Both the position numbers and the translations under genes were made by a program. From assembly GCF_001424165.1 (NCBI RefSeq), contig NZ_LMOJ01000002.1, positions 62,001-126,000 on the forward strand: 64,000 nt of DNA. Reading direction: 5' to 3'. Below, piece by piece: positions 1-64,000 of the stretch. Numbering within the stretch: the stretch's first letter is position 1; each line of letters starts with the position of its first letter. A model generated the notes under the pieces. That model was given only the letters and a program-made list of their open reading frames with translations. It was not told the DNA's origin and did not search any database. The DNA comes from Massilia sp. Leaf139. Lineage in GTDB: Bacteria > Pseudomonadota > Gammaproteobacteria > Burkholderiales > Burkholderiaceae_D.

Positions 1-1
1 C

Positions 2-3000
2 CGCCTGTACTCGGGCGAGAACGTGCTGTCGCTGTCGCGCATCCTGCCGGCCCTGCAGAACGCCGGCATCGCCGTCGACCGCGAACAGACCTGGTCGATC
101 ACGACCGCCGATGGCGTGCGCCACCACGTCACCGCGCTGGCCGTGGACGACGAAAGCGGCGACAAGCTGGTGAAAGCCGGCATCGCGCCGGTGGCCGAAG
201 AGCTGTTCACGGCCCTGTTCAACAACGAAGCCGAAGACGGCCGCATGAACGGCCTCACCATCGAAGGCGGCCTGTCGATGCGCGAAGTGCAGCTGGTGCG
301 CGCCTACATTAGCTACTGGCGCCAGCTCGGCTCGAAGTTCTCGGTGCGCTACATGGCCGAGACCCTGCGTGCGCAGCCGGCCCTTGTGAAAGAGTTCGTC
401 AACGCCTTCGTGCAGCGCTTCGACCCGGCCCTGTCGGAGTCCGAGCGCGCCGCCGGCACCGCGAAGCTGGCCTCGCTGAAGGCCGGCCTGTCGAGCGTGA
501 ACCATGCTGACACCGAGGAAATCATGGCTGCCCTGGTCGAGCTGGCGCTGGCGACCGTGCGCACCAACTACTTCCAGAACACCGGCGAGAAGATCATCTT
601 CAAATTCGACACCAGCAACCTGTCGCTGGCGCCGGAACCGCGTCCGTACCGCGAGATCTACGTGTTCTCGCGCCGCTTCGAAGGCGTGCACCTGCGCGGC
701 GGCCCGGTCGCCCGCGGCGGCCTGCGCTGGTCGGATCGCATGGAAGACTATCGCACCGAAGTGCTGGGCCTGGTGAAGGCGCAGATGGTCAAGAACGCCG
801 TCATCGTGCCGGCCGGCTCGAAAGGCGGTTTCGTCTGCAAGCAGATGCCGAAGGACGCGGCGCGTGAAGTCATCGCTGCCGAAGGCGAAGCCTGCTACCG
901 CATGTTCATCTCCAGCCTGCTGGAGCTGACCGACAACCGCGTGCGCGGCGCGATCGTCCCGCCCGAGAACACCGTGCGCCACGACCAGGACGATCCGTAC
1001 CTGGTCGTCGCCGCCGACAAGGGCACCGCGACCTTCTCCGATATCGCCAACGGCATCGCCGTCCAGCGCGGCTTCTGGCTGGGCGACGCGTTCGCATCGG
1101 GCGGCTCGAACGGCTACGACCACAAGAAGATGGGCATCACGGCGAAGGGCGCGTTCGAAGCGGTGAAACGCCACTTCTACGAAATCGGCCACGACATGAG
1201 CACCACCCCGATCACCATGGTCGGCGTGGGCGACATGTCGGGCGACGTGTTCGGCAACGGCGTGCTGCTGTCGCGCCAGCTGAAGGTGCTGGCCGCCTTC
1301 GACCACCGCCACATCTTCCTCGATCCGACCCCGGACGTCGCGGTCTCCTTCGCCGAACGCCAGCGCATGTTCGCGCTGCCGCGTTCGTCGTGGGAAGACT
1401 ACGACAAGAGCCTGATCTCGGCGGGCGGCGGCGTGTTCCCGCGCTCGGCCCGTTCGATCGAACTGTCGCCGCAAGTGCGTGCAGCCCTGGACATCGAAGA
1501 AACCTCGCTGGCGCCGGAAGAGCTGATGCACCGCATCCTGCTGGCGCCTGTGGATCTGTTCTACAACGGCGGCATCGGCACCTACATCAAGGCCTCGACC
1601 GAGACCCACGCGCAGGTGAAGGATCGCGCCAACGACAACATCCGCGTCAACGGCAATGAGCTGCGCTGCAAGGTGGTGTCCGAAGGCGGCAACCTGGGCG
1701 CGACCCAGGCCGGCCGTATCGAGTTCGCCCTGAACGGCGGCCGCATCTTCACCGATGCGATCGACAACTCGGCCGGCGTGGACTGCTCCGACCACGAAGT
1801 CAACATCAAGATCTGGCTCGACACCGAAGTCAACGCCGGCAAGCTGCCTGAAGCCGACCGTAACCGCATCCTGAACGAGATGACCGGTGCGGTGGAGGAT
1901 CTGGTCTTGCGCGACAACACCCAGCAGACTCGCCTGCTGACGCGCGAAGTGCAGGCGCAGGTCAACGGTTCCATCGTCGACAGCTACGCTGCCCTGATCA
2001 CCAGCCTCGAAGGCGAGGGCGCCGTGTCGCGCGAGCTGGAGCAGCTGCCGCTCGACACCGAACTGCAACGCCGCAAGGCGCTGGGCGTCGGCCTGACCGC
2101 GCCGGAACTGGCGGTGGTCGTGGCCAACGTCAAGAACCGCTTCAAGCGCATCCTGGCCGCGCTGCCGCTGACCGACGAGCCATGGGCGGAAACCGTGCTG
2201 CGTCCGTACTTCCCGGCGCAGCTGGTCGCCACCCGCGATCCGCTCGATCACCCGCTGGCCAACGCCATCCTGGCCACCGTGCTGGCCAATGAGGCGGTTA
2301 ACCGCTGCGGCCCGCTGATGATCCGCGACCTGGCCGCCGAGCACCGTGTCGACGAAGCCGAAGTGGTCAAGGCCTGGGGGCGCGCCTGGTCGGCGCTGAA
2401 CCTGGCGCCGATCTTCGACGCACTCGACGCCGACGCCCTGAAGGTGCCGCGTGAAGTGGCGGTGGCCGTCGATCAGCGCACCCGTGCGCTGCTGCGCGCC
2501 GTGATCGAAGGCGTGCTGTCGCTGCCGCAGGGTACCGACGGCATGGACGAGCTGAAGTCGCTGTTCGCGAACGGCGAGCAGCTGCGCCAGCTGATGCCGG
2601 CCAAGTCGGAAGCCGACGGCCACGCCGGCCTGAACGCGGGCTTCGTGCAGGCCTGGAAGTCGGTCGAGACCATCGAGTCGCTGGCCACCTTCCTGTTCGC
2701 CGCCGTGTCGGTGCAGCGTCCAGCGGGCATGTCGCTGGCCCAGTTCCTGCAAGTGGGCATGGCGCTGCGCGAAAAGGCCGGCATCGACACGCTCGAGCGC
2801 GGCCTGAAGCTGCCGCCGCAGAGCAAGTCGCAGGAACAGCTGCGCAACTACGCGATGCAGGCACTGCGCCGCACCCAGCAGCGCCTGCTGCTGCAGGTGA
2901 TCGAGCGTGCCGGCAGCGGCGATGCGCTGGCCGCCGTCGACAAGGTGACCTCCGAGATGGGCTTGAGCGGCTACGCGCCGGCCACTGACCTCGAACAGGC

Positions 3001-3058
3001 AATGCTGGACGTCTGGTCGCTGTCGGAAGGCTCCAATCCGGAACGCCTGGCAGCGTAA
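2..3058 (+). CDS. NAD-specific glutamate dehydrogenase, large (about 180 kDa) type, 5' partial
   Basis: This is the C-terminal two thirds of the large NAD-dependent glutamate dehydrogenase, which oxidatively deaminates glutamate to 2-oxoglutarate and ammonium in the cytoplasm. The reading frame is open from base 2, so the true start lies upstream of the window; the GTG at 23 is internal. About 1018 codons are present, while the family is usually about 1600 residues. The catalytic-domain signature GLVKAQMVKNAV followed by PAGSKGGFV is seen near 770-835, and GVGDMSGDVFGNGVLLSRQ near 1220-1280 belongs to the nucleotide-binding part. The stop is 3 bp before astE, so the two are co-transcribed. 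The arginine succinyltransferase pathway ends in glutamate, which this enzyme would then consume. The gene corresponds to P. aeruginosa gdhB. Confidence 0.95.
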   Translation, partial: RLYSGENVLSLSRILPALQNAGIAVDREQTWSITTADGVRHHVTALAVDDESGDKLVKAGIAPVAEELFTALFNNEAEDGRMNGLTIEGGLSMREVQLVRAYISYWRQLGSKFSVRYMAETLRAQPALVKEFVNAFVQRFDPALSESERAAGTAKLASLKAGLSSVNHADTEEIMAALVELALATVRTNYFQNTGEKIIFKFDTSNLSLAPEPRPYREIYVFSRRFEGVHLRGGPVARGGLRWSDRMEDYRTEVLGLVKAQMVKNAVIVPAGSKGGFVCKQMPKDAAREVIAAEGEACYRMFISSLLELTDNRVRGAIVPPENTVRHDQDDPYLVVAADKGTATFSDIANGIAVQRGFWLGDAFASGGSNGYDHKKMGITAKGAFEAVKRHFYEIGHDMSTTPITMVGVGDMSGDVFGNGVLLSRQLKVLAAFDHRHIFLDPTPDVAVSFAERQRMFALPRSSWEDYDKSLISAGGGVFPRSARSIELSPQVRAALDIEETSLAPEELMHRILLAPVDLFYNGGIGTYIKASTETHAQVKDRANDNIRVNGNELRCKVVSEGGNLGATQAGRIEFALNGGRIFTDAIDNSAGVDCSDHEVNIKIWLDTEVNAGKLPEADRNRILNEMTGAVEDLVLRDNTQQTRLLTREVQAQVNGSIVDSYAALITSLEGEGAVSRELEQLPLDTELQRRKALGVGLTAPELAVVVANVKNRFKRILAALPLTDEPWAETVLRPYFPAQLVATRDPLDHPLANAILATVLANEAVNRCGPLMIRDLAAEHRVDEAEVVKAWGRAWSALNLAPIFDALDADALKVPREVAVAVDQRTRALLRAVIEGVLSLPQGTDGMDELKSLFANGEQLRQLMPAKSEADGHAGLNAGFVQAWKSVETIESLATFLFAAVSVQRPAGMSLAQFLQVGMALREKAGIDTLERGLKLPPQSKSQEQLRNYAMQALRRTQQRLLLQVIERAGSGDALAAVDKVTSEMGLSGYAPATDLEQAMLDVWSLSEGSNPERLAA

Positions 3059-3061
3059 GCG

Positions 3062-4057
3062 ATGAGCGCACCCGTTCATTCCCTGGTGCCTGACGCGGTG
3101 CGCGCGCTGGCCGAAGCCGATTTCGGCACGGTCGCGCAGCGCTTCCGCGACGCCGGCTTCGTCGTCGGGCTGCCTGCGAAAGGCATCCTGACGGTGAAGG
3201 GTGTGCAGCCCGTGACCCGGCCGGCGGTGCTGCTGTCGGTTGGCGTGCATGGCGATGAGACCGGGCCGATCGAAATGGTCGCGCACGTGATCGAAGCCTT
3301 GTCGCGCGCGCCGCAGGCGCTGGCGGTGGACTTGATGCTCTGCGTCGGCAACATCGACGCCATCGCCGCCGGCAAGCGCTTCATCGACGCCGACTTGAAC
3401 CGCATGTTCAAGCCGGATCGCGGTGCGCTGGCCGGCACCGCGGAGAGTGCCCGGGCCGACGAGCTGATCGCCGCGACCGACGCCTTCTTTGCCGGCACCG
3501 GCCCGGTGCGCTGGCACCTCGACCTGCACACGGCGATCCGCGCCTCGCACTATCCGATGTTCGCGATCGTGCCGGATCTGATCGCCGAACACGGCAAGGA
3601 GGCGCTGATCGACTGGCTGGGACAGGCGGCCATTGGCGCCATCGTCATGAACCCGAAGTCGGCCGGCACCTACAGCTATTATTCGAGCGAACACCATGCG
3701 GCCGCCGGCAGCACGGTGGAGCTGGGACGGGTCGGCACGCTGGGCCAGAACAACATGGCCCAGTTCGTCGACGCATCAAGCGCCCTCGACGCCCTGCTGC
3801 GCGGCGAACAGGTAGCGGCGAAGACCGAACCGCACGTGTTCAAGGTGGCACAGGAGATCGTCAAGCTGTCCGACGATTTCAAGATGGGTTTCAGCCGCGA
3901 GACCCCGAACTTCGCCTCGCTCAAGCGCGGCGACGTCATCGCCACCGACGGCGAGACCGTGTATTCGGTCTTCCACGAGGAGGAGATGGTGGTGTTTCCG
4001 AACCCGGATGTAAGGGTTGGCTTGCGCGCCGGCTTGATGGTGGTGCGTGTGAATTGA
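3062..4057 (+). CDS. astE: Succinylglutamate desuccinylase AstE
   Basis: AstE is a zinc-dependent hydrolase that splits N-succinylglutamate to succinate and glutamate, the last step of the AST arginine-degradation pathway. The 331-aa protein has the M14-like AstE/aspartoacylase fold signatures: SVGVHGDETGPIE (zinc-binding H-x-x-E), DADLNRMF, and HLDLHTAIRASHYPMFA with the third zinc histidine. The length is normal for the family. It starts 3 bp after the glutamate dehydrogenase stop and is followed at once by a strong terminator, so it is the last gene of that transcript. No other ast gene lies in the window. Confidence 0.95.
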   Translation: MSAPVHSLVPDAVRALAEADFGTVAQRFRDAGFVVGLPAKGILTVKGVQPVTRPAVLLSVGVHGDETGPIEMVAHVIEALSRAPQALAVDLMLCVGNIDAIAAGKRFIDADLNRMFKPDRGALAGTAESARADELIAATDAFFAGTGPVRWHLDLHTAIRASHYPMFAIVPDLIAEHGKEALIDWLGQAAIGAIVMNPKSAGTYSYYSSEHHAAAGSTVELGRVGTLGQNNMAQFVDASSALDALLRGEQVAAKTEPHVFKVAQEIVKLSDDFKMGFSRETPNFASLKRGDVIATDGETVYSVFHEEEMVVFPNPDVRVGLRAGLMVVRVN

Positions 4058-4061
4058 GCAG

Positions 4062-4088
4062 AACGCCGCGACATCGCGGCGTTTTTAT
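4062..4088 (+). terminator. Rho-independent terminator after astE
   Basis: Ten-bp arms AACGCCGCGA / TCGCGGCGTT with a 2-nt loop are followed by a T-rich run. It lies 5 bp after the astE stop. Confidence 0.9.
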
Positions 4089-4113
4089 TTTCCCGATTGA
4101 TCGCGTTTTTATG

Positions 4114-4190
4114 CGCGGGCATGCCCGCCCTACATTACACGGCGGCCGCTGGCTTTCGCATACCGTAGGGCGGGCATGCCCGCGTGACGG
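4114..4190. repeat. REP-like inverted pair (GTAG-headed palindrome), copy A
   Basis: Two units with core GTAGGGCGGGCATGCCCGC face each other: the minus-strand unit at 4115-4133 and the plus-strand unit at 4165-4183, about 30 bp apart. Each unit is a GTAG tetranucleotide followed by a GC-rich palindrome (CGGGCATGCCCG). Related pairs occur near 23.84-23.94, 27.20-27.37 and 31.76-31.84 kb. The small open frames across this DNA (4054-4257) are by-products of the repeat. Confidence 0.8.
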
Positions 4191-4253
4191 CCGCCTGCAG
4201 AATCCCCCCATGTTCGCTAGACTGGCCCATTCGATCAAGAATGGAGCCGTCCC

Positions 4254-5366
4254 ATGAGCATGCTGTTCACCCCCTACCAACTCGGCCCGCTGGCCCTCGC
4301 TAACCGCATCGCCATCGCCCCCATGTGCCAATACTCGGCCGACGAGGGCCTGGCCACCGACTGGCACATGATTCACCTCGGCCAACTGGCCCTGTCGGGC
4401 GCGGCGCTGCTGATCCTGGAAGCGACGGCCGTCACGCCGGAAGGGCGCATCTCGGCCGACGATCTCGGCCTGTGGTCGGACGCGCATGCGGCGGCGCTGC
4501 GCCCCGTCATCGAGGCGATGCGGCGCCATTCGCCGATCAAGATCGGCATCCAGCTGGCCCACGCCGGGCGCAAGGCCTCGAGCGCCGTGCCCTGGGAGGG
4601 CGGCGCCAACATCGCGCCGGATCAGCCGCGCGGCTGGCAGACGGTGGCGCCATCGGCTGTGCCGCATGCCGAAGGGGAGAGCGCGCCGCTGGCGCTGGAT
4701 CGCGCGGGCCTGGAGCGCATCAAGCAGGGCTTCGTCGACGCCGCCCTGCGCGCGCAGGCGCTCGGCCTGGACGCGATCGAACTGCACGGCGCCCACGGCT
4801 ACCTGCTGCACCAGTTCCTTTCTCCGCTGGCGAACCGGCGCGAGGACGACTACGGCGGTTCGCTGGAGAACCGCATGCGCTTCCCGCTCGAAGTGTTCGC
4901 CGCCGTGCGCGCGGCGGTGCCGGCGATGTGCGTCGGCATGCGCATCTCGGCCACCGACTGGGTCGAGGGCGGCTGGGACATCGAGCAGAGCGTGCAGTTC
5001 GCCCATGAACTGGAAAAGCTTGGCTGCCACTTCATCCACGTGTCCAGCGGCGGCGTCTCGCCGCGCCAGAAGATCCCGGTCGGCGCCGGCTATCAGATCG
5101 CCTTTGCCGAACGCATCAAGCGCGAGACCACCATGCCGACCATCGGCGTCGGCCTGATCACCGAGCCGCAGCAGGCCGAGCACATCCTGAACTCGCAGCA
5201 GGCCGACATGGTGGCGCTGGCGCGGGCCATGCTGTACGACCCGCGCTGGCCCTGGCATGCGGCCGCCGAGCTGGGCGCGCAGGTGGCGGCGCCGCCGCAG
5301 TACTGGCGTTCGCAGCCGCGCCAGTACAAGACGCTGTTCGGCGAGACGCGCCTCGGCCAGCGCTGA
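4254..5366 (+). CDS. NADH:flavin oxidoreductase, Old Yellow Enzyme family (YqjM/XenA class)
   Basis: This FMN-dependent ene-reductase reduces activated C=C bonds with NAD(P)H in the cytoplasm; the natural substrate is unknown. The 370-aa protein is a single TIM barrel. The N-terminal PMCQYSA carries the cysteine typical of the thermophilic-like YqjM/XenA subgroup. The central HGAHGYLLHQFLSPLANRR and the following DDYGGSLENR are the family hallmark, and the C-terminal PPQYWR is typical of the subgroup. It starts at ATG 4254, downstream of the REP pair and in its own transcription unit. Nothing nearby points to a specific pathway. Confidence 0.93.
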   Translation: MSMLFTPYQLGPLALANRIAIAPMCQYSADEGLATDWHMIHLGQLALSGAALLILEATAVTPEGRISADDLGLWSDAHAAALRPVIEAMRRHSPIKIGIQLAHAGRKASSAVPWEGGANIAPDQPRGWQTVAPSAVPHAEGESAPLALDRAGLERIKQGFVDAALRAQALGLDAIELHGAHGYLLHQFLSPLANRREDDYGGSLENRMRFPLEVFAAVRAAVPAMCVGMRISATDWVEGGWDIEQSVQFAHELEKLGCHFIHVSSGGVSPRQKIPVGAGYQIAFAERIKRETTMPTIGVGLITEPQQAEHILNSQQADMVALARAMLYDPRWPWHAAAELGAQVAAPPQYWRSQPRQYKTLFGETRLGQR

Positions 5367-5490
5367 GCATCACCGTTCACCCCATGAAATGCGCAGTCCG
5401 TCGCAGCGGGGGCGACGGCGGGGAGGGCGCGGCTTAGAGTGGGATCATCGGCGCGCACGCGCCTTCCCACGACAAGAAAGGTTTTACTTC

Positions 5491-6357
5491 ATGCGTACTC
5501 TGCTCGCCCTCGCCTGTATCGCCGCCCTCGGCGGCTGCGTCGTCATCGCCACGCCCACCGGCACCGGCGGAAAGGACTACCAGGTCTACACGCCCTTCAG
5601 CGGCCAGACCATCGAGGGCAATGGCGTCGCCGCGCGCGATACGCGCAACGTGGCGGCCCTCACCGGGCTCGATGTCGGCGGTTCGATGATCGTCGAGGTG
5701 CGTGTCGGCGGCGCGCCTTCGGTCGTGGTCGAGGGCGACAGCAATGTGCTGCCGTACGTGAAAACCGAAGCGCGCGGCGGCGCCCTCCACATCGGCACCG
5801 AACACCGCCTGCGCAGCACCACGCCTTTGAAAGTGACTTATACCGTGCCGCGCTTGAGCCACCTGAATTCGGGCGGCTCGGGCCATGTCACGGTGCGCGA
5901 CCTGAAGGGCGAGCCGCTGTCGGTGCGCCTGGGCGGCTCGGGCGTGGCGCGCCTGTCGGGCGAGGTCGCCGAGCTGGATGCGCGGGTGTCGGGATCGGGC
6001 AAGATCGAGGCGGGAGAACTGCGTGCGCGCAGCGCCGACGTCGGCGTCAGCGGCTCGGGCGGGGTCGTGCTCGGGCAGGTGCGCGGCGATTACCTGCGCT
6101 CGCAGATCAGCGGTTCAGGCGGGATGCACGCCAACGGCGCGGTGCGTTCGCTGAACGTGCGCGTGAGCGGCTCGGGCAGCGCCGACCTGGCCGGCCTGAC
6201 GGCGGATCAGGGAGATTTGGCCAGCAGCGGTTCGGGCGGCATCTCGGCCACCGTGCGCCAGTCGGTGTATGCGCGCACCAGCGGCTCCGGCCCGATCCGC
6301 GTGTACGGCCAGCCGGCCCAGCGCGATGTGGGCGGGCGTGGGGTGCAGATGTTGTGA
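5491..6357 (+). CDS. DUF2807 (GIN-domain) lipoprotein
   Basis: The predicted product is an envelope lipoprotein of 288 aa. The N-terminus MRTLLALACIAALGGC is a signal peptide ending in a lipobox with Cys16. The mature part is a head GIN domain (putative auto-transporter adhesin, DUF2807), a beta-helical repeat fold; the repeated S-G-S-G motif recurs at least eight times, as expected for beta-solenoid turns. ATG 5491 was chosen because it begins the signal peptide and follows an AGAAAGG-type ribosome site; the longer open frame upstream has no coding character. Function is unknown; the fold suggests a surface or periplasmic binding or structural role. Confidence 0.8.
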   Translation: MRTLLALACIAALGGCVVIATPTGTGGKDYQVYTPFSGQTIEGNGVAARDTRNVAALTGLDVGGSMIVEVRVGGAPSVVVEGDSNVLPYVKTEARGGALHIGTEHRLRSTTPLKVTYTVPRLSHLNSGGSGHVTVRDLKGEPLSVRLGGSGVARLSGEVAELDARVSGSGKIEAGELRARSADVGVSGSGGVVLGQVRGDYLRSQISGSGGMHANGAVRSLNVRVSGSGSADLAGLTADQGDLASSGSGGISATVRQSVYARTSGSGPIRVYGQPAQRDVGGRGVQML

Positions 6358-6380
6358 GGACGATCGCGGCACGGTGATGC

Positions 6381-6450
6381 CGTGCGGGCGATGTTTTATG
6401 GTGCGCGGTGCAAGGATGCGCCCCGGCGGCATCGACACATCGCCCGCACG
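6381..6450. repeat. Long inverted repeat between convergent genes
   Basis: Fourteen-bp perfect arms (CGTGCGGGCGATGT at 6381-6394, complement at 6437-6450) flank a 42-bp spacer. A smaller hairpin GCACGG/CCGTGC lies at 6369-6385, overlapping the left arm. It sits between the convergent DUF2807 gene and hmp, and may act as a bidirectional transcription stop or cruciform. There is no clear U-tract beyond TTTT. Confidence 0.6.
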
Positions 6451-6461
6451 CCATCCGTTGA

Positions 6462-7655
6462 TTACAGCAAGTGATCCAGCAAATCCGGCCCGAACACCTC
6501 GCGGTGCAGGCGCGCCGCCGGCACGCCCGCGTCCAGCAGCGCCAGCCACTGCGCCTGCATGAATTTCAACGGGCCGCACAGCCAGACGTCGGTCTGCGCA
6601 TGATCCCACTGCGGCAGGCGCGCGATCTCCATGCGGCCGGCCAGCACGCCGGCGGCGTCGCCCACGTTTTCATAGAAGCTCACCACGTGCAGGTTCGGCA
6701 TGCGCGCCTGGGCGGCGGCGACGTCGTCCTGCAGCGGATGGTGCGCGCTATCGCGGGCGGCATAGGCGAAGATCACGTGGCGCTGCGGTGCCACCCGCGC
6801 GATGCGGTTCAGGGTCGAGACCATCGGCGTGATGCCGACGCCGGCCGACAGCAGCACGATCGGCGCTTCGGACTCGGTGTCCGGCGTGAATTCGCCGAAG
6901 GGGTGCGTCACCTGCAGCACGCTGCCTTCCTTGACGTTCGCATGGATCCAGTTGGAGACTTCGCCAGCCGGCGCCTTGTCCAGCGCGTCCTCGCGCTTGA
7001 CCGAGATGCGCAGGCTGTCCAGGCCCGCCGCGTCGGACAGGCTGTACTGGCGCAGCTGATGGCGCCCGCCTGGCAGATCGACGGCGACGCTGACATACTG
7101 GCCGGCCTTGAACGGCGGCAGCGGCCTGTCGTCAGCGGGCACGAAACGGATCGACAGCACGTTCTCGCTCTCGCGCTTTACCTCCGTCACGCGCATCGGA
7201 CGCGTCTCGCCCGGCTCGATGCCGGCCGTGCTGTACATCTCGGCTTCCGCCTGGATCAGCAGATTGGCCAGCGAACCATAGGCTTCGGCCCAGGCGTCGA
7301 GCAGCGGCTGCGTGGCGGCCTCGCCCAGGGTCTGCGAAATGGCGGCCAGCAGGTGGCGGCCGACGATCGGGTAGTGCTCGGCGCGGATGCCGATCGAGAC
7401 GTGCTTGTGGACGATGCGTTTCACCACGGGCCCCAGCGCTTCCGGATTGCCGATGTTGGCCGCGTAGGCGAACACGGCCGATGCGAGCGAACCCTGCTGG
7501 GCGCCGCTGGCCTGGTTGCCCATGTTGAACACGCGCGTCAGTTCCGGGTGCTCGCTCAGCATGTTCTTGTAGAACAGGGTCGTGATGGCGAGACCATGTT
7601 CGCGCAGGACGGGGACGCTGGCATCGATGTAGGGGCGGGAAGCGGCAGAGATCAT
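6462..7655 (-). CDS. hmp: Flavohemoprotein (nitric oxide dioxygenase) Hmp
   Basis: Hmp oxidises NO to nitrate with O2 and NAD(P)H, giving protection from nitrosative stress in the cytoplasm. The 397-aa product has an N-terminal globin domain (about 1-140) with the proximal-histidine segment VHKHVSIGIRAEHYPIVG, an FAD-binding ferredoxin-reductase domain (about 150-260; RQYSLSDAAG), and a C-terminal NAD domain (SAGVGITPM, then WLCGPLKFM). Start ATG 7655 is preceded by GAGGAG; the longer frame to 7694 reaches into the operator. An NsrR-like dyad lies just upstream, and nsrR is the next gene on the same strand, separated by a terminator. NO-induced de-repression by NsrR is therefore expected. Confidence 0.96.
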   Translation of the reverse strand: MISAASRPYIDASVPVLREHGLAITTLFYKNMLSEHPELTRVFNMGNQASGAQQGSLASAVFAYAANIGNPEALGPVVKRIVHKHVSIGIRAEHYPIVGRHLLAAISQTLGEAATQPLLDAWAEAYGSLANLLIQAEAEMYSTAGIEPGETRPMRVTEVKRESENVLSIRFVPADDRPLPPFKAGQYVSVAVDLPGGRHQLRQYSLSDAAGLDSLRISVKREDALDKAPAGEVSNWIHANVKEGSVLQVTHPFGEFTPDTESEAPIVLLSAGVGITPMVSTLNRIARVAPQRHVIFAYAARDSAHHPLQDDVAAAQARMPNLHVVSFYENVGDAAGVLAGRMEIARLPQWDHAQTDVWLCGPLKFMQAQWLALLDAGVPAARLHREVFGPDLLDHLL

Positions 7656-7676
7656 CGTGGTGTACTCCTCATTAAT

Positions 7677-7697
7677 AAGGCATTTCAAATGCAAGTT
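7677..7697 (-). promoter_or_regulatory. NsrR-like operator upstream of hmp
   Basis: The dyad AAGGCATTT-C-AAATGCAAG has 6-bp core arms GCATTT/AAATGC around one base. It matches the published NsrR box pattern (AAGATGCATTT-like halves) and lies 22 bp before the hmp start. A related half (GCAAATGC) occurs upstream of nsrR near 8266-8273. Confidence 0.75.
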
Positions 7698-7703
7698 TAA
7701 AAT

Positions 7704-7729
7704 TCAAAAAAACGCCCATGTCGATGGGC
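7704..7729 (-). terminator. Rho-independent terminator of nsrR
   Basis: Read on the minus strand, GCCCAT-CGAC-ATGGGC is followed by G and seven T. It lies about 20 bp after the nsrR stop and before the hmp operator, so nsrR and hmp are separate transcripts. Confidence 0.85.
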
Positions 7730-7748
7730 GCGTATCCGGGCCGCCGGC

Positions 7749-8216
7749 TCAGGTAGCCGGGCTGGCGTCTGTTCCGCTCCAGAACATCCTGTGCATCTTG
7801 ACGATCTGCTCGCCGGTGCTGCCGCCGGTGATGCTGGCCAGCGTGTGGCGATCCATCTCCGCATAAAAGGCGCGCATGCCCGCCTTGAGCACGCCGCGCA
7901 GCTGGCAGTCGAGGCTGAGCGCGCAGCGCGTCGCTTCGCAGTCGACGAGTTCGTCGTCGCCTTCGAGTTCGCGCAGCACCTGGCCGACGGTCAGCACTTG
8001 CGGGTCGGCGGACAGGCGCAGGCCGCCGTTGCGGCCGCGCAGTGCGCGCACCCAGCCGGCGCGCGCCAGGTGGCCGACGACCTTGACCATGTGGTTGTGC
8101 GGAATGGCGAACTGGGAAGCGATCTCGGCCGCCGTTACCGGATGCGGGCGTTCGCCGGCGCGCTCGAGGTAAATCAGCACGCGCAAACCAATGTCGGAAA
8201 AGCGGGTCAGACGCAT
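7749..8216 (-). CDS. nsrR: Rrf2-family nitric-oxide-sensing repressor NsrR
   Basis: This 155-aa winged-helix repressor carries an NO-sensitive iron-sulfur cluster. The N-terminal MRLTRFSDIGLRVLIYL is diagnostic of NsrR-type Rrf2 proteins, followed by the recognition region HNHMVKVVGHLARAGWV. The three cluster cysteines are C93, C98 and C104 with spacing C-x4-C-x5-C, exactly as in NsrR. It lies upstream of hmp on the same strand with its own terminator, and the hmp promoter carries an NsrR-like dyad, so hmp is its obvious target. IscR, the main alternative, has a different cysteine spacing. Confidence 0.93.
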   Translation of the reverse strand: MRLTRFSDIGLRVLIYLERAGERPHPVTAAEIASQFAIPHNHMVKVVGHLARAGWVRALRGRNGGLRLSADPQVLTVGQVLRELEGDDELVDCEATRCALSLDCQLRGVLKAGMRAFYAEMDRHTLASITGGSTGEQIVKMHRMFWSGTDASPAT

Positions 8217-8294
8217 AAAATGTCGCTAGGAAAGAACGTCTCCATTCTAGCCCAAAAACCAGTATCGCAAATGCAGCTTTAGCGAAAAGTATTT

Positions 8295-8337
8295 TCTCAA
8301 CAACGCTTGATCGGCCCTATAATCGCCAACTTTGGCG
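8295..8337 (+). promoter_or_regulatory. Putative sigma-70 promoter with overlapping dyad, APC permease gene
   Basis: A perfect -10 TATAAT is at 8318-8323, with a weak -35 (TCTCAA region) 17-18 bp upstream. Directly after the -10, CGCCAA-CT-TTGGCG (8324-8337) is a perfect 6-2-6 dyad spanning the expected start site. It could be an operator or a hairpin in the 5' end of the message. Confidence 0.5.
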
Positions 8338-8384
8338 GCGTTTCGAGCTCAGCCATTTCTCTATTTAGCGACAAAGGAAACACC

Positions 8385-9851
8385 GTGAATCCGACACTGA
8401 GCCAGAAGCTGATGCGTACCAAACCGGCTGAGCGCGCGCACGAAGACAGCCAGGCCCATGGTGGCGGCCTGAACCGCACGCTGGGGCTGTTCCCGCTGAC
8501 GATGATCGGCGTCGGCGCCACGGTCGGCACCGGCATCTTCTTCACCATGGTCGAAGCGGTGCCGAAAGCCGGCCCGGCCGTCATCCTGTCTTTCCTGATC
8601 GCCGCGATCACCGCCGGCCTGACCGCCCTGTGCTACGCCGAGCTGGCGGGGCGGGTGCCGGCCTCGGGTTCCTCGTATTCCTTCGCCTACGCCACCGTCG
8701 GCGAGTTCGCGGCCTTTGTCGTGGCCGCCTGCCTCCTGCTCGAATATGGGCTAGCGGGGAGCGCGGTCGCCATCGGCTGGTCTGACTACCTGAACAACTT
8801 CCTGCAGAACGCTTTCGGTTGGGAGATCCCCGCCCACCTGCGCTCGCCGATGTTCGTTTCGGATCACAGCAACCTGACCGTCCACTCGGGCAATTTCAAC
8901 CTGCCGCCGGTGCTCCTGATCGTCATGTGCTGCATCCTGCTGGTGCGCGGCACCAAGGAATCGGCCACGACCAACGCCATCATGGTGGTCGTGAAACTGG
9001 CGATCCTCGCCTTCTTCTCCGCAATCGCCTTCAGCGGTTTCGATGCCGCCAACTTCACGCCTTTCTTCAATACCGATAACTCGAAAGGCTTTGCCGGCAT
9101 GGCCGGCGTTACCGCTGCCGCCGGCACCGTGTTCTTCTCCTTCATTGGCCTGGACACCATCGCCACCGCCGGCGAGGAAGTCAAGGATCCGCGCCGCAAT
9201 GTGCCGATCGGCATCCTGGCTGCGTTGATCATCGTCACTGCCTTCTACATGCTGGTTGCGCTGGCCGCGATGGGCGCGCAGCCGGCCCACATGTTCGAAG
9301 GCCAGCAGGCCGGCCTGTCGGTGATCCTGCAAAACGTCACGGGTAAAACCTGGCCGGCGCTGGTGCTGTCGGCCGGCGCCGTCGTCTCCGTGTTCTCGGT
9401 GACCCTGGTGACCATCTACGGCCAGACCCGCATCCTGTATGCGATCAGCCGCGATGGCCTGATCCCGAAAACCTTCCAGAAGGTGAACCCGAAGAGCGGC
9501 GCGCCGGTGTCGAACACCCTGATCGTCTGCTTGGTGGTGGGCCTGATCGCCGGCCTGGTTGACTCTACTTTTCTTTGGGACATGGTCAGCATGGGCACGC
9601 TGACGGCCTTTATCGTGGTCTCGATCGCGGTGCCGGTGATCCGCGCCAAGCAGGGGCCGGACGCCGAAGTGGGCTTCCGCGTGCCGTTCGGGCCGTATGT
9701 GATCCCGGGCCTGTCGATCGCCGCCTGCCTGTACATCATGAAGGATCTGCCGCTGGCGACCTTCCGCGTGTTCTTCATCTGGATGGCGGCCGCCGTCGCC
9801 ACTTATTTCCTGTACAGCGTGCGTCATAGCCGCCTGAACAAGAAAGGCTGA
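8385..9851 (+). CDS. Amino acid permease, APC superfamily
   Basis: This is a cytoplasmic-membrane amino acid transporter of 488 aa with about 12 transmembrane segments. The first, TMIGVGATVGTGIFF, carries the APC substrate-binding GxGxGIF-type motif. It resembles the cationic amino acid/YfnA-like branch; the substrate cannot be read from sequence. GTG 8385 was chosen because AAAGGA lies 7 bp upstream and the N-terminal VNPTLSQKLMRTKPAE fits this family. The longer frame from 8307 would include the promoter. It is monocistronic, bounded by a promoter and a strong terminator. Confidence 0.9.
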   Translation: MNPTLSQKLMRTKPAERAHEDSQAHGGGLNRTLGLFPLTMIGVGATVGTGIFFTMVEAVPKAGPAVILSFLIAAITAGLTALCYAELAGRVPASGSSYSFAYATVGEFAAFVVAACLLLEYGLAGSAVAIGWSDYLNNFLQNAFGWEIPAHLRSPMFVSDHSNLTVHSGNFNLPPVLLIVMCCILLVRGTKESATTNAIMVVVKLAILAFFSAIAFSGFDAANFTPFFNTDNSKGFAGMAGVTAAAGTVFFSFIGLDTIATAGEEVKDPRRNVPIGILAALIIVTAFYMLVALAAMGAQPAHMFEGQQAGLSVILQNVTGKTWPALVLSAGAVVSVFSVTLVTIYGQTRILYAISRDGLIPKTFQKVNPKSGAPVSNTLIVCLVVGLIAGLVDSTFLWDMVSMGTLTAFIVVSIAVPVIRAKQGPDAEVGFRVPFGPYVIPGLSIAACLYIMKDLPLATFRVFFIWMAAAVATYFLYSVRHSRLNKKG

Positions 9852-9872
9852 TCGCCCTTGCCATCGCATGCC

Positions 9873-9900
9873 ACGCCGCGCTCGACGCGGCGTTTTTTTT
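9873..9900 (+). terminator. Rho-independent terminator after permease gene
   Basis: Arms ACGCCGCG / CGCGGCGT with a 5-nt loop are followed by T7. Confidence 0.9.
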
Positions 9901-9970
9901 GCCGGCCCATTGACCTGTACTGGACGATTGTTTATGTTGTGGCGAGACCTGGATAAACAGCCGAGAAACC

Positions 9971-10408
9971 ATGAAAGCCGCTGACAAGATCCCGCATTTG
10001 CGCGATGGGGAAAACCTGATCCTGTTCGACGGTGTCTGCAAACTATGCAATGCGTGGAGTAATTTTATTATCCAGCACGACCACCGGCGCCGTTTCAGGC
10101 TGGCGAGTGTCCAGTCGCCCGAAGGGCAGGCGATCCTGGCCCATTTTGCGTATCCGACCGATTACTTCGACACCATGCTGGTCGTGCGTGCCGGTGCCTG
10201 CCTCGAGAAAAGCGAGGCCTTCTTTGCGGTGATGCGCGAACTCGGGTTCCCATGGAAAGCGGCCTGCGTATTCAGCGTGCTGCCGACACCGTTCAGGAAT
10301 TGGCTGTACGACCGCATCGCATTGAACCGCTATGCGCTGTTCGGGAAATACGATTACTGCGCGCTGCCGCACCCGGATCATGCCGGACGCTATCTCGGCA
10401 GCAGCTAG
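9971..10408 (+). CDS. Thiol-disulfide oxidoreductase DCC family protein (DUF393)
   Basis: This small 145-aa protein of the DCC/YuxK family begins with LILFDGVCKLCNAW, the D-G-x-C-x-x-C motif that gives the family its name and a predicted thioredoxin-like fold. Family members are presumed redox proteins; no reaction is established. It has no signal peptide, although the WKAACVFSVLPTPFRNWLYD stretch is hydrophobic and membrane association is possible. It lies just after the permease terminator and ahead of a small membrane protein gene on the same strand. Confidence 0.85.
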   Translation: MKAADKIPHLRDGENLILFDGVCKLCNAWSNFIIQHDHRRRFRLASVQSPEGQAILAHFAYPTDYFDTMLVVRAGACLEKSEAFFAVMRELGFPWKAACVFSVLPTPFRNWLYDRIALNRYALFGKYDYCALPHPDHAGRYLGSS

Positions 10409-10473
10409 CGCGCACGAGGCATTGCGCCGCGCCCGCTGCGAGGCTGTAGCGCTAACCATCATCAAGGAGAAGC

Positions 10474-10695
10474 ATGTCGCAGCTCGAGAAAAAATGGTGG
10501 TTCATCCTGCCGGTGATCGTGATCAGCCCCATGCTGACCATCTTCCTGCTGCGCAGCGCGGACGCCTGGCCCGCCGAGAACCTGGCGCGCTGGATCGTGT
10601 ATTTCTTCTGCCTGCTCGGCATCTGGAAAGCCGTGTCGTTTGTCGGCTGGCTCATCGTCCTGTTCGCCAAGCCGACCAGCCGCGCGCTGGATTGA
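10474..10695 (+). CDS. Small two-helix membrane protein, unknown
   Basis: This is a 73-aa protein with two predicted transmembrane helices (WWFILPVIVISPMLTIFLL and IVYFFCLLGIWKAVSFVGWL) and a short basic C-terminus. I do not recognise the family. Support for coding: an AAGGAG site 6 bp before ATG 10474, typical membrane-protein composition, and a normal stop. It follows the DCC gene by 65 bp and may share its transcript. Confidence 0.65.
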   Translation: MSQLEKKWWFILPVIVISPMLTIFLLRSADAWPAENLARWIVYFFCLLGIWKAVSFVGWLIVLFAKPTSRALD

Positions 10696-10762
10696 GATCC
10701 TGCGCCGCAGTGTGGGATGTGGCGTCGTCCTCGCCGTCGCGTTTTCCCGGTGCATGGCGGCC

Positions 10763-10838
10763 TTGCCGGATGACCAGGCATCCGGCAAAAGGTGCTATTC
10801 TCCATGTCTTTGCAAGGACGGCGTCGCCCTGACGCCGT
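10763..10838. other. Two inverted repeats upstream of the hybrid kinase gene
   Basis: The first is a perfect 10-6-10 dyad with arms TTGCCGGATG / CATCCGGCAA (10763-10788). The second has arms ACGGCGTC / GACGCCGT with a 5-nt loop (10818-10838). Neither is followed by a T-run on either strand, so they are not standard terminators. They may be regulator sites or leader structures for the kinase gene that starts at 10890. Confidence 0.45.
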
Positions 10839-10889
10839 TGTCGGCAGCGACCGGATCTTGCTTTCACGGCAGTACTCTACGAGCAAGCA

Positions 10890-13361
10890 ATGACCCAGAC
10901 CGCTTCCGCCGCGCCCGGCGCCAACCGCTTCGCCGGCAAGCTGCCGCCATTCCAGCGCCAGGCGCTGTGCGCCGCCCTGGCCATCGCGGTGCTGACTGCG
11001 CTCCTGATGCCGATCGCGGCCACCAAGTGGCCGGCCATTCCTTCCTTCCTGCCGGCCTACCAGACGGCGATCATCGGCGCGTATTCGGTGGCAGCCTACC
11101 TGCTGTACGGATATTTCAGGCAGATCGGCACCCATGCCATCCTGTACTTGTGGGGCGGTTCGGTGTACACGGCGGCGATCCTGACGGCCCAGTTCCTGTC
11201 GGTGCCCGGCGCTTTCGTCCCCGGCACCCGCTTGCTGGGCGGCGGGCAGACGACGAGCTGGCTGTGGTTCTTCTGGCACCTGAGCGCAACCGGCATGCTG
11301 TTCTGCTACGCGCTGTCCGAGCTGCGCGCGCCAGGGCGGGTCTCCGCTGACCGCGGCGCCGCCTTCCGCCGCTGCCTGGCCTGGACGGCCGCGGCCGTGC
11401 TGGCCACGCTGGCCGGCGTGACCACCTTCGAACCGCTGTTGCCGGTGGTTGACATCGCGGGCGACTTCAACCGCATCACCCACAGCGGCTATGCCCCCTT
11501 CATCCAGGCCGTGATCATGGCGGCGATCGCGATGCTGTGGCGTGCGACCCGCTTCCAGACCCCGATCAGCGCCTGGATCGGCGTGGCCATGGTGGCGCTG
11601 GCCTTCGACAATGCGATCACGATGGCGGGCGGCACCCGCCTGTCGGTCGGCTGGTACATCGGACGTGTCAATGCGCTGGTGGCGGCGCTGGTGATGCTGG
11701 GCCTGTACCTGAAGGAAGTAAACCGGGTCTACCTGCGCGCCGCCCAGCATGCGCAATTGCTGGCGCAGGCCAACGAACGCCTGGCCAGCGAACACGCTCG
11801 TCTGTTGAGCCTGTTCGAGCAGGCGCCGGGCTTCGTCGCCGTGCTCGGCGACGACGAATGCCACCTGCAGATCGTGAATGCCGCCTTCGGGCGCCTGGTC
11901 GGCAAGCGCGCGCTGGTCGGCCTGCCGATCCGCAAGGCCTTGCCCGAGCTGGAAGGGCAAGGCTGGTTCGACTGTCTCGACGAGGTCGTCCGCAGCAAGC
12001 AGCCCCAGGTGGTCAGCGGCATGAAGCTGAACCTGCGCCGGGGGCCGGGCGGCAGCGCCGAGGAACGCGTGATCGACGTGCTGTTCCAGCCGAACATCGG
12101 TGCCGACGGGGACTTGGCAGGGGTCTTCATCCAGGGCCAGGACGTGACCGAACAGTACCTGGCGCGGGTCGAGCTCGAGCGCCACGGCAGCCGCCTGGAA
12201 AGCCTGGTGCTGGAACGCACGCGCTCGCTGGAAGAAACGCAGGCGGCGCTGATGCATGCGCAAAAGCTCGAGGCGATCGGCAAGCTGACCGGCGGCGTCG
12301 CCCACGATTTCAATAACGTGCTGCACATCATCAACGGCAACGTCGACCTGATCAAGATGCTCAGCGCGGCCAACCCCAAGGTGCAGGAGCGCTGCCAGTC
12401 CGCGCAGACAGCGGTGCGGCGCGGCGCCAAGCTGTCGGCCCAGCTGCTCGCCTTCGCCCGCAAGCAGCCGCTGCAGCCGGCGCCCTTGCAATTGGGCGAG
12501 GTGCTGACCGGCATCGACCTGCTCCTGAAGCGGGCCGTCGGCGAGCGCGTCGAGATGCGCTTCGAGATCGCGCCCGATGCATGGAATGTCGAGGCCGATC
12601 CGCAACAGCTGGAAAACGTGATCCTGAACCTCGTCCTGAACGCCAGCGATGCGATGCCCGAGGGCGGCAGCCTGATGGCCAGCGTGACCAACACCCTGCA
12701 TGAAGGCCTCGACTACGTCCGCTTGTCGCTGCGCGACAGCGGCATCGGCATGACGGACGAGGTCAAGGCACGTGCCTTCGAACCCTTCTTCTCGACCAAG
12801 GGCGTAGGGAAAGGCACCGGCCTGGGCCTGAGCATGGCCTATGGCTTCATCAAGCAGAGCGGCGGCCATATCGACATCGACAGCGTGCCGGAGCAGGGCA
12901 CGACGGTGCATGTCCTGTTGCCGCGCACGAACGAAACAGTAACGGCGCGCAAGAGCGAGACGGCGGTACCCGTCACCGGCGGCAATGAGACCATCCTGGC
13001 GGTGGACGACGAGGCCGAGATCCTCGACAACGTCGCCGCCATGCTGACCCAGCTCGGCTACAAGGTGCTGACGGCCGCTAGCGCCGACGCCGCGGCCCGC
13101 CTGCTCGACGCCGAAACGCGCATCGACCTGCTGTTCACCGACGTCATCATGCCGGGCGAGATGAGCAGCACGGCATTGGCCGAGCATGCGCGGCGCCTTC
13201 ATCCGGCCATCCGCGTGCTGTTCACCTCGGGCTATACGGAAAATGCCGTGATCGACAACGGCCGCCTGGCCGACGGCGTCAACCTGCTCAGCAAGCCGTA
13301 TGCGCGCGAGGATCTGGCGGGCGCGGTGCGCGGCCTGCTGTCGAAAGCGGCCGCCGGGTAG
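10890..13361 (+). CDS. MASE4-domain hybrid sensor histidine kinase
   Basis: This 823-aa hybrid kinase sits in the cytoplasmic membrane. Residues about 20-280 form a MASE4-type multi-helix membrane sensor, followed by a short coiled coil (LLAQANERLASEHARLL) and a PAS domain (about 300-420). The HisKA motif GGVAHDFNNVLH places the phospho-accepting His near 471. The HATPase domain has N-box NLVLNASDAMPEG and G-boxes up to about 690, and a C-terminal receiver domain (about 700-820) has the acceptor Asp near 751 in LLFTDVIMPG. The ligand is unknown. No DNA-binding response regulator is adjacent, so phosphate must pass to a partner elsewhere, or the internal receiver modulates the kinase. Confidence 0.92.
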   Translation: MTQTASAAPGANRFAGKLPPFQRQALCAALAIAVLTALLMPIAATKWPAIPSFLPAYQTAIIGAYSVAAYLLYGYFRQIGTHAILYLWGGSVYTAAILTAQFLSVPGAFVPGTRLLGGGQTTSWLWFFWHLSATGMLFCYALSELRAPGRVSADRGAAFRRCLAWTAAAVLATLAGVTTFEPLLPVVDIAGDFNRITHSGYAPFIQAVIMAAIAMLWRATRFQTPISAWIGVAMVALAFDNAITMAGGTRLSVGWYIGRVNALVAALVMLGLYLKEVNRVYLRAAQHAQLLAQANERLASEHARLLSLFEQAPGFVAVLGDDECHLQIVNAAFGRLVGKRALVGLPIRKALPELEGQGWFDCLDEVVRSKQPQVVSGMKLNLRRGPGGSAEERVIDVLFQPNIGADGDLAGVFIQGQDVTEQYLARVELERHGSRLESLVLERTRSLEETQAALMHAQKLEAIGKLTGGVAHDFNNVLHIINGNVDLIKMLSAANPKVQERCQSAQTAVRRGAKLSAQLLAFARKQPLQPAPLQLGEVLTGIDLLLKRAVGERVEMRFEIAPDAWNVEADPQQLENVILNLVLNASDAMPEGGSLMASVTNTLHEGLDYVRLSLRDSGIGMTDEVKARAFEPFFSTKGVGKGTGLGLSMAYGFIKQSGGHIDIDSVPEQGTTVHVLLPRTNETVTARKSETAVPVTGGNETILAVDDEAEILDNVAAMLTQLGYKVLTAASADAAARLLDAETRIDLLFTDVIMPGEMSSTALAEHARRLHPAIRVLFTSGYTENAVIDNGRLADGVNLLSKPYAREDLAGAVRGLLSKAAAG

Positions 13362-13480
13362 CATGGCGCGCTACCCCGATGGCCATGTCACGCGCCTTTG
13401 CAGCCAGGCGCGCAAAGCCATGTGGCGGACAGCATACTGGCGGTTCGACAACACGCCGCCCGCCGCCGGGCCTGTCCACC

Positions 13481-14092
13481 ATGAATAATTTCTTCCGAGC
13501 GCTGCTGCTGGCGCCGCTGTTCCACCTGCTTCCCGCGCTTGCCGCCGACGATGCCCTGGCTTCGCCTGCCGCCTGTCCCTGGCAGGACGACCTGAAACCG
13601 GTCTCCTTCACCCGGGTGCCGGGCCCTTTTACGCGCACCGTCGATACCGACGCCGGCAAGCAGTCGGTCTCCGTCGCGATGGGGCAGAGGGTGATGCTGG
13701 CCTATCCCGGCACCGACCCGTTCGTGAACCTCAAGCTGGAGCGCTCGGTCGCCGGACACTATGCCGCCGACAAGGCGGCGATCATGGCGCAGCTGCGCAT
13801 GATCGAGCGGAAGGCGCCACCGGAGTCCGGCGACAGGGTGCAGCGTGTCGAACGCGGGCTCGAAGTCGTGGCGCTGAATAACCGCACCTTGACGCCCGGT
13901 GTCGTCAGCATGGTGGTGTGGTTCGACGATGTACATGGCGTCATCGCCACCGCCTACTTGCTGAACCAGAAACCGGAACGGCGCGCTTTCCAGAACTTCG
14001 AGGAATACGCCATCCTGCGCGACCGCTTTATCGGCGATTACACCGCCTGCATGGCCGCGGTGCGCGAGGCCGCCCCGCCGCCCGTCAATTAA
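13481..14092 (+). CDS. Secreted protein of unknown function
   Basis: This 203-aa protein has a clear signal peptide (MNNFFRALLLAPLFHLLPALAAD, cleavage near residue 22), so it is probably periplasmic. The rest is soluble, mixed alpha/beta, with two cysteines (CPWQDD near the mature N-terminus and YTACMAA near the end) that could form a disulfide. I do not recognise a domain. ATG 13481 was chosen because it begins the signal peptide; the frame upstream to 13379 adds a low-complexity segment. It is convergent with the S46 peptidase gene and shares a bidirectional terminator with it. Confidence 0.65.
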   Translation: MNNFFRALLLAPLFHLLPALAADDALASPAACPWQDDLKPVSFTRVPGPFTRTVDTDAGKQSVSVAMGQRVMLAYPGTDPFVNLKLERSVAGHYAADKAAIMAQLRMIERKAPPESGDRVQRVERGLEVVALNNRTLTPGVVSMVVWFDDVHGVIATAYLLNQKPERRAFQNFEEYAILRDRFIGDYTACMAAVREAAPPPVN

Positions 14093-14100
14093 GCGGGACG

Positions 14101-14137
14101 AAAAAAAGCCACGCGCCTCTCGGCAGCGTGGCTTTTG
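14101..14137. terminator. Bidirectional terminator between convergent genes
   Basis: Arms AAAAGCCACGC / GCGTGGCTTTT (loop about 11 nt) are flanked by A-run and T-run, so they work for both the secreted-protein gene and the S46 gene. A separate perfect 18-bp palindrome of GAGGCGCCG type follows at 14145-14162. Confidence 0.85.
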
Positions 14138-14170
14138 ATTCAACGAGGCGCCGCGGCGCCTCATAACGCA

Positions 14171-16330
14171 TTACAGCGCGTTCATTTCCTTCAGCAGGTT
14201 GTCGGCCTTGTCCACATGCTTCATGTTCCACAGCATGTAGCGCACGTCGACCTGGATGTCGCGGGTGTTGGCCGCATTGAAGTCCCAGTCCGAGATGATC
14301 GAGTCCAGGGTGCCGTCGAAGGCCAGGCCGATCAGTTCGCCGCGCTTGTTGAGTGCTGCCGAACCCGAGTTGCCGCCGGTGATGTCGAGCGTCGCCAGGT
14401 AGTTCACAGGCACGGTCTTCAGCGCCGGATCGACATACTTGCCGAAGTCCTTGGCCTTGATGGCGGCCAGCTGGGCGGCTGGGGCGTTGAACTCGCCTTC
14501 GCCGGTGTGCTTCGCAACGACACCCTTCACGGTGGTGAAGGCGGTCCACGAACCGGTGCCGTCGGCGCCGTGTTCACGGCCCATGATCTTGCCGAAGGTC
14601 ACGCGCAGGGTGCCGTTGGCGTCCGGATAAACGGCCTGGCCCTTGCTGTTCATGTAGGCGATCTTGGCTTTCATGTAGCCCGAGTAGGCCTTCTGGATCT
14701 TGCCGCCCAGCTCTTCGCCCTTGGCTTCGTCCTTCAGGTCGGCGTCATACATGGCGACGGCAGCCTTGATGAAGCTGTCGTTGCTGGCCTTGAACTCGGC
14801 CGGGGTCTTCTTCAGCCAGGCGCTGCGCTCGTCCTTGTTGGCCAGCTTGGAACCGGCGTACATGGTGTCGATCGCGGCCTTCAGTTCGTCCTGGCTCATG
14901 CCCGAACGGATGCCCAAGGCCTTGTTGAAGGCGGTGTCCTGCTCTTTCGCCGGCTGGGCCAGGTACTTGGTCAGGAAGTGCAGCACCAGCGCCTTGTCGA
15001 CCTTTTCGTCGTAGGTGCGATCCTGGCCGGTGATGACCGAGGTCATGCGCGCCATGTCGCGTTCCTGGTAGCCCGATTTACGTGCGGCGTCCGGCTTGGT
15101 GCGCTCGTTGGCCAGGCGGTACAGGGTACGTGCCGAGCTCAGGAAGCGTGGCTGGGCGTAACCCAGGTAGAAGCCTTCCTTGGTGCTGTTGTCGCGCTCG
15201 GCGATCAGCTTTTCCACGGCGTCGATGTCGCCCGCGAACTGCTTTTTACGAGCAGCGTCGGCGTTGACCCAGGCCTTCATCGCATTGTGTTCGGCGGTCT
15301 TGCGCTGCAGGAAATCGCTGTTCTCGTAGGAGGTCAGCATGCCCTTGCGGTTCTTGTAGTAGTTGTTGACGCCCGCGATCTGGCCAGCGTACTTCAGCTT
15401 GGCTGCCGGGTCGTTCTTGGTTTCGCGCTCGATGATGGCGAGCACGTCACCCGAGGCTTGCACGAAGGCCGGGTAGTTCCAGTCGAAGGTGTACTGCACT
15501 TCCGACGGCAGGCGGTGGCGGTTGGTGCGGCCTGGGTAGCCCAGCACCATGATGAAATCGCCTTCCTTCGAGCCTTCGGTGGCAATCTTCAGGTGGTGTT
15601 TCGGCACGTATGGGACGTTGTCGGCCGAGTAGTCGGCGGCCTTGCCGTCTTTCGAGACGTAGGCGCGGTAGAAACCGTAGTCGCCGGTGTGGCGTGGCCA
15701 CATCCAGTTATCGGTGTCGCCGCCGAATTTACCGACGCCCGACGGTGGCGCGTGCACCAGGCGCACGTCGCGGATTTCCAGCTGTTTCAGGCGGTAGAAC
15801 TCGAGGCCGCCGTAGTAGCTGGCCACGGTGCAGCGGTAGCCCGGCGTTTTTTCGCAGGCTGCAACCATTTCCTTCTGGTTCTTTTCGATCGCATCGATAC
15901 GTGCCTTGCCGGTCAGCTTGGCGACCTTGGCGTCGATGATCTGGTCGGTGACGTTCGCCACTTCCTCGGTCACGAACACGCGGCTGCCTGGCGAGGCCGG
16001 CACTTCTTCACCCAGGGTCTTGGCCAGGAAACCGTTGGCCAGCAGGTCTTTCTGCGGCGTCGAGTTGACGGCAATGCTGTTGTAGACGCAGTGGTGGTTG
16101 GTGACCACCAGGCCCTGCGGCGAGACGAACGAGGCCGAGCAGCCGCCCAGGCTGACGATCGCGCCCATCGGGAATTCGGTCAGCTTGGTCAGGGTTGCCG
16201 GATCCAGCTCGAGGCCGGCGGCTTTCAGTTGCTGGGCTACTTGTGGCAGCTGCTGCGGCATCCACATGCCTTCGTCCGCGTGTGCGGCGAAGCTGGTCAG
16301 GATGGCCAGCGAGAGGAGAGTCTTTTTCAT
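14171..16330 (-). CDS. S46-family dipeptidyl-peptidase (DPP7/DPP11 family)
   Basis: This secreted serine exopeptidase removes dipeptides from peptide N-termini. It has 719 aa with a signal peptide (MKKTLLSLAILTSFAAHA). The chymotrypsin-like triad is visible: His in VVTNHHC (about 79-80), the Asp region GGDTDNWMWPRHTGDYGF, and Ser655 in TGGNSGSAALN. The position equivalent to the S1 selectivity residue (673 by this count, in LAFDGTLDS) is Gly, as reported for DPP7 with hydrophobic P1 preference, rather than Arg as in DPP11. That assignment is by eye. Length is typical. It is probably periplasmic or outer-membrane associated and used in peptide nutrition. Confidence 0.93.
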   Translation of the reverse strand: MKKTLLSLAILTSFAAHADEGMWMPQQLPQVAQQLKAAGLELDPATLTKLTEFPMGAIVSLGGCSASFVSPQGLVVTNHHCVYNSIAVNSTPQKDLLANGFLAKTLGEEVPASPGSRVFVTEEVANVTDQIIDAKVAKLTGKARIDAIEKNQKEMVAACEKTPGYRCTVASYYGGLEFYRLKQLEIRDVRLVHAPPSGVGKFGGDTDNWMWPRHTGDYGFYRAYVSKDGKAADYSADNVPYVPKHHLKIATEGSKEGDFIMVLGYPGRTNRHRLPSEVQYTFDWNYPAFVQASGDVLAIIERETKNDPAAKLKYAGQIAGVNNYYKNRKGMLTSYENSDFLQRKTAEHNAMKAWVNADAARKKQFAGDIDAVEKLIAERDNSTKEGFYLGYAQPRFLSSARTLYRLANERTKPDAARKSGYQERDMARMTSVITGQDRTYDEKVDKALVLHFLTKYLAQPAKEQDTAFNKALGIRSGMSQDELKAAIDTMYAGSKLANKDERSAWLKKTPAEFKASNDSFIKAAVAMYDADLKDEAKGEELGGKIQKAYSGYMKAKIAYMNSKGQAVYPDANGTLRVTFGKIMGREHGADGTGSWTAFTTVKGVVAKHTGEGEFNAPAAQLAAIKAKDFGKYVDPALKTVPVNYLATLDITGGNSGSAALNKRGELIGLAFDGTLDSIISDWDFNAANTRDIQVDVRYMLWNMKHVDKADNLLKEMNAL

Positions 16331-16458
16331 TCGCGATCGATCAGGATGGTTTCGGGAAAACGTCGGCTCCGGTGGAGCATCCCGAGAGTATCCGTAATCC
16401 CTTACCAGCTCGTCAACCGATATATTTCCGCCCCGCGCAGCGCCCGCGTGAACGGTAT

Positions 16459-17736
16459 TTACAATTGCGAGCCGAACAGCGACGCGAATTCGCCGCTCAG
16501 CTTCTCCGTCCAGGAGCGATTGTTCCAGGCGGCCAGCGTCATGCGCCGCGCGCGCTTCCAGTCGTCCTCGAAAATGGCGACCTGGGCACGGGCGAAATCG
16601 GCGTCGAGCACGTTCAGGTTGGCCTCGTCATTGATGCTGAACGAGCGGTTGTCGAAGTTCGTCGAGCCGACCGAGACCATCAGCGCGTCAACCACCAGTG
16701 CTTTCACGTGGTACATGGTCGGCTGGTATTCGGCCATCTCGACGCCGGCTTTCAGCAAGTCGCCCCAGCGTTCGCGCGAGGCCAGGCGCACGATGCCCGC
16801 ATCGATTTCCTTGCCCGGCAAGATGATGCGCACCTTGACGCCGCGTTTGGCGGCCGACGCCAGGGCGCGGATGGTCAGTTCGTCCGGCACGAAATACGAG
16901 GCCGACAAGTCGATCGAGGTGCGGGCGGCGGTGATCGCCATCAGGTACATCAGGTGCATGCTGGCGCTGCCGCCGGTCGGCGAGCTGGAGAACATCTGGG
17001 CCGGCATGCTGCCCACCGCCTTCAGGGGCGGGAAATACAGCGGGCCGTCGAGCACGACGCCGGTGGATTTCGTCCAGTTGTCGGTGAACACGGCCTGCAT
17101 CTGGCCGACCACCGGGCCTTCGACGCGGAAATGGGTGTCGCGCCAGTGCTTTTCGTCCTGCGCATTGCCGCGCCACTGATCGGCGATGCCGACCCCGCCG
17201 GTAAAACCGACGCGGCCGTCGACGATCAGCAGCTTGCGGTGGGTACGGTTGTTCAAGCGCGCCAGCTTCCACCAGGCCGGCTTATGGTAGCGCTGCAATT
17301 GCACGCCGGCGTCGCGCATCTTTTGCATGGCCTCGTCCGTCATCTTCATGCTGCCGATGAAGTCGAGCATGACATGCACCTTGACCCCGGCGCGCGCGCG
17401 CTCGGCGAGGGCTGCGGAAAATTCCTCGCCGATCGATTCCGACCAGTAGATATAGGTTTCGAAGGTGATCGTTTCCTTGGCGCCGCGGATGGCGTCCAGC
17501 ATGGCGGGAAAGATCCGGTCGCCGTTGACCAGGGCCTCGACCCGGTTGCCCTCGATGATGGGCGGGCCCAGCAGCACGCCCATCGAGCGCCGGAACTGGG
17601 CGTCGTGCACGTCGTACTGGCGCACGAGCTGGGTCTCGATCTGCTTTTCGCTCGGCATGAAATTGAGCGCCAGAAAGCCGGCAAACAATGTCAGCAGGCT
17701 GGTGACAATCGAAACGGTGACTTTACTGGCGCTCAT
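16459..17736 (-). CDS. Phospholipase D family protein, cardiolipin synthase-like
   Basis: This membrane-anchored enzyme has two PLD domains. The 425-aa product (from ATG 17736) begins with one transmembrane helix (VTVSIVTSLLTLFAGFLALNF) and has two HKD motifs, THRKLLIVDGRVGFTGG and YHVKALVVDALMVSVGSTNFDNRS, with the order and spacing of bacterial cardiolipin synthases. The expected reaction is phosphatidyl transfer between phosphatidylglycerol molecules or with another phospholipid. The start is uncertain: an in-frame TTG at 17751 would add five residues, neither has a clear ribosome site, and both lie against the terminator of the upstream gene. It may be translated at low level or from read-through transcripts. 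Confidence 0.88.
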   Translation of the reverse strand: MSASKVTVSIVTSLLTLFAGFLALNFMPSEKQIETQLVRQYDVHDAQFRRSMGVLLGPPIIEGNRVEALVNGDRIFPAMLDAIRGAKETITFETYIYWSESIGEEFSAALAERARAGVKVHVMLDFIGSMKMTDEAMQKMRDAGVQLQRYHKPAWWKLARLNNRTHRKLLIVDGRVGFTGGVGIADQWRGNAQDEKHWRDTHFRVEGPVVGQMQAVFTDNWTKSTGVVLDGPLYFPPLKAVGSMPAQMFSSSPTGGSASMHLMYLMAITAARTSIDLSASYFVPDELTIRALASAAKRGVKVRIILPGKEIDAGIVRLASRERWGDLLKAGVEMAEYQPTMYHVKALVVDALMVSVGSTNFDNRSFSINDEANLNVLDADFARAQVAIFEDDWKRARRMTLAAWNNRSWTEKLSGEFASLFGSQL

Positions 17737-17750
17737 AAGATTTTTTGGCA

Positions 17751-17780
17751 AAAAAAAACCAACGCGTGGAAGCGTTGGTT
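17751..17780 (-). terminator. Rho-independent terminator of the GlsB-like gene
   Basis: Read on the minus strand, AACCAACGC / GCGTTGGTT arms flank a 6-nt loop and are followed by a long T-run. It ends directly against the start of the PLD gene. Confidence 0.85.
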
Positions 17781-17799
17781 AGGTGGAGCAGTCCACTGA

Positions 17800-18069
17800 T
17801 TAACGCACGCGGCCGCGACGCAGCAGGTTGACGATAGCCAGCAGGATGACAGCACCCAGGAACGAGACCAGCAGCGACGAAACGCTGAAGTCATCCGAAT
17901 TGATTGTGCCCGTACCGAACAGTGGGGAGAGCAACCAGCCGCCCAGGAAGGCGCCGATGATACCGACCACGACGTTCAGAATCATGCCTTGCTCCGCATC
18001 GGTCTTCATGACCATGCTTGCGAGCCAGCCCAGGATACCACCGACGACGATCCAGATAATGAATAGCAT
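17800..18069 (-). CDS. GlsB/YeaQ/YmgE-family stress-response membrane protein
   Basis: This 89-aa protein has three hydrophobic helices. The glycine-rich start IIWIVVGGILGWLAS, the middle NVVVGIIGAFLGGWLL and the last LVSFLGAVILLAIVNLLRR are the standard pattern of transglycosylase-associated/GlsB proteins. These are often induced by envelope or general stress; no enzymatic activity is established. A strong GAGGAGG site precedes the ATG at 18069. It is divergent from the glycine-zipper stress protein gene, and a shared stress-responsive control region is plausible. Confidence 0.9.
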   Translation of the reverse strand: MLFIIWIVVGGILGWLASMVMKTDAEQGMILNVVVGIIGAFLGGWLLSPLFGTGTINSDDFSVSSLLVSFLGAVILLAIVNLLRRGRVR

Positions 18070-18366
18070 TTTAGTTCCTCCTCATAGTAAAAAAAACCTA
18101 CCCGAGGCCAATTGATTCCGGTGGCCATGTGAAAAAGTCTACAGATCGCCAACATCGCGGGTCGGTGCGGCAACGAACGTTAGACGACGAATCTGCAAAT
18201 CGTGTTCCGCACCCCGTTTTTTCGCGATTTTGATTGCCGTCTGGAATGTCCCGAAGTGAGTGCGTCAGCGAACAGAAGGGCCTGACGGCGGGGCATATTG
18301 TTCGGCTACTGGCAACCCAATGTTGCAAGACCTGACCGCACTACGAACCTTTGAAAGGGATACATC
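18070..18366. other. Divergent intergenic region, stress genes
   Basis: This is 297 bp without a gene between the divergent GlsB-like and glycine-zipper genes. It contains the ribosome sites of both (GAGGAGG on minus, GAAAGGGA on plus) and is AT-richer than the flanks. I see no convincing sigma-70 pair, RNA gene or long dyad, but it should hold the promoters of both genes. Confidence 0.5.
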
Positions 18367-19860
18367 ATGAGCTACGATACGAATAAGCAAAATTCGCGCA
18401 TGGTCACCGGCCTGTTCCCGGACCGCGCCAGCGCAGAACGCGCTTACAGCTCGGTCTCGGACCGTGGCTACAGCAAGGACGACGTCAACCTGATGATGTC
18501 GGACTCGACCCGCAAGACCCACTTCGGCGATACCGATACCGAACTGGGCAGCAAGGCCGCTGAAGGCGCCGGCATCGGCGCAGGCATCGGCGGCACCATC
18601 GGCGCCGTCCTGGCTGGCATCGCCGCCGTCGGCACCACCCTCGTGCTGCCAGGCTTCGGCCTGGTGGTCGCCGGCCCACTGGCCGCGGCCCTGGCCGGCG
18701 CCGGCGCGGGCGGCATCACCGGCGGCCTGATCGGCGCGCTGATCGGTGCAGGTATCCCTGAAGAACGCGCTAAACACTATGAAGAAGGCATCAAGGGCGG
18801 TGGCATCCTAATGGGCGTGAACGCCCGCAACGACGAAGACGCTGCCCACATCGAACGTTCGTGGACCGAACACGGCGGTTCGCACGTCATCGGTACCGGC
18901 GTCGGTGCTGTCGGCGGTGCGCTGGCTGGCGCCGCCATCGGTTCGGCTGCAGGCCCAGTCGGCACCATCGCCGGCGCCGCCATCGGTGGCGTCACCGGCG
19001 GCATGGCCGGCAAGGGCGTGGGCGAAGTCGTCAATCCGAAAACCGGTGACGACCTGAACGAACACCACCTGGCCAAGGGCGTCGGCGCCAGCGCCGGTGC
19101 GGCTACCGGTGCCGCGATCGGCGCCGTCGGCGGCCCGATCGGCATGGCGGCCGGTGCCGTCGTCGGCGGCCTGGCGGGCGGCGCAGCCGGCCGTGGCGCG
19201 GGCGAAGTCGTGAACCCGAAGGGCAACGACGAACTGGGCGACCATAACCTGGCGCAAGGCGTCGGTGGTGCCGGCGGTGCAGTCGCCGGCGCATCGATCG
19301 GTGCTGCAGCCGGCCCGGTCGGCATGGCAGCGGGCGCCGTGATCGGCGGCCTGGCGGGCGGTGCGGCCGGCAAGGGCGCAGGCGAAGTCATCAACTCGAA
19401 GCCGGAAGACGACCGCAGCGACCATAACCTGGCCAAGGGCGTGGGCGCCGGCGGCGGCGCGGCAGCGGGCGCCTCGATCGGCGCCGTCGGCGGCCCGCTC
19501 GGCGCGGTTGTCGGTGCGGGTGTGGGTGCGGCGATCGGCGGCATGGCCGGCAAGGGCGTCGGCGGCCTGGTCAACCCAGCGCAGGAAGACGAACACTGGC
19601 GCAACAACTACCAGACCGAGTCGCACTACACCCCGGGCTACACCTACGACGACTACCAGCCTGCATACGCGTTGGGCTATAACGGCAAGAGCCGTTACCC
19701 AGGCAGCTACGAGCAGAACGAGTCCTACCTGGCCGACGAGTGGAACACGACCAAGGGCAATTCGCGCCTGTCGTGGGAGCAGGCCAAGTCGGCCAGCCGT
19801 GCCGCTTGGCATAAGGTCGAGCGCGCCATCCCGGGCGACCTGGATCGTGACGGCCGTTAA
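18367..19860 (+). CDS. Glycine-zipper general stress protein with four 60-residue repeats
   Basis: This is a 497-aa protein. The N-terminus (about 10-55, MVTGLFPDRASAERAYSSVSDRGYS) resembles the general stress protein 17M/YflT domain. A glycine/alanine helical hairpin (about 60-135) follows. Then come four repeats of exactly 60 residues with pattern GVGA..GA..GA.IGA..GP.G..AGA, each ending GKG.GEVVNPK plus an acidic/histidine linker. The C-terminal 100 residues are Tyr/Asn-rich and end with a SWEQAKSASRAAWHKVER-type segment. Glycine zippers suggest membrane insertion or self-association. The function is unknown. Ribosome site GAAAGGGA before ATG 18367; strong terminator after. Confidence 0.8.
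   Translation: MSYDTNKQNSRMVTGLFPDRASAERAYSSVSDRGYSKDDVNLMMSDSTRKTHFGDTDTELGSKAAEGAGIGAGIGGTIGAVLAGIAAVGTTLVLPGFGLVVAGPLAAALAGAGAGGITGGLIGALIGAGIPEERAKHYEEGIKGGGILMGVNARNDEDAAHIERSWTEHGGSHVIGTGVGAVGGALAGAAIGSAAGPVGTIAGAAIGGVTGGMAGKGVGEVVNPKTGDDLNEHHLAKGVGASAGAATGAAIGAVGGPIGMAAGAVVGGLAGGAAGRGAGEVVNPKGNDELGDHNLAQGVGGAGGAVAGASIGAAAGPVGMAAGAVIGGLAGGAAGKGAGEVINSKPEDDRSDHNLAKGVGAGGGAAAGASIGAVGGPLGAVVGAGVGAAIGGMAGKGVGGLVNPAQEDEHWRNNYQTESHYTPGYTYDDYQPAYALGYNGKSRYPGSYEQNESYLADEWNTTKGNSRLSWEQAKSASRAAWHKVERAIPGDLDRDGR
18898..19617 (+). repeat. Four in-frame tandem repeats of 180 bp
   Basis: Units begin at 18898, 19078, 19258 and 19438, a constant 180-bp period; the last is slightly divergent. Each begins GGCGT(C/G)GG and encodes 60 residues of glycine zipper plus linker. 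Constant length with base differences between copies indicates old duplications kept by selection or gene conversion. The repeats may vary in number between strains. Confidence 0.85.
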
Positions 19861-19885
19861 TTCAACGGTCTAGGTTCTACCAAGT

Positions 19886-19924
19886 AAAAAGCCCCGCTGC
19901 CGGAAGGTAGCGGGGCTTTTTTTA
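19886..19924. terminator. Bidirectional terminator
   Basis: AAAAAGCCCCGCT and AGCGGGGCTTTTT arms serve the glycine-zipper gene on plus and the yceI gene on minus. Confidence 0.9.
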
Positions 19925-19936
19925 TAGGGCCGACTT

Positions 19937-20506
19937 TTACTGCTTGACGGCTTCCACTTGAATCGCCAGTTTCACTTCCGGCGAGAAGTTCGGCAGGCCG
20001 AAGTTGATGCCGTAGTCGCTGCGCAGGAAGAAGCCGTGGGCATCGGCGCCGCAGACTTCGCGTTTCAGCATCGGGTGCTGGATGCACTTGAACTTGGCGA
20101 TGTTCAGGGTCAGCGGTTTCGTCACGCCGTGCAGGGTGAAGTTGCCCTCGACGGCCACCAGGTTCTCGCCTTCGAAGCGCAGCTTGTTGCCTTTGAAAGT
20201 CGCAGTCGGGAACTGGGCGACATCGAAAATGTCCGGCTTCTTCGCATGCTCGTTCATCTTGGCGTGGCCGAAATCGACGCTGCTCATGTCGACGGTAATG
20301 TCGAAGCTGCCGGTCTTGGCGGCGCGGTCGAGCGTGATGGTGCCGTCGGTCTTGGTGAACTTGCCGCGCCAGACCGAGATGCCCATGTGGTCGGCTTCGA
20401 AACTCGGGTAGGTGTGGTTCGGTTCGATTTTATAGGTGTCGGCGGCGGCGAAGGCGAAGCCGGCGCTGGTGGCGAGGGTGGCGGCGATCAGGAGCTTGAG
20501 TTTCAT
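19937..20506 (-). CDS. YceI-family periplasmic protein (1)
   Basis: This 189-aa YceI/lipocalin-like protein forms a beta barrel that binds isoprenoid-type lipids in characterised homologues. A signal peptide is clear (MKLKLLIAATLATSAGFAFA). Typical features are DTYKIEPNHTYPSFEADHMG, the FDITVDMSSVDFGHAKMNEHAK region, and FTLHGVTKPLTL. ATG 20506 was chosen because it begins the signal peptide after an AAGGGA site. It is the last gene of a cytochrome b561-yceI-yceI operon (22 bp after the previous gene). A Cys pair in CIQHPMLKREVC may form a disulfide. Confidence 0.92.
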   Translation of the reverse strand: MKLKLLIAATLATSAGFAFAAADTYKIEPNHTYPSFEADHMGISVWRGKFTKTDGTITLDRAAKTGSFDITVDMSSVDFGHAKMNEHAKKPDIFDVAQFPTATFKGNKLRFEGENLVAVEGNFTLHGVTKPLTLNIAKFKCIQHPMLKREVCGADAHGFFLRSDYGINFGLPNFSPEVKLAIQVEAVKQ

Positions 20507-20528
20507 GGGATTCCCTTGGTAAATAAAA

Positions 20529-21080
20529 TTATTGGCCCGCAGTGACGCGGAACTTGATGACAACTTCATCGGCGACCATGCTCGTGTCTTTCCACTCGCC
20601 TTCGCCGATATTAAAAGCCAGCCGTTTGATCGGCAACTGTCCTTCGAATACTTGCTTGTTCGCTTCGCTCTTCACCGTCAACGGAAACTGCACGTCCGCG
20701 GTCTTGCCCTTGAGCGTGAGCTTGCCGGCCACGTTCAGCTTGCCCGGCCCGGCCGGCTTGATCGCGGTCGAGACGAAACTCGCTTTCGGGAACTGGGCCG
20801 TATTGAACCATTCCTTTTTCGCCACCTCGCGGTTGTACTCGGCGTCGCCCAGATCCATGCTGGCGGTCTGGATCTCGACCGTCGCTTTCGAGGCTTCGGG
20901 ACGGGCGGCGTCGTAGTCGATCTGGGCCGTAAACGATTTGAACTTCGCTTCAACCGGCACGTTCATCTGCTTGAAGACAGCGGCCACGCTGCTCTTGGCC
21001 GGATCGGTTTTCAGCACGGCGGCGCCGGCGAAGGCGCTGGCAAACAGCGAGGCGAGGGCGAGTGCGCGCACGGGTTTCAT
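20529..21080 (-). CDS. YceI-family periplasmic protein (2)
   Basis: This 183-aa protein with a signal peptide (MKPVRALALASLFASAFAGA) is a second YceI-fold protein, quite different from its downstream neighbour. The KTDPAKSSVAAVFKQMNVPVEAKF start and SMDLGDAEYNREVAKKEWFNTAQFPKASF core are characteristic of the subtype encoded beside cytochrome b561. It lies 12 bp after the cytochrome gene, so the two are translated from one message. A role with the cytochrome in quinone-linked redox or lipid handling is inferred from the conserved pairing. Confidence 0.9.
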   Translation of the reverse strand: MKPVRALALASLFASAFAGAAVLKTDPAKSSVAAVFKQMNVPVEAKFKSFTAQIDYDAARPEASKATVEIQTASMDLGDAEYNREVAKKEWFNTAQFPKASFVSTAIKPAGPGKLNVAGKLTLKGKTADVQFPLTVKSEANKQVFEGQLPIKRLAFNIGEGEWKDTSMVADEVVIKFRVTAGQ

Positions 21081-21092
21081 TGAATTGATTCC

Positions 21093-21629
21093 TTATTTAG
21101 TCGAAAAGGGCAGCATGCGTCCCATGATGCCGTCGCGGTCGATCAGCAGGTGCTTGAAGGCGGCCAGCACGTGCAGCGCCACCAGGGCGGCCAGGCCCAT
21201 ATTCAGCCAGTAGTGCAGGGCGCCGAGCACGGGTTTCAGTACCGGATCGGCCTCGATCAGCGTCGGCAAGGGGAACAGGCCGAAATACACGACCGGCACG
21301 CCGGCGGCCAGGCTATAGAAATAGCCGGACAGCGGTACCGCGAACATCGCCACATACAGCAGGGCGTGCAGCGCATGGGCGGCGCGGCCCTCCCAGGCGG
21401 GCATGCTGCCGGGATAGGCAGGTGGGCGGCGGCGCAGGCGCCACAGCAGGCGCAAGGTGGCCAGCGCAAGCACGGTCACGCCGGCCCATTTATGCCATGA
21501 GAAATAGCGCAGCTTGGTCGGCGTCAGTCCCGGGATGTCGGTCATCACCAGGCCCAGCGTGAAGGTGCCGATGATCAGGAGCGCCAGCAGCCAGTGCAGG
21601 ACGATCGCGGGAAGGGAATAACGCTGCAT
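21093..21629 (-). CDS. Cytochrome b561-type di-heme membrane protein
   Basis: This 178-aa integral membrane protein has four helices. Histidines in the helices (IVLHWLLAL, FSWHKWAGV, AHALHALLYV, ALHVLAAFKH) fit the two b-hemes of the CybB/cytochrome b561 family (PF01292), which passes electrons between quinols and periplasmic acceptors. It is the first gene of the operon with two YceI proteins, with a short leader containing a TTAGT/ACTAA dyad. Confidence 0.92.
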   Translation of the reverse strand: MQRYSLPAIVLHWLLALLIIGTFTLGLVMTDIPGLTPTKLRYFSWHKWAGVTVLALATLRLLWRLRRRPPAYPGSMPAWEGRAAHALHALLYVAMFAVPLSGYFYSLAAGVPVVYFGLFPLPTLIEADPVLKPVLGALHYWLNMGLAALVALHVLAAFKHLLIDRDGIMGRMLPFSTK

Positions 21630-21644
21630 GGTTGCCGTCGCGTG

Positions 21645-21664
21645 TTAGTACTGATTAGAACTAA
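21645..21664 (-). promoter_or_regulatory. Putative operator for the cytochrome b561-yceI operon
   Basis: TTAGT and ACTAA arms are separated by 10 bp, with an internal TTAG-AA-CTAA dyad, directly beside a -10-like TATAGT (minus strand, 21665-21670). The dyad would overlap the transcription start, the usual place for a repressor. The regulator is unknown; a MarR-type protein is possible. Confidence 0.35.
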
Positions 21665-21872
21665 ACTATAACAAAAAAGAATGGGCACCGCTCGTCAGCT
21701 GCATGTTTCTCTTCGTACACTAGCATGGTTTATTAAACGTGCACAGCAGGGGCGTGGGTGAATGTAAAATCGAAACAGGCGCAGATTCACAATGAAACGG
21801 CACACTGCCCCCAGTGAATCCGGCCAAAAAGAGCGCACAATAAAAACGGGCCAGCCCGTGTCGAGGAGTCGT

Positions 21873-23822
21873 ATGCACAATTGTTCCCCAAGCCGCCCAA
21901 ACCTGCGTGCGCTGGTTCTGCTGCTTGCCGCCGCGTTCGCGCAGCATGCCCATGCAGCCGATCCGCAAGGGGCCGACTTCGCCGACCTGTCGATCGAGGA
22001 GCTGGCAAACATCCAGGTGACCTCGGTGTCGAAACGGCCCGAGCGCCTGCTCGACGCGCCGGCCTCGGTGTTCGTCATCACGGGTGAGGACATCCGCCGC
22101 GCCGGCGCGCGCAGCCTGCCGGACGCGCTGCGCCTGGCGCCGAACCTGCACATCGGCCAGCTCAGCGGCAGTGGGTACTCTATCAGCGCGCGCGGCCTGA
22201 ATGGATCGGGCAACAGCGCGCCGAACAAGCTGCTGGTGATGATCGACGGCCGCTCCGTGTATGCGCCGCTGTTCTCGGGTGTGTTCTGGGATCAGCAGGA
22301 CGTGGTGCTGGAAGACGTCGAACGCATCGAGGTCATCAGCGGGCCCGGCGGCACGATGTGGGGTGTGAACGCGGTCAACGGGGTAATCAACATCACCACG
22401 CGCTCGGCGCACGCCACCCAGGGCAGCCTGGCCGTCGTGAGCAACGCCACCGATGGCGGCGGCCTGGCCTTCCGCCAGGGCGGCCGCGCAGGCGAGGCCA
22501 GCTGGCGCGTCTATGGCAAGGCATTTACGCTCGCGCACGGCGAGACGGCCGCGGGCGGGCGCGTCAACGATGCCTGGAACCAGGCGCAAGTCGGTTTCCG
22601 CGCCGACTGGGAGCGCGGCGACGACGTCTTCAGCCTGAACGGCAATGCCTACCGCGGCGAGCTCGAACAACCCGAGCCGGGCGCGATCTCCGTCACCGGC
22701 ACCGCCCTGCGCCTGGGCGACATCGACACCCACGGCGCCAACCTGACGGGGCGTTGGGAACGCGTGCTGGCCGACGGCGGCCGCCTCAGCGTACAGGCCT
22801 ATCTCGACCATACGCGGCGCCAGGTGCCGCCGACCTTCACCGAATCGCTGAATATCGCCGACCTGCAGTTCCAGCATTCGCTGCCGGCCTGGGGCGCGCA
22901 TAGCCTGGTCTGGGGCGCCAACTACCGCCATAGCTGGGATCAGGTGACGAACAGCGAGATCATCGCCTTCCTGCCGCCGAAGGATCAACAGACCTGGGCC
23001 AGCCTGTTCGCCCAGGACGAGATCGCGCTGCGTCCCGACCTCAGCCTGACGCTCGGCGCCCGCATCGAACGCAACGATTACACCGGCAACGAACTGCTGC
23101 CGACCGCGCGCCTGTCCTGGCGCCTGACCCCGCGCCATGCGCTGTGGACGGCGCTCTCGCGCACCGTGCGCGCGCCGACCCGGCTCGACGTCGATGCTTT
23201 CATTCCCGGCCGCCCACCCTATCTGCTGCGCGGCGGCCAGCAAGTGCGGGCGGAAGTGGCCAAGGTGTTCGAACTCGGCTACCGCGGCCAGCCGCTCGCC
23301 GGGCTGTCGTATTCGGCCACGATCTTCCATAACGAGTACGACCACCTGCGCACCCAGGAGATCGACCCGACCCGCACCTTCCTTACCTTCGGCAGCCTGA
23401 TGGAGGGGGACGCGACCGGCATCGAGATGTGGGGCAGCTACCAGCTGAGCGAGGCCTGGCGCATGTCGGCTGGCTACACGGCCCTGCGCGAGCGCCTGCG
23501 CCTGAAACCCGCCAGCAACGACGCCGCCGGGCCGGGCAATGCGGGCAAGGATCCCGACCACACGCTGCAGCTGCGCTCGCACTACAGCTTCGACGACCAG
23601 CGCGATCTCGAGGTCGGGCTGCGCAAGGTGGGCGCGCTCGAAAACCCGGCCGTGCCGTCCTACTGGGCGCTGGACGCGCGCTTCGGCTGGCGTTTGAACC
23701 GTCATCTGGAGTTGTCGCTGGTCGGGCGGAATTTGAACGGCAGCCATGGGGAGTATGGGCCGATGGCGACGCGGGCGGAGCTGGGGCGCGAGGTAGGCGT
23801 GAAACTCGTCTGGCAGCATTGA
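21873..23822 (+). CDS. TonB-dependent outer membrane receptor
   Basis: This 649-aa outer-membrane beta-barrel receptor imports a siderophore, cobalamin-like compound or other nutrient using TonB energy. The signal peptide ends ...AAAFAQHAHA. The plug domain is clear: LSIEELANIQVTSVSKRPE, then VFVITGEDIRRAGARSLPDALRLAPN and VDVERIEVISGPGG-like text (VERIEVISGPGGTMWG) with NAVNGVINITT. The barrel ends with an aromatic-rich strand. ATG 21873 has GAGGAG upstream. No substrate-specific neighbour is present, so the ligand is open. Confidence 0.92.
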   Translation: MHNCSPSRPNLRALVLLLAAAFAQHAHAADPQGADFADLSIEELANIQVTSVSKRPERLLDAPASVFVITGEDIRRAGARSLPDALRLAPNLHIGQLSGSGYSISARGLNGSGNSAPNKLLVMIDGRSVYAPLFSGVFWDQQDVVLEDVERIEVISGPGGTMWGVNAVNGVINITTRSAHATQGSLAVVSNATDGGGLAFRQGGRAGEASWRVYGKAFTLAHGETAAGGRVNDAWNQAQVGFRADWERGDDVFSLNGNAYRGELEQPEPGAISVTGTALRLGDIDTHGANLTGRWERVLADGGRLSVQAYLDHTRRQVPPTFTESLNIADLQFQHSLPAWGAHSLVWGANYRHSWDQVTNSEIIAFLPPKDQQTWASLFAQDEIALRPDLSLTLGARIERNDYTGNELLPTARLSWRLTPRHALWTALSRTVRAPTRLDVDAFIPGRPPYLLRGGQQVRAEVAKVFELGYRGQPLAGLSYSATIFHNEYDHLRTQEIDPTRTFLTFGSLMEGDATGIEMWGSYQLSEAWRMSAGYTALRERLRLKPASNDAAGPGNAGKDPDHTLQLRSHYSFDDQRDLEVGLRKVGALENPAVPSYWALDARFGWRLNRHLELSLVGRNLNGSHGEYGPMATRAELGREVGVKLVWQH

Positions 23823-23835
23823 TCTGGAACGGTCG

Positions 23836-23941
23836 CGTAACGTAGGGTGGGCATGCCCACGCGTGGCAAAGCGTGCGGACTACGTCCTGCGTTTCGACCG
23901 GGAGCCGTGCGTAACGCGTGGGCATGCCCACCCTACGTTAC
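23836..23941. repeat. REP-like inverted pair, copy B
   Basis: Units GTAGGGTGGGCATGCCCACG (plus, from 23842) and its complement (23916-23935) face each other. Both are extended outward by GTAAC/GTTAC, giving arms longer than 20 bp. It lies between the convergent TonB receptor gene and purB. Confidence 0.85.
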
Positions 23942-23958
23942 ATAACCGCCGCGTCAAT

Positions 23959-23993
23959 AAAAAGCCCGCGCCATATTCTGACGCGGGCTTTTT
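23959..23993. terminator. Bidirectional terminator between TonB receptor gene and purB
   Basis: AAAAAGCCCGCG / CGCGGGCTTTTT arms have A- and T-runs on the two sides and lie about 20 bp from the purB stop. Confidence 0.9.
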
Positions 23994-24010
23994 CATGAAG
24001 CACGAACCAC

Positions 24011-25501
<1,491 letters not shown>

Positions 25502-25536
25502 TTATACTCCTATTAAACATGACATCTCGAGCATCT

Positions 25537-26157
25537 ATGAAACTCATCGGTTCGAACACCAGCCCCTATGTGCGCAAAGTCCGCGTCGTGATGGCGGAAA
25601 AGAAGCTCGACTACGCATTCGAGCTCGACAACGTGTGGAGCGCCGAGACCCAGGTGCACCAGTCCAACCCGCTGGGCAAGGTGCCCTGCCTGGTGATGGA
25701 AGACGGCAATGCCCTCTACGATTCGCGCGTGATTGCCGAATACCTGGATACCCTCACGCCCGTCTGCAAGCTGCTGCCCGCCAACGGCAACGGCCGCGAC
25801 CGTGCGGATGTCAAAGTGTGGGAAGCGCTGGCCGACGGCGTGCTCGACGCGGCCGTGCTGGTGCGCCTGGAAAAGACGCTGCGCCCGCCAGAGCAGCAAA
25901 GCCCGCAGTGGATCGAGCGCCAGATGGGCAAGGTGCATGCGGGTTTGGCCGTCATGTCCGACAAACTCGGCGAGCAGCCGTTCTGCATGGGCAAGGCCTA
26001 TACGCTGGCCGACGTCGCCGTCGGCTGCGCGCTCGGCTGGTTGTCCTTCCGTTTCCCCGGCATCGCCTGGCGTGACGACTATCCGAACCTGGCCAAGTTG
26101 TTCGACAAGCTCAGCGAGCGGCCCTCGTTCCGCGACACGGCGCCGTTCGAAGCATGA
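25537..26157 (+). CDS. Glutathione S-transferase family protein (YibF-like)
   Basis: This 206-aa cytosolic GST-fold protein has an N-terminal thioredoxin-like domain beginning MKLIGSNTSPYVRKVRVVM with the catalytic-site serine in SNTSPY, the cis-proline motif GKVPCLV and the glutathione-contact ES/DS motif YDSRVIAEYLD. A C-terminal all-helical domain carries YTLADVAVG. It resembles E. coli YibF. ATG 25537 was preferred over the upstream frame at 25519 because it starts the fold. The stop overlaps the start of the PfkB kinase gene by 4 bp, so the two are translationally coupled. Confidence 0.9.
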   Translation: MKLIGSNTSPYVRKVRVVMAEKKLDYAFELDNVWSAETQVHQSNPLGKVPCLVMEDGNALYDSRVIAEYLDTLTPVCKLLPANGNGRDRADVKVWEALADGVLDAAVLVRLEKTLRPPEQQSPQWIERQMGKVHAGLAVMSDKLGEQPFCMGKAYTLADVAVGCALGWLSFRFPGIAWRDDYPNLAKLFDKLSERPSFRDTAPFEA

Positions 26158-27092
26158 GCGGCGTGAACCTTACCGCCACCACCATCGTCTTCGGCGAAGC
26201 CCTGGTCGACGACTTCGCCACCGAGCAAGTCGTCGGCGGCGCGCCCTTCAACGTCGCGCGCCACCTGGCCGCCTTCATGGCGCCGCAACTGATGATCACG
26301 CGCGTCGGCAAGGATCATAACGGCGAGACCATCGCGGCCGAGTTCGAGCGCTTCGCCATGTCGCAGGCCGGCCTGCAGCGCGACAGCATCGAGGAAACCG
26401 GCCGCGTCATCGTCGAGCGCGGCGCCCACGGCCACCGCTTCGTCATCGTGCCGAACCAGGCCTACGACTACATCGCACGCGAGGACGCGCTGGCCGCCGC
26501 CAAGGCGGTCGACGCCGGCGCCTTGTATTTCGGCACGCTGGCCCAGCGCGCCGAGCGTTCGCGCGGCACCCTGAAGGCGCTGCTCTCAGCGACGTCCGGC
26601 CTGCGCTTCCTCGACGTGAACATGCGCGATGGCCAGGTCGACGAACGCACCGTGTCCGACTCGCTGCACGCGGCCGACATCGCCAAGGTCAACGAAGACG
26701 AGCTGCAGGCGCTGTTCGGCTGGTACTTCCAGCTCGGCCCGAACGACCCGCCGATGGCGGCCGACGAAACCCGTTCGGCCTGCGCCGCGCTGCTGCAGAT
26801 GTTCGGGCTGCAGGCGCTGATCGTCACGCTCGGGCATCGCGGCTCGGTGTATTTCGGCGCCGGCGGCGTCACGATCGACACCCGCGACACGCCCCCGCCG
26901 GCCTTTGTCATCGACACGGTCGGGGCGGGGGATGCCTTCTCCGCGATCTTCCTGCTCGGCCGCGCCCGCGGCTGGCCGCTCGAATCGACGCTCGCACGCG
27001 CCAACGAATTCGCCGGCGCGATCTGCGCGATTCCCGGCGCCGTCCCGCGCGATCTGGGCTTCTACGATCAGTGGATGACGCGCTGGCGTTGA
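26154..27092 (+). CDS. PfkB-family carbohydrate kinase (fructokinase-like)
   Basis: This 312-aa ribokinase-fold enzyme transfers phosphate from ATP to a sugar. It has the N-terminal GGAPFNVARHL substrate motif and the C-terminal PfkB signature DTVGAGDAFSAIFL with the catalytic Asp. The pattern is nearest to fructokinases, but the sugar is not provable from sequence. It starts in an ATGA overlap with the GST gene and is the last gene of that pair, before a REP-rich spacer. Confidence 0.9.
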   Translation: MSGVNLTATTIVFGEALVDDFATEQVVGGAPFNVARHLAAFMAPQLMITRVGKDHNGETIAAEFERFAMSQAGLQRDSIEETGRVIVERGAHGHRFVIVPNQAYDYIAREDALAAAKAVDAGALYFGTLAQRAERSRGTLKALLSATSGLRFLDVNMRDGQVDERTVSDSLHAADIAKVNEDELQALFGWYFQLGPNDPPMAADETRSACAALLQMFGLQALIVTLGHRGSVYFGAGGVTIDTRDTPPPAFVIDTVGAGDAFSAIFLLGRARGWPLESTLARANEFAGAICAIPGAVPRDLGFYDQWMTRWR

Positions 27093-27160
27093 GGATTTTC
27101 ATGCTGGCGTCGGTGTAACGTACCGGGTCTCGCTACGCACGGATGCGCACCGTACGGGGT

Positions 27161-27375
27161 CATTGTGGCCAATGGCCACAATGACGGGTTCACCGGGCAC
27201 CCCGTGCCCACGCGTTACGCACGTATGATTGATTCGCCGGCGATGACATATCGCTCGCAAGACATGCCCGTGCCGCGATCGGTCACTTGCATGCGCTGCG
27301 GAGCGACACGCTCCCGTCAACAATGTCGGACACGCCCGTAACGCGTGGGCACGGGGTGCCCACCCTACGTTACGC
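27161..27375. repeat. REP-like inverted pair, copy C, plus a near-perfect palindrome
   Basis: The 300-bp spacer between the convergent PfkB and TMEM165 genes (27093-27392) holds no gene. At 27161-27183 a 23-bp near-palindrome (CATTGTGGCCA... / ...TGGCCACAATG) occurs. At 27196-27220 and 27338-27375 there are facing units of the REP family with an altered core (GGGCACGGGGTGCCC) and outer GTAACG ends, ending CCACCCTAC (complement of GTAGGGTGG). The two units are 120 bp apart, further than in the other copies. Confidence 0.75.
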
Positions 27376-27392
27376 AACCGCCGCGGGTGCTA

Positions 27393-27968
27393 TCAAAACC
27401 CGAACCCTTGCCCGGCCCCCATCAGCGTCGCCATCCCCAGCCCCATGAAGATCACCGCCGCGATCCCGTGCACCAGCGCCAGCGGCACCTTGTTCGCGAT
27501 GCGCTCGCCGAACAGCACGGCCGGCACATTCGCGATCATCATGCCCAGCGTGGTGCCTGCCACCACGGCGGCGATCTCGGTATAGCGCGCGGCCAGGGCC
27601 ACGGTGGCGACCTGGGTCTTGTCGCCCATCTCGGCGACAAAGAAGGCGAGCAGCGTCGTCATGAAGACGCCGAACTTGGCGAACGAGGCTTCGGTCTCGT
27701 CGATCTGGTCGGGGATCATCGCCCAGATCGCCATGCCGAGGAAGGAGAGGCCCAGCACCCAGCGCATTACGGAAGGGCCGAGCAGTTCGCTCACCAGGGC
27801 GCCGACGGCGGCGGCAAAGGCGTGGTTGAGCAGGGTGGCGATGAAGATGCCGAGGATGATCGGCAGCGGGCGGCGAAAACGGGCGGCCAGCAGGAAGGCG
27901 AGGAGCTGCGTCTTGTCGCCGATTTCAGCGAGGGCGACGATGCCGGTTGCGACAAGAAAGGCATCCAT
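27393..27968 (-). CDS. TMEM165/GDT1 (UPF0016) family cation transporter
   Basis: This 191-aa membrane protein of about six helices has the two family signatures EIGDKTQLLAF and EMGDKTQVATV, one in each inverted half. Family members export Mn2+ or exchange Ca2+/Mn2+ for protons; the bacterial members act mainly in manganese homeostasis. ATG 27968 starts the first helix (MDAFLVATGIVALAEIGDKTQ); the longer frame to 28040 runs into a short tandem repeat. I looked for a manganese riboswitch upstream and saw none. Confidence 0.9.
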   Translation of the reverse strand: MDAFLVATGIVALAEIGDKTQLLAFLLAARFRRPLPIILGIFIATLLNHAFAAAVGALVSELLGPSVMRWVLGLSFLGMAIWAMIPDQIDETEASFAKFGVFMTTLLAFFVAEMGDKTQVATVALAARYTEIAAVVAGTTLGMMIANVPAVLFGERIANKVPLALVHGIAAVIFMGLGMATLMGAGQGFGF

Positions 27969-28031
27969 GGGAGCAGCGGATAAATACGTGATCAAGGCAG
28001 AGCGCGCATCATAGCAGAGCCGGCCTCGGCG

Positions 28032-28071
28032 CAGCGTCACTCAGCGTCACTCAGTGTCACTCAGTGTCAAT
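28032..28071. repeat. Short tandem repeat, four copies of 10 bp
   Basis: Units CAGCGTCACT, CAGCGTCACT, CAGTGTCACT and CAGTGTCAAT follow one another. They lie in the divergent space between the TMEM165-family and M1 peptidase genes, within reach of both promoters. Confidence 0.8.
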
Positions 28072-28154
28072 ACAGGCGTAAGGGCGCGCTTTCGCGGCCG
28101 CGGCGCGCATGCTATTCTTCTCGCGCCTCCGCTCTGCCATTCACCATCAAGCAC

Positions 28155-30005
28155 ATGACCAGCTCCCTCCTGCGCGCCACCGCCTGCGCCATTCTCGGCC
28201 TGCACGGCGCCACCGCCTTTGCCTTCGACCCGCTCAGCTATGCCAATGTGGAACAGGTCAAAACGCGCGCCCTGCACCTCGACCTGAAAGCCGATTTCAA
28301 GAAGAAGACGCTGGCCGGCCACGCCGAACTGACGCTCGACTGGCTCGACAAGGACGCGCGCCGCCTCGTGCTCGACACGCGCGAACTGGCCATCTCGAAG
28401 ATCGAAGCCCAGGACGCGCGCGGCCGCTGGACGCCGGTGCACTACACGCTGGCCCCGTTCGACAAGGAGAAGGGCCAGGCCCTGCGCATCGACCTGGCGG
28501 CGCAGGCGCCGAAGGTGCGCATCCACTACCGCACCGCGCCCACCGCCAGTGCCCTGCAATGGCTGACGCCCGCGCAGACCCTGTCGGGCAAGCGTCCCTT
28601 CATGTTCAGCCAGTCGCAGTCGATCAACGCCCGTTCCTGGGCGCCGGTGCAGGACACGCCCGCGGTGCGCTTCACCTACACGGCCCGCATCGACGCGCCG
28701 GAAGGCCTGCGCGTCGTGATGAGCGCCGATAACGACCCCAAGGCGACGGGGAAGGGAGGCTGGAAGTTCAGCATGCCGCAGCCGATTCCTTCGTACCTGC
28801 TGGCGATCGGCATCGGCGAACTGGAGGCACGTACGCTGGGCGGACGCACCGGCGTCTACGCCGAACCGAAACGGATCGAGGCCGCCGCCTACGAACTGGC
28901 CGACACCGAGAAGATGGTCGCCGCCGCCGAATCGCTCTACGGCCCGTATCGCTGGGGACGCTACGACATGCTGGTGCTGCCGCCTTCGTTCCCGATCGGC
29001 GGCATGGAAAATCCGCGCCTGACCTTCCTGACGCCGACCATGATCGCGGGCGACCGCAGCCTGGTCGACCTGATCGCCCACGAACTGGCGCACAGCTGGT
29101 CGGGCAACCTGGTTACCAACGCCTCGTGGAAGCACTGGTGGCTGAACGAAGGTTTTACGACCTACGTGACGACGCGCATCCTCGAAAAGCTGTATGGCGA
29201 AGAAGTCGCCACCATGAACCTGCAGCTCGAGCAGGAAGAGGCGATCGCCTCGCTGGCGGAGATCTCGAAAGAGAAGCAGGCGCTGCTCACGCGCGACCCG
29301 GATACCTCGTCCGCCACCTACACCAGCGAAGACCTGGCCTACCCGAAGGGCGCCTGGCTGCTGCGCACCCTGGAGCAGCGCGCCGGCCGCGCCGTGTTCG
29401 ATCCCTTCCTGCGCGGCTGGTTCGACGGCCATGCCTTCCAGAGCGTGACGACCGAACAGTTCGTCGCCTACCTGCGCACCAATCTGCTGGCGAAGCACCC
29501 GCAGGTGATGAGCGAGGCCGAACTCGACGAGTGGCTGTACGGCCCCGGCATTCCGGCCGGCGCCAAGTACGCAAGCTCGCAGCGCCTGGTGGCGCTCGAT
29601 GCGACGACCGCCGCCTGGCTGAAGGGCACGCTGCCGACCGCGCAGCTCGACACCAAAGGCTGGAGCGCGCTCGAGTGGATGAAGTTTTTGAACGACATCG
29701 ACAACAAGGCCGACGCCGCCCGATTAAAAGAGCTCGACGCCGCCTTCGGCCTGGCCAAGACCGGCAACAACGAAGTCGCCTTCCGCTTCTACCGCGCGGC
29801 CGTGCACGCCGGCTACCGCGCCGTGCGCCCGCAGCTGCAGGCTTTCCTGATGAGCGTCGGCCGCCAGAAGTTCGTGGTGCCGCTGTATGCGGCGCTGCGC
29901 GCGAATGCGGAGGATCGTGCCTGGGCCGAAAACGTCTACAAAACCGCGCGCGAGCGCTATCACCCGGAAACGCAGGGTAGCGTCGACCGCGCGCTGACGA
30001 AATAA
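28155..30005 (+). CDS. M1-family metallopeptidase (leukotriene A4 hydrolase-like aminopeptidase)
   Basis: This zinc aminopeptidase of 616 aa begins with a signal peptide (SSLLRATACAILGLHGATAFA), so it is exported. The exopeptidase motif GGMENPRLTF and the zinc motif HELAHSW (about 309-315) with the second ligand in NEGFTTYV are complete. The C-terminal helical domain of the LTA4H/cold-active aminopeptidase type is present (about 470-610). It removes N-terminal residues from peptides. The next gene, a serine hydrolase, begins about 60 bp after its stop on the same strand. Confidence 0.94.
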   Translation: MTSSLLRATACAILGLHGATAFAFDPLSYANVEQVKTRALHLDLKADFKKKTLAGHAELTLDWLDKDARRLVLDTRELAISKIEAQDARGRWTPVHYTLAPFDKEKGQALRIDLAAQAPKVRIHYRTAPTASALQWLTPAQTLSGKRPFMFSQSQSINARSWAPVQDTPAVRFTYTARIDAPEGLRVVMSADNDPKATGKGGWKFSMPQPIPSYLLAIGIGELEARTLGGRTGVYAEPKRIEAAAYELADTEKMVAAAESLYGPYRWGRYDMLVLPPSFPIGGMENPRLTFLTPTMIAGDRSLVDLIAHELAHSWSGNLVTNASWKHWWLNEGFTTYVTTRILEKLYGEEVATMNLQLEQEEAIASLAEISKEKQALLTRDPDTSSATYTSEDLAYPKGAWLLRTLEQRAGRAVFDPFLRGWFDGHAFQSVTTEQFVAYLRTNLLAKHPQVMSEAELDEWLYGPGIPAGAKYASSQRLVALDATTAAWLKGTLPTAQLDTKGWSALEWMKFLNDIDNKADAARLKELDAAFGLAKTGNNEVAFRFYRAAVHAGYRAVRPQLQAFLMSVGRQKFVVPLYAALRANAEDRAWAENVYKTARERYHPETQGSVDRALTK

Positions 30006-30067
30006 GCAGAAAAGTAAGCAGATGAGCCAAGGGCCGGGAGACGGCCCGTTTAACAAGGACTAGAAGA

Positions 30068-31702
30068 GTGCAACCCATGAACCGCATTGCAGCCGCGATC
30101 CTGATCGCGTTTTCCGCCCTCGGCGCCCACGCCATCGCGCAGACGACCGCAGCGCCGGCGGCGTCGGCCGTCGCCCCGGCCTACGACCTCGAACAGGACG
30201 TCACCCGCGTGATGAAAGCCTTCGACGTGCCCGGCATTGCGATCGCCGTCGTCAAGGATGGACAAGTCATCGCCGCGCGCGGCTTCGGCGTCCGCAAGCT
30301 CGGCGAGCCGGCCAAGGTCGACGGCCAGACCCTGTTCGAGATCGCCTCCAACTCGAAAGCGTTTACGGCCGCCGCGCTGGCGATGCTGGTCGACGAGGGC
30401 AAGCTGAAATGGGACGACCCGGTGGTCAAACACCTGCCGGACTTCCAGATGTACGACGCCTACGTGACGCGCGAAATGACGGTGCGCGACCTGCTGACCC
30501 ACCGCAGCGGCCTGGGCCTCGGGGCGGGCGATTTGCTGTGGTGGCCGACGACGAACTTCAGCACCGACGAGATCATCGAGCGCCTGCGCTATGTAAAACC
30601 GGCGACCAGCTTCCGCAACAGCTATGCCTACGACAACCTGCTGTATATCGTGGCCGGCAAGATCATCGCCCGGAAGTCCGGTAAAACCTGGGGCGACACG
30701 GTGCGCGAGCGCATCCTGAAGCCCGTCGGCATGAATACGACCACCACCAGCCTGGCCGAAAACGCCGGCAACCCGAACGCCTCCAACGCGCACAGCAAGA
30801 TCAACGACAAGATCGCCGCCGTGAAGTCCATGCCGGTCGATAACGCGGTCGGTGCGGTCGGCATCAATACCAATGCCGAGGACATCGCCAAGTGGATGAA
30901 GGTGCTGCTCGACGGCGGCCGTATCCAGGGTGCCAAGGGCGCGGACGGCAAGGAGCTGCGCCTGTGGAGCGAGGCGCAGTCGCGCGAGATGTGGACGGCG
31001 CAGACGCCGATGAAGATCAGCCAGCCGAAAGGCCCGCTGGCGGCGGCGCGTCCGAACTTCTACGCCTACGGCCTGGGCTTCCAGCTGCGCGACTACAAGG
31101 GCCAGCTGGTCGCCATGCACGGCGGCGCGCTGCAGGGCTTCTATTCGCGCGTGCTGCTGGTGCCGGAATCGAAGCTGGGCGTGGCCATCCTCACCAATGC
31201 GGAAAGCGGCGGCTCCCTGAATGCCCTGCAATACCGCCTGCTCGACCAGTACATGACGGGCAGTGCGCCGACCGACTGGATCAAGCTGATCGCCGACGAC
31301 GAAGACCGCAGGCACAGCGAGGAACTGGCGCGCCTGAAGAAGACCTCGACCACGCGCGTCGCTGCCTCGAAGCCCTCGCTGGCGCTGGCGTCCTACGAAG
31401 GCCAGTACACCGATCCGTGGTATGGCGCCATGACCATCAAGCGCGAGGGCAAGAAGATGATCCTGTCGTTTACGCGCACGCCGGATCTCACCGGCGAGAT
31501 GGAGCACTTCCAGCACGACACCTTCATCGTGCGCTGGAAGGAGCGTAACTTCAACGCCGACGCCTACGTCACCTTCGCGCTGGATCACGAAGGCGCTATC
31601 GAGCATGTGAAGATGAAGGCGGTGTCGACCGAGACCGACTTCAGCTACGACTTCCACGATTTGCTGTTCACGCCGGTGAAACCGGCGAAGGCGAAGCTGT
31701 AA
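30068..31702 (+). CDS. Serine hydrolase, beta-lactamase class C / penicillin-binding protein-like, with DUF3471 tail
   Basis: This exported 544-aa serine hydrolase has a signal peptide (ILIAFSALGAHAIAQ) and a beta-lactamase-fold domain (about 45-385) with the nucleophile motif SNSK in FEIASNSKAFTAA and the YxN motif in SYAYDNLLY. A C-terminal DUF3471-type domain (about 430-535) has YEGQYTDPWYGAMTI. Such proteins are esterases or D-amino-acid/peptide hydrolases more often than true beta-lactamases. GTG 30068 has AAGGA 8 bp upstream; ATG 30077 is an alternative three codons in. A clean terminator follows. Confidence 0.9.
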   Translation: MQPMNRIAAAILIAFSALGAHAIAQTTAAPAASAVAPAYDLEQDVTRVMKAFDVPGIAIAVVKDGQVIAARGFGVRKLGEPAKVDGQTLFEIASNSKAFTAAALAMLVDEGKLKWDDPVVKHLPDFQMYDAYVTREMTVRDLLTHRSGLGLGAGDLLWWPTTNFSTDEIIERLRYVKPATSFRNSYAYDNLLYIVAGKIIARKSGKTWGDTVRERILKPVGMNTTTTSLAENAGNPNASNAHSKINDKIAAVKSMPVDNAVGAVGINTNAEDIAKWMKVLLDGGRIQGAKGADGKELRLWSEAQSREMWTAQTPMKISQPKGPLAAARPNFYAYGLGFQLRDYKGQLVAMHGGALQGFYSRVLLVPESKLGVAILTNAESGGSLNALQYRLLDQYMTGSAPTDWIKLIADDEDRRHSEELARLKKTSTTRVAASKPSLALASYEGQYTDPWYGAMTIKREGKKMILSFTRTPDLTGEMEHFQHDTFIVRWKERNFNADAYVTFALDHEGAIEHVKMKAVSTETDFSYDFHDLLFTPVKPAKAKL

Positions 31703-31708
31703 AACAGA

Positions 31709-31733
31709 ACGGGGCCGCGGCCCCGTTTTTTTT
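31709..31733 (+). terminator. Rho-independent terminator after the serine hydrolase gene
   Basis: AACGGGGCC / GGCCCCGTT arms with almost no loop are followed by T8. Confidence 0.9.
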
Positions 31734-31756
31734 ACCTCTGTGCCGGCGTGCGTCGA

Positions 31757-31838
31757 ACACGTGGGCACGGGGACCCACCCTACACGGCTCTACGTCGCCG
31801 TCAAGCCGTGTAGGGTGGGCGCCCCGAGCCCACGCGGT
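31757..31838. repeat. REP-like inverted pair, copy D
   Basis: Two facing units contain GTAGGGTGGG and CCCACCCTAC, with the outer edge CACGTGGGC / GCCCACGCG. The middle is an AGCCGTGTAGGG / CCCTACACGGCT pair separated by 15 bp. Core bases differ from the other copies. It lies between the convergent hydrolase and methyltransferase genes. Confidence 0.75.
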
Positions 31839-31857
31839 TTGCGGAGTCAACCGGCCA

Positions 31858-32640
31858 TCATTGCTTCACGAACTTCAAGGTCATCCGGTCGCTCTCGCCG
31901 ATCGCCATGTACTTCTCGCGATCCTTGTCCTTGTTGGCCAGCACCGGCGGCAGCGTCCACACGCCCTTCTCATGATTTGCCGTGTCCTTCGGATTGGCGT
32001 TCACTTCCGATTTGCCGGCCAGCTTGAAGCCCGCGCTCTCGGCCATCTTGATGACATAAGCCTCGTGCATATAGCCGCTCGAGGCCTTTTCGTCCTGCTG
32101 CATCGCAGCCGGCAGGCGGTGCTCGACCACGCCCAGCACGCCGCCCGGCTTCAAGACCTTGTGGATCTCTTTAAACGTCGTCTGCAGTGCTGCCTCGCCA
32201 TTGCCGACCCAGTTGTGCAGGTTGCGGAAGGTGAGCACCATGTCTGCGCTGCCCGCCGGGGCGATCTCGTAACGGCTCGGCGGCTCGAACACGGCGGTGA
32301 CGGCCTTGCCGTACAGGGCCGGATTGGCGTCGAGCTTGGCGCGCAAGGCTTGCGCGCCCTTTTTCTCGGGCGCCTGGCCGGCGGCGATGTACTTGCCCTT
32401 GTCGCGCAGGTAGGGCGCCAGGATCTCGGTGTACCAGCCGCCGCCCGGCACCAGTTCGACCACCGTCATGGTCGGCTTGATGCCGAAGAAGGTCAGGGTT
32501 TCGTAAGGATGGCGGGCGCCGTCGCGGGCGGCGTTGGTGGCGCGGTGTTCGCCGGCGATGACGGCTTTCAGGGCGTCGTCGGCCTGCACGGCGCCGGCGG
32601 CGCTCGCGGCCAGCAGGGCGGCCAGGATCAGTCGTTTCAT
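31858..32640 (-). CDS. SAM-dependent methyltransferase-like protein with a signal peptide
   Basis: This 260-aa protein has a Rossmann-type class I methyltransferase core: motif I VVELVPGGGWYTEILAPYL, the motif II/III region (AAGQAPEKK), and ADMVLTFRNLHNWVG. Unusually, the N-terminus MKRLILAALLAASAAGAVQADD is a standard Sec signal peptide, so the protein should be periplasmic, where SAM is not known to be available. Similar signal-bearing methyltransferase-like proteins are common in proteobacterial annotations without known function. It is divergent from the tldD operon, and a short common region lies between them. Confidence 0.82.
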   Translation of the reverse strand: MKRLILAALLAASAAGAVQADDALKAVIAGEHRATNAARDGARHPYETLTFFGIKPTMTVVELVPGGGWYTEILAPYLRDKGKYIAAGQAPEKKGAQALRAKLDANPALYGKAVTAVFEPPSRYEIAPAGSADMVLTFRNLHNWVGNGEAALQTTFKEIHKVLKPGGVLGVVEHRLPAAMQQDEKASSGYMHEAYVIKMAESAGFKLAGKSEVNANPKDTANHEKGVWTLPPVLANKDKDREKYMAIGESDRMTLKFVKQ

Positions 32641-32748
32641 GGGTCGGTGTCTCCGTAGGGGTTATGGGCCGGTGGCCGCGGTGGCCGTTGCCGCGCCGAT
32701 GATCGAACAAGCAACCCGGCCAGTCAAGCGAAACCGGTGCATATGCAC

Positions 32749-32803
32749 TGTCCGGCGGGTGTCCGGGCGGACAGGCGGACACCTGGTGGACAACGTACGT
32801 ACG
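32749..32803. promoter_or_regulatory. Putative activator sites (TGTCCG/CGGACA cluster) upstream of the tldD operon
   Basis: TGTCCG occurs at 32749 and 32760, CGGACA at 32768 and 32776, and TGGACA at 32787. TGTCCG-GG-CGGACA (32760-32773) is a compact dyad, and GTGTCCG/CGGACAC (32759-32782) is a wider one. The element CGTACGTACG follows at 32794-32803. The cluster lies 45-100 bp before a GG-N10-GC promoter, the usual position for sigma-54 activators. The same words occur at 60632-60687. Confidence 0.65.
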
Positions 32804-32847
32804 CCCAAAAACCGCATACCACAGCCAGTTCGCAGCCACTTTGCGAC

Positions 32848-32862
32848 TGGTATAAAGATTGC
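32848..32862 (+). promoter_or_regulatory. Putative sigma-54 promoter of the tldD operon
   Basis: TGGTATA-AAGA-TTGC fits the GG-N10-GC spacing with the invariant TGG and TTGC blocks; the middle of the -24 box departs from the consensus TGGCACG. It is about 130 bp before the tldD start. Support comes mainly from the activator-like dyads upstream. Confidence 0.55.
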
Positions 32863-32992
32863 CTATTCAAAATCATTGGTTGCTGCTAATGTTTAACGGT
32901 TTGCCATTCAGGTAATGCGCGATGGCACCACGAGTTCACCACATACATATGCGGCTGCGCCGCCCCCGAAGAAGCGGAATTCAGGAGACAGC

Positions 32993-34630
32993 ATGGAACG
33001 TCGTACTTTCCTCAACATCAGCACGCTGGCCTTTGGCTCGATGCTCATTCCCGTCGCCGGCCGTGCGATCGCGGCCGAAGAACTGCTCAGCCCCATGGCC
33101 GTCGCCGCCAAGAAGGCCCTGGCCGACACCGCGCTGAACGCCGCCACCAAGGCCGGCGCTTCCTACTGCGACGTGCGCATCGGGCGCTATCTGAACCAGT
33201 TCGTTACCACCCGTGACCTGAACGTCGAGAACGTCGTCAATACCGAATCGGCCGGCGTCGGCGTGCGCGTGATCTGCAACGGCGCCTATGGCTTTGCCGC
33301 CACCTCGGACATGACCCCGGACGGCATCGCCGGCGCGGCGCGCCAGGCAGTGGCCATCGCCAAGGCCAACGCCAAGCTGCAGACCGAGCCGGTGCGTCTT
33401 GCACCGGTCAAGGGCGTGGGCGAGGTGAGCTGGGCGACGCCGTACAAGAAAGACTGGCGCGCGGTGCCGATCAAGGAAAAGGCCGAGCTGCTGATCGCGG
33501 CGAACAAGGCCGGCATGGACAGCGGCGCCAACTTCATGCAGTCGATGCTGTTCCAAGTGAACCAGCAGAAGTATTTCGCGTCGACCGACGGCTCCTACAT
33601 CGACCAGGATCTGCACCGCCTGTGGGCGCCGTTCAGCGCCACCGCGGTCGACAAGGCCAGCGGCAAGTTCCGTTCGAGGCAAGGCCTGGGTGCGCCGGTC
33701 GGCATGGGCTACGAATACCTGGACGCGCGTCCGGAGCACAAGGTCAAGGCCGCCGGCGGCGTCGCCACGCTCTACACGAATTCGTACGACATGATCGAGG
33801 ACGCGCGCGCCGCCGGCCGCGACGCCAAGCGTAAGCTCACCGCGAAATCGGTCACCCCGGGCAAGTACGACCTGATGCTCTCGCCGGAACACCTGTTCCT
33901 GACCATCCATGAATCGGTCGGCCACCCGACGGAACTCGACCGCGTGCTCGGCTACGAAGCCAACTACGCCGGCACCAGCTTCGCCACCCTCGACAAGTGG
34001 GAAACCAAGAAATTCAAGTACGGCTCCGAGATCGTCAACCTGTACGCCGACAAGACCACCCCTGGTTCGCTGGGCGCCGTCGCCTACGACGACGAAGGCG
34101 TGCGCTGCAAGCAGTGGGACATCATCAAGGACGGCATCCTGGTCAACTACCAGGCCACGCGCGACCAGGCCCACATCATCGGCGAGAAGGAATCGCACGG
34201 CTGCTCGTATGCGGACTCGTGGAGCAACGTCCAGTTCCAGCGCATGCCGAACGTGTCGCTGGCGGCCGGTAAAAAGAAGATGAGCCCGGACGACATGGTC
34301 AAGGGCATCAAGAAGGGCATCTACATCGTCGGCGACGGTTCGTTCTCGATCGACCAGCAGCGCTACAACTTCCAGTTCGGCGGCCAGCTGTTCTACGAAA
34401 TCAAGGACGGCAAGATCGGGCAAATGCTGGAAGACGTCGCCTACCAGGCCAACACCCAGGAATTCTGGACGGCCTGCGCCGGCATCTGCGACGAGCGCGA
34501 CTGGCGCATGGGCGGCTCCTTCTTCGACGGCAAGGGCCAGCCGCCGCAGATCAGCATCGTCTCGCACGGTTCCTCGACCGCGCGTTTCAACGGCATCAAC
34601 GTGATCAACACCGCCCGCAAGATCGGCTAA
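32993..34630 (+). CDS. TldD-like metallopeptidase subunit with Tat signal (copy 1)
   Basis: TldD is the zinc-bearing subunit of the TldD/TldE peptidase, which in E. coli matures microcin B17 and degrades unfolded peptides. This 545-aa protein has the HExxxH zinc motif HESVGHPTE (His306-His311) and the C-terminal TldD/PmbA region (IIGEKESHGCSYADSW, CDERDWRMGGSFFDGKGQ). The N-terminus MERRTFLNIST plus a hydrophobic stretch ending AIAAEE is a twin-arginine (Tat) signal, whereas E. coli TldD is cytoplasmic and about 480 aa. ATG 32993 follows AGGAGA by 5 bp. It is the first gene of a ten-gene operon, 8 bp before its TldE partner. Confidence 0.9.
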   Translation: MERRTFLNISTLAFGSMLIPVAGRAIAAEELLSPMAVAAKKALADTALNAATKAGASYCDVRIGRYLNQFVTTRDLNVENVVNTESAGVGVRVICNGAYGFAATSDMTPDGIAGAARQAVAIAKANAKLQTEPVRLAPVKGVGEVSWATPYKKDWRAVPIKEKAELLIAANKAGMDSGANFMQSMLFQVNQQKYFASTDGSYIDQDLHRLWAPFSATAVDKASGKFRSRQGLGAPVGMGYEYLDARPEHKVKAAGGVATLYTNSYDMIEDARAAGRDAKRKLTAKSVTPGKYDLMLSPEHLFLTIHESVGHPTELDRVLGYEANYAGTSFATLDKWETKKFKYGSEIVNLYADKTTPGSLGAVAYDDEGVRCKQWDIIKDGILVNYQATRDQAHIIGEKESHGCSYADSWSNVQFQRMPNVSLAAGKKKMSPDDMVKGIKKGIYIVGDGSFSIDQQRYNFQFGGQLFYEIKDGKIGQMLEDVAYQANTQEFWTACAGICDERDWRMGGSFFDGKGQPPQISIVSHGSSTARFNGINVINTARKIG

Positions 34631-34638
34631 GGAAGACC

Positions 34639-35973
34639 ATGACCATCCTGACCCAGGAACAAACCAAACGCATCTGCGACCGCGTGCTGTCGCTCTCGAA
34701 GGCCGACGAATGCATCGTCAGCATCGGTGGTGAACGCAACGGCAACATCCGCTTCGCGCGCAATGCCGTCTCGACCGCCGGCCTGACCGACGACACCACG
34801 CTCACCGTGCGCGTCGCCTTCGGCAAGCGCCAGGGCACGGCCACCATCAACGAGTTCGACGACAAATCGCTGGAAAAGGCCGTGCGCCGCGCCGAAGACC
34901 TGGCGCGCCTGGCCCCGGAAAATCCGGAGTTCATGCCGACCGTTTCGAAGCAGCAGTACAAGGCCTCGAACACCTTCGTCCAAAAGACCGCCGACATCGA
35001 CCCCGAGATCCGCGCCCAGGCCGCCGCCTACGCGATCGAGGCCTGCCGCAAGAAGGGCCTGGTCAGCGCCGGCTTCCTGACCGACACCACCTCCTTCCAG
35101 ACGGTGGCCAATTCGAACGGCGTGTTCGGCCACCAGGCTTCGACCTCGCTCGACTTCACCTGCACCATCCGCACCGAAGACGGCCGCGGTTCGGGCTGGG
35201 TGCGCCGCTCGGCGCGCGACCTGGCGCGCTTCGACCCGCGTGAAGCGGCCGATGTCGCCATCGAAAAGGCGCTGCGTTCGGTCGATGCCAAGGCGCTGGA
35301 GCCGGGCCGCTATACCGTCATCCTGGAACCGGCCGCCACCAGCGACCTGATGAACTTCATGATGAACGGTTTCAATGCGCGCAACACCGACGAGGGCCGC
35401 AGCTTCCTGTCGAAGAAGGGTGGCCTGAACCGCGTCGGCGACAAGCTGTTCGACCAGCAGGTCAACATCTGGTCGGATCCCTGGGATCCGCTGGTGCCGG
35501 TGCTGCCATGGGATCAGAACATGCTGCCGCGCGAGCGCCAGCAGTGGATCAAGGACGGCCGCGTGGCCGACCTCGAGTACTCGCTGTACTGGGCCAAGCA
35601 GAAGAACAAGCGCGCCATCGGCAGCGCCGGCAACTACATCATGGGCGGCAGCGACAAGAGCCTCGACGAGCTGATCGCCAACACCAAGAAGGGCGTGCTG
35701 GTCACCCGTACCTGGTACATCCGCATGGTCGACCCGCAATCGGTGGCGCTGACCGGCCTGACCCGCGACGGCACCTTCTATGTCGAGAACGGCAAGGTCA
35801 AGCACCCCATTAAAAACTTCCGCTTCAACGAGAGCCCGGTCTCGATGCTCAACAACATCGAGGAAATCGGCAAGTCGGTGGTGCTCGGCGGCGACGAAGG
35901 CCCGAACCCGATGGTGGTGCCGGCGATGAAGGTACGCGACTTCAATTTCACCTCGCTGTCGGACGCGGTTTGA
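34639..35973 (+). CDS. TldE/PmbA-like subunit (copy 1)
   Basis: This 444-aa protein is the partner subunit of TldD. It has the N-terminal TldD/PmbA fold (RFARNAVSTAG), VANSNGVFGHQAS and a C-terminal TRTWYIRMVDPQSVALTGLTRDGTFYVENGKVKHPIKNFRFNES-type region typical of PmbA/TldE. No HExxxH is present, as expected for the non-catalytic subunit. It has no signal peptide, although its presumed partner has a Tat signal, so it may be carried out with TldD as a folded complex or act in the cytoplasm. It sits 8 bp after copy-1 tldD. Confidence 0.9.
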   Translation: MTILTQEQTKRICDRVLSLSKADECIVSIGGERNGNIRFARNAVSTAGLTDDTTLTVRVAFGKRQGTATINEFDDKSLEKAVRRAEDLARLAPENPEFMPTVSKQQYKASNTFVQKTADIDPEIRAQAAAYAIEACRKKGLVSAGFLTDTTSFQTVANSNGVFGHQASTSLDFTCTIRTEDGRGSGWVRRSARDLARFDPREAADVAIEKALRSVDAKALEPGRYTVILEPAATSDLMNFMMNGFNARNTDEGRSFLSKKGGLNRVGDKLFDQQVNIWSDPWDPLVPVLPWDQNMLPRERQQWIKDGRVADLEYSLYWAKQKNKRAIGSAGNYIMGGSDKSLDELIANTKKGVLVTRTWYIRMVDPQSVALTGLTRDGTFYVENGKVKHPIKNFRFNESPVSMLNNIEEIGKSVVLGGDEGPNPMVVPAMKVRDFNFTSLSDAV

Positions 35974-36054
35974 TGATTGTGCGGTGGACGGCGGCGCCGT
36001 CCACCGTACGCGGAAACGCCGCGTGACGATCGACACCGCGGCAACGGAGACACA

Positions 36055-37692
36055 ATGGAACGACGTACCTTCTTAAAAATCGGCGCCGGCACGGCGGGCG
36101 CCATGGTGGTGCCGGTGTTCGGCAACGCGATCGCGGCCGAAGACCTGCTCAGCCCCATGGCGCTGAGCTTCAAGAAATCGCTGGCCGACGCCGCCCTGAA
36201 CGCGGCCACCAAGGCCGGCGCGTCCTACTGCGACGTGCGTATCGGCCGCTACCTGAACCAGTTCATCACGACGCGCGACCTGAACGTCGAGAACATCACG
36301 AATACCGAATCGACCGGCGTGGGCGTGCGCGTCATCGCCGGCGGCGCCTACGGCTTCGCCGCCACCAACAGCATGAACCCGGACGCCGTGGCCGCCGCCG
36401 CGCGCCAGGCCGTGGCGATTGCGAAAGCCAACGCCAAGCTGCAGCTGGAACCCGTGCAGCTGGCGCCGGTGAAGGGCGTGGGCGAAGTCGCCTGGGCCAC
36501 GCCGATCAAGAAGGACTGGCGCGCGGTGCCGGTGAAAGACAAGGCCGAGATGCTGATCGCCGCTAACAAGGCCGGCCTGGAAGCGGGCGCCAGCTTCATG
36601 ACGGCGAACCTTTTCCAGATCAACCAGCAAAAATATTTTGCCTCGACCGACGGCTCCTACATCGACCAGGACATCCACCGTCTGTGGGCGCCGATCAACG
36701 CGACTGCCGTCGACAAGAACACGGGCAAGTTCCGCTCACGCGCCGGCCTCGGTTCGCCGGTCAGCATGGGCTACGAATACTTCGACGTGGCAGGCGGCGG
36801 CAAGGTGCGCGCCGCCGGCGGCGTCACCACGCTGTACACGAAATCCTACGACGTCGTGGAAGACGCGCGCCTGGCCGGCAAGCAGGCGCGCGAGAAGCTG
36901 TCGGCGAAATCCGTCGAGCCGGGCAAGTACGACCTGGTGCTGGCGCCGGAACACCTGTTCTTGACCATCCACGAAGCCGTCGGCCACCCGACGGAGCTCG
37001 ACCGCGTGCTCGGCTACGAAGCCAACTACGCCGGCACCAGCTTCGCCACGCTCGACAAATGGCAGAGCAAGAACTTCAAGTTCGGCTCGGAGCGCGTGAA
37101 CTTCATCGCCGACCGCACCAGCCCGGGTTCGCTCGGCCTGATCGGCTACGACGACGAAGGCGTGCGCGCCAAGGAGTGGAACATCATCAAGGACGGCGTC
37201 CTGGTGAACTACCAGGCCACGCGCGACCAGGCCCACATCATCGGCGAGAAGGAATCGCACGGCTGCTCGTACGCCGATTCGTGGAGCAGCGTGCAGTTCC
37301 AGCGCATGCCGAACGTCTCGCTCGCAGCGGGCAAGGCGCGCCTGACGCCTGACGAGATGGTCAAGGACGTCAAGAAGGGCATCTATATCGTCGGCCGCGG
37401 TTCCTACTCGATCGATCAGCAGCGCTACAACTTCCAGTTCGGCGGCACGCTGTTCTACGAGATCAAGAACGGCAAGATCACCAATCCGCTGGAAGACGTC
37501 GCTTACCAGTCGAACACCCAGGAATTCTGGAATGCCTGCAGCGCCATCTGCGACGAGCGCGATTGGCGCATGGGCGGCTCCTTCTTCGACGGCAAGGGCC
37601 AGCCAAGCCAGGTCAGCGCGGTCTCGCATGGTTCGAGCACGACGCGCTTCAACGGCATCAACGTGATTAACACTGCCCGCAAGATCGCTTAA
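36055..37692 (+). CDS. TldD-like metallopeptidase subunit with Tat signal (copy 2)
   Basis: This paralogue of the first TldD has the same length (545 aa) and long identical stretches, such as the region around GHPTELDRVLGYEANYAGTS. The zinc motif is HEAVGHPTE at the same position (His306). The Tat signal is even closer to consensus, ERRTFLKIG, followed by a hydrophobic segment ending AIAAED. ATG 36055 follows CGGAGA. It is separated from the first tldE by 81 bp, the largest gap among the tld genes, which may hold an internal promoter or processing site. It differs from copy 1 mainly in surface segments (for example, near residues 245-290). Confidence 0.9.
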   Translation: MERRTFLKIGAGTAGAMVVPVFGNAIAAEDLLSPMALSFKKSLADAALNAATKAGASYCDVRIGRYLNQFITTRDLNVENITNTESTGVGVRVIAGGAYGFAATNSMNPDAVAAAARQAVAIAKANAKLQLEPVQLAPVKGVGEVAWATPIKKDWRAVPVKDKAEMLIAANKAGLEAGASFMTANLFQINQQKYFASTDGSYIDQDIHRLWAPINATAVDKNTGKFRSRAGLGSPVSMGYEYFDVAGGGKVRAAGGVTTLYTKSYDVVEDARLAGKQAREKLSAKSVEPGKYDLVLAPEHLFLTIHEAVGHPTELDRVLGYEANYAGTSFATLDKWQSKNFKFGSERVNFIADRTSPGSLGLIGYDDEGVRAKEWNIIKDGVLVNYQATRDQAHIIGEKESHGCSYADSWSSVQFQRMPNVSLAAGKARLTPDEMVKDVKKGIYIVGRGSYSIDQQRYNFQFGGTLFYEIKNGKITNPLEDVAYQSNTQEFWNACSAICDERDWRMGGSFFDGKGQPSQVSAVSHGSSTTRFNGINVINTARKIA

Positions 37693-37711
37693 GGGATAGA
37701 CAGGAAAAACG

Positions 37712-39049
37712 ATGAAACAGCTGAACAAGGAAGAAGCACAACGCATCTGCGAGCGCGTCATCAAGTTCTCGAAGGCGGACGAATGCAGCGTCGACATCAG
37801 CGGCAAGCGCGAGGGCAACGTGCGCTTCGCCCGCAACAGCATTTCGACCGCGGGCTCGAACGAAGACATGCAGCTGACCGTGCAGGTCGCCTTCGGTAAA
37901 AAATCCGGCATCGCCCAGCTCAACGAATTCGACGACAAGTCGCTGGAAAAGGCCGTGCGCCGCGCCGAGGAACTGGCGCGCCTGGCGCCGGAGAATCCGG
38001 AATTCATGCCGGCCGTCGGCAAGCAGGACTATAAGGCCTCGCCGACCTTCGCCCGCGCCACCGCCGAGATCGACCCGGAATACCGCGCGCAAGTGGCGGC
38101 CTACAGCATCGAAGCGGCGAAGAAGGCCGGCCTGGTGACGGCCGGCTTCTTCAACGACGGCAAGCGTTTCAATGCCACCGCCAATTCGAACGGCGTGTTC
38201 GGCTTCCAGGAAATGACGGATCTGGCCTACACCTGCACCGTGCGCACCGAAGACGGGCGCGGCTCGGGCTGGGTCACGCGTTCGGCCACCGACGCCAGCC
38301 GTTTCGACGCGCGCGAGGCGGCCGCCGTCGCCATTGAAAAGGCGCTGCGTTCGGTCGAAGCCAAGGCCCTGGAACCGGGCCGCTACACGGTGATCCTGGA
38401 GCCGGCGGCGACCTCCGAGGTGCTGGGCAATATGTTCAGCTCCTTCAGCGCGCGCGACGCCGACGAGGGGCGCAGCTTCCTCACCAAGAAGGGCGGCAAG
38501 AACCGCCTGGGCGACAAGCTGTTCGACGAGCAGATCAACGTCTGGGCCGATCCGTGGAACACGGACGTGCCGGTGCTGCCCTGGGACGGCCAATCGGGCC
38601 TGGCGCGCCAGCGCACCGACATCATCAAGAATGGCCGCATCGCCTCGCTCGACTATTCGCGCTACTGGGCGCAGAAGCAGGGCAAGGTCGCCACGGCCGG
38701 CCACGGCAACATGATCATGGCGGGCGGCACCAAGTCGCTGGAAGAGCTGATCGCCTCGACGAAAAAAGGCGTGGTCGTGACCCGCACCTGGTACATCCGC
38801 ATGGTCGATCCGCAGTCGCTGCTGCTGACGGGCCTGACGCGCGACGGCACCTTCTATGTCGAGAACGGCAAGATCAAGTACCCGATCAAGAATTTCCGCT
38901 TCAACGAGAGCCCGGTCACGATCCTGAACAATGTCGAGGAACTCGGCGTGGCGCAGGTGATCGGCGGCGACGAGGTGCCGTACCAGATGGTGCTGCCGTC
39001 GATGAAGGTGCGCGACTTTAACTTCACCTCCTTGTCGGATGCCGTGTAA
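37712..39049 (+). CDS. TldE/PmbA-like subunit (copy 2)
   Basis: This 445-aa paralogue of the first TldE has matching landmarks (VRFARNSISTAG, TANSNGVFGFQEM, RTWYIRMVDPQSLLLTGLTRDG) and no HExxxH and no signal peptide. It lies 19 bp after the second tldD and 13 bp before the DUF4159 gene. The presence of two tldD-tldE pairs in order shows duplication of the pair as a unit. The two pairs may form separate complexes with different substrates, or mixed complexes. Confidence 0.9.
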   Translation: MKQLNKEEAQRICERVIKFSKADECSVDISGKREGNVRFARNSISTAGSNEDMQLTVQVAFGKKSGIAQLNEFDDKSLEKAVRRAEELARLAPENPEFMPAVGKQDYKASPTFARATAEIDPEYRAQVAAYSIEAAKKAGLVTAGFFNDGKRFNATANSNGVFGFQEMTDLAYTCTVRTEDGRGSGWVTRSATDASRFDAREAAAVAIEKALRSVEAKALEPGRYTVILEPAATSEVLGNMFSSFSARDADEGRSFLTKKGGKNRLGDKLFDEQINVWADPWNTDVPVLPWDGQSGLARQRTDIIKNGRIASLDYSRYWAQKQGKVATAGHGNMIMAGGTKSLEELIASTKKGVVVTRTWYIRMVDPQSLLLTGLTRDGTFYVENGKIKYPIKNFRFNESPVTILNNVEELGVAQVIGGDEVPYQMVLPSMKVRDFNFTSLSDAV

Positions 39050-39062
39050 AGAAGTTCGCTAG

Positions 39063-39683
39063 ATGGCCCGTTACGATTTTTACTTCACGCGCCTGCTGTA
39101 CGAGTCGGGCGACTGGGATGTGGACGTGCGCATGCCCAGCAACGTGCTCAATTCGCTGGTCGAGTACACCACCCTGAAGGTGGATCCGGCCGAGCGGATG
39201 ATCGCGCTGTCCGACCCGAAGGTGCTCGAAGCGCCGTTCTGCTACCTGGCCGGACACAAGCTGGTGCAGTTCACGCCCGCCGAGCGCAAGAACTTCGAGC
39301 GCTACGTGCGCGGCGGCGGCTTCGTGTTCGTCGACGACTGCAACCACGACGTCGACGGGCTGTTCGCCAAATCCTTCGAAGCCGAAATGGCGAAGATTTT
39401 CGGCGCCTCGGCGCTGCGCAAGATCCCGAACAACCACCCGGTGTATTCGAGCTTCTTCAAGTTCGACGGCCCGCCGAACACCTCGGTGGAGCTCAACGGC
39501 TGGGGCGACGACCTGGTGCACGAGTACCTGAAGGCGATCGAGATCGGCGGGCGAGTGCGGGTGCTGTACTCGAACAAGGATTACGGCTGCGAGTGGGATT
39601 ACGACTTTCGGAATAAACGGTTTCTCGCGGTGGACAATACCCGCTTTGCGGTGAACATCATTCAATATGCGTTGGGAGCATGA
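39063..39683 (+). CDS. DUF4159 domain protein
   Basis: This 206-aa protein matches the DUF4159 family, predicted to have a class-I glutamine-amidotransferase-like flavodoxin fold: LTFYDFYFTR-type start (ARYDFYFTRLLYESGDW), FERYVRGGGFVFVDDCNHD, and C-terminal NKDYGCEWDYDFRNKRFLAVDNTRFAVNIIQYAL. There is no signal peptide and no clear catalytic triad. DUF4159 is known to co-occur with MoxR ATPases, DUF58 and BatA-like proteins. It lies 13 bp after the second tldE and touches the MoxR gene, linking the tld and moxR halves of the operon. Confidence 0.88.
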   Translation: MARYDFYFTRLLYESGDWDVDVRMPSNVLNSLVEYTTLKVDPAERMIALSDPKVLEAPFCYLAGHKLVQFTPAERKNFERYVRGGGFVFVDDCNHDVDGLFAKSFEAEMAKIFGASALRKIPNNHPVYSSFFKFDGPPNTSVELNGWGDDLVHEYLKAIEIGGRVRVLYSNKDYGCEWDYDFRNKRFLAVDNTRFAVNIIQYALGA

Positions 39684-39684
39684 A

Positions 39685-40689
<1,005 letters not shown>

Positions 40690-40695
40690 TCGCTA

Positions 40696-41595
40696 ATGGC
40701 ACTGGCCAGTTCCGCGCTGATCGCGCATACGACCGACCTCGACCTCGTCATCCGCCACGTGCTGGCGGGACTGGGGCAGGGCGTGCACGCCGGCCGCGAG
40801 CGCGGCTCCGGTGTCGAATTCTCCGAGTACCGCGCCTATGCGCCGGGCGACGAGTGGCGCCGCGTCGACTGGAAACTGCTGGCGCGCGCCGACCGGTATT
40901 ACGTGCGCGAGGCCGAGCGCGACAGCCACGTGGCGGTCTGGCTGCTGCTGGACGCCAGCGCCTCGATGGCGGAACCGAGCCGCAGCATTCCGGGCCTGGA
41001 CAAGCTGGGCTATGCGCGCACGCTGCTGGCCTGTGTCGCCGCGATCGCGCAGCGGCAAGGCGACGCCTTCGGGCTTGCGGTCTTGTCCGGCGGCCGGGTG
41101 CAGTTCGTGCCGGCCGCGCGCGGCCCGCGCCAGCTGCAGCGGGTGCTGGCCAAACTGACGCAAGTGCAAGCCGAGGGCGAGTTGCCCGACGCCGCCGTCC
41201 TCAAAAGCGGCTTGCGCTTCGCCGGCTCTCCTTCCCTGATTTTCGCCGCCACCGATTTTCTCGACTGGCCCTCGCCGCTGTCGGAAGCGCTGGTGCGCCT
41301 GCGCCACATGCGTCACGACGTGCGCGCCGCCTGCCTGCAGACCGCGGCCGAGTGCGAGGGCAGTTTCGATAGCGCCCCGGCCTACCGCGACCCGGAACGG
41401 GACGCTGCCGTGTTCCGCTTCGGCGCCGACCTGCGCGAGGGCTATCTGCGCAAGCGCGCACAGCATTTCGATGGCGTGAACGCCGCCATGCGCGCCAACG
41501 ACGTGCCGCTGGTGAACGCGCGCATCGAGGGGGCGCCGGGCGAGATCCTGCGCCAGTGGCTGCGCCCACGGGGCGGTAATGGAGGGCGCCGATGA
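40696..41595 (+). CDS. DUF58 / vWA-like protein, MoxR partner
   Basis: This 299-aa DUF58 protein has the signature FSEYRAYAPGDEWRRVDWKLLARA and a vWA-like domain with an intact MIDAS DxSxS motif in LLLDASASMAEP. It has no transmembrane segment, unlike many DUF58 proteins. Family knowledge: MoxR and DUF58 genes are paired across bacteria, and the vWA protein is the likely target or adaptor of the ATPase. It lies 6 bp after moxR and overlaps the next gene by 4 bp. Confidence 0.92.
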   Translation: MALASSALIAHTTDLDLVIRHVLAGLGQGVHAGRERGSGVEFSEYRAYAPGDEWRRVDWKLLARADRYYVREAERDSHVAVWLLLDASASMAEPSRSIPGLDKLGYARTLLACVAAIAQRQGDAFGLAVLSGGRVQFVPAARGPRQLQRVLAKLTQVQAEGELPDAAVLKSGLRFAGSPSLIFAATDFLDWPSPLSEALVRLRHMRHDVRAACLQTAAECEGSFDSAPAYRDPERDAAVFRFGADLREGYLRKRAQHFDGVNAAMRANDVPLVNARIEGAPGEILRQWLRPRGGNGGRR

Positions 41596-42575
41596 CCAGC
41601 CTGTGGTGGCTCGCCTTGCCGACCCTGCTGCTGCCGATCTGGTGGCACCGCAAGAAGCGCGTGCAGGTGAAGGCCGAACCGCTGGCCAGCGCGCGCTTCC
41701 TGCCGCGTACCGAACCGCGGCAAATGCGCGTCTGGCGCTGGTCGGATATCCTGCTATTGATCGTGCGCTGCCTGCTGCTGGTCTGTGCGATCGCCTGGCT
41801 GGCCGATCCGGTCTTCCCCTGGCGCGGCGACACGGTCGTGGTGGCGCAGGGGACGGATGCGCGCTGGGTCGAGCGCGAAATAAAAGCCGCCGGCTACGTC
41901 GAGGCGGCGCGCCTGCCGCTGCCGGCGCACGAGGCGCTGGCCTGGATCGGCGCCCACGAACGCGAATTCAAGCCGGAGGCGCGCCTCCTGGTGCTGGGCG
42001 ATATCCCGATGCCGGCCGGCCTGCCGGCCTTCCGCCGGCCGGTCGCGTTGCGTACGCTGGCGGCGCCCGTGCCGCGCTTGGAAGCGCGCGTGGCCATCGT
42101 CAGCGCGCGCGCGCCGGAATGGCGGCGCATGTTCGCGGCGCTCGACGGCCCGCTGCGCGTCGTGCTCGAGAACACGCCGGGGCCGAAGACCGAACTGATC
42201 GTCTGGGACATGCCGGACGCGCCGCCGGCCGGCATGCGCGCGCCGCTGTGGTGGACGACCGATACCGGCGCGTTTACGGAACTGGCGCAATCGAAGGCGG
42301 TGGGCGGCATCCGCTATGCCGACGGCGCGCGCGGGCGGGTCTGGGCCTCGAACGCCTGGCCGCCGGCCGACCCGGGCGCGGCGCGCGCGCTGCTGGAGAC
42401 CTGGCGCGAACTGCATTACGCACCGGTGCCCTATACGGCGCCGCCGCAGGCCTTTGCCCCTAGCGCGGCTGCCGCGCGCACCTACGCCAGCGGCGCCCTG
42501 CGCGACTTCCTGATGTGGGCGCTGGTCGCCTTGTTCGCTATCGAGAGGATCCTGACCCATGCACGGCGACGCTGA
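41592..42575 (+). CDS. BatA-like membrane protein (aerotolerance N-terminal double-TM domain)
   Basis: This 327-aa protein has the N-terminal double transmembrane domain typical of BatA-related proteins (TSLWWLALPTLLLPIWWHRKKR, then ILLLIVRCLLLVCAIAWLADP), a mixed alpha/beta soluble part, and a last membrane helix (DFLMWALVALFAIERIL). The soluble region faces the periplasm by this topology. No MIDAS motif is seen, so it is only the anchoring half of a BatA-type protein. ATGA overlaps on the 5' side and a 17-bp overlap with the next gene indicate tight translational coupling. Confidence 0.82.
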   Translation: MTSLWWLALPTLLLPIWWHRKKRVQVKAEPLASARFLPRTEPRQMRVWRWSDILLLIVRCLLLVCAIAWLADPVFPWRGDTVVVAQGTDARWVEREIKAAGYVEAARLPLPAHEALAWIGAHEREFKPEARLLVLGDIPMPAGLPAFRRPVALRTLAAPVPRLEARVAIVSARAPEWRRMFAALDGPLRVVLENTPGPKTELIVWDMPDAPPAGMRAPLWWTTDTGAFTELAQSKAVGGIRYADGARGRVWASNAWPPADPGAARALLETWRELHYAPVPYTAPPQAFAPSAAAARTYASGALRDFLMWALVALFAIERILTHARRR

Positions 42576-44532
42576 CATCCTGCGCCGCCTATGGCGTGCG
42601 GCCCTGCTGCGGCGCCTGCCGCTGTGGCTACTCGGCACGCTGCCCTGGCTGGCGCTGCGCCTGCTGCCGGGCCTGCTGGCCTGGGTCGCCTGGTGCATGT
42701 GGGATGCGGCGCGCCTGCGCCGGCAGGTCGCGCACGGCTGGAGCGGCTGGCTGGACGCGGCCGTGCCGAGCCTGGAAGACAGCAGCGCGCTGCTGATCGA
42801 AGCGGACACGCCGCTGGCGCGCCTGCAGCGCCAGCGCCTGCTGGCCCGGATCGACGCCGCGCTCGACAAGCCGGCGATGCGACGCGCCGTGTATCCGCAC
42901 ATCGGCACCGGCTTCATGTGGCTGTTGCCCTGGCTGGCGCTGGCAGCCGTGGTCTGGTTCTTCGGCCAGCGGCCGGCCGTATCGGCGCCTGCCCCTGTGC
43001 CTGTCAGCGCGGCGGCCAAAGCGGCGGCCGTGCCGCAATTGACGGTCACCGCGACGCCGCCGGCCTATACCGGCGCCGCCACCAGCAGCGGCGCGCCGCG
43101 CGACATCAGCCTGCCCGAAGGCGGCAGCCTCGCCTGGTGCCTGAAAAATCCGGAGGCGGGCGCGACGACGCTGGAACTGAGCGACGGCCGTACGCTGAAG
43201 GTGGGCGAACGATGCGCGACCCTGGTCGCCACCGAATCCCTGTTCTGGCGCTGGCGCGGCGCCCGGTATACCGTCAAGGTGACGCCGGATGCGCCGCCGA
43301 CGATCACCATCGCCCAGCCGGTTCAGATGATCCAGGAACTCAAACCGGACGCCACGTCGGCCGCCATGGCCCTGTCGGTGCAGGACGACTACCGGGTGCA
43401 GCGCGCCACCCTGCACCTGACCCTGGCGCGCGGCAGCGGAGAGAACATCAAGTTCACCGACCGCGAAATGCCGCTGCCGGCCTCGAACAATCCGCGCCAG
43501 CGCAACTGGGCGAAATCCTGGACGCTTGCCGAACTGGGCATGGAGCCGGGCGACGAGCTGTATTTCTTCGTGCGCGCGGCCGACAACGCCACGCGTGCCC
43601 ACACGGTGCAGTCGCCCACCTACACGTTGCGCCTGCCGGCGCCGGAAGTGGAAGACAGCGAGCAGACGGCGGCCATGCCGATGCTGGTGAAACCGCAAAG
43701 CCTGCGCAGCCAGCGCCAGATCATCATCGATACCGAGCAGCTGATCGCCGACATGCGCGCCACCCGCATGAGCGCGGAGACGGTGCGCGAACGCAGCGAA
43801 GCGATCGCACTCGACCAGGGCCAACTGCGGCGCCGCTACGGCCAGTTCCTGGGCGAGGAATCGAACCTGTTCGGCGGCGAAGAGCACGACGACGACCACG
43901 CAGGGGAGGCCGGCAAGATGGACGTGCTGCACCAGTTCGGCCACGCTCACGACGAGGCGGAGAACGCGACCCTGTACGACGAGGAGACCAAGAAGGTGCT
44001 GCGCCGCGCCCTGGTGGCGATGTGGGACGCCGAGAAAGCGCTGCGCGCCATCTCGCCGAAAACGGCGCTCGCGCCGGAATACAAGGCGCTGGCGGCGATC
44101 AAGGAATTGCAGCAGGCCGACCGCATCTACCTGCACAAGACGGCCTTCGTGCCGCCGCCGATCCGGGAAGAACTGCGCATGACGGGCGATGTCGTCGGCG
44201 CGGTCAGCTATACGCGCGAGCAGGGCGGTGCGAACGAAGCGATCCCGAGCGACTTGCGCGCGCTGGTGGCGGCGCTCTCGAACGAGGGCGCGCTGCCGGC
44301 CTTATGGACGCGCACGGCGCACGACTGGGTGCGCGAGCGTCTGAAGGACGACGAGCAGCGCCTGGCGGCCCAGCGCGCGATCCAGGACGTGCAGGACGGC
44401 TGCCTGCGCTGCCGCCCGTCCCTGCGCGCCTGGCTGAGGGCCGGCGTCGAGAACGCGCCGGTGCTGCTGCAGGCCCAGCCCGTCACCGCTACGCCGTTTA
44501 CACGCGCCTGGATCGATGGAGGCGCCAAATGA
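42559..44532 (+). CDS. DUF4175-like membrane protein
   Basis: This 657-aa protein has N-terminal membrane helices (WLLGTLPWLALRLLPGLLAWVAW and FMWLLPWLALAAVVWFFG) and a long soluble region. It includes an Ig-like beta part (TVTATPPAYTGAA...DDYRVQRATLHLTL) and a charged helical C-terminal part with a His/Asp-rich stretch (EEHDDDHAGEAGKMD). This layout matches DUF4175 proteins, often encoded with MoxR/DUF58/BatA genes. It probably spans or borders the periplasm. It ends in an ATGA overlap with the next gene. The His/Asp stretch could bind metal (inference). Confidence 0.8.
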   Translation: MHGDADILRRLWRAALLRRLPLWLLGTLPWLALRLLPGLLAWVAWCMWDAARLRRQVAHGWSGWLDAAVPSLEDSSALLIEADTPLARLQRQRLLARIDAALDKPAMRRAVYPHIGTGFMWLLPWLALAAVVWFFGQRPAVSAPAPVPVSAAAKAAAVPQLTVTATPPAYTGAATSSGAPRDISLPEGGSLAWCLKNPEAGATTLELSDGRTLKVGERCATLVATESLFWRWRGARYTVKVTPDAPPTITIAQPVQMIQELKPDATSAAMALSVQDDYRVQRATLHLTLARGSGENIKFTDREMPLPASNNPRQRNWAKSWTLAELGMEPGDELYFFVRAADNATRAHTVQSPTYTLRLPAPEVEDSEQTAAMPMLVKPQSLRSQRQIIIDTEQLIADMRATRMSAETVRERSEAIALDQGQLRRRYGQFLGEESNLFGGEEHDDDHAGEAGKMDVLHQFGHAHDEAENATLYDEETKKVLRRALVAMWDAEKALRAISPKTALAPEYKALAAIKELQQADRIYLHKTAFVPPPIREELRMTGDVVGAVSYTREQGGANEAIPSDLRALVAALSNEGALPALWTRTAHDWVRERLKDDEQRLAAQRAIQDVQDGCLRCRPSLRAWLRAGVENAPVLLQAQPVTATPFTRAWIDGGAK

Positions 44533-46055
44533 TCATTGCGATCAGCCTGATCGGCGCGGCCAGCGTGCTGCTGTATCTGTGGCGGCGGCGCTTCTTCGAC
44601 GCGCTGCTGGCACTGGTCGCCACCGCGGCGCTGGCGCTACTGGCGGCGGATCTGCGCATGCCGGGCGAGTCTGGCGCCACGCTGGCGATCGATGCCCGTA
44701 ACCCGCCGGCCTCGCTCGCAGGCGTGCGCAGCCTGAGCCTGAACGGCGACGGCCTGCGCGCCGCCCAGTGGCAGGATCTGCCGGCGCGTCCGCTGGCCTG
44801 GACGCCGCCCGCGACGCCCGTGCTGCGCCTGGAATTTCCGCGCCAGCTGGCGCTCGGGCGCCTGTTCGCGCTGACCGTACGCCGCAGCGGCGCGGCGCCG
44901 GCGCGCCTGCAGCTGCTGGCCGAGAACGGACAATTGCTGGCCGAGGCGCGCGGCGCCGGCGACCTGACGGTGTCCTGGCTGCCGCCGCTGGCCGAGACAC
45001 TGCTTTTAAAGGCGCGCCTGCTGGACGGCGAGAACAGGTTAGTGGCCGAAGGGCCGGTGCCGGTGCTGGTCGCCGAGACCCGGCCGCTGGCGGTACGCGG
45101 CCGCTTCAGCGCGCCCTCCTTCGACGTGCGTGTGCTGAACGATTTGTTGACGCAAAGCCGGGCCTTGGTCGACTGGCAGGTCACGCTCGGTAAGACCGTT
45201 ACCCGCAGCGAGAGCGCGCGCGAAAAAATGGAGAAGCCGGATCTGCTGGTGGTCGACGCCGCCTGGTTCGAACGCGCGAACGCGCCGGCGCGCGCGGCCC
45301 TGCTGGAGCAGGTCGGGCAGGGCGCCGCCTTGTTGGTGCTGGGCGCAAGCGCAAATGACGCCGGCGTCTGGTCGCGCAGCCTGCAACTGCCGCTGCAGGC
45401 GCAGCCGGCCGACAAGCTGACCGGCGGGCCGCTGCCGCTGCCGGTGGCGCCGCTGGCGCCGGCCACACGCCAGGCCGGCCCCTGGCAGGGCAACGAAGCG
45501 GGTCTCTGGGCCCGCCAGTGGAATAATGGGCGGATCGGCTGGCTGGGCGCCGCCGACTGGCACCGTCTGGCGATCAGCGAGCCGCGCGCGCTGGCCCTGT
45601 GGTGGCAGGGTATGCTCGACGCGGTGCGCGTCGAACGGACGGAAGACATTCAATGGCTGGCGCCGCGCGAGATGCCGCTGCCGGGCCAGCGCCTGGAAGT
45701 TTGCGCGCTTGGCGTACGCGGCAAGCTGGGCTTCCCGGCGCTCGGGTTGACGCTCGACTGGCAGCGCCGCCCGGATCGGGTGGACGCGTCCTGCGTCGCC
45801 GTCTGGCCGCGCGCGCCGGGCTGGCTACAGATGGAAACCGGAGGATCCAAACCGGTACGCAGCCAGGTGTATGTGTACGCGCCTGAGGACTGGCCGCTGT
45901 GGCAGGCGGCCGAACGGCGCGACGCCAGCGCGCGCTATGCGGCGCGCACGCCGGCGCCGGCGGCAGCGGCCAGCCGGCAGGCCTTGCCTCAATGGCCGTT
46001 CGGGGTTCTGTTCGCGCTGGCGATGCTGGGCTTGTGGTGGCGCGAGCGGCGCTAA
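44529..46055 (+). CDS. Membrane protein with amidotransferase-like fold, last gene of the tld/moxR operon
   Basis: This 508-aa protein begins with two membrane helices (IIAISLIGAASVLLYLWRRR, FFDALLALVATAALALLA), continues with an extracytoplasmic region, has a class-I glutamine-amidotransferase-like stretch (PSFDVRVLNDLLTQSRALVDWQV, then ALLEQVGQGAALLVLGASA) without a catalytic cysteine, and ends with a single helix (WPFGVLFALAMLGLWWRERR). Similar proteins end MoxR/DUF58/BatA operons. ATG 44529 overlaps the previous stop; a much longer frame reading back to 42591 is the shifted frame of DUF4175. No U-rich terminator follows. Confidence 0.78.
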   Translation: MIIAISLIGAASVLLYLWRRRFFDALLALVATAALALLAADLRMPGESGATLAIDARNPPASLAGVRSLSLNGDGLRAAQWQDLPARPLAWTPPATPVLRLEFPRQLALGRLFALTVRRSGAAPARLQLLAENGQLLAEARGAGDLTVSWLPPLAETLLLKARLLDGENRLVAEGPVPVLVAETRPLAVRGRFSAPSFDVRVLNDLLTQSRALVDWQVTLGKTVTRSESAREKMEKPDLLVVDAAWFERANAPARAALLEQVGQGAALLVLGASANDAGVWSRSLQLPLQAQPADKLTGGPLPLPVAPLAPATRQAGPWQGNEAGLWARQWNNGRIGWLGAADWHRLAISEPRALALWWQGMLDAVRVERTEDIQWLAPREMPLPGQRLEVCALGVRGKLGFPALGLTLDWQRRPDRVDASCVAVWPRAPGWLQMETGGSKPVRSQVYVYAPEDWPLWQAAERRDASARYAARTPAPAAAASRQALPQWPFGVLFALAMLGLWWRERR

Positions 46056-46081
46056 GGCGGCGCTGGCGCCCCTGTTCAGCA

Positions 46082-46113
46082 GTCGTTGTCACATTGCAAC
46101 GACCACCAGTGGT
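46082..46113. other. Inverted repeats after the tld/moxR operon
   Basis: GTCGTTG/CAACGAC arms (8-nt loop) and then ACCAC/GTGGT (2-nt loop) lie 27-58 bp after the last stop. There is no T-run, so this is a possible Rho-type end or mRNA 3' structure. The rest of the gap up to 46310 shows no gene. Confidence 0.4.
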
Positions 46114-46310
46114 CTGTTTCGTTACCGCAAGTAAATATCTCGACATTCTTTATTGCCTTCGGTAAAGTTTGATCGCCCGCGCTTGTCTATATCTGTCACA
46201 GCGCCGCGGGCTGGCTGGCCACGACCGCCACGACTGCTTACCAGATTCTTAGAGATTGGCCGCATGCCTTATCGGATCCCCGCCGCAACGATGCCCTGCA
46301 GGACGCTGCC

Positions 46311-47450
46311 GTGAACGCATTGCGCCGTCTCGCCATCCTGCTCTGCGGCAGCGATCCGCGTCTGCACCGCATGCTCCAGTACTGGGCCGCGACCTGCGTG
46401 CTCTACGTGATCTGCATCGGTCTGTTGATGGTGCAGGTCGAGCAGGGCGTGATCCATACCGGCGCGGCGCGCGGCCTGGCCGCCTTTGGCGCGGGCGGCG
46501 CGCTGGTCTTCTATGTGCTGATCCGCGCGCACAGCCTGTTCAGGCTGGCGCCCGACCAGCTGGCCGTGTTCCAGGCCGCGTTTTCCCTGGCGTGCGCCGT
46601 CTGGGCCTATGCCATTTCCGGGCCGCTGCGCGCCTCGATGCTGGCGATGACGGTCGTGATCATCGTGTTCTGCATGTTCGCCCTGCGGCCGCGCCAGACG
46701 CTGATGCTGTCGGCCGCCGCGATTGCCGGCATGGGCGCGACCATGTGGTGGCTGCAGGCGCACGACCCGCTGCGCTATCCACCCCTGACCGAGGCATTGA
46801 CCTTCGGTTACCTGGCCGGCGCGCTGGTGTCGACCGCGCTCCTGAGCGGCGAGATGAGCAAGCTGCGTTCGCGCATGAAGCGCCAGAAGGGCGAACTGTC
46901 GGACGCCCTCGACACCATCCGCGTGCTGGCGACCGTCGACGAACTGACCTCGCTGATCAACCGGCGCCACATGAACGAAGTGCTCGAGCGCGAGCAGCGC
47001 CGCCAGGCGCCGGGTACCGATACCTGCATCGCCCTGATCGACATCGATTTCTTCAAGCAGGTGAACGACCAGTACGGCCACGCCACCGGCGACGCCGTGC
47101 TGCGCCTGTTTTCGGCGGCCGCGCGCGCCTCGCTGCGCGCCAACGACGTGCTGGCGCGCTGGGGCGGCGAGGAGTTCCTGTTGCTGCTGCCGGACGCCTC
47201 GCTGGGCGATGCGCGCGCCGTGCTGGAACGGATGGCCGAGCGCGTGCGCGGCATGACGGTGCCCGGTCTCGACGGCCGCCGCATCAGCTTTTCCGCCGGA
47301 CTGGCCAGCCGCCGCGCCGACGAGCCCTTCGCCGACGCCATCAGCCGCGCCGACAAGGCTCTATATGAGGCCAAGGAAGCAGGCCGCGACCGCATCGTGC
47401 TGGCTCCTGCCGCCGACGCGATGCCCGAGTGCCGCCACGCGGCGCGCTAA
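46311..47450 (+). CDS. Membrane diguanylate cyclase (GGDEF)
   Basis: This 379-aa protein makes c-di-GMP from GTP. The N-terminal half has five to six transmembrane helices (MLQYWAATCVLYVICIGLLMV onward), then a short coiled segment (MSKLRSRMKRQKGELSDALDTI) and a GGDEF domain with active-site GGEEF in LARWGGEEFLLLLPDA. The inhibitory I-site RxxD is present as RAND, five residues before the GGEEF, so product inhibition is expected. The start is GTG 46311 (GTGAACGCATTGC). There is no linked EAL domain. The signal sensed is unknown. Confidence 0.93.
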   Translation: MNALRRLAILLCGSDPRLHRMLQYWAATCVLYVICIGLLMVQVEQGVIHTGAARGLAAFGAGGALVFYVLIRAHSLFRLAPDQLAVFQAAFSLACAVWAYAISGPLRASMLAMTVVIIVFCMFALRPRQTLMLSAAAIAGMGATMWWLQAHDPLRYPPLTEALTFGYLAGALVSTALLSGEMSKLRSRMKRQKGELSDALDTIRVLATVDELTSLINRRHMNEVLEREQRRQAPGTDTCIALIDIDFFKQVNDQYGHATGDAVLRLFSAAARASLRANDVLARWGGEEFLLLLPDASLGDARAVLERMAERVRGMTVPGLDGRRISFSAGLASRRADEPFADAISRADKALYEAKEAGRDRIVLAPAADAMPECRHAAR

Positions 47451-47472
47451 TCAAAAAAACCAAGGAACGGAC

Positions 47473-47817
47473 ATGCAGTGTACGCATTGTGGATCGGATC
47501 ACACCCAGCGCCTGCAGCTGGTGCATGAGGGCGGTACGCAGCTCATCAGCACCAGGAGCCATACCGGCGAGGTCATGGATCTCAGCGACTCCCTGCGGCT
47601 GACCGGCCTGACGACGACGACATCCGGCGTGTCCAGTTCCGTGCTCGCGCAACGCGCCGCCCCGCCGGAAAAGAAGAAGCTGATGGCGGTGTCGGTGGTG
47701 GCGCTGATCGGGTTCGGGCTGTTCCGCAGCGAGGAGCATGACGCGATCGGCTTCCTCATCATGGTGTTCGGCGCCTGGAAAATCTATGAGGCGATCCGCT
47801 TCAACAGCCGCGAATGA
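47473..47817 (+). CDS. Zinc-ribbon membrane protein cut short by an in-frame UGA
   Basis: This 114-aa product begins MQCTHCGSDHTQRL with one CxxC knuckle, has a low-complexity Ser/Thr/Gly middle and two hydrophobic segments near the C-terminus (LMAVSVVALIGFGLF and AIGFLIMVFGAWKIY). Ribosome site AAGGAACGG. The stop codon TGA (47815-47817) replaces what looks like a Trp codon: the frame continues another 22 codons to 47886 and encodes a second CxxC (CHKCGHTY). A complete zinc ribbon would need both pairs, so the protein is either truncated by a recent nonsense change or made in full by UGA read-through. Confidence 0.75.
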   Translation: MQCTHCGSDHTQRLQLVHEGGTQLISTRSHTGEVMDLSDSLRLTGLTTTTSGVSSSVLAQRAAPPEKKKLMAVSVVALIGFGLFRSEEHDAIGFLIMVFGAWKIYEAIRFNSRE

Positions 47818-47886
47818 CCGGTTCTATACCGGCAGTGGCAGTGCAGCTGGTTGTGCCACAAGTGCGGCCACACCTACCAGCAATAA
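47818..47886 (+). pseudogene. In-frame continuation after UGA, second half of the zinc ribbon
   Basis: The same frame encodes PVLYRQWQCSWLCHKCGHTY followed by QQ and a TAA stop. The C-H-K-C knuckle pairs logically with the N-terminal C-T-H-C. The coding-like composition and the fit to the upstream ORF argue that this was part of the gene. Confidence 0.65.
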
Positions 47887-47922
47887 GCATGCGTGGCAGC
47901 CCGGGCGGGCCGCCGCTCTTCC

Positions 47923-50373
47923 TCAGAATGTATACTCGGCCCGCGCATACATCGTGCGGCCGTTGATCCCGAACGGGCAGGTCTCCCAGCAGTGCGTGAA
48001 GCCCATCTGCGGGAAGGGCGCGGCGCGGGCCGTGTCCCAGCGCGTCGGGTAGCGGTCGAAGGCGTTGTCGACGCCGGCCGTCAGGCTCAGATTGCGCGTG
48101 AAAGCAAAACGCAGCGCCAGGTCGATCAGCCATTTTCCTTCCCAGGTCTGCACGAAGGGCGCCGTGAAGCCCTGTCCCTGCACCCGGCCGTAGTAGTTCG
48201 CGCGCAGGTTCGCGCCCCAGGCCCCGCGCGCGTAGTCGGCCGCGACCACATGATGCTGGCGCGGCTGGCCGCGTTCGATCAGCGTCACCTGGGCGTCGTC
48301 GAACAGTTGAAAGCCGTTCAGCACCGGCGAGGACGAGTGGCGCGCTTTCACGGTGGTGCGGTTCAGGCCCAATTGCCCGGACAGTTTCAAGGTGCCGGCG
48401 GCCAGGTTGCGCGTCGTGTGCTCGGCCACCACGTCCAGCCCCAGCGTCTCGGTATCGATCGCATTCGTGAAGAACTGGGCCTGGCCCACGCGCAGCGGAT
48501 CGAGAATGGCGCGGATCGGGCAGGCGGCGGCCGTCGGGCAGGCGCCGCTCTCCGGCGCGACCGTGCTGGAGAAGACGATACGGTCATCGATGTCGGTGCG
48601 GTAGACGTCCGCCGTCACCGAAAAATTGGAGACCGGACGCAGCACCATGCCTATGCTGGCGCTGCGCGAAGTCTCATCCTTGAGCGGGGCGATGCCGAAG
48701 GCCCGGGTGACGGCGCTGCCTTCGCGCGCGGTCAGGGTCTCGGTCAGCACGCCCCCATTGTTCAGATTGGTAGATACCGAGCTGTAGAACTTCTGCTGCA
48801 CCGACGGCGCCCGGAAGCCCGTCGAGGCGCTGGCGCGCAGGCCAAAGGCGCGGCTCGGGTCGAGGCGGGCGATCAGCTTGCCCGTGGTCGTGTTGCCGAA
48901 GTCTGAATAGCGCTCGTGCCGCAGGGCCGAACCGAGCGTCAGCTGCGGACTCCATTTGTGCTCGAGGTCGAGATACCAGGCGGTGTTGTGGCGCCCTTCA
49001 TAAACCTGGGTGGCCGGCGTATAGCCGGGAAAACCCTGAATCCCGGCCTGGGCGATGCCGCCCAGCTGGTCGCGGATGACGATCGCCGGATTGTTGGTGC
49101 GGCCGTACTGGTAAGACACCGGCTCGCCCGCCTCGATGCGGTAGCTGTCGCGCCGGTATTCGAAACCGGTGGCCACCAGGATCGGCTGGCCAACGAAGAA
49201 CACCTGGCCTTTCAGGTCGAAATTGAAGGTCGACTGCTGGAAGCCGAGCGTGCCGGTATAGGCTTCGCGCGGCGATTCGCCGCGGATGTCGCAGGCGCAG
49301 TTCGGCTCGTACCAGTAGCTGACGTTGATCGAATTGCGCTCGTTGAATACCAGTTCGCTGCCGCCGTGATTGAAACTGGTGTCGAACTTCCAGCCGCCGC
49401 CGAGATCGGCGCGGTAGCCGACGGCGAGCGAGGCGTCGCGTACTTCGGTGCGGATATTCGGCAGGAAGCCGTCCGGATACACGGCCGGCACGTTGCGCGC
49501 ATTCTCGCGCGGGCGGAAGAAGCCGGCCGCGTCGCCCGTGCGACGCGAGGCGCCGCCGAACAGGTACAGTTCGCCGCCATGCCCGACCGGCAGCACGGCG
49601 TTCGTCCACAGGTAGGCGTCGCGCGCCAGGCTGTCGCCGATGCGCTGGGTGACGCGCGGCGGATTCACGCGCAGGGTGTCGAGGCCGGCGCGGTTGGTCT
49701 CGCCGCGGCGGCGGCCCTCGAGCGCCAGGTTCAGGTAGCCACCGGCATTGCCGAGCGCGAAGCCGTGCCAGGCGCTGGCGCCGTAGGTGTCGCCGTCGCC
49801 CTCGGCCGTGGTGCCGGCGCTGAGGCTGGCGCCGCCCTTGCCGGCGCCTTCCTTCAGCACGATGTTGATCACGCCGGCGATCGCATCCGAGCCGTACTGG
49901 GCGGCGGCGCCGTCGCGCAGCACCTCGATGCGGGCGATGGCCGCCATCGGAATGGCGTTGATGTCGGTGCCGGCCGAGCCGCGCCCGACCGTCTGCTGGA
50001 CGTTCACCAGGGCCTGCTGGTGGCGCCGCTTGCCGTTGACCAGCACCAGCACCTGGTCGGGGCCGAGGCCGCGCAGGGTGGCAGGGCGAATGATGTCGGT
50101 GCCGTCGCTGATGAAGGTGGTGCTGAAGTTGAACGAAGGGTCGAGCTCCTGCAGCGCCTTGCCCAGCTCCAGGTTGCCGGTCGAGGCCAGGTCTTTCGCG
50201 CTCACCAGGCCGACCGGCACCGCCGTGTCGAGCGCGGTGCGGGCCGCACCGCGCGAGCCGACCACGACCACCTTCTGCGCCGCTTCCTCATCGGCTGTCT
50301 GCGCCTGGGCGTAGGGAAAGGCGGCCAGCAGCGCGGCAGAGAGCAGGGTCGGTTGCAGGGTCTTGTGCATCAT
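47923..50373 (-). CDS. TonB-dependent outer membrane receptor
   Basis: This 816-aa TonB-dependent receptor has a signal peptide (LLSAALLAAFPYAQAQ). The plug domain (about 35-165) starts with QKVVVVGSRGAARTALD and contains DQVLVLVNGKRRHQQALVN and IARIEVLRDGAAAQYGSDAIAGVINIVLK, the pattern of larger receptors. The barrel ends with Phe (YARAEYTF), as in BAM substrates. Two Cys pairs in loops (PNCACD, CPTAAACP) could form disulfides at the surface. The ligand is unknown; no transporter or regulator genes are adjacent. Confidence 0.93.
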   Translation of the reverse strand: MMHKTLQPTLLSAALLAAFPYAQAQTADEEAAQKVVVVGSRGAARTALDTAVPVGLVSAKDLASTGNLELGKALQELDPSFNFSTTFISDGTDIIRPATLRGLGPDQVLVLVNGKRRHQQALVNVQQTVGRGSAGTDINAIPMAAIARIEVLRDGAAAQYGSDAIAGVINIVLKEGAGKGGASLSAGTTAEGDGDTYGASAWHGFALGNAGGYLNLALEGRRRGETNRAGLDTLRVNPPRVTQRIGDSLARDAYLWTNAVLPVGHGGELYLFGGASRRTGDAAGFFRPRENARNVPAVYPDGFLPNIRTEVRDASLAVGYRADLGGGWKFDTSFNHGGSELVFNERNSINVSYWYEPNCACDIRGESPREAYTGTLGFQQSTFNFDLKGQVFFVGQPILVATGFEYRRDSYRIEAGEPVSYQYGRTNNPAIVIRDQLGGIAQAGIQGFPGYTPATQVYEGRHNTAWYLDLEHKWSPQLTLGSALRHERYSDFGNTTTGKLIARLDPSRAFGLRASASTGFRAPSVQQKFYSSVSTNLNNGGVLTETLTAREGSAVTRAFGIAPLKDETSRSASIGMVLRPVSNFSVTADVYRTDIDDRIVFSSTVAPESGACPTAAACPIRAILDPLRVGQAQFFTNAIDTETLGLDVVAEHTTRNLAAGTLKLSGQLGLNRTTVKARHSSSPVLNGFQLFDDAQVTLIERGQPRQHHVVAADYARGAWGANLRANYYGRVQGQGFTAPFVQTWEGKWLIDLALRFAFTRNLSLTAGVDNAFDRYPTRWDTARAAPFPQMGFTHCWETCPFGINGRTMYARAEYTF

Positions 50374-50571
50374 CGTGGTTCCCGTTGAAGAGTGTCAGTG
50401 ATTGACGAATCTTGCCCGGCGTTCCTCCTGCGAACTTGTGCTATGTCAAGGCTCTCAGGATGACCGGAGCACATGTATCTAGTCGGCAACACTAGCTGCC
50501 CTACCAGTATGTTTCCCAACAACAATAAGTTAGTATGTTGAGATAACAAATAAACTACTGAAAGAGGCAAT

Positions 50572-51774
50572 ATGGATCTGGTTTACAAGAACGAGAAGAC
50601 CTTGTTCGCGCTGATGCTCGTGTTTTCGCTGCTGGCCTGGGGGGGGCTGGTGGCCGGCATGGGCTGGATGGTGCTCGGCTATGCGCTGATGTTCTTCCTG
50701 TTTTACTGCTTCGCGCAGTCGGCGCTGATTTCCTATATCAAGGGCACCGGCGTGCGCATCACGCACGAGCAGTTCCCCGACCTCGAACGCCAGATTTCCG
50801 CCTGCTGCGCCAAGCTGGGACTCGAGCGCGAGCCGGAAGCCTACCTGCTGCAGATGGGCGGCTCGCTGAACGCCTTCGCCACCCGTTTCCTGGGGCGCGA
50901 TTTTCTCGTCCTGTATTCGGACGTGGTCGACGGCCTGCATGACAATCCGGACGCGCTGAATTTCTACATCGGCCACGAGATCGGCCACATCAAGCGCAAG
51001 CACCTGAACTGGGGCACCGTGCTGCTGCCGGCCTCGCTGCTGCCGTTGATCGGCGCGGCCTATTCGCGCGCCCGCGAATACACCTGCGACCGCCACGGCC
51101 TGGCCGCCTGCGAGCAGCCTTTGAATGCCGAATTCGGCCTGGCCGCGCTGGCGGCCGGCGGGCGCCGCTGGCGCACCATGAACAAGAGCGCCTTCATCGA
51201 GCAGGCGCGCGAGACCGAAGGCTTCTGGATGTCCTTCCACGAACTGGTGGGCGACTATCCGTGGCTGGTGAAACGCATGGCGGCGGTGCGCGCACTGGCG
51301 GCCGGACGCGAAGCCGAGCAGCCGCGGCGCCACCTGCTGGCGACCCTGCTGGCGCTGTTCGTGCCGCGCCTCGGCGTGGCCGGCGGCGCGGGCGGCGTGG
51401 TGGTGACCATCGCCGTGGTCGGCATCCTGGCGGCGGTGGCGGTGCCCGCCTACCAGGGTTACCAGCAGAAGGCGGCCGTGGCCGGCGCCTATTCGGCCGG
51501 GCGCGCAGCCAGCGCCAAAGTCGAAACCTATCTCGCCCAGCAGGGCAAGATCCCGACCCTGGCCCAGGCCGGCGTGGCGCCAGGCGGCGGCGCCGTGCGC
51601 GAGATGAGCCTCGACCCCGACACCGCCGTGCTGCGCGTGGTCACCAGTGTGGACGGCAAGGATGGCGCCGGCGTGCTGGTGTTCGAACCGTCGATGGACG
51701 AACACAAGCGCATCGCCTGGGACTGCACGGCCGAAGGCATTCTGCCGCAAGCCATGCCGCGCGGCTGCCATTGA
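50572..51774 (+). CDS. M48-family metallopeptidase fused to a pilin-like C-terminal segment
   Basis: This 400-aa membrane protein begins with two helices (TLFALMLVFSLLAWGGLVAGM, VLGYALMFFLFYCF). The M48 HtpX/Ste24-like zinc motif HEIGH is at 135-139, and the third ligand is the Glu in AREYTCDRHG. From about residue 270 there is a pilin-like hydrophobic helix VVVTIAVVGILAAVAVPAYQ followed by GYQQKAAV and a soluble head with a C-terminal Cys pair (WDCTAEG and RGCH), as in type IV pilins. The prepilin cleavage site (G|FTLIE) is absent. The peptidase could act in membrane-protein quality control, with the pilin-like part as a sensor or anchor. GAAAGAGG site before ATG 50572. Confidence 0.85.
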   Translation: MDLVYKNEKTLFALMLVFSLLAWGGLVAGMGWMVLGYALMFFLFYCFAQSALISYIKGTGVRITHEQFPDLERQISACCAKLGLEREPEAYLLQMGGSLNAFATRFLGRDFLVLYSDVVDGLHDNPDALNFYIGHEIGHIKRKHLNWGTVLLPASLLPLIGAAYSRAREYTCDRHGLAACEQPLNAEFGLAALAAGGRRWRTMNKSAFIEQARETEGFWMSFHELVGDYPWLVKRMAAVRALAAGREAEQPRRHLLATLLALFVPRLGVAGGAGGVVVTIAVVGILAAVAVPAYQGYQQKAAVAGAYSAGRAASAKVETYLAQQGKIPTLAQAGVAPGGGAVREMSLDPDTAVLRVVTSVDGKDGAGVLVFEPSMDEHKRIAWDCTAEGILPQAMPRGCH

Positions 51775-51801
51775 GGCATGGATCGGGGTGGCGCGCCCAG
51801 C

Positions 51802-52578
51802 TCAGCCCTGCTGGTCGCGCATCCACTCCTTCAAGCCTTCCACCCATTTTTTCGCGGGCAAATTCAGGCGCCGCTTGATCTCGCCCGCGCGTTCGAACAG
51901 CAGAGAGAAATCGATCTGCGGCGCCTCCTTGAAGGCGATCACGACGATGTTCGCGTCGTGCACCTCGGGTAGCCAGACGACGGCGTCGAACACCTCCGTC
52001 ATCGCTTCCAGGTTCTTGTCGTAGTTGCCGAATTCCCCGAACACGTTGGCGGTCATGATGCCGCTTGGCGTCAGGCAGTCGAAGCAGCCCCGATAAAACT
52101 CGGGCGTGTCGAGCACCGGGCCGCGCGCTTCCTCGTCGTAGAGATCGACCTGCAGCGCGTCGGCCGTGCCGTGGTTGCTCGGATCGAGCACGAAGTCGAG
52201 CGCATTCATCTCGCGCACCCGCAGGCGCGCATCGTCGGGAGGCAGTTCGAACAGGGCGCGGCAGATCGCGATCACGTTCGGATTGAGTTCGACGGCGGTG
52301 ACGCGCGCCTCGGGAAAGCGGCGGTAGCAGAACTTGGTGAGCGCCGCGCTGCCCAGGCCCAGCTGCACGATGTGCTTCGGCGCGGACTGGAACAGCAGCC
52401 AGGCCATCATCATCTGCACGTATTCGAGTTCGATCGCATCCGGACGCGCCAGGCGCATCGCGCCTTGCTCCCAGGAGGTGCCGAGGTGGAGCGAGCGTAC
52501 GCCCTCGAATTCGGTGATCGTGGCCGGCGGATGGCCGGGCTGGCTGAAGCGGGGATCGAAGGGAACGTTGTCAGGCAT
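51802..52578 (-). CDS. Spermidine synthase-like SAM-binding protein
   Basis: This 258-aa Rossmann-fold protein of the spermidine synthase/methyltransferase type has IVQLGLGSAALTKF (SAM or decarboxylated-SAM site), TAVELNPNVIAIC, and LQVDLYDEEARGPVLDTPEFY. The N-terminal beta domain of true polyamine synthases is reduced, and similar short proteins are common and unproven. It could be a polyamine aminopropyltransferase or an unrelated SAM enzyme. It lies 55 bp after the GST gene on the same strand and may be the last gene of the efflux/two-component transcript. Confidence 0.78.
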   Translation of the reverse strand: MPDNVPFDPRFSQPGHPPATITEFEGVRSLHLGTSWEQGAMRLARPDAIELEYVQMMMAWLLFQSAPKHIVQLGLGSAALTKFCYRRFPEARVTAVELNPNVIAICRALFELPPDDARLRVREMNALDFVLDPSNHGTADALQVDLYDEEARGPVLDTPEFYRGCFDCLTPSGIMTANVFGEFGNYDKNLEAMTEVFDAVVWLPEVHDANIVVIAFKEAPQIDFSLLFERAGEIKRRLNLPAKKWVEGLKEWMRDQQG

Positions 52579-52633
52579 GGTCGGCGGCGCGGGTGAGGGG
52601 CGATCTTACCAGAGCCGCATTTCGAGGGCGCAT

Positions 52634-53233
52634 TCAGGGCACGCCGTTGGCGCACCACGCACGGTAGCCCGGCCGTGCCGCCAGGCGCTGCAGATACGCG
52701 GCCACGTGGGGATAATCCGGGCGTTCCATCGGCGTCATCGACCAGCGGTTGAGGGACAGGCCGATGACGACGTCGGCCAGCGTGAAGCGCTCGCCCGCGA
52801 CATAGGCGCCGGTGGCGGCCAGTTGGGCGTCGAGGATGCCGACGTGGCGGTTCCAGTTGGCGACGCCGGCCGCGATCTGGGCCGGATCGGCGTGCGCGGG
52901 ACTGGCGCGCACCAGCGCCATGAAGGCGTAGCGCCAGGCGTTGTTCAGCTCCGTCGCCTGCCAGTCCATCCACTGTTCCACGCGGGCGCGTTGCTGTGCG
53001 CCGGCGGGCAGCAGGGCCTGCTCTTGTGCGCGTGCGCACAGGTAGCGGCAGATCGTATTCGATTCCCACAGCACGAAATCGCCGTCGACCAGCACCGGCA
53101 CCATCCGGTTCGGGTTGAGCGGCGCGTGCGCCTCGTTCCAGTCCTCGCGCGCGAACGGCAAGTCCAGTTCGACGCAGGTCCACAGCACCTTGCGTACGTT
53201 GATCGAGGTCGGCTTTCCGATAATCCTGAGCAT
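52634..53233 (-). CDS. Glutathione S-transferase family protein
   Basis: This 199-aa GST has an N-terminal thioredoxin-like domain (MLRIIGKPTSINVRKVLW with an S-x-N-V-R-K-V site), MVPVLVDGDFVLWESNTICRYL with the cis-Pro and the E-S glutathione contact, and a helical C-terminal domain (about 90-195) containing FTLADVVIGLSLNRW. It begins 10 bp after the histidine kinase stop, so co-transcription with the efflux/two-component operon is likely. A detoxification role beside an efflux pump is a reasonable inference. Confidence 0.9.
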   Translation of the reverse strand: MLRIIGKPTSINVRKVLWTCVELDLPFAREDWNEAHAPLNPNRMVPVLVDGDFVLWESNTICRYLCARAQEQALLPAGAQQRARVEQWMDWQATELNNAWRYAFMALVRASPAHADPAQIAAGVANWNRHVGILDAQLAATGAYVAGERFTLADVVIGLSLNRWSMTPMERPDYPHVAAYLQRLAARPGYRAWCANGVP

Positions 53234-53243
53234 GCGGTTTCCT

Positions 53244-54588
53244 TTAGTGAGAGGTGAGGGCGGGCAGGATCATCGTCACGGCCAGGCCTCCGCCCTCGCG
53301 GTTTGCCAGCAGGATGCGCCCGCCGTGGGCTTCGGCAATTTCGCGCGCCAGCGCCAGGCCCAGGCCGGTGCCGCTGCGCTTGGTCGAGTAAAAGGGCACC
53401 AGGGCGTTGGTCAGCACCGCCTCGCTCATGCCGCTGCCGCGGTCGAGCACTTCGATGCGCAGCAGATCCTGGGCGCGCCGCACCTGCAGTTCCACCTCGC
53501 CGGGCGGAGAACCGGATTCGTGCGCGTTCTTGAGCAGATTGAGCAGGGCCTGTTCGAGCTGGGCCTGGTCGAGCAGCGCCGGTTCCGGCGGCAGTTCGCC
53601 GTCCAGGCGGAAGGGCACCTGCGAGGCGAGGCGTGCGATGAAGGACGGCCAGGCGCAGCGTTCCAGGCGCGGCGTCGGCAGCTTGGCGAAGCGCGCATAG
53701 CCGAGGATGAAGCTTTCCAGGTGACGGGTGCGCTCGCCGATCGTTTCCAGGATCTGCGGCAGGCGCTCGGTCTGGCCGCGCCGCACCAGTTCGGCGCCGG
53801 AATGGGCCAGCGAGGCCAGCGGCGCCAGCGAATTGTTCAACTCGTGGCTGATGACGCGGATGACCTTTTTCCAGGTCTGCACTTCCTGGCGCCGCAGTTC
53901 GGCCGTCAGGTGGCGCAGCAGCAGCAGTTCGTGCTTGCGCCCGTTCAAACTGAAACTGCTGCGCGCCAGGTGATAAACCTGTTCCTCTTCGCCTTCGCCG
54001 GCCGTGAACAAGCCGTCGCCGCCGCGCGCCAGTGCCTCGCCCAGCGCCGGCGAGGCGCCCGCCAGCAGTTCGTCGAGCGCGTGGCCCTCGAGCTTGCGGC
54101 CCTCGGCCAGCAGCTGGCGCGCGGCCAGGTTGGCGTAGACGACGGCGCCGGCCCGCTGCGGCACGTCGGCCACCAGCAGCATCGCCACCGGGGTGTTCTG
54201 CACCATGGTGTCGAGCAGCAGTTCGCGCTGCACCAGGTCGCGCCGCTGCTCGCGCAGCACGTCGCCGAGCGCGTTGTGGGCGCCGATCAGGTCGGCCAGC
54301 TCGTCGTTCTGCGGCCAGTGCAGGCTGAAGGAGAAGTCGCCGTCGCGGTAGCTGGTGACGGTGCCCTCCAGCGCGCGGAACAGCGACAGGATCGGCTGCA
54401 CCTGCGAGCGCACCGTGATGACCGCGAGCGGGATCACGCAGGCTAGGCACAGGGCCGCCACCAGCAGCGGCCGGCCGGGCAGCAAATGATCCAGGCCGAG
54501 GGCGAGGATGATGCCGACCGTGAGCAGGGTGCCGACCAGGGCCGAGAAGCGGGTGACGAGGGAGAGACGGAGAGGCGGCCGCATCGGC

Positions 54589-54602
<14 letters not shown>
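53244..54602 (-). CDS. Sensor histidine kinase, NtrY-like
   Basis: This 452-aa membrane kinase has two helices (LVGTLLTVGIILALGL and LLVAALCLACVIPLAVI), a HAMP-like linker (SYRDGDFSFSL), a PAS-like domain (about 130-225), and a HisKA motif with acceptor His253 in RVISHELNNSL. The ATPase domain has N-box LLNLLKNAHESG and G-boxes DRGSGMSE and GTGLGLAL. The periplasmic part between the helices is only a few residues, so it probably senses within the membrane or cytoplasm. The 14-bp overlap with the regulator gene upstream makes them one translation unit and clear partners. Confidence 0.94.
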
Positions 54603-55932
<1,330 letters not shown>

Positions 55933-55954
55933 GGCCGCTAGGATAGCATCGGCA

Positions 55955-57187
55955 TCAAGCGCTGCGGGTGGCCAGCGCCGGCGAAATGCTCGCTGCGCGC
56001 CAGGCCGGCCCGTACACCGCGATCACGCCCAGCGCCCACAGCACGACGCCGCCGCCCGCCAGGTATTCGAGCGGCAGGCGCGCCATCTCGAGCTTGCTCA
56101 CCAGGAGCTGGTTCAGCGCCACCCCGAGCAGCACGCCGCCGCCCACGCCGGCGCTGGTGATCATGAAGTTCTCGGTGATGAAGTAACGCAGGATGTCGCG
56201 CTTTTTCGCCCCCAGCGCGCGGCGTACGCCGATCTGCTTGCGGCGCTGGGTGACCCACAGGCTGGCCATGCCGACGATGCCGCTGGCGGTGATCAACAGC
56301 AGCAGCACGCTGACGGTGACGAGCATCCACGACAAGGCCATGTCGGCGCGGTAGCGATCCTTGCGGTACTGGTCTTGCGTGGTCGTTTCCAGGATCACCG
56401 GCGTCGGCGAGGCCTTGCGCAGGGCGGCCTCCACCTCGCGGATCACGCGCTCGCGCTGGCCTGCTTCCGCGCGGATGGTGTAGAGCGCACCCGGGAAATT
56501 CCCGTACATGCGCATCGGCGCGATGCTGGAAAACTCGCCGCGTTCGGTCACTTCCGCACTCTGGGTCTGCAGGCGTTCGACCACGCCGACGACGCGCACT
56601 TCGATCGCGTCTTCGCCGGTACCGAAGTACATGTTCCTGCCGACGGCCGGCGCGCCTGGCCACATCTTCTCGGCCAGCGCCTTGGTGACGATCACGTGGC
56701 CGGGAGTGACGTTAGTGTTAGCGTCGATGTCCATGTATTCGTTCGGCAGGAAGTCGCGCCCCTCGACCAGTTTCAAACCCCAGGTCTTGACGAGCGAATC
56801 CGGCGAGAAGAAGAACGAGGACGGCGCTGTCTCGTCGACCTGCTTGCGGTCGACGGCGACGCTGTTGTTCCAGCCCGATTGCGACAGCGGGATCTGGTTG
56901 ACGTTGGCGACCGAGACCACGCCCGGCACCGCGCGGATGGTCTCGGCCTCGCGCTTTTGCGTGGCCAGCTGCTGCTCGGGCCCGCCGGCGCTCAGGTTGC
57001 GCACGTGGGTCGAGAACACCTGGCTCTCTTCGGCGATGCCGCTCGGCCGGCTCGAGGCGACGCGCCGTTCGCTGACGATGTGCAGGGCGTTGGCGAGAAT
57101 CGCCAGGCTGAGCGCCACCTGGAGGGCGACCAGGATGGCGCCGGTCTTGTTGCGCAGGAGCGCGGACAGGATGGGACGGATTTCCAT
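55955..57187 (-). CDS. MacB/FtsX-type ABC transporter permease (2)
   Basis: This 410-aa permease has the MacB architecture: N-terminal helix (ILVALQVALSLAILANAL), a large periplasmic domain (about 45-280) and three C-terminal helices with FtsX-type text (SWMLVTVSVLLLLITASGIVG, AGVGGGVLLGVAL, GVVLWALGVIAVYGPAW) plus the VTQRRKQIGVRRALGAKK coupling loop. ATG 57187 was chosen; a longer frame runs back into the preceding permease gene out of phase. It lies 17 bp after permease 1, and the two together would form a heterodimer with the ATPase. Confidence 0.92.
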   Translation of the reverse strand: MEIRPILSALLRNKTGAILVALQVALSLAILANALHIVSERRVASSRPSGIAEESQVFSTHVRNLSAGGPEQQLATQKREAETIRAVPGVVSVANVNQIPLSQSGWNNSVAVDRKQVDETAPSSFFFSPDSLVKTWGLKLVEGRDFLPNEYMDIDANTNVTPGHVIVTKALAEKMWPGAPAVGRNMYFGTGEDAIEVRVVGVVERLQTQSAEVTERGEFSSIAPMRMYGNFPGALYTIRAEAGQRERVIREVEAALRKASPTPVILETTTQDQYRKDRYRADMALSWMLVTVSVLLLLITASGIVGMASLWVTQRRKQIGVRRALGAKKRDILRYFITENFMITSAGVGGGVLLGVALNQLLVSKLEMARLPLEYLAGGGVVLWALGVIAVYGPAWRAASISPALATRSA

Positions 57188-57204
57188 GATGATGTCTCTC
57201 TCGC

Positions 57205-58515
57205 TTATTGTGATTTCAATTGCAGGGCCGGCGTCACCTGGCAGGCGCGCCAGGTCGGCAGCAGGCCGGCCACGATCGCGGCCAGCACCGACAGGACGAA
57301 GGTAAAGGCCAGCATGGTCATGTCCATGCGCGCCACCACCGCCACTTCGCTGCCTTGCATCGCCAGCAGGGCCAGGGCGCCAAAGGCGAGGATCAGCCCG
57401 AGCACGCCGCCGGCCAGGCCGACCACGGCGCTCTCGATCAGGAACTGGCGGAAGATCTCGCGGCGCGAGGCGCCCAGCGCGCGGCGGATGCCGACTTCGG
57501 CGGCGCGCACCGAGAACTTCGCCAGCAAGAGGCCGATCGTGTTCACCAGGCACAGCAGCAGGAAGCCGAAGGCGAGCCAGGCGGACAGTTTCGTGTCCTT
57601 GCCGACCACTCCGCGCTCTTCCATCCACTCGTTCACGTTGAACAGGCCATTCGGCGCGGCGCGCTTCATGCGGCCGAGCTTGCGCTGCTCGGCGGCATAG
57701 CTGTCGATGTATTGCTGGAGCGCGGCGCGGTCGGCGCTGGATTCGGTCTCGAACCAGAACTGCAGCCAGGTGCAGTTCGAGCGCAGGGTGCCCTCGTAGC
57801 CGGGTTCGGCGCGCTCGGAGCAGTTCATGCCGCCGTTGCGCTGGGCCTCGTGGCGGATCGCGCTGGACAGCGGAATGAAGAAATCTTCGCCCTTGCCGAA
57901 CTGCTCGCCGCCGACGATGCGGTAGTAGCGCGGCTGCGGCGCCCACTTGTCGATCACGCCGACGATGGTGTAGGGCGCGCCCAGCATGGTGATGCGCTGG
58001 CCGACCGGGTTCGATTCGCCGAACAGGCGCTCGGCGATCTCGCGGCTGAGCACGACGACGTCGGCGCCGCGCTCGTCGTCCTGGGCGCTCCAGGCCTGGC
58101 CGCGCAGGAAGGGCACGTCGAACATGGCGAAGAAGTCGCGCGTCGGCGCCATGCCGTTGCCGGAAAACGCGGGCAGATCCTTGCGCGGCGGCTCGATCGG
58201 CGCCGAGACGCCGTAGACGCCGGTGCGGCGGATGCCCTGGCCGCTTTTCAGGAGGTTCATCACGTCCGGATAGCTGACCTGGTTCTCGCGCAGCTTGTCC
58301 CCGGGCTTGTAGTTGTCGACCGGCGCGACGTCGAAGATCGGCACGAACAGGCGGTCGCTCTTGTGGGGGATGGGGTCGCCCGACATCATGTGCAGGATGG
58401 TCAGGGTCGAGACGCTGGCGGCCACGCCGATGGCGAGCGTGAGCACCATCAGCGCGGTGAGGGCGGGATTGCGGCGCAGGCTGCGCACGCCGAGCTTGAA
58501 GTAATAGTTGAACAT
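57205..58515 (-). CDS. MacB/FtsX-type ABC transporter permease (1)
   Basis: This 436-aa permease has an N-terminal FtsX-type start (FNYYFKLGVRSLRRNPALTALMVLTLAIGVAA is the first helix region), a periplasmic core (about 60-290) and C-terminal helices with the RAAEVGIRRALGASRREIF loop, the FtsX coupling motif. It is the partner of permease 2. Such transporters use ATP hydrolysis in the cytoplasm to work periplasmic substrates (peptides, toxins, lipoproteins) through an outer-membrane factor. It lies 10 bp after the ATPase gene. Confidence 0.92.
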   Translation of the reverse strand: MFNYYFKLGVRSLRRNPALTALMVLTLAIGVAASVSTLTILHMMSGDPIPHKSDRLFVPIFDVAPVDNYKPGDKLRENQVSYPDVMNLLKSGQGIRRTGVYGVSAPIEPPRKDLPAFSGNGMAPTRDFFAMFDVPFLRGQAWSAQDDERGADVVVLSREIAERLFGESNPVGQRITMLGAPYTIVGVIDKWAPQPRYYRIVGGEQFGKGEDFFIPLSSAIRHEAQRNGGMNCSERAEPGYEGTLRSNCTWLQFWFETESSADRAALQQYIDSYAAEQRKLGRMKRAAPNGLFNVNEWMEERGVVGKDTKLSAWLAFGFLLLCLVNTIGLLLAKFSVRAAEVGIRRALGASRREIFRQFLIESAVVGLAGGVLGLILAFGALALLAMQGSEVAVVARMDMTMLAFTFVLSVLAAIVAGLLPTWRACQVTPALQLKSQ

Positions 58516-58525
58516 GGCGCTGTCC

Positions 58526-59239
58526 TCAGGCCACGGTGGCAGCGGCGTGGTGGGCCAGGGTCGGGCCCTTGCGCACCAGATCCGACACCTGGCCGTCGAT
58601 GATGTGCACGTTGCGGTGGGTGCGCACCGCCAGTTCCGGATCGTGGGTGACCATCAGGATGGTGGTGCCGGCCGCGTTGATCTCTTCCAGCAGTTCCATC
58701 ACGCCGCGCGCCATCTGCGTATCGAGGTTACCGGTCGGCTCGTCGGCCAGCAGCAGCTTGGGCGAACCGGCCAGGGCGCGCGCGATTGCCACGCGCTGCT
58801 GCTGGCCGCCCGACAGCTCGGCCGGGAAGTGCTTCATGCGCGACGCCAAACCGACCTTGGCCAGCGCATCCTCGATGCGCTCCTTGCGCTCGGCCGCGTT
58901 GAAGCCGCGGTAGCGCAGCGGCACGTCGACGTTGTCGAACAGGCTCAAGTCCGGAATCAGGTTAAAGCCCTGGAAGATGAAGCCGAGCTTCTCGTTGCGC
59001 AGGCGCGAGCGCGCATCGTCGTTCATGCCCTTCACGTTGACGCCATCGAGCACGTACTCGCCGCTGGTGAATTCCTCGAGCAGGCCGGCGATGTTCAGGA
59101 AGCTGGTCTTGCCGGAGCCCGAGGGGCCGGTGACGGTCACGAATTCGCCCTGGTTCACCTGGATCTCGAAGCCGCGCAGCGCGTGGGTCTCGATCATGTG
59201 GGTGCGGTACACCTTGGAGAGGTTGGTCATGCGCAGCAT
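58526..59239 (-). CDS. ABC transporter ATPase (MacB/LolD type)
   Basis: This 237-aa ATPase has Walker A GPSGSGKTS, the Q-loop, signature LSGGQQQR, Walker B LLLADEPTGNLD and H-loop MVTHDPELA. The LSKVYRTHMIETHALRGFEIQVNQGEFVTV opening is that of MacB/LolD-type export ATPases. It energises the two permeases encoded directly downstream and works with the adaptor encoded 28 bp upstream. The transported substrate is unknown. Confidence 0.95.
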   Translation of the reverse strand: MLRMTNLSKVYRTHMIETHALRGFEIQVNQGEFVTVTGPSGSGKTSFLNIAGLLEEFTSGEYVLDGVNVKGMNDDARSRLRNEKLGFIFQGFNLIPDLSLFDNVDVPLRYRGFNAAERKERIEDALAKVGLASRMKHFPAELSGGQQQRVAIARALAGSPKLLLADEPTGNLDTQMARGVMELLEEINAAGTTILMVTHDPELAVRTHRNVHIIDGQVSDLVRKGPTLAHHAAATVA

Positions 59240-59267
59240 GGGATGTCCTTTCAGGAGACGTGTTTGC

Positions 59268-60533
59268 TTAGTTAATTGAAATACGGTTGGCGTTTTCGAA
59301 GGTGTCGGTGCCGGCGACGACGACCTTGTCGCCCGGCTTCAGGCCTTCGATGATTTCGACGGCGGAGATGCTGGTCGCGCCCAGCTGGATCGGCGTGCGC
59401 ACGGCCACGCCGTCGCGCACCACATAGGCAAAACGTCCGCCTTCGCTTTCGACGAAGGGGCCGCGCGGCAGCATGACGACGTTCGGCTTTTCTTCGATCA
59501 GGAGGCGCGCCGTGACGCGCTGGCTCTGGCGCAAACCCTTCGGCTGGGCGCCGTCGAAACGGACACGGGCCAGCACCTGGTTCTTCACCACCTCCGGCGA
59601 GAGGGCCACCAGCTTGCCGCTCGCCGTGCCCGAGGGCAGGGCGATCTCGGCGCTCATGCCGAGCCCCATGTCCGACACATAGGTCTCCGGCACTTCGAGT
59701 TCGACTTCCAGGCGCGACAGATCGACCAGGGTCATCAGGGGTGCGTTGGCCGCGACCACCATCCGGTTCTGCACGTTCAGGGTGCCGATGAAGCCGTCCA
59801 CGGGCGCGCGCACTGTCAGCTCATCCACGCGGCGCTGGGCGTTCGCCATCGACAGGCGCGCGCGTTCCATCTCGTTGCTCTTGGTGCGGATGGCGAGGGC
59901 CACGTCATCGCCTTCGAGATTGGCCGCCTGCGCCGCGTGTTTGGCGCGGATGCCGGCCGAGTTCAGCGCGTCCTTCGCCTTCTGGTAGTCGATCTTGGCG
60001 ATGACGCCGACCTGCGCCACGCTTTCGTAGCGTTCCAGCGTGCGCTGCGCGGACAGGCGGTCGATCTCGGCGACGTCCGCCTCGCGCTGGGCCAGCAGCT
60101 TCTGTTTGCGCGACAGGATCTGCTGGCGCGCCACTTCGGCCTTCAGTTGTTCGTAGGTCGACTGTTCGCGTTTCAGGGCGTCCGACAGATCCGGGGATTC
60201 GAGCACGGCCAGGACGTCGCCGCGTTTCACGGTGTCGCCGGCGGCGACCTTTAAATTGACGGTGGCGGGCGCGGTCGAGAACAGGGTCGGGCTGACGGCG
60301 GCGACCACGCGGCCGTTGACGGAAGCGTCGCGCACCAGCGTGCCGCGCCCGACTTCGGCGATGCGCAGGCGGCTGGCGCTGACGGAGTGTTCGGCGTTGC
60401 TCCAGTTCGAGAACAGCAGGGCGGCGACGGCGGCCAGCGCCACGCCGGCGCCGGCCAGCAGGGTGCGCCGTTTGAGTGCCTGGCCGGGCGGCGCGGCGAC
60501 GACGGTGTCTTGATGAGAGGTATCGCGGATCAT
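59268..60533 (-). CDS. Membrane-fusion (periplasmic adaptor) protein, MacA/HlyD type
   Basis: This 421-aa periplasmic adaptor is anchored by one N-terminal helix (GAGVALAAVAALLFSNW). It has a split lipoyl domain (VNLKVAAGDTVKRGDVLAVLESP and its partner VDGFIGTLNVQNRMVVAANAP), a long alpha-helical hairpin (about 110-225) rich in Lys/Glu/Gln, a beta-barrel domain and a membrane-proximal domain ending VVAGTDTFENANRISIN. It links the ABC pump to an outer-membrane channel. It is the first gene of the operon, with a sigma-54 promoter 40 bp upstream. It ends just before the ATPase gene. Confidence 0.93.
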   Translation of the reverse strand: MIRDTSHQDTVVAAPPGQALKRRTLLAGAGVALAAVAALLFSNWSNAEHSVSASRLRIAEVGRGTLVRDASVNGRVVAAVSPTLFSTAPATVNLKVAAGDTVKRGDVLAVLESPDLSDALKREQSTYEQLKAEVARQQILSRKQKLLAQREADVAEIDRLSAQRTLERYESVAQVGVIAKIDYQKAKDALNSAGIRAKHAAQAANLEGDDVALAIRTKSNEMERARLSMANAQRRVDELTVRAPVDGFIGTLNVQNRMVVAANAPLMTLVDLSRLEVELEVPETYVSDMGLGMSAEIALPSGTASGKLVALSPEVVKNQVLARVRFDGAQPKGLRQSQRVTARLLIEEKPNVVMLPRGPFVESEGGRFAYVVRDGVAVRTPIQLGATSISAVEIIEGLKPGDKVVVAGTDTFENANRISIN

Positions 60534-60570
60534 GGTGGTTTCGATAACGACGTGAATGCTGGTCGTTACT

Positions 60571-60585
60571 GCACGATCCGTGCCA
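60571..60585 (-). promoter_or_regulatory. Sigma-54 promoter of the efflux/two-component operon
   Basis: Read on the minus strand, TGGCACG-GATC-GTGC has the complete -24 box TGGCACG and correct spacing to the -12 GC; the -12 TTGC is GTGC. The expected start site is about 26 bp before the adaptor ATG. A perfect 7-3-7 dyad CAACAGC-TAA-GCTGTTG (60584-60600) abuts the -24 side. Confidence 0.85.
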
Positions 60586-60620
60586 ACAGCTAAGCTGTTG
60601 ATTTTATTCGAGAGACATGC

Positions 60621-60687
60621 GGACGGACGGCTGTCCGGGGTGTCCGTACAGGGCCGTCCGTACGTACGCGGACACGAGAGTGTCCGC
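60621..60687. promoter_or_regulatory. Putative activator sites (TGTCCG/CGGACA cluster) upstream of the efflux operon
   Basis: GCGGACAC / GTGTCCGC arms with a 4-bp spacer form a perfect dyad (60668-60687). Further TGTCCG words lie at 60632 and 60641 and GTCCG at 60655-60659. CGTACGTACG is at 60659-60668. The distance to the sigma-54 promoter (about 50-100 bp) suits an NtrC-type activator, and the regulator gene is in the operon. Confidence 0.75.
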
Positions 60688-60714
60688 GCAGGTTGACGTA
60701 TTTACCTCAGGCGC

Positions 60715-62496
60715 TTATTTCTGCGGCTTCTGCTTCTGCCCGTACTTGCCGACGATCTCGCCCTTGCCGATCACATGGCCCTGCATCGCCTTGAGCAGGG
60801 TATCGCGGTCGGCCCCGAAAGGCACGTCGAGCATCGTATCGAGCGCATACACCTGGAAGTGGTAGTGGTGCGCCGGCTCGCCCACGGGCGGCTTCGGCCC
60901 GTAATAGCCCATCGAGCCGCGCGTGTTGCGGCCCTGCAGGACGCCCTCCGGGTCGGTCAGGCGCGGCTGCTCCTGCAGGCCTTCGGGCAGGCTGGTGACA
61001 TTCGCCGGGATGTTCCAGGCCAGCCAGTGGACAAAGGGCGTGACCGGCTTCGCGTCCGGATCTTCCATGACGATGGCGTAGGACTTCGCATTCGGCACCG
61101 CCTTCCAGGCCAGCGCCGGCGAGACGCCGTCGGCATACTCGCTGTACTTCTGATCCATCGCGCCCTGGTGGCGGAAGCTGGGCGAGCTGACCGACAGGGC
61201 GCCCGACGATTGCGTCTCGGGCCGCTTGTTCGCCAACGGCACCTTGTTGCCCTTGTTCGCCTGCTCCTGCATCGGGCCGCTGGGCGCCGTGGCGGCCGCA
61301 CCGGCCGGCGCGCCGGCGGCGCCGCTGTGGGCAATTCGATAAATCACGCCGTTGCCGTCGTCGGCCATCAGCAGCGCGCCGTCCTTCGCAAAAGCCAGGC
61401 CTACGGGACGGGCAATGTGGGTCTTGCCGCCGTCGGTGAGGAAGCCGGTCACGAAGGGTTCGATACCCTTCGGCTGGCCGTTCTCGAAGCGCACGCGCAC
61501 GATCTCGTAGCCGGAGGCCGGGTTGCGGTTCCAGGAGCCGCGCATGGTGGCGAAAGCGTCACCGCGGTATTCGGCCGGGAAGGCGCTCCGGTTGGCGAAC
61601 ACGAACTGCATCGGCGCCGCGTGCGCCGTGTAGCCCAGCACCATCGGCGTCGAGCGTTCGCGCCACTGCTGCTTGGTGAGTTCGCCCACCGGCGTGCTTT
61701 GCGGGTAGATCTCGTTCGCGCCGTACACGTGCGGCCAGCCGTACTGCTTGCCCATCTCGATCTTGTTCAGCTCTTCCTGCTGCTGGTTATCGCCGAGGAA
61801 GTCGATGCCGTGATCCAGGCCCCAGAGTTCTCCCGTCTGCGGATGCCAGGCGAAGCCGATGGTGTTGCGCAGGCCGCTGGCGAAGATGCTTCTCTGCTTG
61901 CCGTCGATCGAGGCGCGCAGCAGGGTCGCGTTTTCCGGATTGCTCTCGTTGCAGGTGTTGCAGGTGCTGCCGACGCTGATGTAGAGCATGCCGTCCGGGC
62001 CGAAGGCGATGGTGCGGTTCGGGTGCTGGCCCGAGTCCGGCAGGTCGCCGATCAGCATTTTCAGCTCGCCCAGGCGGCCGTCGGGCTGGATGTCGGCCGC
62101 GAACACTTCCTTTACGGTGATCAGGTAGAGCTTGTTGTCGCGGATCGCCAGGCCGTGGGCGCCGGCGCGGTTGGCCACCGTGATCGGCGCGCCGTCGGCA
62201 CGGCCGTCGCCATTGGCGTCGCGCAGCAGCAGCACGTCGCCCTGGTCGCGCCGGCTCACGTACACGTCGCCGTTCGGCGCCACCGCGATGATGCGCGCAT
62301 TCTTGAGGCCCGTGGCGAACGGCGTCACCGTGAAGCCGGGCGGAGCCTTGATGCCGCGCATGCGTTCCGGCGTCGCTTCCAGCTTGTTCGGCTTGAAGAT
62401 GTTGTTATTCAGGGAGACCTGGGTGCCGTCGCCCTGCTGGGCATAAGCGCCGGTTACCGCCATGGCCATCAGGGATGCCGCAAGCGCGCGTTTCAT
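60715..62496 (-). CDS. PQQ-type sugar (sorbosone) dehydrogenase fused to a PEBP (YbhB/YbcL) domain
   Basis: This 593-aa exported fusion has signal peptide MKRALAASLMAMAVTGAYA. The N-terminal part (about 40-380) is a beta-propeller of the soluble glucose/sorbosone dehydrogenase family (GFTVTPFATGLKNARIIAVAPNGDVYVSRR, GFAWHPQTGELWGLDHGIDFLGD). It would oxidise an aldose or other sugar in the periplasm, with PQQ as the usual cofactor. After an Ala/Gly linker, the C-terminal part (about 430-585) is a phosphatidylethanolamine-binding-protein domain (SPALAWKAVPNAKSYAIVMEDPDA, then HYHFQVYALD). ATG 62496 starts the signal peptide after a GAAAGGAAG site. It lies downstream of the efflux operon's activator sites but is a separate unit. 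Confidence 0.88.
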   Translation of the reverse strand: MKRALAASLMAMAVTGAYAQQGDGTQVSLNNNIFKPNKLEATPERMRGIKAPPGFTVTPFATGLKNARIIAVAPNGDVYVSRRDQGDVLLLRDANGDGRADGAPITVANRAGAHGLAIRDNKLYLITVKEVFAADIQPDGRLGELKMLIGDLPDSGQHPNRTIAFGPDGMLYISVGSTCNTCNESNPENATLLRASIDGKQRSIFASGLRNTIGFAWHPQTGELWGLDHGIDFLGDNQQQEELNKIEMGKQYGWPHVYGANEIYPQSTPVGELTKQQWRERSTPMVLGYTAHAAPMQFVFANRSAFPAEYRGDAFATMRGSWNRNPASGYEIVRVRFENGQPKGIEPFVTGFLTDGGKTHIARPVGLAFAKDGALLMADDGNGVIYRIAHSGAAGAPAGAAATAPSGPMQEQANKGNKVPLANKRPETQSSGALSVSSPSFRHQGAMDQKYSEYADGVSPALAWKAVPNAKSYAIVMEDPDAKPVTPFVHWLAWNIPANVTSLPEGLQEQPRLTDPEGVLQGRNTRGSMGYYGPKPPVGEPAHHYHFQVYALDTMLDVPFGADRDTLLKAMQGHVIGKGEIVGKYGQKQKPQK

Positions 62497-62621
62497 CGTG
62501 CTTCCTTTCGAGTCATTTGAATTGGGTAAGTGTTGGTTGATCCATCCTGCCAGAGGCACGCTCGGCGGTATGTGGGGGAACGAACATTCGAATCGACATC
62601 CGGGCAGTGGCGAAATAAGTG

Positions 62622-62649
62622 TTGAAATTCGTTAACTTGTTCATAATTA
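62622..62649 (+). promoter_or_regulatory. Possible sigma-70 promoter of the MutS-like gene
   Basis: TTGAAA and TAATTA are spaced by 16 bp within an AT-rich stretch, about 35 bp before the GTG start. This is a weak call, based on position and composition. Confidence 0.35.
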
Positions 62650-62680
62650 CCATCTGACATCTTTTCCAGCCAGGACGCCC

Positions 62681-64000
62681 GTGCCCGACATCGCTGCAAG
62701 CTTGATCGCAACCGCCAAACGCGCCGAACACACCGTGCGCCTTTGGCTCGCCCTGCCGCCCGCCAACCCGCTTGACTATCCGTTCGCCGATAGCGACGTC
62801 GCCCAGTTGCAGCGCGTGAGCGCCGGCCCGGACAGCTTCGCCCTCGACGATCAAACCTGGAACGATCTGCTGCTGGCGCCGTATCTGGCGACGCTGTCGG
62901 ACGAGGTCAGCATCGCCGGCCGCCAGGAGCTGTATCGGCGCCTGCGCGCGGGGCTGGACGACGAAAGGCGCGCCGCGCTGGGCCTGCGCTTGCGCGCCCT
63001 GCACGAAGCGCCGGCGCGGATCGACACGCTGCGCGAGGCCCTGCGCCCCCTGCGCAGGGCCGACACCGAGATCGCGGCCCTGCTGTTCGAAGGCGAGCCG
63101 CTGACGGCGCCGCGCTGGCTGGACTGGCGCTGGCTGCTGCCGCTGGCGCTGGTCGTCTCGGTCCTGGCGGTGATCCTCAGCCCGCTGGCCTGGATTCCGG
63201 CGGCCGCCGCGCTGTACGTCCTGATGGCGCTGCAGATGCGCTACCACGAGCGCGTCGATGCCTGGAAGCGTTCGCTGAACACGGTGCAGCTGCTGCTGGC
63301 GGCGACGCAGCAGCTCGGCGCGCAGGCTGCGGAGGACGATGACGGCCTGGAGACGGCGGCCCATGCCGGGCGCCTCAACGCCAGCTTGTCGCGCTCTTTC
63401 GTCACCCGGATGAGTCCGGACGCCGGTTCGTACGGCGACTGGTTCGCGCTGGCCAACGTCAAGCATTACTTCAAGACGAATGCGATCGTATTTCGCGAGC
63501 GCGCCTTCCTGCGCGCCTGCTGGCTGCGCTGCGCCGAACTGGAAGCCGACGCCGCCCTGGCGCGCGCACTGCTGGCGGCGCCGCACTGGTGCTGGGCCGA
63601 GACTGTGCGCGCGGACGCACTCGCGATCGAGGACGGCATCCACCCGCTGCTGGCGGCGCCGCTCGGCCTGTCGCTCGGATTGAACGGGCAGGGCGCCTTC
63701 ATCTCGGGCCCGAACGGTGTCGGCAAGAGCACCTTCCTGCGCATGCTGGGCCTGAACCTGGTGCTGGCGCGCGCCTTCGGCTTCTGCCATGCGCGCAGCG
63801 CCCGCCTGCCGATGCTGCCGGTGTACGCCAGCATGCAGAACGAGGATTCCCTGTTCGACGGCAATAGCCTCTACGTGAGCGAACTGGCGCGCGCCCGGGC
63901 GCTGCTGGCAGCCGGCGCCGGGCCGCATCCGGGCGTGTGCCTGATCGACGAGATTTTCCGCGGCACGAACCATGTCGAATCGGTGGCGGCCGCGGCGGCC
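62681..64000 (+). CDS. MutS-like ATPase with membrane segments, 3' partial
   Basis: This is the N-terminal 440 residues of a MutS-family DNA mismatch-repair-like ATPase; the frame is open to the window end. The start is GTG 62681 (VPDIAASLIATAKRAEHTVRLW). A helical region is followed by two hydrophobic helices (about 150-187: LLPLALVVSVLAVILSPLAWIP, AAALYVLMALQM), so the protein may be membrane-bound, unlike MutS. The ATPase part has Walker A GPNGVGKST (343-350) and Walker B CLIDEIFRGTN, which matches the MutS-type LIDEI.RGT. Such membrane MutS-like proteins have no established role. The rest of the gene is beyond the window. Confidence 0.85.
   Translation, partial: MPDIAASLIATAKRAEHTVRLWLALPPANPLDYPFADSDVAQLQRVSAGPDSFALDDQTWNDLLLAPYLATLSDEVSIAGRQELYRRLRAGLDDERRAALGLRLRALHEAPARIDTLREALRPLRRADTEIAALLFEGEPLTAPRWLDWRWLLPLALVVSVLAVILSPLAWIPAAAALYVLMALQMRYHERVDAWKRSLNTVQLLLAATQQLGAQAAEDDDGLETAAHAGRLNASLSRSFVTRMSPDAGSYGDWFALANVKHYFKTNAIVFRERAFLRACWLRCAELEADAALARALLAAPHWCWAETVRADALAIEDGIHPLLAAPLGLSLGLNGQGAFISGPNGVGKSTFLRMLGLNLVLARAFGFCHARSARLPMLPVYASMQNEDSLFDGNSLYVSELARARALLAAGAGPHPGVCLIDEIFRGTNHVESVAAAAA

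Follow-up and report, generated by a model that had tools for sequence, protein, structure and literature searches.

Conserved twin-arginine signals on a clade of TldD proteins suggest an exported TldD/TldE peptidase

Background

E. coli TldD/TldE acts in the cytoplasm, and TldD/E proteins are generally treated as cytoplasmic. According to work cited in PMC5810440, ~60% of bacteria carry TldD/E genes in their genomes (here and below, this article and PMC4273604 are cited from the available parts of their texts). A locus of Massilia sp. Leaf139, which is described as a soil bacterium, raises the question of whether some of these proteins work in another compartment. Two TldD proteins encoded in the window, i.e., in the whole stretch of 64,000 nucleotides that was analysed, begin with what looks like a twin-arginine (Tat) signal, and the TldE proteins encoded next to them do not.

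Results

TldD1 and TldD2 (Table 1) are 79% identical. TldD1 begins with MERRTFLNISTLAFGSMLIPVAGRAIAAEE and TldD2 with MERRTFLKIGAGTAGAMVVPVFGNAIAAED. Both carry MERRTFL(N/K), a hydrophobic stretch and AIAAE, as an earlier note on this DNA had described, and the ribosome sites, AGGAG for TldD1 and CGGAG for TldD2, each lie 5 nt upstream of the start. The agreement with RRxFLK that it had pointed out is complete in TldD2 (RRTFLK); in TldD1 the residue after RRTFL is N, not K. Longer TldD starts are formally possible, with in-frame codons upstream at 32915 and 35977. Against them stand the frames of some relatives, which open one codon before the chosen start, and the presence of exactly two residues before RR in 192 of the 194 members of the clade described below (with the chosen starts).

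All three PmbA/TldD Pfam domains pass the gathering cut-off in all four window proteins (TldD1, TldD2, TldE1, and TldE2). In TldD1, PF01523, PF19290, and PF19289 score 50.6, 25.6, and 97.5 bits, the cut-offs being 20.9, 20.9, and 22. The NCBIfam model of the E. coli-type TldD equivalog, NF008006, gives the window TldDs 64.7 and 88.8 bits, far under its cut-off of 513.

TldE1 begins with MTILTQEQTKRIC and TldE2 with MKQLNKEEAQRIC. Neither has RR within the first 35 residues or a 15-residue segment that matches the hydrophobicity of the TldDs: the most hydrophobic segments score 1.63 and 1.66 in the TldDs, 1.04 in TldE1, and 0.25 in TldE2. Both TldEs thus lack the signal, as had been claimed.

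Table 1 Features of the TldD/TldE locus, with positions in the window
Feature	Position	Strand	Description
AGGAG ribosome site, TldD1	32983..32987	+	read directly
TldD1	32993..34630	+	545 aa, PmbA/TldD family, Tat-type N-terminus; Pfam PF19289, PF01523, PF19290 over cut-off, and translation
Predicted Tat signal, TldD1	32993..33076	+	residues 1-28, RRTFL, AIAA
HESVGH metal-binding motif, TldD1	33908..33925	+	residues 306-311, aligned to E. coli TldD H262, E263, H267
Asp512, TldD1 (GAC)	34526..34528	+	corresponds to the zinc ligand Cys454 of E. coli TldD; FFDGKGQP vs CGK
TldE1	34639..35973	+	444 aa, no signal, no HExxxH
CGGAG ribosome site, TldD2	36045..36049	+	read directly
TldD2	36055..37692	+	545 aa, Tat-type N-terminus
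Predicted Tat signal, TldD2	36055..36138	+	residues 1-28; PF10518 E = 0.0031
HEAVGH metal-binding motif, TldD2	36970..36987	+	
Asp512, TldD2 (GAC)	37588..37590	+	
TldE2	37712..39049	+	445 aa, no signal
Stand-alone DUF4159 protein	39063..39683	+	206 aa, no signal here
MoxR-type AAA+ ATPase (AAA_3)	39667..40689	+	
DUF58 protein	40696..41595	+	
BatA-like protein	41592..42575	+	BatA E = 6.2e-05, 23.8 bits, below 25.9 cut-off
DUF4175 protein	42559..44532	+	
Last gene of run	44529..46055	+	probable membrane protein, two N-terminal hydrophobic segments

RRxF[LI] near the N-terminus was found in all 194 distinct complete TldDs of the clade and in none of the 175 distinct TldEs, so the signal residues are kept in orthologues. 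About 0.02 such motifs per protein are expected by chance from composition within the first 28 residues. Five codons are used across the clade at R3 and six at R4. Judged from these alignments, the twin-arginine motif of TldD is under selection: it is kept in 194/194 TldDs against 0/175 TldEs while the codons vary at both arginines. Applied to the neighbouring proteins, the same rule found the motif in MoxR 0/93, BatA 0/80, DUF58 1/90, DUF4159 1/94, DUF4175 4/23, M1 peptidase 0/29, serine hydrolase 0/45, and TldE 0/178, with script-picked starts that are poor for DUF4159 and perhaps for others.

The profile models of Tat signals respond unevenly. TldD2 reaches Pfam TAT_signal (PF10518) weakly (17.8 bits, under the 22.7 cut-off), and TldD1 matched no Tat model at E <= 0.1. 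Such short Tat signal models often miss. Given these scores, the case for the window proteins rests on conservation. Among 35 TldD N-termini, TIGR01409 matches 24 (best E ~5e-05) and PF10518 matches 17 (best E ~1e-04) at E <= 0.1; the Pfam model, the one applied to TldE, matches none of 24 TldE N-termini. The TldDs of the clade have a twin-arginine motif, a moderately hydrophobic stretch, and an AxA-type site. TatC, the Tat component that was searched for, is encoded in the Massilia genome itself and in 21/21 other clade genomes.

In the tree, the TldDs with Tat signals form one side of a single branch, and the change from Cys to Asp at the metal site falls on the same branch. The closest sister found is 45% identical, reads FFCGKGQP, and has no signal. 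The clade is set apart from it by the signal, the Asp at the ligand position, and a gene neighbourhood of the DUF4159/MoxR/BatA type. Because the genome searches scored only a few candidates per genome (three in some), they could have passed over a weaker member of the clade.

A script check of 35 TldDs outside the clade found no such motif near the start in 32, and in two more the motif lies upstream of the annotated start and is not followed by a hydrophobic stretch. The sole carrier of a Tat signal among them is a TldD of Parabacteroides; the second, non-clade TldD of Massilia has none. In plasmid-collection records around family members, TldD is present in 14/15 and the Tat-like signal in Parabacteroides only. 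This Bacteroidota case is one record, labelled as a plasmid, in which the signal is followed by a lipobox and a signal-less TldE adjoins. Its position in the tree suggests that the signal was apparently gained separately from that of the clade. The patterns used to search viral contigs brought up no relative of P0003 or P0005.

The earlier note had also predicted a zinc peptidase. The HExxxH motif is intact in TldD (194/194 clade TldDs, 0/175 clade TldEs), but where E. coli TldD has its third zinc ligand, Cys454, 194/194 clade TldDs have Asp512. The Asp may bind the metal and adapt TldD to the periplasm. Cys to Asp is among 15 columns that are fixed differently in the clade and its sister, and that count therefore does not single it out. 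Since the Parabacteroides Tat-TldD keeps the Cys, the Asp is not needed for export. An AlphaFold2 model of TldD2 built from 33 close sequences had a mean pLDDT of 32 and was set aside.

Downstream of TldE2 the gene run continues with DUF4159, MoxR, and BatA-type genes, which may be co-transcribed with the TldD/TldE genes as an operon. In a set of 398 genomes from the phylum, a Tat-TldD and a stand-alone DUF4159 each occur in 13, and these are exactly the same genomes. Outside Oxalobacteraceae, DUF4159 has a signal-like N-terminus in all 13 genomes read (of 20), with twin Arg in five of the 13; within Oxalobacteraceae, 77/77 read have no signal. The latter is hard to reconcile with a simple periplasmic role, unless DUF4159 is also carried. 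The earlier note did not mention the gene run, the association with DUF4159, or the changed ligand. A search for a precursor-peptide gene found no ATG-started ORF of at least 12 aa in the 81 nt that separate TldE1 from TldD2, and seven ORFs of 20 aa or more in the 352 nt upstream of TldD1.

Discussion

We regard it as probable (roughly 0.68) that the clade represents an envelope TldD/TldE peptidase that is assembled in the cytoplasm and exported by Tat, with TldE as a hitchhiker passenger. TldD would be made with a cleavable twin-arginine signal, and in the cytoplasm it would fold, take its metal, and pair with TldE. The folded heterodimer would then exit via Tat, TldE being the signal-less passenger. 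In the periplasm, TldD/TldE might trim unfolded peptides, acting alongside DUF4159 and the membrane proteins encoded by the same MoxR/BatA-type operon, the oxidisable Cys zinc ligand having been replaced by Asp. Export of TldD with TldE as passenger was the proposal of the earlier note; the signal residues on which it was built are kept, and from them we infer translocation and hitchhiking. Hitchhiking through Tat is established for HybO/HybC and PaoABC, and Tat substrates range from 20 to 70 A in size (PMC4273604). The E. coli TldD/TldE heterodimer is ~65 A across, and TldE is required for TldD activity (PMC5810440).

TldD could instead leave by Tat and work in the periplasm alone or as a homodimer, with TldE staying behind, e.g., as an inhibitor or chaperone. 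The absence of the motif from all 175 TldEs is compatible with this, as are the 13 of the 94 stretches reaching DUF4159 in which two TldD genes accompany a single TldE. Strictly, co-export need not occur: PMC5810440 cites a Sulfolobus TldD homodimer that is reported to be active in the absence of TldE. However, E. coli TldD did not act on its substrate by itself and forms an unstable homodimer (PMC5810440), a TldE gene is present at the locus in each of the 13 clade genomes from the phylum sample, and the Bacteroidota record has the same TldD/TldE pairing. We consider this reading unlikely.

Considerably less probable is that the N-terminus of TldD serves as a Sec-type signal or stays on as an uncleaved anchor, with no use of the twin arginine by Tat. 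The window TldD signals do fall short of the Tat models or miss them altogether, and the neighbouring DUF4159, with twin Arg in only five of the 13 relatives read, could be a Sec substrate. But RR and F are unchanged in the 194 clade TldDs, whereas nine amino acids occur at residue 5, the hydrophobicity is modest (mean 1.65 for the best 15-residue segment), and A25, A27, and A28 are 94-97% conserved, as at a cleavage site.

That nothing is exported, the segment belonging to the fold of a cytoplasmic TldD/TldE or resembling a signal by chance, would agree with the location of the E. coli enzyme and with the available parts of two papers on TldD/E, which describe no exported form, but is highly improbable: invariance among 35 TldD N-termini (the Parabacteroides protein included) is confined to R3, R4, F6, and P20, 34 of the 35 non-clade TldDs checked have no such signal, Massilia's own second TldD included, and DUF4159 of relatives has a signal-like start.

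Returning to co-export, a wider reading can be offered tentatively: along one branch of the TldD tree, a cytoplasmic peptidase was possibly re-tooled for the envelope by gaining a Tat signal, exchanging a thiolate for a carboxylate ligand, and joining an operon with an exported DUF4159 and MoxR/BatA. In Oxalobacteraceae, TldD may carry both TldE and DUF4159 in a three-part hitchhiker complex. If co-export is true, this branch, with its altered metal ligand, would place TldD/E in a second compartment, show that Tat hitchhiking extends beyond redox enzymes to a peptidase, and connect the MoxR/DUF58/BatA/DUF4159 operons, which are poorly understood, with a known biochemical activity. Two separate lineages have the signal on TldD; it was seen on none of the 175 clade TldEs nor on the Parabacteroides TldE.

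The literature searched contained no report of a Tat-exported TldD; a 2022 TldD/TldE review, outside the search, may mention one. A single paper combined TldD/PmbA with "twin-arginine", the terms standing in separate places of its available text. Neither TldD nor PmbA is named in the main text of a P. aeruginosa Tat-substrate paper, and the search on DUF4159 returned no paper.

Among known systems, E. coli TldD/TldE (PmbA; MEROPS M103, PMC5810440) shares the three PmbA/TldD Pfam domains, HExxxH in TldD only, and an inactive TldE partner. Unlike it, the proteins described here have a Tat signal on TldD, an Asp at the place of Cys454, and ~24-26% identity to it, and their genes are adjacent to each other within a MoxR/BatA gene run. 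The Asp ligand itself is not new: it was reported in 2017 for Gemmatimonas TldD (PMC5810440), which we know by description. The Discussion of that paper does not state export, and a link between Asp and export is absent from its available text. Parabacteroides distasonis TldD/TldE likewise has the Tat signal on TldD only, with a signal-less TldE adjacent, but this TldD stands apart in the tree, is 41.6% identical to E. coli TldD, has a lipobox-like LLGSC after the signal, keeps the Cys, and has no DUF4159 or MoxR among the annotated neighbours shown. HybO/HybC and PaoABC (PMC4273604) resemble our case in that one subunit carries the Tat signal and its partner or partners do not; they are cofactor-bearing redox enzymes, whereas the present case would be a peptidase with a predicted co-export.

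Gene order at the locus

The window genome belongs to Oxalobacteraceae and is nearest to named Massilia records. In the window, two TldD and two TldE genes of the PmbA/TldD family stand in tandem and are followed by DUF4159, MoxR and a series of further genes (see the table). From gene order, the run from TldD1 to the last membrane protein is a putative operon. The start codons and ribosome sites of TldD1 and TldD2, read from the sequence, agree with their description in an earlier note on this DNA. Elsewhere the genome encodes two more family members: one is TldE-like, and the other is a TldD that carries HExxxH. In the frames read, neither has a twin-arginine (Tat)-like start. The HlyD-type protein of the window has KRRTLL ahead of a hydrophobic stretch at its N-terminus, which is probably an ordinary membrane anchor.

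Positions of the features discussed (L-numbers denote DNA stretches with family members)
Stretch	Positions	Feature	Gap to preceding gene, bases
Window	28155-31702	Upstream neighbours of the putative operon: M1 aminopeptidase (leukotriene-A4-hydrolase-type C-terminal domain), beta-lactamase-family protein	
Window	32993-34630 (+)	TldD1	
Window	34639-35973 (+)	TldE1	8
Window	36055-37692 (+)	TldD2	81
Window	37712-39049 (+)	TldE2	19
Window		DUF4159, MoxR, DUF58, BatA-like, DUF4175, further membrane protein	-17 to 13 (gaps or overlaps)
Window	59268-60533	HlyD-type membrane-fusion protein	
L138 (Parabacteroides distasonis)	3314-6167	TldD, signal-less TldE, anaerobic sulfatase-maturation gene	
L143 (sphingomonad plasmid)	672-7469	Two successive TldD-related genes, thioredoxin and M3 peptidase genes	
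L144 (sphingomonad plasmid)	1-10000	As L143, with TonB receptor and ABC transporter	
L152 (Pseudomonas aeruginosa plasmid)	2484-9134	TldD/TldE pair, ABC transporter, TonB/ExbB-type genes; adjoins mercury-resistance genes	

Conservation of the signal

The earlier note had described Tat signals on both TldDs and none on the TldEs. This is right, and the case is stronger than the window alone could make it. We sampled 108 DNA stretches. Besides the window, these comprise 80 loci from named relatives, taken as the top-ranking ones among 510 stretches encoding a relative, and 27 from other genomes (13 out of 18 fetched in one set and 14 from three order samples). They gave 202 TldD and 179 TldE rows, some genes being read twice from two stretches. 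A motif was defined as RRx[FIVLM] and then a hydrophobic residue, inside the first 28 residues. It was found in 198 of the 202 TldD rows and in none of the 179 TldE rows. Three of the four motif-less TldD rows have an unplaceable start (frames opening inside the protein, on the short stretches L154, L165 and L166); the fourth, from L130, is outside the signal-bearing clade. After removal of these rows, and of TldDs of up to 520 and TldEs of up to 425 residues, the motif is present in 194/194 distinct TldDs versus 0/175 distinct TldEs.

RR and F of the clade signal are invariant, while residue 5 is any of nine amino acids. Five codons are used at R3 and six at R4, and therefore the conservation is of protein, not of DNA. 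Across 35 N-termini (34 from the clade and one from Parabacteroides) the invariant columns are R3, R4, F6 and P20. At E <= 0.1, the NCBI Tat model matched 24 of these N-termini and the Pfam model 17; the latter matched none of 24 TldE N-termini. Window TldD1 matched neither model, and TldD2 scores below the Pfam cut-off. TatC was found in the window genome and in 21/21 other clade genomes.

Distribution and phylogeny

Tat-TldDs were found in 13 of 398 genomes of the phylum, counting the window genome, at 63-100% identity and near-full length including the signal; the next relative has 42% identity and its match begins past the signal (three candidates were scored per genome). They were also found in 26/145 genomes of the own-family sample (two copies each), in 4/369 of the class sample and in 7/147, 2/145 and 4/148 of three order samples.

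In a quick tree of 83 TldDs, with signal residues left out, a single branch (SH-aLRT 95) separates the 48 Tat rows from all others. In total the Tat label has to change twice. The second change is that of Parabacteroides, whose long branch makes its position unsure; the program also flagged other long branches that meet. The nearest (sister) group, made up of genome G187, two relatives and two actinomycetes, has no signal. By a script check, no such motif lies close to the start in 32 of 35 non-clade TldDs. In two more (L137, L139) it lies ahead of the annotated start and lacks a hydrophobic stretch; the remaining one is that of Parabacteroides. The latter has a Tat signal ending in lipobox-like LLGSC and is apparently a Tat lipoprotein.

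Among the other loci, those on the sphingomonad plasmids resemble a peptide natural-product cluster.

Replacement of a metal ligand

The metal ligands of E. coli TldD are His262, His267 and Cys454 (PMC5810440). All 194 clade TldDs retain these two histidines along with the catalytic Glu. At the place of Cys454 all 194 have FFDGKGQP (FSDGKGQP once), the sister group has FFCGKGQP and relatives have CG[KS], a motif that the script missed in one non-clade row (L153). The Cys-to-Asp column is among 15 with a fixed difference between the clade (48 rows) and the sister group (5 rows); in three of the 15, residue stands against gap. The Tat signal and this ligand position both changed on one and the same branch. 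Asp in place of Cys454 is in itself not new: the 2017 structure paper mentions it for Gemmatimonas, as a more thermolysin-like site (PMC5810440). What seems to be new here is that Asp accompanies a predicted export signal. A thiolate ligand would be oxidisable in the periplasm, which could account for the replacement. The Parabacteroides Tat-TldD retains Cys.

C404 and C495 occur in 194/194 clade TldDs and C499 in 186; these cysteines could form a periplasmic disulphide.

DUF4159 and MoxR neighbours

DUF4159 was found in 106 of the 398 phylum genomes (judging by handles, the same sample as for Tat-TldD). Its open frame has 578-1253 aa in 93 genomes and 206-299 aa in 13, which are exactly the 13 with Tat-TldD. 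Counting gives odds of ~10^-24, which is not a probability because the genomes are related. The Tld genes are followed by DUF4159 and then MoxR in 94/108 stretches. The other 14 are twelve short ones (~4.6 kb), L130 and the 14-kb L078, where neither DUF4159 nor MoxR was found.

Thirteen of the 94 stretches have two TldDs with one TldE detected (L119, L122, L123, L124, L127, L065, L017, L021, L024, L039, L041, L044 and L076); the order in L119 is TldD-TldE-TldD. In L128 one TldD lies apart on the opposite strand.

Outside Oxalobacteraceae, the stand-alone DUF4159 has a hydrophobic N-terminus after R-x-x-F/C-L in all 13 genes that were read, one of which supplies two of the 14 rows; seven more such clade genomes lie outside this set. 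Five of the 13 have twin Arg, three of them from one genus. In Oxalobacteraceae the DUF4159 core is visible in 77/82 loci, the remaining five not being resolved; no signal was seen in 77/77, with a possible start 2-5 residues ahead of the core. DUF4159 is therefore probably periplasmic in the relatives, and that of the window would either stay inside or be carried out by a partner.

Interpretation

The signal, the TldD/TldE asymmetry, the ligand change and the gene order are read directly from the sequence. Their best reading is the one suggested in the earlier note, a co-exported TldD/TldE. TldD would pair with TldE before export, the two would leave the cytoplasm together, and the pair would be active in the periplasm and function with the MoxR module. 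On this reading, a TldD/E family member would have acquired both a new cellular location and a different metal ligand.

E. coli TldD/E is described as a hollow sphere of ~65 A that encloses the active site, works only as a pair and admits only unfolded peptides (PMC5810440). Tat cargo is folded and measures 20-70 A, and signal-less partners are known to be taken along (PMC4273604, PMC10924467). Both the TldD/E structure and known Tat hitchhiking are therefore compatible with a heterodimer whose catalytic subunit carries the Tat signal.
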